Of a DNA stretch of 64,000 nt, positions 1 through 64,000 are shown piece after piece. The notes under the pieces were generated by a model, which searched no databases, was not told the origin of the DNA, and worked only from the letters and a program-made list of their open reading frames with translations. The DNA lies in assembly GCA_963969345.1 (NCBI GenBank), contig OZ017767.1, forward strand, positions 11,538,471 to 11,602,470, given 5' to 3'. The position numbers were made by a program, and so were the translations under genes. Source of the stretch: Turbatrix aceti (taxonomy: Eukaryota; Nematoda; Chromadorea; Rhabditida; Panagrolaimidae). The first letter of the stretch is position 1. Every line of letters starts with the position of its first letter.

Positions 1-3000
1 ACCCGTTCAAAAAACAAAAAAATTCTTTAGTTTTTTTTTGAATTCCTAGAAACATTATTAACCTGCGGAGGCATTTTGCTATCCTTTCCTAAGGTTTTAT
101 TCAATTTTCGAAAAGCTAAAAAGTCCCTAAGGGAATCAAAAACAATTGAATAGGGCCCACCAATTAAAATTTTGTCAAAAATATGGTTGTTGATCCCTTG
201 CCAGGGTCGGCTTCCTATTTTTGACCCGAAAAATGAGAGAAAGTATCCATTGCAAAACAGGGCTCAAAGATTTTTTTTATTAAAGTTGGGTTTTTTCTTC
301 ACGTGCACCTTGGATTGAAGGGTTGCGTCATCGTCCTCGGCGCACCATGCCTTGCTCTTCGCCGGACTGAGATATGTAGACACTAGTTGAGGGCGTAAGA
401 TGATCACTTGTTGTAATTGGTTTGAAATTTCATTCGACACCCTTGTATGACGATGATGACGATGACCCACCCGGGGCGTGTTGTTTCCTGTACTCCGACG
501 TCTGCAAAGATTGAACGTCAAAAAGTATGTCTTTGCACTTGTTGAGATTTTATGTCGTATTCAACCCTTCGAAAAACACCCAAAAATTTATTTGGTTCAT
601 GGATGTGTTAAATTTAGATCCCAGACAAATATTATTTTTTCCATTTTTTATGTATGCAAATTGGTGGGTTCTGTAATTTCAGACGACATCTATATCTTAC
701 TTTTTTGGTGTTGTTGTCTCTTCTCCATCGAACGTGCACACGTACGCACATACGTTTAAAGATAACAACAAAATTTATTATGCCTCACCGAACGATTTGT
801 AGTTTCATCTATCAGTTGAATAGTTGTTGTCAGCCTGTTTTTGGCGCTTCTGACACGAACAATGACAAAAACAAAAAAAAACTTCCGTTACTTTTGCAGA
901 GAAAAAGTTTTTTTTAACATCGAAAATTTTTTTTTCAGTTTTTTTAAATTAAACTTCGTCATTTTTTAGTTTTTTTCTTATTTTAGAAAAGAAAATATAT
1001 TTAAAAAAAAGTTTTTTTATATTTTTCTTATCTAATTTTTTTTTCAATTTAAAAAATGTACTGCAGGAATTTACAATAGCTTGTTTAGACAGATTGCACG
1101 CATTTTGTATCTAAAGTGATTTTAAATTGTCCAAAACGGCCCTCGAAATCAGGCACAGTCCGCTTTAGCTTTTGCTGCAAACCCCAGACTTAGAAAACGA
1201 CGAACGGTCTTGCAAAACTTGACGACGCGAAAAAGTGCCATTTGAACTCTGTAGAATCAAAAATGTTTCATTTATCAAAAAAAATATTATTCCTTATTTT
1301 GAATAACAATTTTTTTTTCAAACCGCCTAAACATTATTCGTCATTTTTTAATTGGTATATTTGCATTATAATTTTTAGTTTGCAATGCTGATGATAATGC
1401 TAGAAAGAGATGAGTTTGTATATCTCTTGAGGAAGTCGTCGCACGTGATATAGACTTCCTCCCAGAATTTTTGTTCATGCGCAATTAGAGAGTACAAGAA
1501 TTACTTTTAAAGTAAAAATTCGTTTCTATCACATTTTTTCAAGAACTAAAAAATGAACGTTTTCAAAACTTAAAAAATGAACTTTGGAAAATTCTTTGGA
1601 TCAAAAGTTCAGTTCAGTTAAAAATTCTATTTTGTACGTCATACTGTTAATTTTTGAAAACTTTGAGTGGTAAATTTAATTTGTCAACCAAAAAATATCC
1701 AAGATCCTGTACTTTTTGCAACGAGGATGTTACAAATTTGCTGACAGTTTCAATAGCATTTTGCATAATAAATTGCCAATTGTCTTTTTTCATTGTAGTA
1801 GTCGTAGTAGTGCTCCTGGGGGTTTCCAGGAATCCGTCCGCACTTTTTTCTGACTGCGTGGCAGCGGGTAGAGCAAAGAAGTACAACAAGTTGTTGTCGG
1901 CACGGAAGTGTATCGATACCGGGGGGAGGAGGAAAACAATTGCCGTGAACCACAACTTTTTTTTCACGTGCTTAAAAATAGGCGGGACACGGACAATGAA
2001 TGAATGGAGATATTCTACTATATATTTTTAAGGGTTAGAAGCAAAAACTAGGGGTAGAAATTGTTTCTTAAAAGAAAAAAAATTTAGAATTAGATTTTTT
2101 TTTCGAAAAAAAAATGTAAATTATTTTCCAAAAAAATGTGCAAATAATTTTTTTATTTCCTTGATGAAAAACAAAAATTTTATTTTTGTCCGAAAACAAA
2201 TATCCGGAAATCCGAGTGCAAATGATTTATATTAAATTTCATTTGTCTTCTAAACACACTTTTTTTGTGGTGTGTTCATAATTATCTTCTGGTGTTGAGA
2301 GCTATGAAATTATAATTATACCCTTAAGGTTAGTGACCATGAAGTAAATATGACAAACTCATAAGCACATTTGCGCTTTGCGGTTTTCAGTTAGCTGGTT
2401 AATCCCGTTCATAATCTTGTAATTGTATATACATTGCACGATAGCACAGATTGTCGTCGTATGAGTTAATCTTCAACAGTAGCTACCGGCTCTTTGGATT
2501 AACTGGTTTACGCAGACAACTCAAAATCCTTTCTGTTCAGTTGACTGTGTTAATTTTGATCATAAATACGAATGCATTTAAATTTGGCACCTGTTTGAAA
2601 TTTAAATTTTTATTCACAGTCCAGTTTTATATGAATTGAGTTTACCCATTTTTTTGATGAATTTTTTTAATGAAAAAATATGTTGTTTTGAATCTTTAAT
2701 ATTGTTACGATACTTTTTCCAAAATAGAAACCCCCATATTTGTTCTATCAAACCTTCAGGGTAAATGAACAATGTGCAGTAAATATGCTTTTGAAAGAAA
2801 TTGGAAGACGTCACGTAGTACGATTGTTTCTTGGATACTTCATTTGTGGGCGGAGCTTTGTTGGGGTTTCTGATATTCTTTCTGGAGGCTAAAGGAAGGA
2901 TATTTGCAGTTGTTACTGGGTACGATACTCCTTTGGAAGTGCGAGAGTAGTTTTCGAAATTGATAAAGCTTTTTTGGGGTTTGGAAAAAGGTAGTTGTCA

Positions 3001-3892
3001 GTCCGAGGATTTGAACTTGAGGTTTGTGAAAGATTCTATTTTTTTGTGAACTGTTCAATTTTTCGATAATATTTGTTTTTATCGTTAAAAAAAAATTCTT
3101 GGAACGGAAAACAAAAATCCTTGTTTTTCTCCTTTTGAACCCCCTTTTTCTCATTTTTTAGCACCCGCATTACGATGACCAAATTCTATTCTCCTGCTCT
3201 GTTGCTTGCCGTCATGCATTGTTCTTCGTTTATCTGCGTTTTATGTCCCTTTTAACAGGTATTAATTAAGCCCCCCGCCAGGGTTTTAGCTATTTGAGGG
3301 GGGCGCATTTCTGATATTGCCGCGTCACGAGGCCCAGGGCGCTAAATTGGGAACCAGAAGGGTTATAAAAATGGTCCAAAAAAATTAAAATGTCAATGGG
3401 AACCATTAAAAGTAAAAAGGGTCGGTGACAAGTATCTATGCCATTATCACGTAGATCCAGATGCAGAAGAATGACTATTCTGCTTTTTAGGAAGCTTAGG
3501 AGGGGTATTTGGAAAGATTTTGGGTTATAAAGTTTTTTCCAAAAACAATTTTGAAAAAAAGAAAATTTAAATTTCTATAGTTTTTTTTTCAAACGAGTTT
3601 TTTGTGCCGTTTTGCATAATGCTTGGGTTTATGTTCAGTCATCCAAAAAAATAATTATTTCTCGGTATAGACCTTGATTTTATGCACCTACTCATGAGTA
3701 AAATGAAAAAAAATGCGCCCCAAAGTTTTCCAGATAAATATTTGTATACAAATGAATGTTTCTGGTGCGTTCAGTGAGCTTCGCACCAGAATTAAGAGTT
3801 TCGTGTGTGATCTTCGAAACTCTTAATTAAAATTATGGCATTTATAAAATAACTCAAAATACTCATTATTAAAAGGGTAAAGCATTTCTTAC
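1..3892. other. AT-rich intergenic DNA, no supported gene
   Basis: Long poly-T and poly-A runs dominate. Short open frames on both strands have low-complexity composition and no consistent splice signals or recognisable domains. A GC-richer patch at about 3265-3350 (ggggggcgcatttctg) has a partial echo near 3710-3730 (aaatgcgcccc) and may be a degenerate repeat. I see no RNA gene. Confidence 0.6.
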
Positions 3893-3966
3893 GCTTCAGG
3901 TGATCCAAACACGATGAATAGTGCCAAAACAAGTTCTGCAGGCGTTGTTGGTTGAGCTGTGGTCAT
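3893..3966 (-). CDS. Possible first coding exon of a small secreted or membrane peptide (uncertain)
   Basis: On the minus strand an ATG at 3966 opens a 24-codon frame, MTTAQPTTPAELVLALFIVF and onward. It contains a hydrophobic stretch (LVLALFIVF) and reaches a good splice donor (GC followed by GTAAGAA). A TATA-like box (TTTATAAAAA, 3991-4000) lies about 25-35 bases upstream of the ATG. I could not find a convincing second exon below 3893, so the gene is incomplete or spurious. The hydrophobic segment could be a signal peptide or a membrane anchor. The support is only the conjunction of promoter, start and donor; no family is recognised. Confidence 0.25.
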
Positions 3967-4833
3967 TTGATTTGGACTGAATGCGCGCGTTTTTTATAAA
4001 ACAGTTTATTTTCGGTTTTGCCCCTGTTTTTGGATTTTTTTGGGTTTTAACACGAAAATATCACTAAAATTTTAAATACTGCATTTTTTTAAAATCAAAA
4101 TGAGGTCCAAAAATGTCCTAAAACTAAATCTCATAAATACATCTAAAACTCTGAGGTTTTTTTTAAATTTCTTGTAGTCTGTAGCCCTTCCAAAACATAA
4201 CAATGATATCATTCAATGAAAATAAATCCATGATATATTTTCCATTTGACCTAGATAACAAAGTATCACTTTCAGCTCTCTGGCCTCTAAAAATGGGAGG
4301 GTTCAAATGTCATTCGATTTATGATTTAACCACGAACCCCGGAGTAGTTGTTTCACGGAATTTTTGGAAAACGCGCACATAAAAGACGTGTCGTTTTCTT
4401 TTTTCTTCAACCGGGGATTTTTGAAGAGGGCAAACATGACTCTCACTTTTTTTGGTGAAATCTCAGAACGCCACTTCACGCGGGAATTCTTTTGCCATGA
4501 ATGAGACAGATGAAAGATGGTGTTTTTTCTTCTGTCATATGGCTGTCCTGGTTGGCAGGCTTGTGTGGACTTTTGAGGCGATTATACCAGACAGTAGCAG
4601 CGATGATGATGAGATATTTGAGATTTCACGTCGTTTTTGTGTTCCTCCCCCTCTTTTTTTTCCATTTCCGTAAAGCCATCCATTGTGCCAGTTTTGAAAT
4701 GTGGAAAACTGGCAGTTCATTTTTCTTGAGTTTTGCTAAAATGTTTCACGCGTTTGAAATTTTTGTAATGATTGGCGATTTTTTTAGGAACGAGGCAAAC
4801 GCAGCAGGAACTCGTCACTCTTCAAGAATCCTC

Positions 4834-6154
4834 ATGACTTCCCTCAGTAACCTCTTCTTGGCATGCAGTCTAGTAGCCAGTCTGGCATTCTTCTGCCAAG
4901 CGCGGCCCAATAACTTGTTATGTTAGTTTGTTGGAATAAAAAAATTTTAAATTCTAATAAAATAAAAAAAATAAAAAATTTTTTTTCAGACGATCCCGAA
5001 ATCAAACGTGAATTCGACCGCGAATTTCTATCTTTTGGCAAACGGGGAGCTGTTGCCATCTACGAACCAGTAGAGCTCGTCGACAAGCGTGCCGATGATG
5101 TAAGTTTAACAACATGCGTTAAAATCTGTTATGTTCTCCAAAAAATTCTTGGAATGAAAACGTTAAAAAATTCTAACACTAACAGAAAACACAAATATTA
5201 GCGTTAGATTTTTTTTAGCGCGCTCATGCTTTTTTCTTGGCAGTAATATCTTATGCAAGAATTTTTTTATGTTTAATCACGAACACTTTTAATTCACGTG
5301 ATCATTGCTTTATTAAAAAAATTAACAGTGGAAAAATATGCGGTGTTCAAAATTGTTCTTTTCTCTCATCGGTGGTATCACTGGTTTCTGAAAAATTGCA
5401 TAATTTAGTAAAAAAACTGTTCTATAGTTTTTAGAACCCTTTGCATTTGTGTTTTGATCGTTCAACAATTTTTGACACTTAAAGCAAAACACTAAAATTT
5501 ACGGAAGCACACGTTTTAAAATTCGTCATCTCAGATTTTTGCATTGTCTGGAATAGTGTTCCGGGCAATTTGTGTTGTAATAAGTTCCAACTCGAAAAGT
5601 TATTTATGTCTTCTTCGTAGTCTAAAAAACTTTACGCCACAACGGGTTGCTATGGCTATAAACGAATTTATTATTTTCAGTATTCTTAAAAGGAAGAAGG
5701 CTTTTTGCGTGGTTTTGAAACCACGCAAAGCTGTTAGGAATTCATATTTCTTTGGCATGAATTACTAGCCAAAAAAATTACGATTACGTTTTTTTTGGGG
5801 GCAAAAAAATTCTAATCGGGCCATGAATAATTTTATTTTTTCCTACTAAGTCACAATTTTTTACAGGAAGTCTTCGACCGAACGTTCATGTCGTTCGGCA
5901 AGCGATCACCCCTTGGTCTCGACAAGAAGGACTTTGACAGAGAATTCATGTCTTTTGGCAAGCGATCGGCGAGCCCGATGGACAAGAAGGACTTCGACCG
6001 GGAGTTCATGTCTTTTGGCAAACGATCGTCAGGCGCGATGGACAAGAAAGACTTTGAGAGAGAATTCATGTCGTTTGGCAAGCGATCTAAGCTCGTGCTC
6101 GACAAGAAGGATTTCGAGAGAGAATTTATGCACTTTGGCAAGCGTGGCATGTGA
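4834..6154 (+). CDS. Neuropeptide precursor with six MSFG/LSFG/MHFG-amide peptides (nlp-13-like)
   Basis: Three exons (4834-4921, 4990-5099, 5867-6154) join with consistent phases to encode 161 residues. The start MTSLSNLFLACSLVASLAFF is a signal peptide. An acceptor (TTTTTTAG, exon from 4788) lies just upstream of the ATG and may be a trans-splice or 5'UTR splice site. Six repeats end in FGKR, so each would be cut at the dibasic site and amidated through Gly: EFDREFLSFG, EVFDRTFMSFG, DFDREFMSFG twice, DFEREFMSFG and DFEREFMHFG. The last four follow a DKK spacer, itself a dibasic site. The DRxxMSFG-amide ending is closest, from memory, to C. elegans NLP-13; NLP-1 and NLP-7 also end in MSFG. 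Intron 2 is long (767 bp). The product is expected to be secreted from neurons through dense-core vesicles. The neuropeptide call is strong; the choice of subfamily is inference. Confidence 0.9.
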
Positions 6155-8227
6155 AAGGATAACAAGGAAGAAGAAGAAGAAGCAAAGAATCAATGAACAC
6201 ACCTGGACCAAAAAAACACCATCTGCAGCGTGGCGAGTAATGCCGTCATCTGTCCGATCGCCTGGCTTTCTGGGGGGCTGAGATGTCAGAAACTCCATCC
6301 AACTATCCCGAGAGCCCGTCAATACCTGTATAGCCTCACATTTTATTGTCTCAATTTAACAAATCCTCCAGCCGATAACAAATTATACCACACACATGCA
6401 CGAACATGATCTTTCTCCCCCCTCTTTTTTTGTACTGCACCAACAAGCCGCGCCCTTCACTTTTTTCACCAACGCCTGAACTGATCTTGATTGTAACATT
6501 TTTTTATTCTGCTTGTACAAGTTAAACTTACTAAAAAATGTCGGAGATAGGAAAAAGAAACTCATAACAATCAGCCGCTTCCGCCGCCTCAATGTCCATT
6601 TTTCAACTTTCCAGTGTTCCTTTATCCTTCCTGTGTTTTTTCTGCACCTGTTGCGTTTGTTCTCCAGTGAAAGAAAAAAAATGTTGTAAGAAAAAACGAA
6701 CAGAGTATTGTGTATGAGTATATTTTTTTGCTTGCGCAAGTTGTGTACGACGAATAAACGTCGAAATGTTTATTTTCTAGATCCAACTTTGGAACTTCTA
6801 CCGTATTTTATAGTTCGATGCACTTTTTGGTTATTTTTTTATTAAAAAAAAAGTACAAGTTTATTTTACTGGTTGCTAAAGAATTTTTGTTGCAATTAAA
6901 CTTTTTAATGGATATCCGGTTATCCGTCAATAATGGAGAAAAAAACTGGTAGCATTTATCAAGTTTATCCGCATTGAAGAAAGTGAAAAAAAATTGTAAA
7001 CGTTGATTTTAGTAAAAGTTAGAAAAAAATCGGGTTTTAGATAAGAAAATTTGCAAGAAAAAATGTAACATGCCGGAACAATGTTTGTAAAAATTACTCT
7101 GAAATAAGTAACATAACAGCTTTGAAAAAAAATGTTTTGTTTTCCCTTAAATCGATATTTTCAGTATTTTTGTTCTCACCACGAAAATGATCAAACCGCG
7201 CGTTTTCCGATTTTTGAAACAAAAGGTCATGTGTTTTGAGAGAAAAATCTTTATCAATCGTATATGAGCTCTTCGGTAGTGATTAAAGGTTGTAAGTGCT
7301 CAACCAGAATACTTGCTCTTTTTTTGATTTCAAGAATGGTCACCTATCCAACCTTCAAGAGTGTATCATCACTTGACACATGCCAATATCGATTCATCCA
7401 TGGATCGTCTTCCGATGTCGCGATAGCGAATAAAAAGTTAATGGATGATAGACAAGTCTGCAGGAAGAAGACTTGCGCACCTAACAAGAAAGTAGGAAGG
7501 GGGTGCTGTCGCGTCTGTCGTCGTCATTCAAGGGAGGAGGAGGATGACCATCGGCAGCGGCAGCGCATCAGTTCGTCGGATGAAAGATAAATATGTAATA
7601 GATACGTCTTTTCAGGGTATATGCTGGAATGTGTGTCAAACCACGGCGGTGAGAGGGGGTGGTGATAGTCGAGCGGCCAGCCAGCCTGGTGAATGCATGG
7701 GATGTATCGAACACATCTACCAACTCGAATCTTTCTTTCTTCTTTTTTTTGTCGCACTGCGCTCGATGGATCTGATCTGATGTGCATGCATGTGCCTTTC
7801 GTCTAAACGTAGTTCGTAGAATAAATCCGTAAACCACGCGTTATCGGTCATGTTACTTTATTTATCTACACGTCAATTTTTTTTGTTCATTTCTAAATAC
7901 ATTTCCGTGGGATATGCGATTTTACGTGGCTGTAACCTTCTTGTAGTGTACCTGTCAGTACTTTAGGTTGAACCAGGTTCTTACAAATTTTTTTGTACTT
8001 CAAATTTTTTTTCAGATGTGTTTATTTTGTTTTAAAACAATAAAAATCTATTTTTTAGATTGCAAGTTGCTTGCTACATCTGAAAAAAAATCTATTTTTG
8101 ATTCCAACACTCTGCGCGCAACGTGCAAAATCAAAATTCTTTGTGTTGTATTTTTAACGTTTTTTTTGAAGTAAAAATTAACAAGTTACAACCAAAAACA
8201 CTAATTACAATCCATACAAACGAAAGT
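6155..8227. other. 3' flank of the neuropeptide gene and AT-rich intergenic DNA
   Basis: Downstream of the neuropeptide stop there is a purine run (aagaagaagaagaag), then AT-rich sequence. Frames at about 7264-7840 on both strands overlap each other and look like composition artefacts of a GC-richer patch. No domain, signal peptide or coherent exon set is visible. Confidence 0.5.
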
Positions 8228-8531
8228 TCATTCCAAAAACGTAGATTCTGGATTTGGTACACACCCGGATAATTTGTGGATTTTTGAAAGGATTTTTACA
8301 TCGTTCGAGGCGTCTTTTAAAGAACTCAAGCGACTTTGGAGGTCGTCGAAAGTGGTAATTAGGAGAAATTTTTCAGTATTTTCTTCACTGACTGAATACG
8401 AGTATTTCTGGAGATGCGTGACCGTTCCAGAAGGGCGCGCAACTTTTTTCTGTAAAAGTTTAAAAAATAGTAGCCACATTTTCGTGAGTGGTGATTAGTT
8501 GGTGATTAGTAAAAAGATGCGTCACAGCCAT
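8228..8531 (-). CDS. Possible small two-exon protein, divergent from the proline-rich gene (uncertain)
   Basis: A 222-bp minus-strand frame (8228-8449) encodes a balanced, coding-like sequence beginning KKVARPSGTV, with LITTFDDLQSRLSSLKDASN in the middle, and ending in a stop. A good acceptor (CTTTTACAG) immediately precedes it. A tiny upstream exon with ATG GCT (8526-8531) and donor GTGACG would give a 75-residue protein starting MAKKVARPSG. Alternatively the frame begins at an ATG at 8479 with no splice. The DDLQSRLSSLKDAS region could form a short helix or coiled coil. No family is recognised. It would be divergently transcribed from the neighbouring secreted-protein gene, about 130 bases away. 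Composition and splice signals are the only support. Confidence 0.33.
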
Positions 8532-8660
8532 GCTGATGTCCGTCAAATTATCTGACTCATCATCGCGTTTGCTCCCAGCTAGTTGAAGACGTAAAAGAAG
8601 AAGATCTGGAAGCTTGAACCTGTTTTATCCTTGTTTTTATCAAAGCTTGTATTTTGCGTC

Positions 8661-10609
8661 ATGCATGTACAATTTGCGCGCAGTATATTTATTCATTTGT
8701 CGTTTTTCACTCTATTCTGCTGGATTTCAGGTAAGAATGTCATTCTAACGTCAAGACGTCCAGTTTGACCTCAAATCAAGGGTGAAAGTGACCAGACAGC
8801 AGCAAACCACTGAATCAATAATTTTTATTGTGCATATCAGAAAACTTCGGGTTTCTTTTAACATTTATTGTTTTTTATTTAACCTATTCCCATTCATTCC
8901 AACACGCTGTTCGTCATGAGAAGCACATTACCACTGGTCGTCGTATTGTTATTTGGATTCATAGCAGTCACGCTATCACAGTCAGAAGACGATTTGTATA
9001 TTTTACTCGATGAAATTAATGTTTTTTCCTGTCGAGGAGGTAGGCACTCTCTTTTGTAGACTTTTTTAACATCTACAGCCATTTTTTAGTCAAAAATGAA
9101 GTCCGAATGAGTGATAACGATGTACAGGTCGTCAACGAAAAAGGAAATAGAGTACACTACATCAAAGCGCCCGGAAACTATTCAATACATTTTTCAAGAA
9201 TTCAGGTGTTGCAAAACTTTGGGTACCTGACTGGTGAAATTGGTGTCACGCTACAGGTTCCTATTTTGGAAGGTCCAGCTGGTAGGTTGCTCTTGACACT
9301 AAAAATCGCACGCTGAAATTTTCTCTCGCTCTCTTGAAACTTGAAATTTACTCTAAAAAAATTATTTATGCAAGAACGAAAATTTTCAAGAGTACAATTT
9401 TTTTCGTGTCAAAAACCCTAATTTTTTATTTCACATATTTTTTTCTTGACAACCAAAATCCAATCCTGTTTCATTTTATGAATCAAAGTCGTGTTTTACA
9501 ACATTTTCTACGACGAAAGAAAACATGTTTGAATGCGGCTGACTCATGCGTGTGTCACGCTTTTTTTTCTCACTCTGTTCATTATCTGCAAAGGAACAAA
9601 TTATCCAGAGGATACACAGACACCAACCAGAAGCTTTTGTTCTTTTTTCAGGAATCCGCTTTGACGTGCCATATACCATGATCCCTGAAACTGGTTTGCT
9701 GAACCAGCAGTGCGACGAACACAGCGGCATCGTCGAACGCGACAAGCGTTCATACTGGTTAGTTGATTTTTTCATCCATCCTAAGGATGAATCTGAGTCC
9801 GAATCAATCCAGTTAAACAAGTTGAAAATAATTTTTTTAGCCGATACTGCGAGCTCTGCCAGATCAGCAACAAGGTCGAGGCGGGTCTCAACACCGGAAG
9901 ACACAAGTTCCTGCCCGAGCTCGCGCACGGCCAGGAAGAAGCCTTTGCCCCGCACTGCGGAGAAATTGGACGGAATGTTTATGAATTCAAGAGGTCACTC
10001 AACCTGCCGGGAAGAAAAGAACTCGAAAACATGATCAAAGGCAAAGTCCAGGGCATCGATGACGAAGTGAAGAAGCGCCTCAACAAGGGTCGCGGTCGGT
10101 TCCAGGTCTACCTGAACCTGATCAGCGCCGAGCAACCCCCTATCGGCCAGCAGGCTTGGTTCCAAGGCTCCGAGCAATGCAGATCCTGCACCCCAGGCGC
10201 ACGGCCACAGCAGCGAGGCGGCGGATTCGGGTTCTTGTACTGCAACGCGGAAGACTGCAAATCCGCCTGGGCTCAGCAGTGTCTGCATAACTCAGCCAAG
10301 ATTGTGGCATGCTACACTGTCGAATTCAACTACCGTATGACGTCTAACTACAATGATGTGGTCAGATTCCTCAGGGAAAACAATTACCCCAACCAGGAGG
10401 TTGCTACTGCTCCGCCCCCGACACCTCCACCCCCACCCCCACCCCCACCACCCCCAGCTCCCGCGGGGCAAACCGGGGCCGAGGCCCTTCAGGAACTCTC
10501 TGCACGATGTGTTGCACAAATTCCAGTCAAGAGCAGCCATCTGAGAAGATACTGTACCATCTTCTGGAACGAAAAACTCTGCTGCACGAATTGTCCGGGA
10601 GTCTGCTAA
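8661..10609 (+). CDS. Secreted cysteine-rich protein with a polyproline linker and two alternative signal-peptide exons
   Basis: Core exons are 9090-9281, 9652-9757 and 9841-10609. Two separate first exons fit the same phase-1 junction. Exon 1a (8661-8730) starts MHVQFARSIF and ends at CAG/GTAAGAA. Exon 1b (8916-9039) starts MRSTLPLVVV and ends at a GTAGGC donor. Each encodes its own hydrophobic leader, suggesting alternative promoters. The 1b form has 396 residues. The mature protein has clustered cysteines (CRYCELC, EQCRSC, CNAEDC, and a C-terminal CCTNCPGVC). A run of about 15 prolines lies some 60 residues before the end and separates a larger cysteine-containing region from the cysteine-rich tail. 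A charged stretch (KELENMIKGKVQGIDDEVKK) may be helical. Signal and cysteines imply an extracellular, disulfide-bonded product. I do not recognise the family. The sequence is coding through every splice junction. Confidence 0.82.
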
Positions 10610-12445
10610 TTTTTCATATGTAATATTTGTAGTTTTTTGTTTTGTTTTCAATTCAAAATTTCGCCCGCCCGCCTGCCAACTTTTTTTTGAACAATGTCTC
10701 TGGCTGCTGTCTACTGATCTGTTTTTTTCTTGGTTTATTTTGCCTTGGATAACTTTCGCTCTCAACAAGCACACACACATACACACACGCGATAATGATG
10801 ATTATGTACAACGAATAACACGAATACGAAGGAACCCGAAAATCTTTCATTTTGTCATGCAAGGAATAAATTTTGATTGAAAACAGAAAACGTAAATTTA
10901 GAATTAACAACAACGCAAAAAATTGATCCCCCAGAGGCACCAAATAATTTTTCACATTCTTTTGTTGTTTTTTAGGAAAAGTCAAAAAAAAGTGAAGCAT
11001 TTTGCAGCGCTGCTGCAGATTGCATTGACAAAAGCCTTTTTTGGAACAATTTCAGAGACATTCAAAGTGCCATCTTTTTGTTACCTTCTTTGGCATCTTT
11101 TTGTATGCGGATCTGGTTTCCAACGCATAATTTTTTTATGCTTTTTTTTGCAAACGTCGTCAAAATTTAAATTGGTGACAACAAATGCATTTTGCATTCG
11201 GTACAGTTTTTTTAACCTTTTCCGACGTCTAGACTAAAAATTAATTTTAAATTTTATCTTGTACGAAAAATTAAACGACTTTTTTTCAGACAAGACATAA
11301 AATTTTAAAAATGACGTTTGGTCATAAGTGAATGAATAAATGCAACCACGCATGCGCATGCACGTAATGCCGACGGACCTCAAACCAGGAAGGTTTTTTT
11401 TAGATTTATTTTTGTTGTCGCATGTTGCTGTAATTAACTTAATTTTTGAATAGGAAGTATAAAAGCTAAAGGGCAAATTGCTTCCATTTGTAGAGGAAAT
11501 TAGCACAAAGGTTTTTGAAACTTTTATATATTTGTTTTAAAAAAAACTGTTTTGCGATGTCTAAAACATGGAACGCAAAATTGGTGTCATCGGGTTCGAT
11601 TTTTTGCCTGAATTTGTATATTCAAAACTCAAAAAAGATTAAGTTTTAACAAAATCCTATTTAAATGAAAACGAAATATAAAACATTTTTTTGAAAATTT
11701 CATGTTCTAATTTGGATTTACAGTATACTTTTTTTGATTGCTGGCACTATTGTTACACTTACAGTAGGTGCATTTTTACGTTGTTTGTCATAGTTGTATT
11801 TTTTTCAGCAAATCAGTTCTTTGCATCAGAATAATAATTTTATTAACACAATAGTAAACAAATCATACACATGTTTATCATCATACACAGCTATGCCATG
11901 GGTATCATGGGATCACAATATCCGAAAAAAAAAACAAAGAAAAAATATTGTCACTTTGCCCTGCTATCATTTTTTTGATAGAAGAAGATCTTGATGTCAA
12001 GCTCATTTTTTAAGTTTCATTATACATTTTTTTAATATGAAAAAGTGGACGGCTGAGAAACCTGGAGACCAGGAGGAACGATTAATTGATAAGTCATGGA
12101 ACAAAGAAAAAAGTTGAAAAAAATTTCTCGGAGAACGTCAATTTTGACAAAAAAAAGCAAAACAAAACCCCAAGTGTTTTCTTCAAAAAATAAGTTGTTT
12201 TCCAGACAGAAGAAAAAAAGGCTACAAGAAAAACGTAATGGAATGTCGTGAACATAGGTATACGGTAGATGGACGAGAGTTAGCATTTGTCCATGCCATG
12301 ATAATGAAAGGGTATTCTGACAATGAGGCTCAACATATTGAGGGCTGCTGATGCTGCTGACACCCGAATTGAATTTTGATCAAAAAGTAGAAATAGTCCG
12401 TTTTTGTGGTGTAAAAAAAAGGTGTACTGTCATGCTTGCATGTTG
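10610..12445. other. Intergenic region between two 3' ends
   Basis: This separates the plus-strand proline-rich gene from the minus-strand cal-1 gene, so it should hold both 3'UTRs. AATAAA-type signals occur at about 10862-10868 and 11332-11337. A short CA repeat lies near 10770-10790. No coding exon is supported. Confidence 0.5.
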
Positions 12446-13287
12446 TTACCGGTCTGACATCATCTGAAAAAAACAAAGATAATTATCAAGATGTTTTTTA
12501 GTTTATCTATTATATTTGCATTTTTGTGTAAAAAATGACTTTCGAAATCGGATTAAGCTGACATAAGCTTATGAATTATGAAACTTATGACACATAATGA
12601 CTCTGACTCATGCGAATGTCTGTCAAAAGCCGTAAATCTACCGTAACCCAATTTGTTTGTTTTTTTGAGGTGCAAAAGAAAAACAAACCTTGACAAATTC
12701 TTCGTAGTCGATTTCACCGTCACCGTCGATATCGACCTCGGCAATCATTTCGTCGACTTCGTCTTCGCTGAACTGCATGCCCATATGCACCATGAAATAT
12801 CGAAATTCCTGTGCAGTAATGACACCGTTGCCGTCCTTGTCGAATACCCGAAAGGCTTCACGAATCATTTCAGAGTCAGTCTCCTTCATCATTCGCTTCA
12901 TCATGACACAGAATTCGGGAAATTCAATTTGACCGTTTCCATCGATGTCGACTTCGTTGATCATCTCGAGAATTTCCTGTTCGGTGGGATTCTGGCCGAG
13001 AGAACGCATAGCAACGCCCAATTCCTTGGTTGAGATGGTACCGTTGCCGTCTTTGTCGAACATCATAAAAGCTTCACGGAATTCATCAATTTCCTCAGGA
13101 GTAAGCTGCAAGGTAGAACGACACGTCAAACTCGGTGATTTCATTTTGTAGAGTGACTCGGATGCCACTCAGGGGATTGGTATAAATGCAATCCAAAAAG
13201 GGAGTCAACACCTACCTGTTTGATGATTTCCTCGCTAAACTGCATCATGTTTGATGAGCTCTGAGGACCAGCTGCGCCGAGAGCCAT
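12446..13287 (-). CDS. cal-1: Calmodulin-like protein, CAL-1 orthologue
   Basis: Three exons (13216-13287, 12689-13105, 12446-12463) give 168 residues with matching phase-0 junctions. The start [20 protein letters not shown] is an N-terminal extension absent from canonical calmodulin but typical of nematode CAL-1. Four EF hands follow, with Ca-binding loops [36 protein letters not shown] and [12 protein letters not shown], all with acidic residues at positions 1, 3 and 12. The tail exon encodes MMSDR and a stop behind a clean TTTTTTTCAG acceptor. The four loops predict a Ca2+ sensor that binds target proteins. A TATA-like box lies about 55 bp upstream of the ATG. Upstream of the ATG, frame and a weak acceptor (TTTATAG, exon from about 13302) would also allow a longer isoform. 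Identification is strong; extra upstream exons cannot be excluded. Confidence 0.93.
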
Positions 13288-13341
13288 AGCGTTCGCGTAC
13301 AGCTATAAATGTGAAAGAATTATGAATTTGTAATTACCGGG

Positions 13342-13351
13342 ATTTATAAAT
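13342..13351 (-). promoter_or_regulatory. TATA-like box of cal-1
   Basis: The minus strand reads ATTTATAAAT about 55 bp upstream of the chosen cal-1 ATG, a normal spacing for a TATA element plus a short leader. This supports transcription starting close to that exon. Confidence 0.4.
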
Positions 13352-14818
13352 AATGGCCAATCAACAGGAAAAAAAGAAAATCAGCAACGGGATTGCGTGC
13401 CTGGATTGCACCTTGTAAGGAGGGAAGCACACGATAGCAAGGGTGGTGTGAATTTATAAGAAGTAGGAGGCCCAGAACAACCGCTGGGGAAAGGGAGGAG
13501 GCAAAAGTGGAAACGGAAAAAAAGAGGGCATGGCCTGATCATGCTACTGACGCTGACGTCTGTGGTTTTTTGGAAACACATTTAGTGCCAAAGTATTATA
13601 CGTGCAATCTGACCAAAATGAACCTTTTCTCAAAACTGGCAAACATGCAAAAAATCAGGAAATGAACTTTTTATCTGATTTTGGTGTAAAAAATTGTTTT
13701 CACTTGAAATGAAAGACTTTTTTGGGGTACGAGGTTTTCTGGTTATTAACCAATGCTAGGCGTCATCAAATTATACACAAACGTTTGACAAAAAAAAGAA
13801 AAAGCTGGCGCAGGATCCAAAAATGCGAACACATCAGTATTTTTGCAGGAAAAAGTATTTCGTATTAAAAGTACCAAAATTTTAAATATTTGAAATGTTA
13901 CATGTTCACAACATCTTTCAGAAGCATAAAGTATCAAATAAAATTTGCCAACAATAAAAAAAATCTCTATTTCGACGTAAATCCGTCTTTATCAAACAAA
14001 AAGCTGCTTTTAATAAAAAATAATTCCAAATTTATCATACTAATATTTATGACGTGTTATCCTCTCGACAATCATGTCACGTCACACAGCTGCCCCTTAC
14101 CTAACGCATGTAAATTCAAATGCGTGTATAACGACAATTTATAACACCTATCAAGTATAAAGAACGCTTTTTTATACTATTCTTGGTTCAATTAATTATA
14201 TTTTATGCATACGTATGGTAAAGTCATGCCAGGCACTTAGGGGCTTTCAGTTGAAACCAAGTAGTAGTTATGGAAACACAAATACCGTAAAAACCGTAAA
14301 AAAGGGAATTCTGATGTTGAAAGTAAAAAAATCGTAAAAAAAATAAAATTTCGTAGGCGTAAATAATATTTTTGAAGTCAAATTTTTCTTCAAAAACAAA
14401 AAAAAGAGAAGAGAATGCGGTTATGGCGTAGATATTATGTTGTTTTGGCCGGAATGGGTAAACCGATAATCATCAGAAGAGGCGAGACAACTGTTATCCC
14501 ACCCCTTCTTAGCCTCTGCCAACTTGAGACAGAGAACCTTTTACTAGCCGGCTTGACTTACTAAATAGCTTGGTTGGATCTTTGAGGTAGCAAGCGAGAT
14601 AACAATGAACAAGAACACACAACTATCGTTTGAGTGAGTGTGGATGAGCTAAGTAGGCCTGTTGTTCAAGCCAGACGACCGACATCCACATATTTCAGGG
14701 CGAGGGTGATATTTGATAATAATGAAAAGAATTTTTTGAATACTTCAAGCATCACTCCCGCGATCAGACACCTTCTCACCCCCTCCCTAGAAAAATGCCA
14801 TAGCCAGCGAGCAACTCA

Positions 14819-14851
14819 CCCCCCCCCCCCACTTCTTCCTGGGGGGGGGGG
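14819..14851. repeat. C12/G11 homopolymer hairpin
   Basis: Twelve C residues, a 10-base spacer (acttcttcct) and eleven G residues form a perfect GC hairpin in an AT-rich setting. The stem could strongly impede polymerases or sequencing. Confidence 0.7.
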
Positions 14852-17800
14852 CGGAATGGTAGGTACTACCCGGTTATCCAGCACTCATTCCCAACCAAAG
14901 TCGCTTCCTTTTATTCAAGATGCCCTCCTTATGAGTAAGAAAAAAAAGGGTTGGCTTTCATTCCCTCGCACACCAATTGTATTACTGGCTTTGAGTGACA
15001 AAACTCTCGCATCCACCTTGTTGCCAGTCTGCGCCGGCTTTGGCCTTGGAATGGAGACAATTCGATTTACCCAGCCATCCGTCCCACGCCGTCTTTGGAA
15101 TACCAAAGCCGTGTTATACATACATAACAGAATTAACTGATAATGTGGTATAATTCAATTCTACAGTGCGTGCGTGAGTGCACAAAGTGGTAAATATCAA
15201 CATGTAAAGAAAGGTAAACCGAAAAACATGATTAAGTACAAAAAAGTGATTTGTGGTTGATATCTTCATAATATGGATATGAACCAAAAATCACTTTTAC
15301 AAAAATCCGAAAAATCCGCGAAAACCAACAATCAAAGGCAAAGAAGCAAAAAGCAGGCAATTACGCAGAGAAAATATTACCCCACCGGTAACAACTGTGA
15401 AATTCAATCTCAATTGTTGCAGTGCAAAACGAAGACAACTCTTGCAACACACCTTTGTGTCGAACAAATCAAATGCACCTAACCTAAACTCGTTTGCCTC
15501 TCTCGGTGTGTGTAAGCATTACATCACGCCATCATTCCTTTGTTCCTTGGTTCAACAGCAGCATCTTGCAATATAAATTGACGTTACTTAAAGAATTTAA
15601 AGGGTTCTCTCTGAAACAAAAAATGCTAGCAAGAAGAGATGCCCTTGGGCATGCGAACGTTGACAACAAGTGAAAATGCATACCTTATGGGCCACAAAAT
15701 ATTGCTTGCTTTTAAATACATAAAAAAATAAGGAACAATAAAAGCGCCGAGATTTACTTCCCCATTTTTAATTGCCCTTTTTGACGACAAAAATCAGGAA
15801 ATCAGGATCAACGATCACATTCCTGGTTGGCCAAGCAAAAAAATGCGACACCAAATGTCGGCAATAAAAAAACAATCACCTCAGGTGGTCGCAGTAATAT
15901 TTGTTCGGTGAACATGTGTACATGATCAACAAGGAACAATCATTTACCGATGTCTCATTGGCGATTGCGATTGTGGTTCACTAACACAAGGCACCAAGGC
16001 GAGCAGAAAAACAATAAAGGTGAAATGAAAAACATATGAAAATCACCAAAAGAACACCCAAGTGCGTACGCGCAATTTCAAAATTTTCGTGGTAGGATGT
16101 CAAAAATTCAAAAAGACGACCTTTACACCTTTGAAATTTCAAAAACATTTTTTTTGCTTTTCTGAAGGAATGGTTTTCGATCTTTTTCAAACATACAAGC
16201 GTTATGTATGCAGAACTTTTTTCTTTTTGTATTCGTTTTGTAAATGCTAAAAGGATAAAAAAAAACACTTATGTCGGATAAACTTTCATGAATTTTTTTT
16301 GTTCGTTTTTTTGCACTTCAAAAGCATCAACCATTGAGCGTTGCTAGACAGAACCCATTTCATTCTTTTTTTTCACGTTTAAAGTTTAAAATTCAGTTCG
16401 AAAAAAATAAATTACGTCAGTTTAAACGTGAGATTACCAAAAATGTGCTCACACCCTCACTTTTTTTTCGGCATGAGATTCTTTTTATGGTGCCAAGTGA
16501 AGCACATGTGTGTATCGTAAAAGTTAAAAATGTACGCAGCAATAAAAAAACTTGTAGTGAAATTGGATTTTGTTATGCAACAACAAAAAGAAGAAGAACC
16601 GAACATCGTTAGCTACTACGTCATGCTGAGCAGAGCAGACTCGTTTGCGCCTACACTCACTTGTATTTTGCAAAAAAATGTGCAAGTTTGGGGGTTCTAC
16701 TATTTTTGAACTTTTGTCAAAATTTGGAAAAACAAGGCCGAAACAAAGTACATAATGTCTTTTTTTTGTTAAATATCAAAGTTGATTTTTTTTTAATGCA
16801 AAAGTTTGTCAAATTCCTGTCACCTTTGCAAAATTGTTACGCACTCATTTGAAAAAAAATATGACATGAACGTGAAATTCAATGCCGTCAGAGATCGACC
16901 AATGAGCATTCCAATGGGTTAGGAGGGGGTGTTGCCCATCACACTCTTCGGTCCGTTGCCTCCGGGGGACCCGATAACCTTCCAGACAAATTTGAACAAC
17001 TTTAAAAAAAATTGTGAGTGTAAAAAATGTGTCATGACGTATAAAAACGAGTTGCAAAGAATTTTTTTTCAATAATAAAAACACAAAGCACAGGTGAACG
17101 CGACTATTCCGGGAATCGTTCATCGACGATAACTAGATGAATCAGATGGGATGCAAGACGATACTCTGTTTCCTCTTTCGTGCAACCAATGCTTCAGTCC
17201 GGGGTAAGCGAGACTGTGAGCGTGGAAACCTAAGCCGTCACCAAGGTCAGTCAGTTAGCAAACTTGCATGAATGAATGAATTCAAAATAGAAAAGAAAGA
17301 GAAAAAACAATGTTCCATTTAAAATTTTTGTAGTCCACAAAATGTTTTAAAAGAAAACAAACTTTGTTTCTTCGTCGACGATACTCAGTTGAAAATACAC
17401 GGTATCGTGTAAATCGTATCATTTTGGTTCCAAAGTTGGTTTACAAAATTACAGAATATAAATTTGATCGTTTCACTAACAAATGCGTTCGTTGAACAGA
17501 GTTGGAAGAGAAAGGAAATTGAATTCATTGTTTTTTGTGTATTTATACAAAAAATTGAACGCTCCCTACAAAAAACAGTCCACAAATCTGCGAACTGTCA
17601 ATCAATGTCAAGCTTAGGAAAGGGTAGAAAAAAAGTTGCAGCAATGTAAGCAAAAACATGTCAAAAAGGTGACTTTTGCATGCTATTTTGTTTTTCTTCA
17701 TTAAATAAAATTTAGAAAAAAATTTAGAAAATTTTAATTTTTTGAATTGTTCATTTGAAAAACTTTTATTTTCATTTTTCATTCGTCAAAAAAAAGTAAA

Positions 17801-20800
17801 AATTTTGATGCCAAAAAAATGTGGCAAAGGTGTGACAAATTACCCCAAACCGAATGACAGGTGACAAGACAAAAAAACGGAAGAAATAAAAATTTATCAT
17901 TTCTCCAATAATAATGTCATAGCCAAAGGGGCCGACTAAAGATTATAATCTTTCAATCAGACAGAGAAACAAAGGAGACATGAGGTAAAAATCCCGCATA
18001 ACGTATGTATTTATTACTGACAGGAAGATATCGTTCGCTCATCAAATGCCTCCTCAGATGATTTTCATTTACAACACCGACAGCAGTCAGATGGCATTTG
18101 TTGCAATGAACTACTATACTATATCTGCTATTTGCCGAAGACATTACTACTAAATTTAAAATTTAAATGAAGCCATAATCATGGTCAAAATCCAGTGCTA
18201 GAGAAACACAGGGGTTGCAAAGAAGCTTTAAAAAAAGAAATTTGACATTTATTTTGATAAAATAATCAGGGGTAATAATTTTTGTTCTAAAAAAATTAAA
18301 AAAACCCACGCATGCATGCATTTGTACATTTGGTAAAGAAAATATGTCATTTAAGGGAAAAAGCAACTGTTAACGCAGAAATCCGCTCATAACAATGTCT
18401 AACACCAGGGGATAAAAAACAAAGATTAATCTTGGCAAAACAGAAAACAAGAGATTTTGACATTAACTTATGTTTTTTTGTATAAATTTTTTCCCCACAA
18501 ACATGTGAGTGAGTCAGACAAACATGTTAGCTCGCAATCCATTGATCTACACGCCAGCACGATGCAAGAGCAAGAAAATCTAACAACCAGCAACTAACTA
18601 CATGGGTTATCTCGTGGATACCCCTGTCCTCTTTCTAGTTGATCGATACTGACTGCTGGAAATATGAAAAAAAAAGAAATGAAGATACTACGCTGTGTCT
18701 TCATCTATCGTTTGATGTTTTTTGTCGTCTACCTCCACTGTACTGTCCGTATTACAAGTAGCACTCATACGCGCATTATTACAGGTGTTAGACAACATCA
18801 AGAACACTCATCTCGCCTTTCCTCGGCGACCGGCCCCCCTGCGTGTGGAAAACGTGTAAGAAGCATCTTGAAAAAATGGTAAATCAGTAAAGACAAAAAT
18901 CGAGGAGAACATACGTCAAACAGGCCCTCTTGGCACGTTAAAATTGTTGACTTCCGCACTTGACCTACAACTACAACCTTTTTTTCCGATTTTTAAAATA
19001 TTGAAACAGTAAAAAAGTTGGTTTACAAAATCTATTTTAGAAGGAATGTGTTAGAAAAAATTTGGTGGTACAGTGATCGGATTCTTAAAACCTTTGAGCT
19101 TTGTTCTTTAAAAATCATTTTAATTTTTGTTAAATTTCTTTTAGAAAATGTAAAACAAAAATTTAAAAACAAACAACACCCCGTACAAAAAATATAAAAA
19201 AATAGCATAACATTCATTAAAAAACAGAATAAATACCTATGTATTCATTCTGTATTAAAACGGAAATTCGCGCGTAAAGCTTCCCGATTAATACGTATTT
19301 TTAGCACTTTGATTACGTAGATACCAAGTGTAGAAAGGACAGCCATAAACAGATGTAAATAGCTAATACGAGCACAATCTGCGACGCTTTCGTTGCTGGT
19401 TAATCATTTTTTACACAAAAATGCAGCTTTAAAATCGTTTGACGTAAAAAATCCCAATAAACTTTTTTTCATTTGACTACCCCCGAACAATGATCGTAGG
19501 AAAAAGCACGTCACTTGGTCTTCAATTTGTGAAAGACCACTTTTTAACAAAGTCACTTAGCCATGGCATGCAGAACCAAAAAACAAAAATTTAATATTAG
19601 ATACTATTTTTTGGACTTTTAACAACGACCAAGTGCCTGATTGCCGCAGGGCTTTTTGTAAATATGTATTTATGTAACGAGCGGCTGCAACTAACACAAG
19701 TAGCATAGTTTTGGTGCCTTTTATCTTTCAACAACAGGAAGAAAATGTAGAAAACATCTTTGGTCAACAGAGGCTGACTTCGACTACGAGATGAGCAGGC
19801 AGGGGATTTCTGGTGAAAACAAAAAAAAACAGAAACAACTGAAAAAATAGGAGTCAAATGGGTGCAATTATCTATTTATAAATAAAATGTTATGTTTTTA
19901 ATTTAAATTTTTTGAAAACTACTTCATAAAATTTAATTTTTAGGGAAAAATTTACATATTGTCAAAAATAATAGGACAACTGAACGAGATTTTTTCAGCA
20001 TTTTGCAAGGTCCAATTTATCAAAAGGTGAAATGACAAGTTTGTTCCTCGTTTTTGTGGAACGAGGAACAATTAAGAAAATATAAATGACATGTGCCCTG
20101 CAAAGCTTGCAGAAAAAAGTAAGGTGATGTTTGGGTTTAAATGGGGTCATTGAAATCTTAAAGAAGATACTGCACTTTTTTCATTGGACCATGTACAATC
20201 CAGAGTTCAACAATATGTATCACCAGATCAGGAGTTTCACTCTTTCTGTTAGAAGTACAAATGTTTGTACCGTTGTCCTGAACAACAAAAAACCGCTAAA
20301 GTGGGCGACAAGATAATTAGCATTCCAGGAATGAATCTTTGTTTTCCGGTCTCAAGGAACCTCATTGAAGAGGAAACGGTTTGAAGTAAAATTGCGTAGT
20401 TTATTTGACAAAACACGGGAAAAGCAAACAATATATACGACAACGGTTTTTCGGTAAAACAATTTAAAATGGAATAGAATAGTTAACGCAAAAAGATTTT
20501 TCACACCAACGCAATTTTTTCAAAGTATCAGACCAAGCTAGTATGTACATATCAGAAATAATCCTATCAGTCTCAGGAACAGGATAAAAATGCCAACGTT
20601 GATTCTAAATTAAATAGAAATCAAAAATCAAAAACAACGAGACTGTTGTACATATTCAATAATTTCATTTATTTAAAAAAAAAATTCGAGATAGACTGTC
20701 ATATTTTTTTATTTTGATAAAAATACTCCTGGTCGATGGTAACTTAACTCAAATTTTTTTAATTTCATATAAAAAGTGAGTCTGAGTAAAACCGACAAGT

Positions 20801-22127
20801 TTCATGAGACCATGAGCTCAACAAAAAAATAACTTGAAATTGCATTAAATATAATGCCGCACAAAAAGTTGATAATTAAAGGGATGACTTCATTATTATA
20901 TTTTTGACGCCTCACGTCATGCCATGACAACAAGAGAAAAAAAAGGAACTAAAAAAATTGTTATGCATTCAATTATGAAAAAACTCGTCGCTGTTGTAAA
21001 ATCATTTTTGAAAAAAACACAGAATAGAACTTTCTTTTTCTTGCAGAAATAAAAACAGGTGTAGCGCAAATTTAGATCCTGATGAGAAAAAAAATGTAAT
21101 CAAAAGTACAAATATAAAATTCGTTGGCTATTTTTTGTATCATGGTATTGTTGAAAACAAAAAAATACTGTAACACTGACAGATCTTTACACCGCTGTCC
21201 ATGCAAGAAGCGGGTGTCTAGATGTCAGTGCGTGTTGCAGAATCAATCTGTTCACATGTTCGGATTTTATATTCCTACCGCCTGGTCCTACTGTGGCGTA
21301 AACATGTTAATAAAATTGTCTCACCCACTATAAACACACCGTTAACTTTTTAGTCAAAACAAAGTAAAAAATAGGATCTGAAAAGCATAAAATTCTATTT
21401 ATACACTAAAAAGCGATAAAAAATGCATTCCACTTATTTCTGGTGTTATTAACCATATTTGATTCTGTTCCCTTTTTGTCCATCCACGACCATAAACCAC
21501 CCTCCTCGCTTTTATCAATCCACCCTCGACTTTTCCGTAATAACCAGTCAACCATGCGACAGTTCATCAAGCCCCCCTCTCCTCGTTTGCATGCGTGCTC
21601 GACGCAGGAAAGGCATTACCCAACATTTTTCGGGCCTTGTTATCGTCGCCCTGGTCACTTCCGGAATTCTGGTAATAATGACAAATGTTTGACAGAGGCA
21701 TTCTTCGGTCTATTTTTTATGTTCCAAATTGCCGTGTAGTACAACATGCGTGCATTGTGGGGTGGAGGCTAAGCTAAGTAAGTAAATATTACTACAAATG
21801 GACAGGAAGACAGAAAAAAAGGCAAAGACGTTCGTTTGCAGCAAGTTCTCGCTATACTTCCTGTTATTTCTATGAAAAATATTCCCCTGATGAAAAATTA
21901 TGCACATTTGGACAAAAAGAAATGAAACTGGGAGAGAAAAAAATGAGACGGAGATAAATAAATTAAAAAAGCCAGACTAAAAATGTAAGGGTAGTTTTCA
22001 ATTTTCTGGGACTTATTTTTTAAAACAAAAATGTTTTGCAAAACGGTTTCCAGTAATTTTTTTTTATTTATAAGTTTTTTTAAATTAATAATTTTTTAAA
22101 TTTAAAAAATGTTTTTCCTCCGGTTAC

Positions 22128-22196
22128 GGTAACAGCCTCTGGTATATGTATAAAGGGTTGATCCCTACGATTACGGTAATAGCCGCTGGTACAGAC
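22128..22196 (+). repeat. Short imperfect tandem duplication
   Basis: Two units, TACGGTAACAGCCTCTGGTA and TACGGTAATAGCCGCTGGTA, lie about 48 bp apart and differ at only two positions. Purpose unknown. Confidence 0.5.
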
Positions 22197-24619
22197 GGTG
22201 CAAATAAAACGAACTTTAGTCGTGCACAACAGCTAAATACCGTTACTCCCAAATTGAATGAAATTGACTCAAATGCCACCAAAGCCAGAAATAAACTACT
22301 CAAACAATTGTGCAAGTTGTTGTTCATGCTCCTGATGTTGTTAACAGTTCGCTACACCTGGCGCGTGCAAAATGTCACATCTGTCAGGGAAGATTATGGC
22401 ATAAGGGAAGAATATTTTATGCAAACGTAATTGCGTCCAAAAAATGCGTCAAACAGTAGCTCAAAGATCCCAAAAAGAGTACAAATAATTGATATCTCAT
22501 CGTAATATCCGTCCAATAATGTCATTCCAAAAATAGCAAATTGTGAGCAGCCCCCGGGTATTTTTAGCCATTCGAGAATTTTTTTAAACCCAACGGGAAA
22601 CAATAAGAATAAAATATTTAGAATAGAATGCTTCTTCAAACTATAAAAAAATAGACCGAACAGATGTGTATCATAACAAAAAATAAATAAATATCACACA
22701 TTTAAACGCGGTTCTATGAATTTTATCGTTGTCGCTAATTATTTTTTATCTCATAAAAATCAGAGGCGTTACTAGAGTGTGCCGGATTGGGTTGGTAAGC
22801 CGAAAGCGATCAGGAGGTAGATCATTCGGCGTCAGAGCGATTTATTACCTCCGGCAACCGCGTTTATTGCCATTACGCAAACCAAGCCACCAGTCAAGCT
22901 GTTCAGGGGGGGAGTTAGACTTGATGGGAATTCCAAAAGCTGGTAAGCAAGAGAAAGTGTGGGTGGGTGAAGGGCAACAATGCCGGCTGTGACATTCGGA
23001 GTGCAGAAAACAAATAACAAATGCGATAACACGTGGAATCAATTTTATCTAACCAAGCGGTCATTTATGTGAGCGAAAAAATGTTTACAATTGTTTGCTG
23101 CTTTCTTGATCAAAAAATCATGGCCGAAATTGAATAACTTGTAAAAGTGAAAAAGTGCATGCGGGTAATAAAAAAAAATGACTGAACGTGTTTTTAGGGA
23201 TTTAAAACATCTGTGATATGTGATACGTTAAATGGGGTTATTATAAACTCAGATGGGAAACTAAAAAATTAAAAAAATCAAATGGCCGATAAAACATTCT
23301 AAGAGATAATTTTTTAATATTTGTTTTATTTGTTTTACAAATTTAAAATGCAACTTACAGCTTTAGTAAATCGTGGACGCATTTTTTATTGTAGTTGATT
23401 TCAGTTGTCGACAATTAGTAAATACAAAATATAAAAAAATCGAAGATCAGGAACACACAAAATAAGAATTCTTTGAAGAAGTTAAAACTTCTTAACTCAC
23501 TATTTTTGTTCGACGAGAACACAAAACTGCCACCAAGCTGACCTTTCAGAACCTACTAAATACTTCTTACCAGAATTCTCAGTCACGCTGTCCCGTGAAA
23601 TAAACAAAAACCAAAACTTCATATCCGTCCTGTCAGATCCTTGGTTGAATATGATTATTTTTTGACAGTTTCTGACTGTCAAAATTTTTTGACATCTGAT
23701 TTCTCTTAATCCTACGTATATGCAACACGCGGTAAAATGGGAAAAAAACTACGCCATGTTTAATTGAGACGTGAAACTACACCTACGCGATTCATAATTC
23801 AACAACCACAGAGAATTTTTTTGAAAGCAATAATGATTTTTGAAAAATAAATAATGCATTTTTTGAGCATTTCCTATCAAATGAAAGAGCAAAAATAACA
23901 ATACGTAAAAAACTGTATTTATGTTAGCTAAAATGCATATTTGATCGCGCGCTCTCTGTTCTTTGGCTAGCAAACATTTGATTACTAATTGCCATTTGAC
24001 GTTTGTGGCGCTCGTTAAAAAAAAACAATGTTTACAGATAGAACAATTTTTTCAGCAGCACTTATTGTCATCTTTATTTCCAATTAAAAAAGGTTGAAGA
24101 CATTTGAAGCGTGTTCCCGCGGAATATGTATGTACGCACTGATCCCTTGGTAAATTTTTTTGAAAGTGAAGAAAACGGAGAATTATGCTTCCACTTTTGA
24201 ATGCCTACCAAAATTCAAATCACACAGTTTTCCCAGACTTACTTTTAGATACACAATATGTGCATAATACAATTTTTTGTACAACACGAGCTCTATCACA
24301 CCCCGCGAGATACTTTTTACACCTTCTCCGAGCTCGTTAATGATCCTAGTGGGAACGCAAACATTCTTTGGTCAAAAATTTAAATTTACCGATTGTCGTA
24401 GCAAATCAAGTTTGGCATTGCTGCTTCGACTGACCCTGATCGGCGAAGTTTCTTTCTACCTTCGTCCGTCCGTCCATCACATGCGCACCGAAACGCTTCT
24501 GTCCAGTAGCTCACATCACTCTCTGCGACACTTTTTTTTCAAATACATAGGTATTGCTGTAGGCCGTCAGGGACGGGCTACAGGCGGGAGGAGGACAGGA
24601 GAGAGCGTCAAGGAGCGAG

Positions 24620-25071
24620 TTATTTATTGGGTCTTGGATACACATCGGTATGCTAATTAGATAGATAGGTAAGACAGGTGTGGGCAGTGAGGGAAGAGGA
24701 CGTGAGGACGTCAGGTATGTACATATTTGTAAACATTTTCACAAACATTCAGATTTTTTTAAAGGCTTGTGTTTTAAATATGTTAGTCGAAACGTTGAAA
24801 ACAATGAAATGATTAGAATAGAAATATTGTACAATCACAAAAAAATATTCAAACAAACCTGCTTGACTCGGCGCAACGGCATAATGTCAAAAAAGCCAAT
24901 TTTTTTGAGATCATGGCTGCCGCCAATTTGTTTGGCAATATCGTCGTAGGTATTGTTCATTTTGGTGACAATTATACACTGAATAACTCGAATAATTGAA
25001 ATATCGTCAATCAGCGGAATTTTGTACTCTTGGTTGCCTGTATTGAAGACGTGCCACAGACTATCGTCCAT
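24620..25071 (-). CDS. Small two-exon orphan protein (81 residues)
   Basis: Coding exons 24859-25071 and 24620-24652 join in phase 0 to give 81 residues starting MDDSLWHVFNTGNQEYKIPL and ending HTDVYPRPNK. The first coding exon is preceded by a strong acceptor (TTTCTTTCAG) and ends at CAG/GTTTGT. The last exon follows CTAATTAG. Upstream, a GTAAGTG donor after 25204 and a TATAAAAG box define a plausible 5'UTR exon. The frame has balanced, coding-like composition (IIRVIQCIIVTKMNNTYDDI in the middle) and no signal peptide, so the product is probably intracellular. I do not recognise a domain, and a different terminal exon is possible. The promoter-donor-acceptor-ATG series makes a real gene likely, but the function is unknown. 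Confidence 0.5.
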
Positions 25072-25267
25072 GGTTGACTGCTGAAAGAAAAAAATTATTT
25101 GAGGGAATTTTCTTTACATTACAAAAAAATTACCGTTGAAAATTTGAATTTTAATCATTTTTATTAAACTTAGATAGAAATAATATTTTCAGACAACACT
25201 TACTTTCGGGTCCTTATTGAAAGGTCAGACGAAAAAAATGTGAGCAGAGATAAGGGTGAAGTGGGGT

Positions 25268-25275
25268 CTTTTATA
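25268..25275 (-). promoter_or_regulatory. TATA box of the 81-residue orphan gene
   Basis: The minus strand reads TATAAAAG followed by GC-richer sequence, about 65 bp upstream of a GTAAGT donor. This spacing fits a short non-coding first exon. Confidence 0.5.
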
Positions 25276-28255
25276 CGGTCACACGAGTAATTCTCGTTCA
25301 GCTGATGTGCGTTCCTGCCAGTCGACGTCAGTATTCCGCTAACTGAAATTAAAAGCACTTGAATTAAAATTTTCTCACACGCAAAAATTTTTGAAAAATC
25401 TAATTGATGACGGTTCATTATCTTAAAACTCCTCCGAAGCCCACTTGCATCATCGGACGGCTCATATTAGCAAGCGGACGACACCCGTATCTATGATAGC
25501 ACTGCCTTGCCTGCTGGCTTCCGTGGAGTCTGGGAAAGCATCACCTCAAGTGGGGCACTTCAAGTTGTTAGCAGACTTCTTTGCGGGTTGAGGTTAATCG
25601 CGATCGTCCTTCCTCTTTCCACTGCAAACGATCTGTTTTTTTGCGGTTTTGGTGATTTTTTTCAAAAAACAATTTTTGACGGAATTTAGCACATAATTTG
25701 TAGCAAACAAGAATTTTAACTAACAAAAAATTGTAAAACCGTAGGCGAAGGTATTTACGGATGTTTTCTTGTAGATTGCTGGTAGATTGCTGTTCGGTTG
25801 AAAAAAAATTATTGTTTGTTGAGTCCGTTCTTTGCAGGAGGAAAATAGCATGTATCATCAACAGGGTTGTTGAACATCCCACGATTAGTGCAATAAAGAT
25901 GGTAAGTAAACAATGTATGATGTCTGACAAAAATTGTTTTCATTTTTTAAAATTCACGTATTTTTGCTAAAAAAATATTTTTCAAAAAGCTTACAAATTT
26001 TTTTATATTTTTTTCAGAATTAACATATTTTTTTGTATTTTCACATTTTTAATTAAAAAAAAATTGCGACGAAAAGCAAACAGATTTTGAAATTGGGCCC
26101 AGCGCATTAGGTAACCGAAACGAAAAAATTTTTTATTATAAAGTATACTTTTTTATAACTCGTACAATTCCAAAGCTTTCATGAATGTGCTTCAATTTTT
26201 TTTTCAAATTTTTTTTTTAAACATTTTTCAAATAGATATTCGTTCGCATGTATGAATAAGAAGATTGCATGAAAGTGAAACAGACCTGGCGTCAAACGTT
26301 TTCGCCGGATGTTTAAAAAAAGCAATTTTTTGAACAATGGAACAGCAAAAGTACACCTTTGCACTGGTAATGTTTCCGGATAACTGATGCAAAATTCTGT
26401 CTGCCGGAATATTCTGTCCGTCAATCCTGTTCCCCTTTACAAAGTTGACTTTTCAAGTAAGCTTTTTGAAACTTTACGGTAGCATTTCTCACTTATGTTT
26501 TGTGAAATCCAAAATGTCAAGCTATAAACGTCCACAAACAAACTCAAAAATGCATCACATCTGTTAAATATTTAGATCGCATGAATCATCATCAGAAAAA
26601 TTGCTTATAGCTTTTAACATAAATTTAACCTGTTTTTTATACATTTCAACGTCGGTAAAATCCCATTTACGTTTACGACTCATGTAACAAGCTTGTATGC
26701 GTTACTAAAATGCTTTTACATTGTTGACATAACCTTAATGATTCAAAATAGGGGTTTAAAATCCATCGAAATATCAGCAGGAGCAAAAAGTTAGTTTTTG
26801 GACCTCAGCCCTAATTAATAAGACGATCGGAGTCGGATCATGCTAAAGGAATAAGGCTACCAATTTTCATATAATAATTGATTTGTTCATGCAGGATCAA
26901 CTATTGCTATACAATTTTTCTTTTCAGAAATTATACCGTAGCATTTTGATATTCACATCAGTGCAGTATAAGTTTCTCAGGATGTTCTTTTTAACCTCCT
27001 TCCACGATGATGTGTAAACACAAAATTCACTTTTCTCTGGGTATTTAGTCACATTAGCATAACACATCCTTTCTTTTCCCACCTTTCTTCGCGCAGTCCA
27101 CCCTGGGACCCTTCATATTTTTTTTGTTTGAAAATACGAATCCCAGGATATTGATACTGTGTACCGTGTTCTCGGATGCGTGAAAAGCGTGTCAAGCGTA
27201 ACTGCTTTACCCAACAGACCGATGTGCAGAATAAATCAGGAGGGAGAGTGTCTTACGATCAGTCCGATGGTTCTATGTGTGTGGGAAACGGAAATTTGTC
27301 TCAAGATGTAACCCACCACCCTCTCCCCCTCCTGCCATTGACGCGTAAGGAGAGGGGAGGAGGGATGACAAATCTTATACTCCTTCCCTCCACCCTTCTC
27401 GCATGCGGGTAATCGGCAGCCCTCGTATCACAGTAGTACAGTTGCGACCTTGGTTGCGCTCGCTGATCCCTTTTATGGGCTAAAACGCCGTACGCGGGAT
27501 GCGAGACCCCATCAAGCTGCGAGTTGGTGTTTTAGGCACGCTTTTTTTTCTTTTACCAACAAAAAAAGAAAATGGTGTGATTGCGCTTAATTAGGCGTTT
27601 ACTAACAACGAGAAAGAGGTTTGTTGGGAAAATATTAGAGGGAATTTTTAAGCATAGTCGTTCAATCCTTCTGCCAACAATGGAATTCAGAACATCGCTG
27701 CAACTACCATGTCCCTGACCCAGTGGGCTAAAGGTGTTTTTGGGGTCTTTGTAGTTTGAAATCTGACCATGTATAGCTGTTGACCTTTGTGGATGTGCTT
27801 CATTAACCCTAGAAGTACCGTGTGTCATTCATTACACCCCTTTTTCGTACCCTCGTTTCCTCCAGGAACGAGCGCCGACTTCATTCAAACCACCACCTTC
27901 CTTTTTTCCTTCTCAAAAAAAAGATAGAAATTTAAGGTTGTTCCTTCGAATGAGTCCGACAGGATTATAAGCGCATCAAAGCGTCATAATTCTTTTTTTT
28001 AAGAATAAAAGTTTTTTTAACTTGATGACATTAAAATGACAACACCCCCCGGACACTATTCATCCTTCCAGCTAATCCCACTGTTCATTCAAAAATATGT
28101 AGTTCTGTTACATTTATATTTTTTTGTCTTCATAAACTTGTTCAGATATATTTGTGAAAGTTGATTTAGAATTTTTTTAAATCGCGTGGATTTGTGATAT
28201 TTTATGGGGTTGCGTGATAGACATTACACTTTTATTTTTAGAAAAGTAGGCAGAC
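25276..28255. other. Intergenic region upstream of the MAM gene
   Basis: A minus-strand frame at 25568-25930 starts MSDIIHCLLTIFIALIVG with a hydrophobic anchor, and an exon-like plus-strand segment at 25839-25902 is bounded by TTTGCAG and GTAAGT. The two overlap and neither has partners, so I leave both unassigned. A GC-rich patch at 27300-27420 has a weak C-rich/G-rich inverted repeat. The remainder is AT-rich. Confidence 0.4.
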
Positions 28256-31200
28256 ATGGGTGCACCTCACTGTGTGTTGCTTTTCGTGGCATCACTCATC
28301 AGTCAGGCTTACGGTATGTTTTTTGTTAAACAAAATTTTAAAAATTGTTTTGATAAATTAATAGCCACTGAATGTACATTAGTGAGCCTAAATTTAGAAA
28401 ATATTTGTCACTTTTTTTAAAAAAGTGTTTTTAAAATCAATTTTACGTTTTTTAGGCTGTCAACCAACGTCCCCCTACTACGGTCGGTCATCAAATTACT
28501 ACGCCCCTCAACAATCCTATCAACCGGCTTACCAGTACTCATACAATCCGTCATCGGTGGCCGTTGCACCCCTTCAGCCACCCCCGCAATACCCGACGCT
28601 GGATGCGTCACCTCCGCTCGATCCCCCTGCCGATCCCTTTGTCTTGGATAACGGTCTCATGGAATCCAACATCAATGACGTGTCTTTTGACGTCGCTGGA
28701 TCGTCTAACATCCGACCCGTGCAAGCTGTTCCTCCCCTGGATGAATCTAACCACAATGCTTTTACTGAGGATAAGAAGAGTGACGTAGCTGAGCTGAATA
28801 ACGATGTCCTGGATGACTCATGTTCAAGAATGGGCGCGGAAAGTTTGACTTCTCTACTGGAATGTATCGACGCTAATCCGTACTTCACAAATGGCGTTCA
28901 AGCCAGACTCGGAGGACATAAATGCGATTTTGAACCGGAATTTGTCTGCAGGTAAATTATATTTACAAAAAAAATATAAAATTACTTTTAAAAATTCAGA
29001 TTTTACACATCTCCGCGGGAAACGCTCAAATTCCAAACCGGTGATTTCCACGGCCATGGTAGTCCAATCCTCGAGGAATCCTTCAATCTGCTGGTTAATC
29101 GTTCGGGCGGCATCATGCCTGATCATGGCTTTATTTTCGTCGAAGCGCGCAATGCTCTGGAACCTAACGTCACAGCCGTTCTGCGTGCAGATGTTGAATG
29201 CCAAACTGGGGATGGGACGTTGTCATTTGATTACTGGGCTACAAATCCAAATATCATGCTTAAAGTCTGCACGAGAACCTTGAAAGAACATAGCTGCACA
29301 GAAGTGAGTTCAAATTTTTTGGAAGCATCACAACGAGGACACAACGTTAAATATTAATTGAAATATTGGCATTTTGTTCCTAACTTTAAATATGATTCTT
29401 GGTCACGTTTTGAAATTTTTTGATCATCATTTCTGTTTTACAAAAAAATTACAAGTATTTTAGAACATAAGCTACGACACCGAAGCCTCTCGCGTCGAAA
29501 TCGACGTCATCAAGCCCGCAGAAAATCCTTTTGTCGTTGAAATTGTGGTTTCAAACTTTGCGGAGCCATCTGCCTTTTTCCTTGATTCTCTTGAATACGA
29601 AGCCAATTCCTGTGCTTCATCTGCAGGAGCAGTTCCTCTGCCAACCACAACTACGTTCCCTCTTGCACGTCAACTGGTCCACGGCGCACAGCTTCTGCCC
29701 CAGACATACCCCATCGAGCCATCTTTAAACCATCTACAGCACCGCCCGGGCTTCGGACACTCCAACGGCTACGCACGATGTGCCCATGGTCTCGACTGGA
29801 AAACAGTTTTTGGTGTGTTTTTTTTGAATTTCGCATATTTCTCGTTTTAATATTGTTGATGTGAAAGTGCCACGAGGCATTATCGATGACGGGGAATTCG
29901 ATAGAGATATCAAAAAATCAATAATCAATCGATAATATGCAAATTTTTTTTCTAACTCCGGAATTCTCAAGCAGATTTCAAAACAAAATAGTAGACCGTG
30001 TTCTACGTCCCAAAAAACCTCTGTATGCAAAAAACTGGAATTTTCTGTGCATCAAAAAAAAAGTTATTTCAAATTGATTAAAAACATGACTACTGATACG
30101 ATATCAACGGCGCGCGAAATCACGTGTTATGCTAGCAAACGTGTGATTTGGACTTTTTTAGCACTGATCTACAATACTATTACAAAAAAGAACTACAAAA
30201 CAGACAAATTATCAAAGTTGTTTTTTGTCCATCCAAGAGATAAACTTGAAAACTGTGTAGTTTATCTACCATGAGTTTAGGCCCATTTTAATTATTTTTC
30301 GTAGTTCTTTTTTGTAATAGTATTGTAGATCAGTGCTAAAAAAGTCCAAATCACACGTTTGCTAGCATAACACGTGATTTCGCGCGCCGTTGATATCGTA
30401 TCAGTAGTCATGTTTTTAATCAATTTGAAATAACTTTTTTTTTGATGCACAGAAAATTCCAGTTTTTTGCATACAGAGGTTTTTTGGGACGTAGAACACG
30501 GTCTACTATTTTGTTTTGAAATCTGCTTGAGAATTCCGGAGTTAGAAAAAAAATTTGCATATTATCGATTGATTATTGATTTTTTGATATCTCTATCGAA
30601 TTCCCCGTCATCGATAATGCCTCGTGGCACTTTCACATCAACAATATTAAAACGAGAAATATGCGAAATTCAAAAAAAACACACCAAAAACTGTTTTCCA
30701 GTCGAGACCATGGGCACATCGTGCTACGTTACACCACCCTCACCCCATGGAGGCCTTTCGAGAATCAACATTCAGCCCTTCACAAGACCGGCTAACTTTG
30801 TACCTTCCCGGGTTCAAAATAACGCAACACCCGAGCCGCCAAAGAATCAAGAAGGACTTGCGCACCACAGCGACGGCATTGATTTTGTTCGGGCAGGATA
30901 CAAAGTCAACAACAAGGCTAACGAGCGGGTGTCGCAGAAAAGTGCTGACGTTGAAATTAAAAAGAAAAGACTTGGAATTGCAAAACTCCAGGAATGCGCG
31001 CCTCTGGATTGTGATTTTGAAAACGGACTTTGCAAGTACACCTTTACGATCATCAAGAACAGCAATGTGAGGTGAGAACATTTTTTCCCTTTTGTTTGAA
31101 CGTGTGAAAAAATAAGCATGAACAGAAGAAAAAGAAATCCTGTTCTATGTGTTTTTCTAACGAAAGTTTATGAAGCATAGTTTAAAATGTTCTGTGACGC

Positions 31201-31717
31201 AAGTGAAGTGCAAAATGGCAATTGACCTATTTTCAACAGCAAAAAAATGTTTTTTGTGGGAATCAAACAAAAAACTAACATTTTTTATTTTTTTAGATAC
31301 GGTAAATGGCAACTTTCCCGCTCACTTCTCGCGTCTCCCACGAATAAATCGGCGGGTCATGGCTCTTTCGCATTTGTTGGCATGGACAAGAAATCTCCAC
31401 AACAGGCAAAAGGTCGAACAGTCTACATTCTGGAATCCCCGCTCTTCAACCTCGATGCACCTGCCAAGCTTACGTTTGACGTTTATCGTCGATCCAATGC
31501 CATTGACTTGCAGGTGTGCATCGACTCATTAACAAATTGTCCTTACGAAAGCCCACCCATTCGTGGCAAAGCTGACTGGCGACACGGTGAATCCGTCATT
31601 CTGCCAGCGACTACGAGGAAGATATTCTTCATTGCTACGCAATGGAAAAAGTTCAAGTGGCTTGCCATCGATAATGTTAAACTTCATTCCGCAAGTGGTT
31701 GCTCAAGTGTTGTGTAA
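28256..31717 (+). pseudogene. Secreted two-MAM-domain protein gene, exon 4 interrupted by a palindromic transposon
   Basis: Exons: 28256-28313, 28456-28951, 29000-29303, 29464-29772 plus 30728-31071 (one ancestral exon), and 31297-31717. Removing the insertion and one TAC duplicate restores a continuous frame of 643 residues. MGAPHCVLLFVASLISQAYG is a signal peptide. A Tyr/Pro-rich segment follows, then a first MAM-like domain (CDFEPEFVCRF, LSFDYWATNPN, LKVCTR), a low-complexity linker, and a second MAM domain (CDFENGLCKY, LTFDVYRRSNAIDLQVC, WLAIDNVKL). MAM domains are extracellular adhesion modules, so a cuticle, matrix or cell-surface role is inferred. Without splicing, the insertion adds a stop about 25 codons in. 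Splicing it with internal signals would instead add 22 in-frame residues, so 'pseudogene' is provisional: the gene may still be functional. A TTTTTAG acceptor lies just upstream of the start (exon from 28242). Confidence 0.85.
29773..30724. mobile_element. 952-bp palindromic DNA transposon inserted in the MAM gene
   Basis: The arms 29773-30196 and 30301-30724 mirror each other base by base (424 bp each, coordinates sum to 60497) around a 104-bp loop. Termini read GCACGATGTGCCCATGGT and its complement. A 3-bp target duplication, TAC, flanks it (29770-29772 and 30725-30727). It encodes no recognisable transposase, so it is non-autonomous. Near its ends are TTTTTG/GTGTGT and CTGTTTTCCAG, a potential donor and acceptor in matching phase. 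The terminal sequence links it to the 845-bp elements at 48.9, 49.8 and 59.9 kb. Superfamily is unresolved; a 3-bp duplication is compatible with PIF/Harbinger or CMC. Confidence 0.9.
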
Positions 31718-31902
31718 ATGTGTGTATTTATTAGCTCTGGGCAATTCTTTGTTTTTATTGTATTTTATTTTTGCACCGTAATATTATTATAAAAAATATA
31801 CACCTTTGTTTTACTTGAAATTGGAATTCTTGGGAAAGATTAAAAACATAATAAATATATTATACATACAAGCACCTGTTTAAAATTGCATATCGACTAC
31901 AT

Positions 31903-32109
31903 ATGTTCATGTATGTTCGTCTTCTTACAATCATCATTTTTGTATCATTTTACGTGAGCTCATGTCAGCTTAATTTGGTTCCCGGAACCTGTACTACAAC
32001 TTTGCATCATGCATCTGCCATTCGACCGGGCAGAGTTCTGTGTTGTGGTGTCTGCAAAGCCTGGCATAAAGAAAGACGAGCCACCTCTTGTTGTCTGCCA
32101 GCAAATTGA
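31903..32109 (+). CDS. Small secreted cysteine-rich peptide
   Basis: This single-exon frame of 68 residues starts MFMYVRLLTIIIFVSFYVSS, a signal peptide. After cleavage the roughly 47-residue mature peptide has cysteines arranged C, CC, C, CC (GTCTTT, VLCCGVCKAW, SCCLPAN), plus one Cys at the predicted cleavage edge. Six spaced cysteines with two vicinal pairs suggest a compact disulfide-bonded fold of the kind found in secreted antimicrobial, toxin-like or signalling peptides. I cannot place it in a family. A second ATG three codons in could be the real start. It lies between the MAM gene and the saposin cluster. Confidence 0.6.
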   Translation: MFMYVRLLTIIIFVSFYVSSCQLNLVPGTCTTTLHHASAIRPGRVLCCGVCKAWHKERRATSCCLPAN

Positions 32110-32179
32110 TATGTGTAGTTCCTATAAAGGACAATAACTTGTTTGTAGTATCGTAAAACTGTCATAAAAATTTATTTAT

Positions 32180-32588
32180 TCAGCCACACATGCTAATTGA
32201 AGTACATATCTGGGCGGTAGACTGGTGATGTTGTAGTCCCGTAATGATTTTTTGAAGGGACGCATCAACTATGCTCTCGCAGACGATAAGAAAGAATACG
32301 TTGTTGTTGCAGATCGTGTGGCAAACGGAAATTGCGTCCTGAAATACAAAAAATCTCAAGAATTTCTATAACCACTCATGTCACACGCACGAAGGTGCGG
32401 CTAACAGTTATCAATCGATAAGCTATATAACTCACAGAATTCCAGTCGGTGATCTTACCAGCTTGCTGCATCTGAGCCAGATGATTGACGAGTTGTGTAC
32501 AGATCATGCATCCCGAATTTTGACCATTTGCTGCAATGCTGAAGAAACCGACAAGGCAAATAGCAACGAAAATCCAGAGATTTTTCAT
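32180..32588 (-). CDS. Saposin-like (caenopore-type) secreted protein 1
   Basis: Two exons (32436-32588 and 32180-32338) join in phase 0 at a GTGAGT donor and a TTTCAG acceptor, giving 103 residues. MKNLWIFVAICLVGFFSIAA is the signal peptide. The mature part has the six-cysteine saposin-B pattern: GCMICTQL at the start, CHTIC and IVCESI in the middle, ICTSISMC at the end. Nematode SPP proteins of this type are lysosomal or gut-lumen lipid-binding and membrane-permeabilising proteins involved in digesting and killing bacteria. It is the most divergent member of the three-gene cluster: its intron follows DWNS, where the other two have Glu, and it carries two extra Cys (CHTIC, MC). Confidence 0.85.
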
Positions 32589-33023
32589 TTTTTACAGACA
32601 AATAAACAAATTCGATGAGTTTTTGGTAACGATGTTTGTTGAGAGAGGGTGGAGGTGATAAGGATGAAGAACCTTTAATATTCTGATTTCTGTGTGCGTC
32701 ACTTGATACTAAGTCGGATTAATTTTCCTTTTTTGATAGCTTGGTCTCGTGCTTGCTGGTCTGATGAATTTCATTCAACTAGTGCTTGATTGATTGGTAA
32801 CAAAGTACTCGATAACGCTGATTTTTGATTGCATACATATTCATTATTTGTAGTTTATAGAAACATTTTTTTATATTGCTGCAGGCAATGTGCAAAAGTC
32901 TCCTAGTTGAAAAAAAATGTATTCAAAAAATGTTTTTGTCCGTGTTTATTCCCTTTTGTGTATCCTTTCATAATTTTTTTCATTTCAAATTATTTTATGA
33001 TTTTGTAAAACAAAAACCGTTAA

Positions 33024-33382
33024 TCAGCAAAGGTCTATTTCCTCACAAATCTTCTCAGGTGGATCTTTGGCTTGGATGCCAGCAACGATTTCTTTCAGGT
33101 AGTTTGACACGATACCTTCACAAATGGATTCAGTCAGGGAATTGCCTCCTGATATTTTTTCACACACTTCTTTGGCTGCCTAAAAGTCGTAGCACAATTT
33201 TTTTTGTGATAAAAATTAATTTCACGTACCTCGGAGCTGTCCGCAATGGTCTGCAGAGTTACTTCCATTTCCTTGACAAATTCAAGGCAGACTGTGCAAA
33301 AAAAGGCACGATTGGACGGCTTCTGAATTGCAATTGCTGCTGCAGAAGCTAGCAAAAGAAAGAAAAGAAGGGTTGATCGCAT
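33024..33382 (-). CDS. Saposin-like (caenopore-type) secreted protein 2
   Basis: Two exons (33230-33382, 33024-33179) in phase 0 encode 102 residues. The leader MRSTLLFFLLLASAAAIAIQ is hydrophobic. The six saposin cysteines are all present (FCTVCLEF, EVCEKI, SICEGIV, KICEEIDLC). The second exon starts AAKEVC and matches member 3 in length (156 bp) and layout (IVSNYLKEIV versus LVSKYLKEIV), so the two are recent paralogues. An acceptor-like TTTTGTTCAG sits 10 bp upstream of the ATG, and TATA-like GCTATAAAAA lies at 33611-33620, so a spliced leader exon is possible. The expected role is secreted lipid-binding or antibacterial activity, from family knowledge. Confidence 0.9.
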
Positions 33383-33832
33383 TGTTGGTTTCTGAACAAA
33401 AATTTTGTCGTTTAAAATAAGATTATTCAGTTTTCAGAAAATCGGTCGTCAGAAAAAAAGGAACAGAAAAAAGATCATTGGAACAAAGTGTATCAGAAAA
33501 AAGGATTGATTCGTCTTGAATGTTCACGGAGAGCGTTGATTATTTTTTGCCGAGTACAAAAAAATGTAGGAGATTATATTTTTCTGGCAATGCACGTATG
33601 AAAAAATTGGTTTTTATAGCCTTTGTCCCTTCTTTTCTCTGTCTGTAAAGTGGAATGATCACCACACTTCTTATCTATGCATTCAATCGCACAAATCAGA
33701 AACGGAACTCGAACACATGGATTCAGGTAGTCGTCATGCATTATCATGTTTTAGAGTTTTATAGGTGCATTCTTCAGTTTATTATCATTTTAAACTTTTT
33801 TTACAAAATTAATTTTCTATACAAAAAATAGG

Positions 33833-34224
33833 TTAGCAAGCCTTGATTTCGTCGCAAATCTTTTTTGGTGGCTCTTTTTTGTCGAGCTTTTCGACGATTT
33901 CCTTGAGGTACTTTGAGACGAGGTCTTTGCAGATCTCGACGAGAATTGGGTTGTTACCGGTGACGGCTGCGCATGCAAGCTTGGCTGCCTGAAATATATA
34001 ATTCAGTTTTTTTTATTTTTAAAACAAAAGATGCGCACCTCATTGTCATCAGTGTACTTGGTGAGGAGTTTTTCAAATTCCCCAACAAAATCGACACAGA
34101 TCGTGCAGAGGTGAGAAGCTCTTTCAGAAGGATTGACGAGAAGATATTGTTGCGTGTCCCGAGGGACAATTGCAACGGACGACACCAAAACGGCCAGAGA
34201 AAGGAGGGCGAAGCAGACCTTCAT
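33833..34224 (-). CDS. Saposin-like (caenopore-type) secreted protein 3
   Basis: Two exons (34039-34224 and 33833-33988) in phase 0 encode 113 residues. The start MKVCFALLSLAVLVSSVAIV is a signal peptide. It is followed by a short propeptide-like segment ending before HLCTICVDF. The six cysteines of the saposin-B fold are in place (LCTIC, ACAAV, EICKDL, KICDEIKAC). The intron position after DDNE is the same as in member 2. The mature domain is lysine-rich near its end (EKLDKKEPPKK), which would favour anionic bacterial membranes. A TATA box lies 37 bp upstream of the ATG, giving a very short leader. Confidence 0.92.
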
Positions 34225-34260
34225 GGTACAATAACTGTACTTGTTATGCGTGCGCTACGT

Positions 34261-34270
34261 CTTTTTATAC
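34261..34270 (-). promoter_or_regulatory. TATA box of saposin-like gene 3
   Basis: The minus strand reads GTATAAAAAG, 37 bp upstream of the start codon, so the transcript should have a very short 5'UTR. Confidence 0.5.
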
Positions 34271-34549
34271 TCCCTACCGAACCTAGTTACCTACAGGTTT
34301 TTTTCTCTAATAGTCTAAACTACAGTTTAGAAGATCGCGGTGCCTTGATTGATAACAAACAATGCAACTCTGTCTTTTAGTCCGCAAACAGGATGAAGGA
34401 AAAATAATCAACTGTGACGACAGTATCATAAAAATTTGGAACAAAAAAATGAACAATGACGCAATTTACGGATTAGCAATCCATCGTAAAAAGTATGAAA
34501 TTAATTTTTCTATTTTTAGCAAAATTGTTTCAAAAAATTTGACACCCTC

Positions 34550-35375
34550 TGCAGAGCATGTACTTTCCCCTTATTTTTGGACAATGGAAATAAATTCACG
34601 CGCGCATTTGAGGTGTCATTCCACAATCAATTTTAAATTTTAAATTACGTTTTGTTAACAGTTAGATTCGGCATGTCCTGAATTTCCAAACAAGCTGTTA
34701 CCAACAAAAAAATATTGATTTTTAGCCAAGTTATGATACTGCACGTAAAATTTTATCAAGTGCCTGAAATAACCGTTCCAGATATGATAGCGACAATCAA
34801 AACCGTAGAGAGCTGCATCTGATTGGTATGCAAAAGTACGGCACGGTTCTAAAAAAAATAAAGGAGTTCTGATCAACTTGCCGTTTTTTCCCTAGAACTC
34901 CTCATATTTGAAGGGGTTTTCTTGAATAACCACCCCATGCAAATTATCCCCATGCACAAAAATACAGCGCGCATGCCGAAAAACCCCTACAAATATAAGG
35001 AGATCTAGGGTGAAAACGGCAAATTGATCAGAACTCCTTCATTTTTTTTAGAACCGGGCCGTACTTTTGCATACTCTTTAATACATATCAGATGCAGCTC
35101 TCCACGATTTTGATTGTCGCTATCATACCTGGCACGGTTTTTTCAGGCATTTGAAAAACGTTTGCATTAGAGCCCCTAAACTTGGCTTAAAATTAATATT
35201 TTTTTGTCGGCAATAGCTTGTTTGAAAATTCAGGACATACCGAATCCCATCGTTACCAAGGTTGCCATTAAAAATTAAAAATTGATTGCAAAATGACACC
35301 TCAAAGTCAAGACACTAACGCTCGTAAATTCATTCTAATTTTGCATTGTCCAAAGAGTACATGCTGTGCCTCTGT
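34550..35375. repeat. Degenerate foldback element (imperfect inverted repeat)
   Basis: Left-arm motifs recur inverted on the right: GCAAAAGTACGGCACGGTTCT at 34829 versus AGAACCGGGCCGTACTTTTGC near 35051, ATGATAGCGACAATCAAAA versus TTTTGATTGTCGCTATCAT, and gaggtgtcatt near 34610 versus aatgacacctc near 35292. The arms carry several indels, so the copy is older than the near-perfect palindromes elsewhere. No coding capacity. It lies between the saposin cluster and the chemoreceptor cluster. Confidence 0.7.
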
Positions 35376-35889
35376 ATGCTGCAAACTTCGAATTTTGCTG
35401 CTCAAAAATGTTTATGTAGTGTTTTTGACCGTGAGTTGTAAAATTACAATTTTCCGATACTTTTATCCCCTGCAAAAAAAATTATTTTTTTTAAATGAAC
35501 GCAAACATTTGCAAATAAATATTTTTTTCTACAATTAGCGACAATCAGGAAAAAATGTATTTGTTTGTAACATGAAACTGTGAATAGTCCGTTAATGATG
35601 ATGTGCAAGATTATACGTTTAATTTTCAAAAAACGTGCTTTTTTCAATAAAAAATGCAACATTTTGTACTACATCTTTTTACATCGAGCAAAATGTTGAA
35701 ATCCGAATACGATGTTTTTATAAAACATGTTTATAATTTTTTTTTCTAATTAGAAATTATTGCAAACTTTCATTGTTTTACAACAATTTTTTTCAGTTCT
35801 TAAACCAAACTACGATCTCCATTGTGTAAAAAAAACGTATTTACTTTGTAAGTTTTTGGAACAATTCAATCTTAAGATTTGTTAAGACT

Positions 35890-37609
35890 ATGATTTTCAA
35901 TTTGATTCGTATCTATTACATATTTTTTTTCTGTCTTTGCATGACAGTAAATGGAACGCTACTATTTCTGATCAAAAAACATACACCGCAAAACATGAGG
36001 AAATACAGTAAACTGATGATCGTAGCAACTATTATTGACATTATTGCAAACATTGTTTATACTTTTGTACTGCTGGTTTGTTTTTAGAAATGATATATAT
36101 ATTTTATTCGTTGATGTACGTTATAGGAGTTGGACGTTATTGGTGGCATCTATTATGCAAGATACGGCGCTTACTGGAATCGTTACATTCCCAAATCGCT
36201 GAGATGTACCAGCGTCGGGCTTTATGCTTTTGTGTACGAAATTGCGCTCATTGCTTTGCCACTGCAGTGCTTTAGCCGGTACTTGATCATAAATAAGTTT
36301 GTATATTATTTGAACATAAATATACTGTAAATGTTTTCAAATAATTAATATATTCTAGAAAAAAATCATTCAACTGGGCAGTGATCGTTGCAGTCTACGC
36401 AATATCCGCTTTCATATTTGGAGCCTCAGATATGCACTTGGCAGTCAATTTGGCCCCAGTCGAAGACAATAAAACAGCTTTGGATAACCTTCATCGTCTT
36501 AAACTTTGGACAACACAATTGGACACCAAAACGACGTTTTGTTACATTTCCATTGTAAGAATTACTTTGAAAATGTAAATGACAAACTTTTCCATTTTAG
36601 AACAGCTCCGGTATTATAATACACGTTCTTGCGCTGTGCATTTTGTCTACATTTTTTCTTTTTGTTGCTTTTTGGTCAATGAAAAAAGTTCGTCAGACAC
36701 TCAAAAAACTCAAAAATCAGATGGTGGCCAAGCACTATGAAATAGAATCGCAGCTGGGTGTTCGACTGTTTTATCAGGTAAAATTTAAGATATAAACCGC
36801 GGACAAGAAAAATTTTTTTTGTCACCCTTTTTATAATGACTTTTTTAATGTTTTACTTCTAAATTTTACTTCTAAAAGAAGCTTTATGTTTCGAAAATAA
36901 TGTATCGTCACAGAGCGCATACAAAAGCGAACGATGAAAACAATTAAAAGATTTTATAAAATAAACTTCTCAGATGACGAGCAGAAGCCTGGTGCTTTAA
37001 AATCAAGAATTTTGTACCTATTCTACAAAATGCTGCTGACAATGTTGAAAACTGCTGACAAGGAATTATTTCAGGTCAAGCTTGACTGAATTTATTTTGA
37101 AGAAAATTATCAAAACGTAGACGCTTATTGTATATTTTCTACAAAATTCTGCCGGTCAGTGTTTTTCAGTTGTGTTGTCAAAAATTGCAGTAAAACAAGT
37201 GTGTAGCGTTTCAGACCTCTTTAGGAAGATGTTTAAACGAAACCCAAGAATTATGAAAACTGGGACGCCACAAATAAGGGTTCAAAAATGACAAAAAAGG
37301 GTGACAAAAATTTTTTTATTGTCCGCGTCTTATATGCTTACGTATAAATTTTATAACATCTATTTAATTTAGACAATTTTTCCAACTTGCACAGCGATCA
37401 TTGCAATGACAGCTTGCGCCGGCGTCTATCTCCTAGGCGAATACTACGGTGGCTTTTTTATCATACTTTTCCTTCCTCTAATACTCAGTACAGTTCTCAA
37501 TCCTTTGATTACAATCTATTGTATTCAAACGTATCGCCGTGCACTCTGGCGCATTTTTACCAAACGCCAGTTCACAGTCACATCTTATAGTAATTCTACA
37601 GTGTATTAA
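35890..37609 (+). CDS. Seven-transmembrane chemoreceptor A (Srd/Str-type)
   Basis: Five exons (35890-36075, 36127-36296, 36359-36554, 36601-36777, 37373-37609) with consistent phases encode 321 residues. Hydrophobic segments spaced along the protein fit a 7TM receptor. Family marks include NGTLLFLIKKHTPQNMRKYS after TM1, LPLQCFSRY at TM3, FCYIS in the fifth region, and the C-terminal VLNPLITIYCIQTYR motif that resembles the last helix of Srd/Str receptors. These are odorant or pheromone-type GPCRs of sensory neurons. Intron 4 (595 bp) contains a palindromic element. The gene is intact and is the first of a tandem cluster with B and C, which share exon lengths (186, 170, 196, 177 bp). Confidence 0.9.
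36798..37327. mobile_element. 530-bp inverted-repeat element in intron 4 of receptor A
   Basis: The ends are complementary: cgcggacaagaaaaatttt at the left and a matching ...ttttattgtccgcg at the right, each followed inward by gtcaccctttttat or its complement. It fills most of an intron that is much longer than the other introns. No coding sequence. It is probably a MITE; a target duplication is not clear. Confidence 0.6.
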
Positions 37610-37704
37610 TAAAAAAGTATTAATAAAAAATTGTTTTTTGACTGGTATAAAGAATTTGGTTTGTTTATGTTTTCAATTATTTAAAAATTATTCATTGTTT
37701 AAAA

Positions 37705-38045
37705 GCAATGTTTAACCGCCGGGAGCGGTCGACGGCTTCAATGAACGGTGGCTCACGGGCTCAACGTTCAGGGAGCCTACGATTCCTCGAAGCGGTAGCT
37801 CAAAGCAAGGTGTTGCATCGCGCTCCAGAGCGCGGGCGGAGCGGAATGATTCGAAAGCGGGCGCTCAACGTAGCTTCCGCTCATCCAAAAAGTTGAGAGG
37901 CTCACGAGAGCTTGAGCGGCCGTTACATCCTGAGCGTGAGCGGGCGCTCACGAGAGCGGTCGCTATTCAAATTCATTGAGCAGCCCGCTCAAGTCCGTGA
38001 GCGAGCCGCCCGCGCGAGCATGAGCGAGCGCGCCGTCGACAAGGG
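37705..38045. repeat. GC-rich GAGCG/CGCTC repeat block
   Basis: About 340 bp packed with short, degenerate, mutually complementary units such as gagcgg, cgctca, gctcacgagag and gagcgagcgcg, strikingly GC-rich against AT-rich surroundings. The units can pair in many registers. A smaller relative lies at 50955-51055. An open frame runs through part of it but has repeat-driven composition. It ends about 100 bp before the palindrome arm. Confidence 0.75.
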
Positions 38046-38143
38046 ATGATTGAAATTGTTTCGCCTAACTCGGTGTAGACCGAAGCGATGGAGCGAGTTG
38101 AGAGTTGCCCACACAAGTTTATTCGATGGTAACAAGTTGTTAC

Positions 38144-41100
38144 TAACAACAACTGAACTGTAAACTCAAACTCAAACTCGAACAGAATGGTCAGTCGAAG
38201 ACTGACCTTTTATAAACACACAAGACCAAACCAGAAAGGGAAAGAACCATCTAGGTAATCGTGTATTCAAATTTGAAGACGAGATAAGGCAGCTTTCCCA
38301 CTCGACACAACGCCTAACAAGCTCGGAGAGGGTGTAAACGGTCGAGCGAATAGAGCTCGCGTTCGGCAGGACGACGCGACACTAGAGTCGCAACGGTTTT
38401 CTTCAGAAAAACCTATTTACGACACGCTCGTCAATCATTTTGTACAACGTGTTTCATACAGAATGGCGCCATTCCCCGGGAGATTAAAAACGGAGGATTA
38501 TCCCCGGGAATCTCTGGGGATGTCCCCGGCGATATCCCCCGGTCACCCAGTAGACATACTCCACTACCTTAGTTTGAAACTTTAAAAAAGATTGATTGAA
38601 CCGTGATCAACGCAAACAACCATTATCAATGAATTCTTTTATCAATGCACGTAGGTTTTTTTTCTTATTATTAAGAGCCACTCTGCGAGCAGATTTATTT
38701 CCGACTACACAGGCATTTTACACTTTCCGATGTTTTGTGCCAAAGTTGTAGGCACCTATAGGGAGGTTCCAAATTTCCATACCAAAATTTTTTTAGATGC
38801 CGGATTCTGGAGTTTCGGCTTCTGCAATTTTTGACGTCAAATTTTCAAACTGTTTCAAAAATTCTGATTTTTGGTATACAGGGGTATCTTGGCACGAGAA
38901 ATCGACTGGTGTATTTAGTTTTCTCAAAAAACATCTGACTTTTTTGAAAAAATGTGATTTCTGGTTTTTCCGCCCGTTTTTGTCCGTTGCTTGGCTCCAG
39001 CATCCGTATATTACCCGGCGAAGTGGTTTTCGCAGGCTAATCTTGTAGCTTGGTTTCTGCTCTATCGGGAAAAGTGAAAGAAAAAATATGTTAGCTTCAT
39101 CAATTTTTGTTTTGAATTTTTTTATAGCGCCAACTCGATCAAAAACAAGCGAAAAAAGAGAGATTACGCGTGCGAAACGCATGCGCTGCAGCACGGCGCG
39201 CGCTCGCACGTTGCGCGCACACAAAGCGGGGAAGATCTGTGCGCTTTTTCAACCATTTTAGATCGAGTTGGCGTCATAAAAAAATTCGAAACGAAAATTG
39301 ATGGAGCTAATATATTTTTTCTTTCACTTTTCCCGATAGAGCAGAAACCAAGCTACAAGATTCGCCTGCGAAAACCACTTCGCCGGGTAATATACGGATG
39401 CTGGAGCCAAGCAACGGACAAAAACGGGCGGAAAAACCAGAAATCACATTTTTTCAAAAAAGTCAGATGTTTTTTGAGAAAACTAAATACACCAGTAGAT
39501 TTCTCGTGCAAAGATACCTCTGTTTACCAAAAATCAGAATTTTTGAAACGGTTTGAAAATTTGACGTCAAAAATTGCAGAAGCCGAAACTCCAGAATCCG
39601 GCATCTAAAAAAATTTTGGTATGGAAATTTGGAACCTCCCTATAGGTGCCTACAACTTTGGCACAAAACATCGGAAAGTGTAAAATACCTGTGTAGCGCC
39701 CTCCACCTTATAAATAAATCGGCTCGCAGAGTACCTCTTAAATCTTACGAGTACTAAAATTGTTTCAAAAAAGTGTCACGGAAGCAAAAATACGCCTTTT
39801 TTTATTCTGATCTCTAAATTCCCCGGGGAATTACTTTTGGGGGGGAAATCCTCGAAGATCCCGGGGATAATACTACTCCGAGGAATCCCGGGGACATACC
39901 CTTGTGGCCACCCTGGTTTTATATACCACATAAACAATTGAATTTTTTTGCGTAATTTTGATTACATTCATAGCATAAATGAACTTTTTTGCCTCTTTTG
40001 GCTATGTGCTACATAGGCTCTTGCTTTTAAAATTTTTTACATTGCTCTGCTCTCGCTTTTCACTTTTCCAGTTTGTCTCCTCTGCTTCTGCGGGGGCGGA
40101 GGCTGGAATGAAGAGTGCTTTTTTGTCCGTAATAATAGAAGTACCTATACAACCACAGACAAAAATGTTTACCAAGCTATCGCGGCAGTTGAATATTTAT
40201 AAGAAACATCAGTATCAAAATGTATAATAAAAATAGTGTGATAATATGAGAAAGTTTAGAGTATCTTTTCTTTTACCTGTGATATTGTATCCCAGAAGAT
40301 TAAAGAAGTTAACAGGAGCAGAAGTGTGATAAACAACTAGCAGAGACAGCAGGACAAATATTATTGAGAGAATATGAAAAACCATGCTTACACGATTAAA
40401 CAGTAGAGAGTAGATGCCCGATCTTTGTATTTTTCGACCACTGCACAAAAAAAGTAGGACAATGCATATGAGCTCATTTCTTTTTATTTGTCCCATGGAC
40501 TAAAAAAATGCCCGCGTCTAACAAATTTTTAGGGCGCTTAAGAGTTCCGCTAAATTTTTAATATAAAAATTATGTTTTGGTTGAAAAATAAGATTTCAAA
40601 AATTGTTTCAATCACCAATTACAATCATACATGGTAAATTAAAACGTTCAAAGATCTTTGAAAGTTGAAAATGTCACGTACTTTTTTTAAATACGTTTTA
40701 CAAAACATTTTTATCTTATTACACGAACTTTGGCTTAACGTCACACCTTTACTGTCATGGTTTTTGTTTTTTTCATTTTTGTTCAAAATTGTAGGAAAAA
40801 CATTTGTCGACGATGTATGACTTTGAATAGTAGGTTAATGAAGATATGCAACCCTATTTAAAAGGGACATTTTCTAAGAAACGTAATTTAAAAAAGAAAA
40901 CGCAGAATTGTATAAATCAAAAAATACAATCAAAACCGTTTGCCTATTTTCAACTGCGCGTGACACCATGCTTCTCGAATTCGCTCGAGTTTATTACCTT
41001 GTTATTTTTTGCTTTTCCATGACGGTTAATGGTACGTTACTCTATCTCATCAAGAGGCATACACCACAGAACATGCGGGAGTACAGTAAGCTGATGATAG

Positions 41101-41810
41101 TAGCCACTGTTTTCGACATTATTGCAAACATGATGTATACTTTTGTACAAATGGTTTGTCTTAAAAATTACAATAAGTATTTTACCGTGTTTGATAGGAG
41201 TTGGACGTTATCGGAGGAATTTATTACTCCAGATGCGGAGGATTCTGGAACCATTACATTCCCAAATCGCTTCGATGTACCAGCGCTGGGCTTTATTCTT
41301 TTGCGTACGAATTAGCGATTATCGCATTGCCCCTGCAATGCTTTAGTCGGTACCTGTTTATTAACAGGTTTGCATGTTGTTTGTCAATATTTACAAAATT
41401 AAAATTCTTTTACAGAAAAAAATCGAACAGCTGGTCACTAATTGTCGCGGCTTATACAATACCCGTTATCATATTTGGAGCAGCGGACTTGTACCTAATA
41501 ATTGGTATGGCACCTGTGGAAGACAACCAATCTGCTCTTGAGAACCTCTATCGTCTTGAACTTTGGAAAATACAGTCCGATGCGAAAACTACTTTTTGTT
41601 ACATTCCAATCGTATGAATTTTTTGAGCATAATAAAAATAGCTAACCAATGTTTTTAGAACAATTCTAATGTTCCTTTACTTACTGGTACAATGACTATA
41701 ATGTCCATCATTTTTCTTGCAATTACTTTTTGGTCAATGAATAAAGTTCATTTGACATTAAAAAGCCTCAAAACTCAAATGGTTACTAAGCATTATGAAA
41801 TAGAATCTCA
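38144..41810 (+). repeat. Left arm of an 8.2-kb palindrome
   Basis: Every sampled position x in 38144-41810 is complementary to 84446-x in 42636-46302, including intron sequence and homopolymer lengths (a T8 run at 38656 and a G7 run at 39839 are matched exactly). The arm is 3,667 bp and contains a CCCCGGGG-rich block, a foldback element and a 3'-truncated receptor copy. Inner boundary: tagaatctca is shared, then the sequences diverge. Outer boundary: taacaacaactg is shared, then they diverge. Confidence 0.92.
38671..39740. mobile_element. Foldback element inside the left palindrome arm
   Basis: The sequence from ttaagagccactctgcgagc at 38671 is repeated inverted, ending at 39740. The core arms (38705 to about 39150 and about 39255 to 39696) include CTACACAGGCATTTTACACT and gatgccggattctggag with their complements, plus a 15-bp indel near the right end. 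The frames inside are arm-derived and mirror each other. It is non-autonomous, with no transposase visible. Confidence 0.8.
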
Positions 41811-41883
41811 TGCTGATAAATATAATTCAAAAATCAGAAAAAATGTTATCCGTAAAAGGGTATTTATAAAAAAATATGTCTGA
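40968..41883 (+). pseudogene. Truncated mirror copy of chemoreceptor B
   Basis: Exons 1-3 (40968-41153, 41198-41367, 41416-41611) and most of exon 4 (41659-41810) match receptor B on the minus strand. At 41810 the palindrome arm ends in the middle of exon 4. The frame then runs into unrelated sequence (HADKYNSKIRKNVIRKRVF) and stops at 41883. The last helices and the NPLITIYC motif are missing, so no functional receptor is expected. Because the arms look identical, this copy has not decayed, which implies a very recent event or an assembly artefact. Confidence 0.85.
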
Positions 41884-42328
41884 GAATCCACAGTGTTTAT
41901 TTACGAAAAAACGTTTATGCCGCTACTGAAAATAAGTATCTATTAAGTTTTTACATACCTCATTAACAGAGCTTTTGTTTTTCAACCATTAAGTAACCAA
42001 CAATCTGACAACGTACAACCCAACGATTTTACAGAACTAAACATAAGATTGTCTGCAAGCTGTATAATTTGATATAAACATTGCTTAATCGAATGTTTGC
42101 TTGCTTTACCAAAACAGAGACCGCACTATGTTATAAAAATACATGTCACAACGGAGAATACAGTATGCAGTATATTATAATCGATTAGTCATTGTCTGAT
42201 ATTTTGTTAATATTCGCAAAGTACACTTTCTTGACAATTTTATAAGTTTCTTAATTTATAAGTTTCTTAATTCGAATTATTTATAAGTTTCTTTAACTCA
42301 AAAAGATCGAAAACGTTACATTTGTTTA
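41811..42328. other. Part of the palindrome spacer without a gene
   Basis: This is AT-rich sequence between the truncated left copy and the 3' end of receptor B, and so contains the probable 3'UTR of B. A short direct repeat, tttataagtttctt, occurs at about 42239, 42255 and 42282. No frame is supported. Confidence 0.6.
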
Positions 42329-43478
42329 TTAATGTACTGTAGAATTAATACTAGACGTGACGGTAAATTGGCGTTTGGTGCGAAAGCGCCACAGTGCACG
42401 CCGATATGTTCGAATACAATAAATCGTAATCAGAGGATTAAGCACAGTGTTGAGTACAAAAGGTAAGCACAACATGATAAACCAGCCACCGTAGTATTCG
42501 CCGAGGACGTAAACGCTGATGCACGCTGTTATGGCAAGTAACGCTGAACAAATTGGCAAGAACGTCTAAAACATTTGAAATAATATTACATCACACCGAA
42601 AGACTCCTGCCTGATAAAATAAACGAATGCCAAGCTGAGATTCTATTTCATAATGCTTAGTAACCATTTGAGTTTTGAGGCTTTTTAATGTCAAATGAAC
42701 TTTATTCATTGACCAAAAAGTAATTGCAAGAAAAATGATGGACATTATAGTCATTGTACCAGTAAGTAAAGGAACATTAGAATTGTTCTAAAAACATTGG
42801 TTAGCTATTTTTATTATGCTCAAAAAATTCATACGATTGGAATGTAACAAAAAGTAGTTTTCGCATCGGACTGTATTTTCCAAAGTTCAAGACGATAGAG
42901 GTTCTCAAGAGCAGATTGGTTGTCTTCCACAGGTGCCATACCAATTATTAGGTACAAGTCCGCTGCTCCAAATATGATAACGGGTATTGTATAAGCCGCG
43001 ACAATTAGTGACCAGCTGTTCGATTTTTTTCTGTAAAAGAATTTTAATTTTGTAAATATTGACAAACAACATGCAAACCTGTTAATAAACAGGTACCGAC
43101 TAAAGCATTGCAGGGGCAATGCGATAATCGCTAATTCGTACGCAAAAGAATAAAGCCCAGCGCTGGTACATCGAAGCGATTTGGGAATGTAATGGTTCCA
43201 GAATCCTCCGCATCTGGAGTAATAAATTCCTCCGATAACGTCCAACTCCTATCAAACACGGTAAAATACTTATTGTAATTTTTAAGACAAACCATTTGTA
43301 CAAAAGTATACATCATGTTTGCAATAATGTCGAAAACAGTGGCTACTATCATCAGCTTACTGTACTCCCGCATGTTCTGTGGTGTATGCCTCTTGATGAG
43401 ATAGAGTAACGTACCATTAACCGTCATGGAAAAGCAAAAAATAACAAGGTAATAAACTCGAGCGAATTCGAGAAGCAT
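42329..43478 (-). CDS. Seven-transmembrane chemoreceptor B (Srd/Str-type), with a GC-AG intron
   Basis: Five exons (43293-43478, 43079-43248, 42835-43030, 42611-42787, 42329-42565) encode 321 residues. Exon lengths equal those of receptor A. Features include MLLEFARVYYLVIFCFSMTV as TM1, NGTLLYLIKRHTPQNMREYS, LPLQCFSRY, FWSMNKVHLTL, LLAITACISVYVLGEYYGGW and LNPLITIYCIRTYRRALW. It is a sensory GPCR by family. Exons 1-3 and most of exon 4 lie in the right palindrome arm; exon 5 is in the unique spacer, so this is the complete copy. The exon 4 donor reads CAG/GCAGGAGT where A and C have CAG/GTAA: a GC-AG intron or a damaged site. The frame is otherwise intact. Confidence 0.87.
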
Positions 43479-46302
43479 GGTGTCACGCGCAGTTGAAAAT
43501 AGGCAAACGGTTTTGATTGTATTTTTTGATTTATACAATTCTGCGTTTTCTTTTTTAAATTACGTTTCTTAGAAAATGTCCCTTTTAAATAGGGTTGCAT
43601 ATCTTCATTAACCTACTATTCAAAGTCATACATCGTCGACAAATGTTTTTCCTACAATTTTGAACAAAAATGAAAAAAACAAAAACCATGACAGTAAAGG
43701 TGTGACGTTAAGCCAAAGTTCGTGTAATAAGATAAAAATGTTTTGTAAAACGTATTTAAAAAAAGTACGTGACATTTTCAACTTTCAAAGATCTTTGAAC
43801 GTTTTAATTTACCATGTATGATTGTAATTGGTGATTGAAACAATTTTTGAAATCTTATTTTTCAACCAAAACATAATTTTTATATTAAAAATTTAGCGGA
43901 ACTCTTAAGCGCCCTAAAAATTTGTTAGACGCGGGCATTTTTTTAGTCCATGGGACAAATAAAAAGAAATGAGCTCATATGCATTGTCCTACTTTTTTTG
44001 TGCAGTGGTCGAAAAATACAAAGATCGGGCATCTACTCTCTACTGTTTAATCGTGTAAGCATGGTTTTTCATATTCTCTCAATAATATTTGTCCTGCTGT
44101 CTCTGCTAGTTGTTTATCACACTTCTGCTCCTGTTAACTTCTTTAATCTTCTGGGATACAATATCACAGGTAAAAGAAAAGATACTCTAAACTTTCTCAT
44201 ATTATCACACTATTTTTATTATACATTTTGATACTGATGTTTCTTATAAATATTCAACTGCCGCGATAGCTTGGTAAACATTTTTGTCTGTGGTTGTATA
44301 GGTACTTCTATTATTACGGACAAAAAAGCACTCTTCATTCCAGCCTCCGCCCCCGCAGAAGCAGAGGAGACAAACTGGAAAAGTGAAAAGCGAGAGCAGA
44401 GCAATGTAAAAAATTTTAAAAGCAAGAGCCTATGTAGCACATAGCCAAAAGAGGCAAAAAAGTTCATTTATGCTATGAATGTAATCAAAATTACGCAAAA
44501 AAATTCAATTGTTTATGTGGTATATAAAACCAGGGTGGCCACAAGGGTATGTCCCCGGGATTCCTCGGAGTAGTATTATCCCCGGGATCTTCGAGGATTT
44601 CCCCCCCAAAAGTAATTCCCCGGGGAATTTAGAGATCAGAATAAAAAAAGGCGTATTTTTGCTTCCGTGACACTTTTTTGAAACAATTTTAGTACTCGTA
44701 AGATTTAAGAGGTACTCTGCGAGCCGATTTATTTATAAGGTGGAGGGCGCTACACAGGTATTTTACACTTTCCGATGTTTTGTGCCAAAGTTGTAGGCAC
44801 CTATAGGGAGGTTCCAAATTTCCATACCAAAATTTTTTTAGATGCCGGATTCTGGAGTTTCGGCTTCTGCAATTTTTGACGTCAAATTTTCAAACCGTTT
44901 CAAAAATTCTGATTTTTGGTAAACAGAGGTATCTTTGCACGAGAAATCTACTGGTGTATTTAGTTTTCTCAAAAAACATCTGACTTTTTTGAAAAAATGT
45001 GATTTCTGGTTTTTCCGCCCGTTTTTGTCCGTTGCTTGGCTCCAGCATCCGTATATTACCCGGCGAAGTGGTTTTCGCAGGCGAATCTTGTAGCTTGGTT
45101 TCTGCTCTATCGGGAAAAGTGAAAGAAAAAATATATTAGCTCCATCAATTTTCGTTTCGAATTTTTTTATGACGCCAACTCGATCTAAAATGGTTGAAAA
45201 AGCGCACAGATCTTCCCCGCTTTGTGTGCGCGCAACGTGCGAGCGCGCGCCGTGCTGCAGCGCATGCGTTTCGCACGCGTAATCTCTCTTTTTTCGCTTG
45301 TTTTTGATCGAGTTGGCGCTATAAAAAAATTCAAAACAAAAATTGATGAAGCTAACATATTTTTTCTTTCACTTTTCCCGATAGAGCAGAAACCAAGCTA
45401 CAAGATTAGCCTGCGAAAACCACTTCGCCGGGTAATATACGGATGCTGGAGCCAAGCAACGGACAAAAACGGGCGGAAAAACCAGAAATCACATTTTTTC
45501 AAAAAAGTCAGATGTTTTTTGAGAAAACTAAATACACCAGTCGATTTCTCGTGCCAAGATACCCCTGTATACCAAAAATCAGAATTTTTGAAACAGTTTG
45601 AAAATTTGACGTCAAAAATTGCAGAAGCCGAAACTCCAGAATCCGGCATCTAAAAAAATTTTGGTATGGAAATTTGGAACCTCCCTATAGGTGCCTACAA
45701 CTTTGGCACAAAACATCGGAAAGTGTAAAATGCCTGTGTAGTCGGAAATAAATCTGCTCGCAGAGTGGCTCTTAATAATAAGAAAAAAAACCTACGTGCA
45801 TTGATAAAAGAATTCATTGATAATGGTTGTTTGCGTTGATCACGGTTCAATCAATCTTTTTTAAAGTTTCAAACTAAGGTAGTGGAGTATGTCTACTGGG
45901 TGACCGGGGGATATCGCCGGGGACATCCCCAGAGATTCCCGGGGATAATCCTCCGTTTTTAATCTCCCGGGGAATGGCGCCATTCTGTATGAAACACGTT
46001 GTACAAAATGATTGACGAGCGTGTCGTAAATAGGTTTTTCTGAAGAAAACCGTTGCGACTCTAGTGTCGCGTCGTCCTGCCGAACGCGAGCTCTATTCGC
46101 TCGACCGTTTACACCCTCTCCGAGCTTGTTAGGCGTTGTGTCGAGTGGGAAAGCTGCCTTATCTCGTCTTCAAATTTGAATACACGATTACCTAGATGGT
46201 TCTTTCCCTTTCTGGTTTGGTCTTGTGTGTTTATAAAAGGTCAGTCTTCGACTGACCATTCTGTTCGAGTTTGAGTTTGAGTTTACAGTTCAGTTGTTGT
46301 TA
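42636..46302 (-). repeat. Right arm of the 8.2-kb palindrome
   Basis: Reverse complement of 38144-41810. It carries exons 1 to 4 of the intact receptor B, the mirrored foldback element (44706-45775) and the CCCCGGGG-rich block. Its outer end, at 46302, falls exactly where the fragment of receptor C exon 1 begins. Confidence 0.92.
44706..45775. mobile_element. Foldback element inside the right palindrome arm
   Basis: Mirror image of the element at 38671-39740, with identical sampled sequence. It was evidently duplicated with the arm rather than inserted independently. Confidence 0.8.
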
Positions 46303-46395
46303 ATGCTTTTTGATCAGATAGAGTAACGTTCCATTAATTGCCATGCAAAGAAAGAAAATAACAATATAATAAATACGACAGAACTCTGCGAGCAT
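46303..46395 (-). pseudogene. Detached, inverted first half of chemoreceptor C exon 1
   Basis: On the minus strand, ATG at 46395 opens 31 codons, MLAEFCRIYYIVIFFLCMAI followed by NGTLLYLIKKH. This matches TM1 and the first loop of receptors A and B up to the His before TPQNM, and then stops at the palindrome boundary. The missing continuation starts at 47214 on the plus strand. The two 93-bp halves add up to the 186-bp exon 1 of A and B. Confidence 0.88.
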
Positions 46396-47213
46396 GGTTT
46401 TACGGTAGAACTGGAACAGATACGTTGTCTAGGTGCTATTTACGTTTATTTATTTAAATACGTCGCCAGAAAAGTCTACAAGATTAGCGTGCAGATGTTT
46501 TAACATTGTTTAAAAACAACGCCTTTACATGTCATGTAGTTTGTCACCGAAAAGTGAAAACAATAAGATGCCGTAATCCTCAAGCAATTTATCTTGTTGA
46601 AAAAAAGGAACTATTAATGTGAAAGAAATTTCCGGTACGCCACCGCCAATTGAGTCATTAGCAATTGTCTGCCTGAAAAATGTCGATTATTTTATTATTA
46701 CTTCCGGAATAATATCACATACTATCTTATAATGTTAAATTTACTTTGACAAATACAGTAGCGCGCAAAAGTACAAGTGTGAACATTAATTTGTACCGTG
46801 CTCTGTTCAAACGTGTTGGTTGGGGCTCAAATTTTTTTTGGTAAACACCCTTGCGTCTAGCCTCAGCATTACCAAGTTTCAGACAGATTCGTTAAAAAAT
46901 GGATTTTTGCGATATCGATTTGTACAGTGCGCGCAAGCAAAAGTCCAAGTGTAAGGTGCGTTTTCTGAAGCGAAGAAGCATTTCTTGAAGTATGATGGCG
47001 TTTATTGCGTTTATATATAGTATTTTGTATGTTTTATTGATTTGAAACGTATATTGCACGAGACATAGATTTTATCGGGAAAATGAAGATGACAAAAGGT
47101 CATTTCAAAGGTTTACTCCTCTAGGTTGGCTTCGAAGGCTCTGGACATCGGGAATTTAGTTTTATCCACCGTCCCAGTGCTTGAAGTGATAGCAGTAATT
47201 GTCTGCACAATTC
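46303..47213. other. Inverted 911-bp segment carrying the promoter and start of receptor C
   Basis: Flipping this interval in silico places KKH directly before TPQNM with no gained or lost base and restores the exon length. After the 93-bp coding part, the rest would be the upstream region of C. It includes two direct copies of a motif beginning tacagt.gcgcgcaa (46753 and 46923) that resemble a mariner-type end. Confidence 0.8.
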
Positions 47214-48305
47214 ACACCGCAGAACATGAGGGAATACAGTAAGCTCATGATCTTAGCTACTGTGATTGACATTATTGTAAATGTTGTCTATACTATTATA
47301 CAGCTGGTTTGTTTTTAAACAAAGAACAAAAACATTTTGATGTTTGGATTGCATTTCAGCAGATGGATGTCATTAACGATATTTTTTATACCAGATACGG
47401 CGCTTACTGGAATGAGTACATCCCAAAATTCATGCGATGTACCAGCATGGGAATTTATGCTTTCGCGTATGAAATAGCCCTTATTGCATTGCCAATGCAA
47501 TGTTTTAGCAGATATTTGATCGTCAACAAGTATGTTTTTTTTGACTGGTTTTTATTCAAACATTGTTGTATTAATAATTCGTAGAAAAACGTCCTACAAC
47601 TGGATAACGATTGCAACAATTTATGCAGGACTTGCCGTTGTATTCGGATATGCAGATATGAAGGTAACACAGGGTTCAGAACCTGTAGAAGACAATCAGC
47701 CTGCGCTAAATAACCTTTATAACTTGAAACTTTGGGCAAAACAGTCCGATTCAAAAATAACTTTTTGTTACATTCCTATGGTAAGGACGCCTGTTTTAAA
47801 ATTATTAGCATTTGTTAGACTTCCCTTTTCAGTATCATAAAGGCACACTCATATTTGTATTCACGATGTGTATTATGACATCACTTTCCCTCATAATTAC
47901 GTTTTGGTCTATGAATAAGGTTCGGAAGACATTAAAAAATCTCAGAACCAACATGATTGTCAAAAATTATGAAATGCAATCTCAGCTCGGGATTCGCTTG
48001 TTTTATCAGGTAATATTTAATTAGACCGGCTAGTAAGATATACAGTATGCTTATTGTAGACCATTTTCCCCAGTTTTACGGCAATTATTGCAATGACTTC
48101 ATGCATCAGCACCTATCTCCTTGGCGAGTATTACGGTGGCTGGTTTGTCATCCTTTTTCTACCTTTCGTACTCAACACAATTCTGAATCCTTTGATCACG
48201 ATCTTCTGTATCAGAAAATACCGACACGCACTTTGGCGAATTTGTACAAATCGTCAGGTTTCGATCACAACAACTAATAATAGTTCTACACTGTATGAGA
48301 AATGA
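47214..48305 (+). pseudogene. Chemoreceptor C (Srd/Str-type), separated from its start codon
   Basis: Exons 47214-47306 (second half of exon 1), 47360-47529, 47585-47780, 47833-48009 and 48060-48305 are open with correct phases and normal donors and acceptors. The frame starts at TPQNMREYSKLMILATVIDI and lacks TM1 and the initiator, which lie inverted at 46303-46395. It includes LPMQCFSRY, FCYIPM, FWSMNKVRKTL and LNPLITIFCIRKYRHALW, so all later helices are preserved. The absence of secondary damage suggests a recent break or a misassembly. If the inversion is reversed, the receptor has 324 residues. Confidence 0.87.
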
Positions 48306-48633
48306 AATGATAATCTTCTTATTCAACACAACTTTTTATTCATCCGTCTGTTATACTTTTAGGCGTGTTGACTACGTACCTGATGTGGTTTGAAAAAGTA
48401 TAATACTTCTATAAAGGAATTAAGATTACATGTGTTTTTGTATTACAAAAAAGAACACAAATCTCGAAAAAAACATTCTAATGTAAGCCCATTTAAAACA
48501 CATTCGTGGCAAATAGAATCTGTTATATAACACAAAGAAATGCGTTAGGATAACGCGCGGTTCATATTTTTGTAAACACAAATAAAAGGATTATTGTTCG
48601 TAGTATCTGTAAACAATTGAATATAATATGTCG
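48306..48633. other. Intergenic, 3' flank of receptor C
   Basis: AT-rich sequence with no supported frame. It ends at the shared boundary of repeat E. Confidence 0.6.
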
Positions 48634-49806
48634 TCAATTTATGACATTCTAAAATTTTTTTTGTAATAAAATAGGGATTGAAGTTCACCATCAGATAGTG
48701 CCGGCAAGTTGCGGCAACGCGCGTAGCAACCGATCAACCGACACAAGCCAAACCATTCTTCAGTTGATCAGGTCAGTCAATCAAAAAACGATGCAAACCC
48801 TTCTTTTATTTTCGGGCGAAAAAACGGCGTTTTAGTAGAGGTGGTAGCATTTATTTGCCATCAGTGGAAAATCAACTGCTCGGAGAAGCGGTTTTGGTGC
48901 GGCCAGTGTTGGCTGCCACGACGCACTATGCGCCCATGGTTTTGACACGAAAACTTTTTTTTTGCTATTTTCACATGCACAGAGTAGATATATTTCGGAC
49001 ATAAAGATGGTTCTGGGGGTAATCGGTTACGGCCGATTTAATGGTGCCATCAAAAAATCAAAATTCGATCGATAAATCGATAATTTGAGGTAAAAATTAC
49101 TGTAACTCACGAAATTATTAGCCGATATCACAATAAATTATTGCATCGTGTTCTACGTCCTTGAAAACCCCCGGAAGCAAAAAACAAAAAAATTCTGTTC
49201 ATGAAATAAGAATTTATTTCGAATTAAAAATTAATAGTAATAATTAATTTTCACGGTTCAAAATTAATATTTTTTTACCGGGCAAAGTTCATTGCAAAGT
49301 TCAAGATGAACTTGATCACTATGCCAAAGTTCATATATAAGAATGGTTAACCGGCTTGGCACGAAGCTTCCGAAGGCAACACACTACGCGCATTTGCATG
49401 CGCGCACTGTGTTCTCCTTCGACTGAAATGCTTCAGCGCGCACTTTTTGTATGAAAAAAAATTTGGAATTGAAATTATTTTTTATTTCATGCACCGAATT
49501 TGCTCATTTTTTCCACACCGGGGTTTTCGATACCGCTGATTACGATAAGCTAATTTATTGTGATTTTCGCTAATAAAGACAAAAAATACAATTTTGTTTT
49601 GCTATTTATTGAACGAATATAAAATTTTTGATAGCACCGTTAAATCCGCCATCATCGATAACCCCCAAAACACTACTTGTTTCTAACATTTAGACACATT
49701 AGATATGTAAAATTCTAAAAAATACGTCAGAAAACGTTTTCGTGTCAGAACCATGGGCGCATAGTGCGACGCACGAAAGAGAGACTTTTTGTTTGCCCCT
49801 TACTTG
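48634..49806 (+). repeat. Repeat E, copy 1, interrupted by a palindromic element
   Basis: Starting at tcaatttatgacattctaaa, the sequence matches the inverted copy ending at 61077, including tagggattgaagttcacc, a GGCGTTTTAGTAGAGGTGGT stretch and GCGGCCAGTGTTGGCTGCCA. It is split at 48920 by an 845-bp element. The portion aaaacggcgttttagt...gttggctgccacgacgcacg recurs at 50690-50810. Confidence 0.75.
48923..49767. mobile_element. 845-bp palindromic element, copy 1
   Basis: The ends read GCACTATGCGCCCATGGT and its complement, with a GAC target duplication at 48920-48922 and 49768-49770. It has no transposase. It is nearly identical to the inverted copy at 59889-60733, and both sit inside repeat E. 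Confidence 0.85.
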
Positions 49807-50651
49807 GCACGATGGACCTATGGTCTCAACGCGAAAACTCGTTTTTTGCCGTTTTCATATGCATAGAGTAGATATTTTTTAGGTGTAAAGACGGATCTGG
49901 GGGTTATCGGCTACGGCAAATTTAATGGCACTATCAAAAAATCAATATTAGATCGATAAATTGATAATTTGAGAAAAAAATTACTGTAGCTCAAAAAATA
50001 ACTATACGATATCAGAATAAAATAGTAGACCGTATTCTACGCCATCAAAAACCCTTGATGGCAAAAAACAGGAAAAATCTCCCCATGAAATAAGAAGTTA
50101 TTTCAAATCTTAAAATAAATATTAATAAATTATTTCCACAGGTCAAAATTAATATTTTTTTACCGGGCAAAGTTCGTTGCAAAGATCAAGATGAACTTAA
50201 TCACAATGCCAAAGTTCGTATATAAGAATGGGAAACCGGCTTGGCAGTAAGCTTCCAAAGGCAACACGCTACGCGCATTTGCATGCGCGCACTGTGTTCT
50301 CTTTCGACTGAAATGCTTCAGCGCGCGTTTTTTGTATAAAAAAAACTTTAGAATTGAAATAACTTCTTATTTCATGGGGAGAATCTTCCTGTTTTTGGCA
50401 CCCGGGGGTTTTCGAGGGCGTAGAATACGGTCTACTATTTTATTCTGATATCGTATAGTTATTTTTCGAAATAAATTTATTAAATCGAGTTTATCGATCG
50501 ATTATTGAATTTCTGATATCCCCGATAGATTCGCCATCGCAAAAAACTCTTAATCCACTCTTGAAATCTAAAAAACACTCACTTTTGCGATAAAAAACGT
50601 CAAAAAAGCCTCAAAAATCCCTTTCGCGTTGAGACCATAGGTCCATCGTGC
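49807..50651. mobile_element. 845-bp palindromic element, copy 2 (variant ends)
   Basis: Ends read GCACGATGGACCTATGGT and complement, with a TTG target duplication (49804-49806 and 50652-50654). It has the same length as copies 1 and 3 and a related interior, including a shared central motif gaatggnaaaccggcttggca, but is clearly diverged. It is non-coding. Confidence 0.85.
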
Positions 50652-50860
50652 TTGGTCAGTCAGTCGAAAAATCCTTCTTTTATTTTCCGGCGAAAAAACG
50701 GCGTTTTAGTATGAGTGGTAGCATTTATTTGCCACAAGTGAAAAATCAACTGATCGGAGAAGCGGTTTTGGTGCGGCCAGTGTTGGCTGCCACGACGCAC
50801 GAAAGATAGGCTTTTCGTGCGCGCTAAAGATGACGCGAGAGAGTTCTGAAGGCTTTTCGA
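50652..50860 (+). repeat. Repeat E, partial third copy
   Basis: ggtcagtcagtcgaaaaatc through gttggctgccacgacgcacg parallels copy 1 at 48768-48926 with scattered substitutions, followed by cttttcgtgcgcgctaaag, which also occurs at the end of the 61-kb copy. Confidence 0.65.
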
Positions 50861-50954
50861 TCTCAAAACAATAAACGTTTTTTTCAATAAATTGAATATT
50901 GTATTGTAAAATTCACAACAACATATAGCATAACCAGAGTTGTTCAATTCGACA

Positions 50955-51055
50955 ATTTTCAGTGCTCGCTCTGCTCATGCTCTTTGAGTTCATAAAATTT
51001 TCGCGCTCGCTCCGCTCGCGCTCGTGAGCTGAGCAGGAGCAATTTGGTGAGCATC
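50955..51055. repeat. Second GAGC/GCTC repeat block
   Basis: Short units such as gctcgctctgctcatgctc and cgctcgctccgctcgcgctc, followed by complementary gagctgagcagga, resemble the block at 37705-38045. It directly abuts the 3' end of the PI4K2 gene. Confidence 0.6.
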
Positions 51056-51093
51056 AAACAACTCTGAGCATAACTTCATTTTTCGTTAAAAAT

Positions 51094-52721
51094 TCAACAA
51101 CAAACAGGATTACTGTAATCAGCGAGTTTAAATTTGCACCACTGCTCCCATTCGGCATCTGTGGATGGAGCGCGGAGGTACCTGCGACTGGCGACGAGTG
51201 GTTCTCGCCCCACCCAGTCAGAAGGGGTATCGTTGGCAGCGAGAGCGCATCGTAGGTTGTACAACTGCCCGCGGAAGACCCGCAGCTGGTTCTTGGTGAG
51301 AAGAGAGTTGTGAGTTTTGTCGTGCCGAAAGAGGACGTAAACATCGGCCGTGAGGGCGTGGACAAATGCAGGCGTCAGGAGGGCAAGCCATTGCTCGCGG
51401 AGAGCCGGATCGACGGGATGCTTTGCGATTGAGAGTTCAGCCCAGTGGAATCGGAATTTTCGAAACCGTGACGCGCATTCGGGGTGCTTGACGGGAAAAG
51501 CGAGGCCGTTGTCGATGGCTGCTATCTTTACTGGCTCTCCTTCGACGTAGCTTAATAAAAAAATTTTTATAACTTAAAACTTCAAAATTTAAAGAAAAAT
51601 TTTTTTTTTACAAAACATTAATTTTTTTTATAAAATTTTTTAGGCCAAAAAAAATTTTTAAAAAACGCAACACACCGAATAAGCCAATTATCCAAATGGC
51701 GATCAGTATTTCGAATAGCGTAATCCAAAAAGCATAGTTTTTGAAATTGAACCAAAATTTCTTGTTTTTCATTTTCCGGCAGTTGATCAAATTTCGCCTC
51801 AATGACTGGCCACATCTCCGTGGCGCTGTTGTATCCGTGAACAAAGAGTTGAAAACTACCCGTCTTGGGTTTGATTTCGTTCTTTCGCATGCAACCGCTG
51901 CCGTAGAAAAAGTTCGAAGACTTCAAACTGACAACTCGAGTTTTTGGAACAATTCCGAGCTGAAAAGTAAATACAATTTTTTTTGTTATTTTGTGGAATC
52001 AAATTTCGCGTATAATGGAACAAACCTTGAAACGATCATCGAAAAGACTGGCAGCGGTCTCGGAGAGATAACCATGATTGGGGATGAGACATGCCCGACC
52101 GAAGCAGCAAAAGCAGAGCATGCGCTGGAAGTACTTTGCCCATTTGGGGTTGAGTGGGGCAAAGGGTTCCTCGTCCTTGGGCTTAAAAACGCCGATGGCG
52201 CGATGGTCGACGTCATAGACAAAGTACGATCCGGAGCTTCCGCTGGGTATTAGTTCTGGGTGTACGTTTGAGGTGATCGCATCGTTCGTCTTGGTCATGA
52301 CTTCGACAAAATCCTTGTCCACGCTCGTGGATTGCTAAAAAATGCACACTTTTTCCAAAAGTTTTTTAAAAAAGTTTCTCAAAGAACTCACAGATTTCGT
52401 ACCAACGATGTAAGCAGTGAGTTCACGGCTGGAGCCCTCGGAAGCATCGTCTGACAAATCTGACTACAAAAAAAAATATTCCAAAGTTAAAGGAACCAAA
52501 CAAACTTTGTTAGTGCTGTCTGTGACGGCGGAGGGCGGTGGTTTGATTCCTTTGGCTTCGGACGAGGGGGGTTTGGTTTCCTTGACTTCCGACGAAGGGG
52601 GTAGTTTCTCGTTTTCCTTGATTTGCTTGTCCAAGGTCTTTTCCTTGAGAGAAGCTGCAGCAATGGCACTCGCATTACCCGGATTGTGCTTTGATCGTTG
52701 GTACTTTCTGGACGACGGCAT
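51094..52721 (-). CDS. Phosphatidylinositol 4-kinase type II
   Basis: Five exons (52506-52721, 52392-52463, 52026-52334, 51676-51959, 51094-51550) give 445 residues. A charged, low-complexity N-terminus precedes the kinase domain. Marks of PI4K2 are SGSYFVYD (glycine loop), AIGVFKPKDEEPFA with the lysine, the cysteine patch MLCFCCFGRACLIP (equivalent to the palmitoylated CCPCC of animal enzymes), KTGSFQLFVHGY, LDYAIRNTDRHLDNWLIR (catalytic loop) and VKIAAIDNGLAFPVKHP (the DNG replacing DFG). The enzyme makes PtdIns4P on Golgi and endosomal membranes. The last acceptor is weak (TTATTAAG) but is supported by the restored frame. The protein ends in NPVCC, an unusual double-cysteine tail that could be lipidated. 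The DNA immediately downstream is GAGC repeat. Confidence 0.93.
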
Positions 52722-53298
52722 CGATACGGTAAATAATTAACAAAAAAAAAGTCAATCAAACGGGCTACGTTCGCTGAAAAAAGTATCACTTATTCCACCG
52801 CCATTGAACAAAAAAGTAACAAAAATCGATAATAAAAATTCAACGCACCTCAAATACGCGTATAAGAAAAGAAACCGTAATCGTTGGAAAAAATAAAAAT
52901 TAGTGTTAGTATACAAGTTTACCGATAGGAGACGTCTACTCGTCCCGTCGTGGATGGAGACAACAGAAAAATAGGCCAATAACAGCCTGAACGAAATGTT
53001 CCGTTTCTGAATGAAAAGAAGTAAAGCCGAAATATAGTACTAAACTAGCATGACTAGTTTTGGTTGACACGAGAGAGCTCAACAAAGAAAATAAAAACAA
53101 TCTGCATAAACTGTAAAAAATAAAAGGAAAAATAAACAAAAGGCATTGAAAAAACGTTACTCGGAGACAAAAAGAAAAAAAACCGTAACGTTACATTATT
53201 TCTTTATCTGAATTGTTTAGAAGTAATATTATCCTAGTAAAATGAAAAAAATACTGCTAATCACTCGAATTTAATTTTTTTTAGAAATAAAAAGTATC

Positions 53299-53352
53299 GC
53301 TTCCGGGTGACTGAACGTAATTGGCACTTCCTGCTGACATGGCACGGTCCGG
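53299..53352 (-). pseudogene. Degenerate fragment resembling the chk-1 5' coding exon
   Basis: The minus strand encodes [17 protein letters not shown], which parallels [20 protein letters not shown] of the kinase gene 1.2 kb away. At DNA level, CAGCAGGAAGT and ACGTTCAGTCA are shared, with an internal deletion and substitutions. The surrounding open frame (53271-53459) has no start, kinase motif or partners. It is on the opposite strand, so an inverted partial duplication that has decayed is the simplest reading. Confidence 0.5.
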
Positions 53353-53900
53353 TACATAGGCCGGACAAAAGAAAATATATTTTCAGAACGCACCTCAGAA
53401 GTGTTGTGCAATTTGTTGCGCTCGGATCTGTCAACGCAGACATAGAAGCTATTCGTCATTGTTTACTAAATATGAAAAATGCTATTGATTTCTTTCTTGG
53501 CTAGCAAACAAAGGTAATTTCAAGTAAAACTTAGGTATACAGCAAAGACTGTACAAAAAATGTATAATAGCATTATATCCGGCGCAGTGATAGACAAAAT
53601 TTGACTATCACTCAAATGAAAAAATACGTAAAGCTGTTGAATTGTGTAACTCAACAAAAAAAAAAACCGTAATTTGAGACTTTGATTGTCTTTTACGGTT
53701 GTTTTTTGTGTTTTTCAAATGTCGTTTATTTTGTTTACCATGTCCTAAATAGAGCTCGACCGTATAAAATCATAGCAAGCAATTCAAGCACAAAAAAAAA
53801 AGTAACAGAGCTTTGAAATTGAAATTTGACCCCAAAAATTAGCAAAAAAAACTGTCTCGAACTCAACAAACCCTCATTTCGCCCGTCGTTTTCACCCAAC

Positions 53901-54155
53901 ATGCAGCTTTTCGCCTTGCTTCTCATCCTGCTTATGGCCAGCATCCGAATTTGTTCCGCCGTCAACCTCAACGCCAGCACGTCAACACCAATCCTGGGCT
54001 CGGATAGGCTCGCGCATCCAAAACCTCACGAACACACGATCCTAAGCTTCAAAAAGCTCAGGCCTCACATCTCACGCGCCAGTTTCCGAATCAAGCCTCC
54101 TACTATCGGCTATCGGCTATTTGAAAAAGCACAAAAATTAACTAAAACTAATTAG
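53901..54155 (+). CDS. Small secreted basic peptide of unknown family
   Basis: A single exon of 84 residues. MQLFALLLILLMASIRICSA is a convincing signal peptide. The roughly 64-residue mature part has no cysteine, is rich in Lys, Arg and His (HPKPHEHT, FKKLRPHISRASFRIKPP) and ends KAQKLTKTN. It has single basic residues but no KR-type amidation cassette, so it is not an obvious neuropeptide precursor. A linear cationic antimicrobial or a secreted signalling peptide is possible but only inferred. An in-frame ATG 25 codons upstream would bury the leader and is less likely. An AATAAA signal follows at 54179. Confidence 0.6.
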   Translation: MQLFALLLILLMASIRICSAVNLNASTSTPILGSDRLAHPKPHEHTILSFKKLRPHISRASFRIKPPTIGYRLFEKAQKLTKTN

Positions 54156-54375
54156 TAAATGTATTATTGACTCGAAAGAAATAAATGGACGGTGTAAAGA
54201 AGAAAAAACAAGATGGTTATATTTTTTTCCTTTTGTAAACCGAGTTTGTGATTTCGATGGTTCCTGGCACGAAAAAATGCGCACATTGCTTTCCCGCGCT
54301 TTTTCAACTTTTACTCTAGCTTTTCTTTTTTGAGTGGCACTAAACTTGTTGTTCGTTTGTTTATTTGTCGTACCA

Positions 54376-56636
54376 ATGGATGTCATGGAAGTAATTCCGG
54401 AGGAAGCAGAATACGAGAACGAGAATGAGAACGAGCCTGTTGTCATGGGTCCACCGTCGCAGCGGAAGATCATCCGAGCTACGTCGAGAAAAGTGCGATC
54501 TAATCCTGACGTGCATCCCGAAAACTCCGCTCTCACATCCGCTCCACGAACCGTTCCATCGCTGCTGACGCAGCAGGAAGTACCGATCACGTTCAGTCAG
54601 TTAGAAACAGTTCGTGTTCTTGGAGAAGGTAAGTGGGATGGTTACGTTTTTTGAGTTTGCTGTTTTTGAACGTAAACCTCAATCGATTTTTTTACGATAG
54701 GTCTTATTTTTGTGTTTTTTTCAGGAGCTTTCGGTGAAGTGGTCCTCGTCGTGGATCGCAATGACCAAAACATCGCCGCAGCAGTCAAGAGAATCGAACT
54801 CAAAGGCGTGCCGGAAGATACGATCAAGATCGTCCGCAAGGAGGCCCTTATCCAGCGGGCTCTCACAAATCATCCCAACGTTCTCCGGTATATCAGCATG
54901 CGTGTAGTTAATAACGAAGTATTTGAGTTGTTCTTGGAGTATGCTGACGGGGGCGAGCTTTTTGATCAGATTGGTAAGATTATACATCTTTTTCTTTGCA
55001 TGATTTATGCTTACATTTTACTTTTTTTTTCAGAGCCAGACCACGGAATGCAGCCAATGCGAGCTCAGTTTTACTTCCGGCAACTCATCGACGGCATCGA
55101 GTACATTCACACCAACGGAATCTGTCATCGAGATATCAAGCCTGAAAATTTGCTCATTACCAAAAAGCGTAGGTTTTTTATGGCCAAATGCAATTACTAT
55201 CGATTATTTTTCAGATGTTCTCAAAATTAGCGATTTTGGTATGGCTACGGTTTTCCAGCACAAGAATAAGGAACGCCTGTTGTCGACTCGTTGCGGCACC
55301 CTGCCCTATGCCGCTCCGGAAATTATTCGTGGTCCTTATCAGTGAGTTTTTTTTGGCAAAATACTGACAAAATTACGATCACATTTTTGAGCCTGATTTT
55401 GCGAAGAAAAAAAGTACAATTTTTCTGCAGATTGCGTTTTAGGCCTAAAAGTAACGTATTGTTTTATTTCCGTTTAAGAGTATCATTTTTTTGCAAAGTA
55501 TCAAATTTCATTCTTTGTTGCCTATTTTTTTATGAATTCTTTTCAGCGCCACACCAGTCGATGTTTGGTCCTGCGGCGTTGTCCTGGTCACCGTCCTCGT
55601 CGGCGAACTTCCCTGGGAGGGGGCGACCGAAGACTGCATCCAATTCACCGATTTCGCCCGCAAGAACGACAACTCCCACCGTCCATGGTGCCGATTCGAC
55701 ACGACCGAGCTCTCTATCGTCCGGATGATGCTCTGCGAGGACGTCTCCAAGCGCGCTACCATTGCCCGTGTCCGTAACCATCCTTGGTTCACCGAGAACC
55801 TCAGTCACCAGAACAGCCGCCAGCGTCCCATTCCGGAGAACACATGGCCTGTCAACGGTTCCGTCAGGAGCAATCGTCTGGATGGCCTTGTGCCGTCATC
55901 ACAGCCGGCGGGCATGTACTCACTCAAAAATCGGGATTCTGTGTAGTGAGTTTCTCGGGGAGGGGGTTTTTTGGGGATTGGGGGTCTTTTTTTTTTAGTT
56001 TGATGCATACTGATCGTCCGCGGCAGGCTTTGCCGAATGCTTCTTTTTCACAGCCTGTTACGGTTGATTTGTTGTCGAAGTCTCAGCTTGGGTCATCCCA
56101 AGCGTCGTACGCCGTAAGTTTTTCTATATAATGATTTTTTTTTGCGAGTCCCGATGTCTGTCCAGCATCCGTGCTCGACGCTGGTCCGCCGCATGACCCG
56201 TTTCTGCGTCGTCGTCTCTGTCTACGAAGCCCTCCAGGCCGTCGAAAACGCAGCAAGGGTCTGCGACTGCGAAATTCGTCTCTACACCGCTCACTGTCTT
56301 CACATCACGTCTCTGAAAAACCCGGAGCTTGCGTTCGTCGCTACCGTCTACGAGATGATCTACGACGGCTCGAAGGTCCTTGTCGACTTCCGGCGCTCTA
56401 AGGGCGATGGCATCGAGTTCAAGAGGATGTTTATGGAGTTCAAGAAACTTCTTGCAAACATCATCTGCAAGGACAGCATTCTCTGGCTCGAGAAGCAGGG
56501 TCTTCTCGCGCAGCAGCCAACCGAAGACGAGATTTCTCAGAGTCAGGTCGGACAGAGTCAGCCGTTGATTCCGGCGCCGGAGGCCCTCCATCCTCAGACG
56601 CAGAGTGAATCTCTGAATTTTGGCAGCTTTCAGTGA
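54376..56636 (+). CDS. chk-1: Checkpoint serine/threonine kinase CHK1
   Basis: Seven exons (54376-54628, 54725-54973, 55034-55168, 55215-55341, 55547-55945, 55999-56113, 56166-56636) encode 582 residues. An acidic N-terminal extension of about 75 residues precedes the kinase domain, longer than in vertebrate CHK1. Catalytic marks are [20 protein letters not shown] (ATP lysine), [35 protein letters not shown] and [20 protein letters not shown]. After a serine-rich linker containing SQ sites (likely ATR targets), the C-terminal part carries a KA1-like regulatory region ([40 protein letters not shown]). It acts in the nucleus in the DNA-damage and replication checkpoint. The tail is SQ-rich ([10 protein letters not shown]). 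All junctions hold phase; exon 6 uses TA/GTGAGT, avoiding a stop. Confidence 0.94.
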
Positions 56637-58624
56637 TTGGGTGGTTTTTTTTGTGATTACTAAAAATTTTTCTACAATTTTTACAAATTTACAATAATAA
56701 AAAATAATTTTTTGTCGTTGCAAATTAAAATGAAATCAAGTTTTTTGTGATTTTTTTTTATAAAAAGAATATTTTTTTTGCAAAGAAAACTTCAACCTTT
56801 TATTTTTTGTAACGTTCTTTGTTTTATTGAAAATCATTTTTTCTACATTAAAAAAAAATTATCGCAAAAATTTTTGAATATTTTTTTTTCAGGAAAAAAA
56901 CGTGAAATAAGATTTCAGCATTTTATGCTTCAATCATCTCTGAATCTAGCAGCCAAACCCTGTTTACTCTTTGCTGTTAGCCAACAAACTACTGTTACTT
57001 CTGTACCCTTTTATCTGCTCATCGGTTTCTTTCTTTGTCCAGCGTTGTTTACATCGAAACTAACAACCGCATTTTTCTCATTTCCTTCACAATCGCCAGC
57101 TTACAACGGTTTCTCCTTGTTTAATCCCCACCATTCTTCTTTTTTTTTGTTCATTGTATCACAACTGTTTGTCGTGTAATGGCATTTGACAATTTTGGTT
57201 TTTGTGCTCGCGGATAAACACTGAAAAAAGTTTGCTTTGGGGACAGCCGAGACAAGACGCAGAAGAAGAAGAAGCAGCCATCGTGTTTGTGTCCTTTCCC
57301 GTCGGGTGTTTGTTGAAAAAATGGGAGAGACACGACCACCCGCGGGTGCTCCCGGGATTCTCTCAGGCTTAGTTCCTCAATTTTTGACTTCCAGGCCGAA
57401 AAGCGAGAGCGAGATAAACAAGCAAGCAAGAGGACACGTAAGATGAATCAGTGGGACCAAAAAAATTGACAGTTTCCGTGATTCATCTGACAATGAACAT
57501 ATTATCGTGCCTATCAGATGTTTTTTTGTCGTCCGATGAAGATGATAAAAAGAAACACAAACGCGAGACTCATGTCACATCAAGCTGGGAATACATCGTA
57601 TTTGGCAATAAATAGGCGTATGTATGTCTTGCCAAAGGGTACAGAATGAGAGGGGAGGGGACAAGTTGGAAGCTTAGATAAAGCTACATTGTGGGAAAAA
57701 AATTCTCTCTTCTAAATCTGAAAATTGTTTGGTAAATTATCTGATATTGCTAAAAAAATACCTTTTCTTGCATGTGTTTTGTACCTGAAGGGTACCTGAC
57801 GTGCCCACACGAGCTTGACCTTATTCCGTAAAATCAGGCAGAGACTGAGCTTTTTTTTGCGACCTTCGCCATTTTCTTTGAGATTGCGGATCTTTCTTTG
57901 ATAAGCGAGGCAAGCAAAACGTGACAAAAAGACATGCTGTATTTTTGAAGGTTAAGAACGGTTTTTTACATTTGTCAAAAAATATTATTAAATTTTATTT
58001 TTACAAATTTTTTTATTATTATATAAATAAATTTTTATGTTTTTAAAAATTGTTATTTATTGTAAAAAGTATACGAAAAAATTATTTTTAGTTTTTCTAA
58101 AAATAGCCAAAATAGGAGCTTGTACTGTTTCAAGAAACCATGGTTTGCACGCTGTACATCGTGCAGTAGTACCCTGGTGAGTCTGATTCATGGATTCATG
58201 CATTCTTTCATTATTCACTCTTATCGTTCTTTGGATATGTATCACCAGTCGTATTTAACAAATTTTGGTTCAGTGCTCCAACATACTATAATATAAAAAT
58301 TCATAAAAACGATGTCAAAAACGCGTGTTTTTTCTTCAAAATGCCATTCATTTTCATTTTTTTTCTTTTTCTCTCCCATTCTGCTTACTACCTGAAATAG
58401 AACTATCTTGGCGTTAGTTGTACGAGACAGTCTCATACATACGTAAGCGGCAGCGCCGCCTACCAGAGACCCGCTACCAGAAACTTGTCTACAAGCTTCG
58501 TGAAAAAACAAAAACACACTTTTTGTTGCCTTTTGCAGCGTTTGAAGCTTTATAACAAGAAAGCTGAATTTAGAATTCACTTTCTTCCAAAAGCGACGTG
58601 TAATCGTGTAGGCTGTAGTGCATC
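56637..58624. other. Intergenic region between chk-1 and the CAP gene
   Basis: It begins with the chk-1 3'UTR (AATAAAAAATAA at 56694), then AT-rich DNA. Frames at 57150-57450 on both strands overlap in a GC-richer patch and look artefactual. A minus-strand frame at 57712-57927 is rich in Arg and Lys but lacks splice partners. No gene supported. Confidence 0.5.
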
Positions 58625-59471
58625 ATGGGTTTTTCAGTACAGCAGTTTCGCAAGGATGTGAGTCATGATTTTCTTTTTCTTTGTGTCTGTTTATGATTTT
58701 TTTGTGCACGTATTTAGCAACTTGAGCAAATCAACGCGATACGTGCCAAGCATGGCGTCGATCCTCTCGTCATGGACAACTCAATAAACGACTTCGCACA
58801 GCAATGGGCCGAGACTATCGCCCAGAAAGGAAAGCTCCAGCACCGTCAACCCAACATCTACGGTGAAAATATTGCGGCTGGTTACCCGCTTTCATGTAAG
58901 TCGTTTTTTATGGGGCACTGATAAGGATTACGCGTGTCTCGGGGGGTTTACGTGACTTTTTGATAACTGAGCTCAGTCTTTGGACTGACTTTTTGGCAAA
59001 GCTCTTGTATGCACAGATTTAATGAAATAAAAAAATTATCAATAAAAAAATTAATTTTTGATAATAAAAAATTTGGATATTTTTGAGTGATTCGGAAAAA
59101 AATATTTGAATAGAACTAGTTTTACATACTGCTATTATGTATGTAAAAAAATCCATTAATTTGTTGGATGAAATTTATTTGTCAGATTTTTTCCAAATTT
59201 TTGAAATGCTTATGTCAGATTTTCTTCAAAATTGTTTACAGCCTTAAACCCCGCCCAAATGTGGTACGCTGAGCACTCCAAAATCAGCTATTGCGACCCC
59301 GAATCCGACTTCGGGTGCTATCATTTTACTCAACTAGTCTGGAAAAACAGCAAGCGATTCGGCATGGGAGTCGCCGAAGGAGCAAGAGGCATGACTTTCG
59401 TCGTCGCAAACTTCGATCCCCCAGGAAACATCATGGGACATTTTTCTGGCAATGTACAACCTCCTCAGTAA
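58625..59471 (+). CDS. GAPR-1-like CAP superfamily protein
   Basis: Three exons (58625-58657, 58718-58895, 59242-59471) give 146 residues, close to the 154 of human GAPR-1. The CAP fold is marked by LEQINAIRAKHGVDPL (helix 1), GKLQHRQPNIYGENIAAGYP, GCYHFTQLVWKNSKRFGMGV (CAP signature 1) and FVVANFDPPGNIMG (CAP signature 2). The His and Glu residues of the CAP cavity are present. There is no signal peptide; the start MGFSVQQF has Gly at position 2 and could be N-myristoylated, as in GAPR-1, which associates with Golgi and autophagy-related membranes. It therefore differs from the secreted SCP/TAPS venom-allergen proteins typical of parasitic nematodes. Function beyond that is inferred. Confidence 0.9.
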
Positions 59472-59849
59472 TCCAGTTACATTCCGTTTCCAAATACTTA
59501 TTTTTTCCAGCTTTTAATTTCCATAAAAAATATATTTTCAAGCACTTTTTTCTTGCCAAATGCAATATTTTTTGAGTTAACAAGGTTCATTTTGAAAATA
59601 AAATAAATCTGAAAAGCATGTTTTTAGTTTTTGCTTCCCGGACTCTGACATGTTACATTTATTTTCAGTCTACAGAATATTGTTACAGTGCCAGTCAGAG
59701 ATAATCAAACATCCATTTGTCATTCAAAAATTGCCGTTAATGGTTAGAAATGTATAGGGTTTATTCACCATATCATTAAGTAATTTTTGTAGAGCAAATT
59801 GGAGGTTTAGTGACATATGCCAAATTTTGTAAATAAAAAAATTAGTACT
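59472..59849. other. Intergenic, 3' flank of the CAP gene
   Basis: Contains AATAAAATAAA (59599) as a likely polyadenylation signal and AT-rich DNA. No frame is supported. Confidence 0.55.
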
Positions 59850-61077
59850 GATTGCGGGTTTTCGTGCGCTCTAAAGCTGAACTACGACGCACTATGCGCC
59901 CATGGTTCTGACACGAAAACGTTTTCTGACGTATTTTTTAGAATTTTACATATCTAATGTGTCTAAATGTTAGAAACAAGTAGTGTTTTGGGGGTTATCG
60001 ATGATGGCGGATTTAACGGTGCTATCAAAAATTTTATATTCGTTCAATAAATAGCAAAACAAAATTGTATTTTTTGTCTTTATTAGCGAAAATCACAATA
60101 AATTAGCTTATCGTAATCAGCGGTATCGAAAACCCCGGTGTGGAAAAAATGAGCAAATTCGGTGCATGAAATAAAAAATAATTTCAATTCCAAATTTTTT
60201 TTCATACAAAAAGTGCGCGCTGAAGCATTTCAGTCGAAGGAGAACACAGTGCGCGCATGCAAATGCGCGTAGTGTGTTGCCTTCGGAAGCTTCGTGCCAA
60301 GCCGGTTAACCATTCTTATATATGAACTTTGGCATAGTGATCAAGTTCATCTTGAACTTTGCAATGAACTTTGCCCGGTAAAAAAATATTAATTTTGAAC
60401 CGTGAAAATTAATTATTACTATTAATTTTTAATTCGAAATAAATTCTTATTTCATGAACAGAATTTTTTTGTTTTTTGCTTCCGGGGGTTTTCAAGGACG
60501 TAGAACACGATGCAATAATTTATTGTGATATCGGCTAATAATTTCGTGAGTTACAGTAATTTTTACCTCAAATTATCGATTTATCGATCGAATTTTGATT
60601 TTTTGATGGCACCATTAAATCGGCCGTAACCGATTACCCCCAGAACCATCTTTATGTCCGAAATATATCTACTCTGTGCATGTGAAAATAGCAAAAAAAA
60701 AGTTTTCGTGTCAAAACCATGGGCGCATAGTGCGACGTTAGCTTTAGCGCGCACGAAAACACGACGCACGAAAAATCTCTCTTTCGTGCGTCGTGGCAGC
60801 CAACACTGGCCGCACCAAAACCGCTTCTCCGAGCAGTTGATTTTCCACTGATGGCAAATAAATGCTACCACCTCTACTAAAACGCCGTTTTTTCGCCCGA
60901 AAATAGAAGAAGGGTTTGCATCGTTTTTTGATTGACTGACCTGACCAACTGAAGAATGGTTTGGCTTGTGTCGGTTGATCGGTTGCTACGCGCGTTGCCG
61001 CAATTTGCCGGCACTATCTGATGGCAAACTTCAATCCCTATTTTTTTACAAAAAATTTTTAGAATGTCATAAATTGA
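59850..61077 (-). repeat. Repeat E, copy 2, inverted relative to copy 1 and interrupted by a palindromic element
   Basis: From 60737 to 61077 the reverse complement follows copy 1 (48634-48922), including the terminal tttagaatgtcataaattga. Outside the nested element, tttcgtgcgctctaaagc on its left and gctttagcgcgcacgaaaa on its right are themselves inverted. About 11 kb separates it from copy 1. Confidence 0.75.
59889..60733. mobile_element. 845-bp palindromic element, copy 3
   Basis: Ends GCACTATGCGCCCATGGT and complement, with a GAC target duplication at 59886-59888 and 60734-60736. It is the reverse complement of copy 1, nearly identical, and has no transposase. The flanking E sequence around it differs from that around copy 1. 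Confidence 0.85.
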
Positions 61078-61585
61078 GCTGCAGTATATTTTTTTCATAT
61101 TCTAAATAGATCGCTTGTGGTACTATACTACACTGATTTGTGACCAAAAAGGTGACGATTACCTGCTTTGTTACATTAAAATATACAAAAGTAATTAAAA
61201 AAAAGATATTTTTATTGTCGCACCCCTCACCAGAAAGGACGGTTTTCGATCAACCGACTTTTTTGGATGTTGCGCATATTCCACAAGGTGCTATTCAAAG
61301 TGCAAAAATGCCTGCTATTTTATGCTTTGCACCAACTAATTTGAGACACTTATTACAAAAATTATGGTGATATGGTTGATGCAAATAAAAAAAAATATTA
61401 TCACAAAAGGTGTATCGCTGATGTTTGATTTTGACAAGGATGTACTCTCTAAAACAGGCCAAACATGGCGTGAAATAAATAAAAAAATTGAATAAGTGCT
61501 AATAAACCTGTGTTTATTTATATCCTTGTCAAAAATACATACAGACATATAGAATATAACAAAAAATCCGCAAAACCGCAGGCAA
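61078..61585. other. Intergenic, 3' flank of the anion transporter
   Basis: AT-rich sequence with no supported gene. Minus-strand sequence past the transporter stop is hydrophobic when read in another frame but is out of phase with the spliced gene. Confidence 0.55.
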
Positions 61586-63668
61586 TCAGTCGCTGCGAGA
61601 TAAGCTTTCATAAACTTCGTTGGATGAATGGAAAAAGACAGGAGTTGTTGGGAATTTTACGTGTTTTAGGAGTTGATATCGCATACCAGCTAAAAAAATA
61701 AAAATATTTTGTTAATTTCAAAATATCTGACTTACGTTGAAGGTTCACAAAACAGCACGTTGCTTTGATTTGCTGATCTATGATGGCACAACTTTCGGTG
61801 ATAGCACTGAAGCCAGTGGAATCAATTTCTGATACCGCATCAAAGTCGAAGATAAAAGTTTTTTCGATTGTGTCCACTTTTTCCAAGTTTGAAACACCTA
61901 ATAAGTGAACAACTTGGATTCCGGTTCGACGCTCGTATTCATGGAGAACTTTTTGAAGGGCAATTTGGAAGATATCCACGTTGCTGAAGAGCAAATAGCC
62001 TTTAAACTTGAATATTACGCTCTGATTTTTCGGGGTTATGTGGTATTCGCTTGTCCACGACGGGCTTTGAGTCCGGATGATGACAGTCAGTAACACAAAG
62101 AAGAATCCTGCGAGCAAGCCTTCTACGATGTCGCCACCAATAGTTGCTATGCAGGCTACCAGCCATGTCAACTAAAAAATGTTTTTTATATTTGCTTGAA
62201 AAATCGAGAGAAAAAACTCACAAAATCATATTTCGACATTTTCCACAACTCGGAAAGTTTCGAGCAGTTTTTCAAACTTGGCGCTAGTGCCACGATGATT
62301 ATCGCTGCCAGCACGCATAGTGGCATTGTTTTAAGGTAAGGGCCAGACACAAAAATTACAAAGATCAAGAGCAAGCAGGTCGGAATAGATGATAGGAGCG
62401 TTTTTTGGTTGTTTTCCAGAGCAATGTTAGTTCGCGTGATTCCCGGTGCCGAAGGGCATGTGGGAAAGAATCCCGAGAGTAATGACGTTAAACCGACTGC
62501 GTAAACCTCTTGTCCACAGTCAATTTCGTATTTACATTTTTTTGCAGCCATTTTTGCAACCGAAATCTGTAGACCGAGAGAAATTATTGTGATGCCCACA
62601 GCCGATCCGGCACATTCTGGGATTATTGACAGATCTGGCATCGTTGGTACCGGAATTTTGGGGTCAACAGTTCCGATAATACCAATCTTGTACTCAGTTT
62701 CCCAATTTGAAACGTGTGAAAGCACGGTTGATGCGGCGATCTAAAAATTTGTACTGTTGGTTATATCGTTTAACAAAAGGAATAATCTTACCAAGATAAG
62801 ATCAAAGGGAATAAAAATTTTATCACTGCATCGTTTCTTAAGAAATGGATTTATTAGGTATTTGCATATCACGAGAATTACTATGCACGTCACTCCAAGT
62901 ATCAGTGTAGCAACGTTGGTCTTACCAATATCAGCAGAAAACGAAACAAATCGCTAAAAAATGTTTTCTTTTCAAAACAAATTCCTAAATATATTTTATT
63001 GAAAAATTTACTTTGATCAAATTTCCAACACCACTTGAAGCCGCTGACTTGATGCCAAAAAGGGGAGGAATCTGAGAAAAAATAATATGAACCGTAGCAC
63101 CGGTAGTGAATCCTCCAACGAGAGCTTCCGAAAAATATGTCGATAGAAATTCAAGTCGCAAGAGGCCAACGAGAATTTGAATAAGGCCAACGGTAAAAGT
63201 CAGCGTAGAGGCAATTATTTGAGGATTCGGACCATCTGGGTGGGTTTCTTTCATGCTGTCCACGAGGCCTCCTGTGATGAGCGCAACGAGTGCGATGAGG
63301 CCAAGGGATGTGTGATGGGAGGTTCCAAAGAAAAAGTAGAACAATGTACAGAAAAACGAAGCAAAGAGTCCATCGATGGGGCTGACACCGGACATAATGG
63401 CGTACGAAATGCCCATTGGCACATGGATGACACCGACTGTCAGACCAGCAAACAAGTCCAGCAGCAGGTTCTCACGAATTGAGTATTTGGGAAGCCATTC
63501 GAGTACGGGGAAAAACGAAAAGGTCGTTCGTATGACGTTATTAGGTGAAGAGCATTGATGTTTTAATTTGGTCACCATGTTATCGATCATGTTGGGATAT
63601 TGATCGTGGATAACGTTGTCGTCTTGTATATCCATGGTGAGTTCGGTGGAACTGCTGCCGGCCGACAT
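61586..63668 (-). CDS. SLC26/SulP-family anion transporter
   Basis: Five exons (63012-63668, 62792-62953, 62222-62740, 61736-62171, 61586-61689) with consistent phases encode 625 residues. The SulP core contains LDLFAGLTVGVIHVPMGISY near residue 70, SPIDGLFASFFCTLFYFFFG, LVGGFTTGATVHIIFSQIPP, and then GQEVYAVGLTSLLSGFFPTC with the PSAPGITRTNI motif. Multiple membrane segments follow, and a cytoplasmic STAS domain (IFDFDAVSEIDSTGFSAITE) ends the protein. Nematode members (sulp genes) carry sulfate, chloride, oxalate or bicarbonate across epithelial membranes; the specific substrate cannot be read here. An acceptor TTTTTTAG six bases upstream of the ATG suggests SL trans-splicing. Confidence 0.92.
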
Positions 63669-64000
63669 GGGTGCTAAAAAATAAACTGTTGTATAAGAGT
63701 CGTGAGAAAGGATGTCAAAATGGTAAATTTTCGCAAGATCGGCCCCCACATAATGAATTTTAATATCGCAGAAATGTACAAAAACATATTGGAGGAGGAC
63801 GGAGGAATATCAAATGCATTATTGATGAAAACTTAATATTAATGTTACTTGAACTAAAGTGATCTTCGAGATTTTTTTAGTTCTCAAACAACATGTAAGA
63901 AAACAATGTTGTTAAGTCCCTGTTTAGTATCTATTTTTTAATTGAAAGTCATAAATTTATGAATTTCAGATGTCGTGTATTATCAGATTGGCGTTGTCAA
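63669..64000. other. Upstream flank of the anion transporter
   Basis: It contains the acceptor next to the transporter start (63674-63675) and AT-rich promoter DNA. An in-frame extension to 63749 exists but crosses that acceptor and is less likely to be coding. Confidence 0.5.

Follow-up and report, generated by a model that had tools for sequence, protein, structure and literature searches.

The window analysed here, a stretch of 64,000 nt (C2:11538471-11602470) from a 59.9-Mb, 28-contig genome, contains a five-exon MAM gene whose fourth exon is split by a palindromic element (Table 1). When the flanks of the element are joined to give an empty site, the gene has an open coding sequence of 1932 nt (643 codons) with GT..AG at all four introns. 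The MAM domain (PF00629) is divided by the last intron and lies 3' of the insertion site; its match to the 643-residue model (E 4.6e-06, 27.0 bits against a cut-off of 26.4) is barely over the curated cut-off. No protein neighbours of this model were found at E ≤ 0.001 among 7447 candidates, and no PDB relatives of its C-terminal 165 residues at E ≤ 1. Proteins encoded nearby include an Srg chemoreceptor and perhaps a spectrin repeat of the Dys-1 type (E 0.0041, under its cut-off), which point to a nematode. Further along the window, a protein-kinase gene lies at 54600-56240, with PF00069 matches in two exons.

Table 1 Features of the MAM gene, the inserted element and related elements in the window
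Feature	Position in window	Strand	Basis or remark
MAM-gene exon 1	28256-28313	+	deduced by frame
MAM-gene exon 2	28456-28951	+	deduced by frame
MAM-gene exon 3	29000-29303	+	deduced by frame
MAM-gene exon 4, split by element	29464-31071	+	deduced by frame
Target-site duplication CTACG, left	29769-29773	+	comparison with other copies
Inverted repeat, left arm (first base belongs to the duplication)	29773-30200	+	arm comparison
Palindromic element, 950 bp, subfamily A, ends CACGATG...CATCGTG	29774-30723	.	comparison with other copies
Candidate donor TTG/GTGTGT	29813-29818	+	score 6.92, rank 1 of 53 GT in element
Inverted repeat, right arm (last base belongs to the duplication)	30297-30724	-	arm comparison
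Candidate acceptor TGTTTTCCAG/T	30692-30701	+	score 9.77, rank 1 of 39 AG in element
Target-site duplication CTACG, right	30724-30728	+	comparison with other copies
MAM domain PF00629, divided by last intron	31010-31690	+	residues 484-635; window coordinates by arithmetic
MAM-gene exon 5	31297-31717	+	deduced by frame
Subfamily C element (CACTATG ends), duplication CGACG	48924-49766	.	
Subfamily D element (CACGATGGACC ends), duplication CTTGG	49808-50650	.	
Second subfamily C element, inverted, same 843 bp as the first, duplication CGACG	59890-60732	.	

The two arms of the element are 428 nt each, 100% complementary and separated by 96 nt. The first-pass annotation had proposed an inverted-repeat insertion that breaks exon 4 of a MAM gene; the perfect arms confirm the insertion, and the gene assignment is borne out with a domain match near its limit. 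The borders had been placed at a TAC duplication around an element of 952 bp, and these had to be revised, with other copies setting the ends at a 5-bp duplication (CTACG) around 950 bp; the total inserted is 955 bp under either placement. Removal of the element and one copy of the duplication opens exon 4 again, and unspliced read-through runs 25 codons into the element before reaching a stop, so that both the restored frame and the stop after about 25 codons were correctly anticipated. The insertion site lies upstream of the MAM domain, and by arithmetic the read-through product has ~414 residues and lacks that domain. Skipping of exon 4 would cause a frameshift (by arithmetic, its 653 nt with the insert taken out leave a remainder of 2 on division by 3). 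In RNA, the arms are predicted to form a perfect stem of 428 bp, with a minimum free energy of -767 kcal/mol, whereas 20 shuffles average -201. Scans of the window with Rfam (gathering threshold) and for tRNAs gave no match.

In an alignment of subfamily A arms (429 columns), the left arm of the window copy differs at 4 and 1 positions from the two arms of one other copy, L031, and at 5 to 14 positions from the other six A arms. Because the arms differ so little from those of L031, the element in exon 4 is young and recently inserted. An assembly artefact is ruled out by the clean duplication and by the close relatives elsewhere in the genome.

A query of the whole genome with the left arm gave at least 64 matches (40 of 102 candidates scored). 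Near-identical copies make up subfamily A (CACGATGTGCCC), and copies at ~75% make up subfamily B (CACGATGGAGTC), which is palindromic like A and has the same usual size of ~950 bp. Eleven copies with both ends (four A and seven B) were taken as the A/B set, and one-ended copies, such as L032, L035, L037, L038, L042, L047, L049, and L074, were left out of the counts. A pattern search for element ends, with 78 listed, returned A plus two further subfamilies, C (CACTATG) and D (CACGATGGACC), from which eight copies, picked where two facing ends were close, were read at both ends. The end heptamer is CACGATG in A, B, and D and CACTATG in C, with some single ends mutated (e.g., in L035, L043, and L089).

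Duplications of exactly 5 bp flank seven of the 11 A/B copies (CTACG, CGGCA, CGTCG, CGTCG, CCAAG, TGACG, and TGGTG) and six of the eight C/D copies (CGTCG, CAGAG, CGATG, CTTGG, CGACG, and CGACG). The A/B exceptions are L033 with 6 bp, L045, where a G run makes the duplication ambiguous, and L043 and L046 with none; among C/D, L083/L084 has one mismatch in its duplication and L089/L090 lies within longer inverted flanks. Pooled over all subfamilies, 13 of 19 copies have an exact 5-bp duplication, two a longer one (L033 and L045), and four are without. Ten of the 13 exact duplications follow the pattern CNNNG. Two of the 13, the CGACG duplications of the identical and inverted C copies in the window, may represent one duplicated event.

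These two C elements bracket ~10 kb that includes the kinase gene, and their flanks (48652-48926 versus 60786-61060) are also inverted, at 97%. A reading of 48924-60732 as a single 11.8-kb element was rejected, because both ends are full 843-bp elements, each flanked by a CGACG duplication of its own, and because the genes in between, which encode the kinase (PF00069) and also a CAP protein (PF00188), are host-like. A composite-looking locus, L093 (G000:C1:387740-393985), has identical inverted 754-nt arms of small C-type elements around 4.7 kb. It was dismissed as an autonomous partner, as it consists of two inverted small elements around that interval with no transposase seen. At G000:C1:9843238-9864915, element ends recur 12 times on one strand with a period of 1968 bp, apparently a tandem array that includes a transposon end. 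The inner end motif GTCTCGACTGGAAAAC also occurs alone, as a match of 16 to 34 bp near base 1501 of L053, L064, and L068, and is commoner in this stand-alone form than the ~0.03 chance hits estimated for a 16-mer in 60 Mb.

The Transib superfamily is thought to have given rise to RAG1 and antibody-gene recombination. In passages of the published accounts, Transib and RAG-like transposons have ends that start with CAC and duplications of 5 bp (PMC7204232); for the Drosophila elements, 5-bp duplications are recorded at 532 of 533 sites of hopper, which has a GC-rich target, and at seven of seven sites of transib2, and the target motifs CCANTGG and CABHG are given (PMC3276498). The elements described here resemble hopper and transib2 in their CAC start, with RSS heptamer-like ends (CACGATG and CACTATG), in their 5-bp duplications, in a GC-rich C...G target, and in an A-rich block inside the end. 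The exon 4 element differs from both in that the arms are perfect over 428 bp, the interior is almost absent, the termini have splice-like sites, and no transposase was found. Because the CAC ends and 5-bp duplications match the published Transib features, we infer that the element is probably a non-autonomous member of this superfamily, and we consider its mobilisation in trans by a Transib-type transposase to be likely. Matches to the RAG1 family PF12940 numbered zero in the genome, but also zero in 14 control genomes. The ORF lists for the interiors of L033, L045, and L093 contained no obvious transposase, with seven interior frames lacking a Pfam match, and the list for the L047 interior gave the same result.

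The ends of CACTA/EnSpm and Chapaev elements also start with CAC, and their duplications are 2 to 3 bp and 4 bp, respectively. Membership in one of these or in another superfamily of the same structure would agree with the CACTA start of the subfamily C ends and with the lack of a transposase match in the searches above. It is nonetheless very improbable, as A and B start with CACGA and, among the 19 copies, 13 have a duplication of exactly 5 bp and not one has a duplication of 2 to 4 bp. For the 2-3 bp of CACTA/EnSpm, the count of zero in 19 includes L043 and L046, which were judged by eye.

Candidate splice sites were scored with a model of ten window introns deduced by frame, four from the MAM gene and six from the kinase gene. 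This model replaced a self-trained intron finder run on fetched loci, which yielded no usable consensus and gave low scores to the MAM gene's own donors. The highest-ranking donor and acceptor of the element are each in the top 1.8% of the window's GT or AG, and by arithmetic their sum of 16.7 is above the leave-one-out sums of six of the ten model introns. The predicted junction, 29812/30702, takes out 889 nt and leaves 66 bases, or 22 in-frame codons with no stop. This residue comprises 39 + 22 element bases and the 5-bp duplication, and it has no stop trinucleotide in any phase. On recomputation, the coordinates first put forward, with a donor at 29813, an acceptor ending at 30701, and 66 extra bases in frame, proved right. 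Since the arms are perfect mirror images, the sites and the residue are identical in either orientation. The earlier argument on orientation and frame is correct, and stronger than first put: in simulated insertions along the MAM-gene coding sequence, the frame is open at 1771 of 1912 positions in both orientations if the element is spliced, and at none if it is unspliced.

The splice model is built on few introns, and the ranks it assigns are not stable. Trained on the four MAM-gene introns only, it places the donor second among 53 GT and the acceptor sixth among 39 AG; trained on the kinase introns only, it places both first, and bootstrapping puts both sites first in 253 of 500 replicates. 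An open frame is also not special by itself, because the element holds 1038 GT..AG pairs, of which 383 are in frame, and 23 open in-frame paths including 29812/30702. What is special about this junction is the quality and the position of its sites. When other 950-mers were placed at the insertion site and the best open in-frame path was taken, a score of at least 16.7 was reached, out of 400 sequences per control, by none of the dinucleotide shuffles, one of the mirrored shuffles, and one of the genomic 950-mers; if the frame is not demanded, such scores are not rare (88, 97, and 111 per 400 in the same three controls). An earlier control, in which both sites had to equal or exceed the candidates, gave 0 of 500 in two sets and 0 of ~500 in a third, and was superseded by the fairer summed score. 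Of a further 3000 mirrored shuffles, 15 had their top donor within the first 60 bases and their top acceptor within the last 60; four of these were in frame, and none was also free of stops in all phases.

All four complete A copies, when placed at the insertion site, have the same best open path, with a lower score in L034 (15.14; slightly weaker acceptor). The top donor and acceptor are located at the ends in the window copy, L031, and L034, and near-end sites rank 2 to 4 in the 3.3-kb L033. Six of the B copies are ~949 bp long; their best near-end donor has a rank of 4 to 8, and their acceptor one of 2 to 3. At the insertion site these copies also give an open in-frame path, with the donor at base 52 and a residue plus duplication of 78 bases. 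The score of this path is 9.4 (8.1 in one L044 orientation) as compared to 16.7 for the element in exon 4, and one phase of the residue is closed by its single stop trinucleotide. For L045, the longer B copy, the score is 9.4 or -4.3, depending on orientation. No comparable splice pair was found in the three C/D copies of the window, where the best score is 6.2. The strong splice pair belongs to A; B has a weaker version, and C and D hardly any.

With flanks joined, the frame over the site extends for 218 codons in the window copy, 146 in L033, 119 in L031, and at most 108 in the others (59 in L041, which has the duplication TGACG). Clear interruption of an exon is limited to the window copy, one of 11 complete A/B copies. 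Splice sites carried at the ends, one hallmark of introners, are present in silico in the window copy, L031, and L034, and the other hallmark, many copies as introns in coding sequence, is absent at one in 11. By this evidence the family are not (yet) introners. The first-pass annotation had described an introner-like element and had pointed to the other genomic copies as a check; the A copies do keep the predicted path, and an introner reading for the whole family is so far not supported, with one of 11 copies clearly exonic, a weaker pair in B, and none comparable in C/D.

The reading we favour, with a probability of roughly 0.48, is that a young, non-autonomous Transib-type palindrome lies in exon 4 and that the pre-mRNA is probably spliced in part at 29812/30702. 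The insertion itself, with its ends, 5-bp duplication, relatives, reading frame, and splice-site quality, is established by the sequence. Transcripts left unspliced would end 25 codons into the element and yield the shortened product without a MAM domain. Others would probably be spliced, at least partly, with 29812 joined to 30702; the donor is 39 bases in from one end of the element and the acceptor 22 bases in from the opposite end. In this way 889 nt would be removed and 22 in-frame codons kept, and the mirror-image arms would present the same sites and residue whichever way the element landed. We infer this partial mRNA splicing from the site scores and the frame, and regard it as plausible, at about even odds. 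Both sites are base-paired in the perfect stem (29813 with 30684 and 30701 with 29796), which could block splicing. Pairing may hinder splicing, and it also puts both splice sites near each other.

A plain knock-out with hidden sites is the main rival, a possibility to which we assign clearly less than an even chance. Here a Transib-like element would simply break the gene, and its splice-like ends would be a coincidence of the terminal repeat, a transposase-binding region, concealed by the hairpin. The transcript would be truncated or destroyed, and the double-stranded RNA may supply a small-RNA pathway that silences the family. The location of both sites within a perfect stem of such low free energy is in line with concealment. 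Coincidence is suggested by the acceptor block CTGGAAAAC, which is found in a terminal region common to B, where the pair is weaker and the residue has a stop in one phase; the single clearly interrupted exon among 11 complete A/B copies also fits. A coincidence is harder to reconcile with the 3000 mirrored shuffles, none of which combined best sites at both ends with an in-frame residue free of stops in all phases. The remaining exons, open and with GT..AG introns, likewise argue against a broken gene, though a very young insertion would look alike.

Alternatively, the element could be mobile and present as a segregating or somatically excised allele, with gene function kept by worms or cells that lack it, owing to DNA excision and not to RNA splicing. 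Recent activity is suggested by the arms, which are 1 to 4 of 429 columns away from those of L031, and the MAM gene is otherwise open. We regard this reading as improbable. RAG cutting is described as leaving hairpinned flanks, whose joining adds diversity (PMC8355894); should Transib excise in a similar way, it would be unusual for the original sequence to be restored exactly. Some excision at the DNA level may take place alongside the partial splicing we favour.

A further-reaching interpretation, that subfamily A is a nascent orientation-independent introner, is unlikely on present evidence. Its basis would be the strongest donor and acceptor at Transib-derived mirror ends and a 66-base residue, counted with the duplication, that is stop-free in all phases. 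If true, A could land almost anywhere in a coding exon, in either direction, and be spliced with little harm.

Transposons acting as introns are already known. Work by Rushforth and Anderson in 1996 is said to have found Tc1 insertions removed from C. elegans pre-mRNA, and work by Giroux et al. in 1994 reportedly described maize Ds as an intron. Ds shares with the present case a DNA transposon that creates a new intron, but it is a plant hAT element and not a perfect palindrome, unlike the perfect-armed element here. Tc1 offers the parallel of a nematode DNA transposon in an exon that is spliced out with sites in or near the element. In the C. elegans dpy-19 case, Tc1 in exon 7 is removed from the pre-mRNA, likely by use of a cryptic site, and the outcome is a 49-bp deletion that shifts the frame (PMC12405876). 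By contrast, the splice predicted here is frame-neutral and orientation-independent, and the element probably belongs to another superfamily.

Introners of Aureococcus and Symbiodinium, in the account of PMC9860276, include some with duplications and inverted ends, and those of Aureococcus bring a donor as well as an acceptor with them and lengthen the transcript by 12 bp; the word nematode is absent from its main text. These are many-copy families in genes, whereas one clearly exonic copy is found here, with splicing predicted from sequence. Amoebophrya introner elements are described in sections of PMC7789003 as having inverted and direct repeats and forming hairpin introns. Repeats and hairpin structure are common to both systems, but the Amoebophrya inverted repeats are 8-20 nt at the intron ends, with mostly non-canonical splice sites (PMC7789003). 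A Transib-derived or fully palindromic, orientation-independent transposon-intron was not found in searches of open-licence literature, which was represented mostly by titles and the starts of abstracts.

The origin of animal introns is an open question, and these observations bear on the source of new introns. A study of intron gain and loss in nematodes cites introners as a case in which the origin of new introns was traced to 'dark matter' that had not been sequenced (PMC9169325). If the predicted splicing is true, frame-neutral two-way removal from RNA would be a simple, testable route from a DNA transposon to an intron-like state, and the RAG1-related Transib lineage would be linked to intron birth.

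Two other repeat structures were observed in the window. At 38144-46302 lies a very large perfect palindrome, with two 3667-nt arms that are 100% complementary and 825 nt apart, and at 5861-6144 direct repeats recur with a spacing of 60 bp and 71-84% identity to the reference copy.
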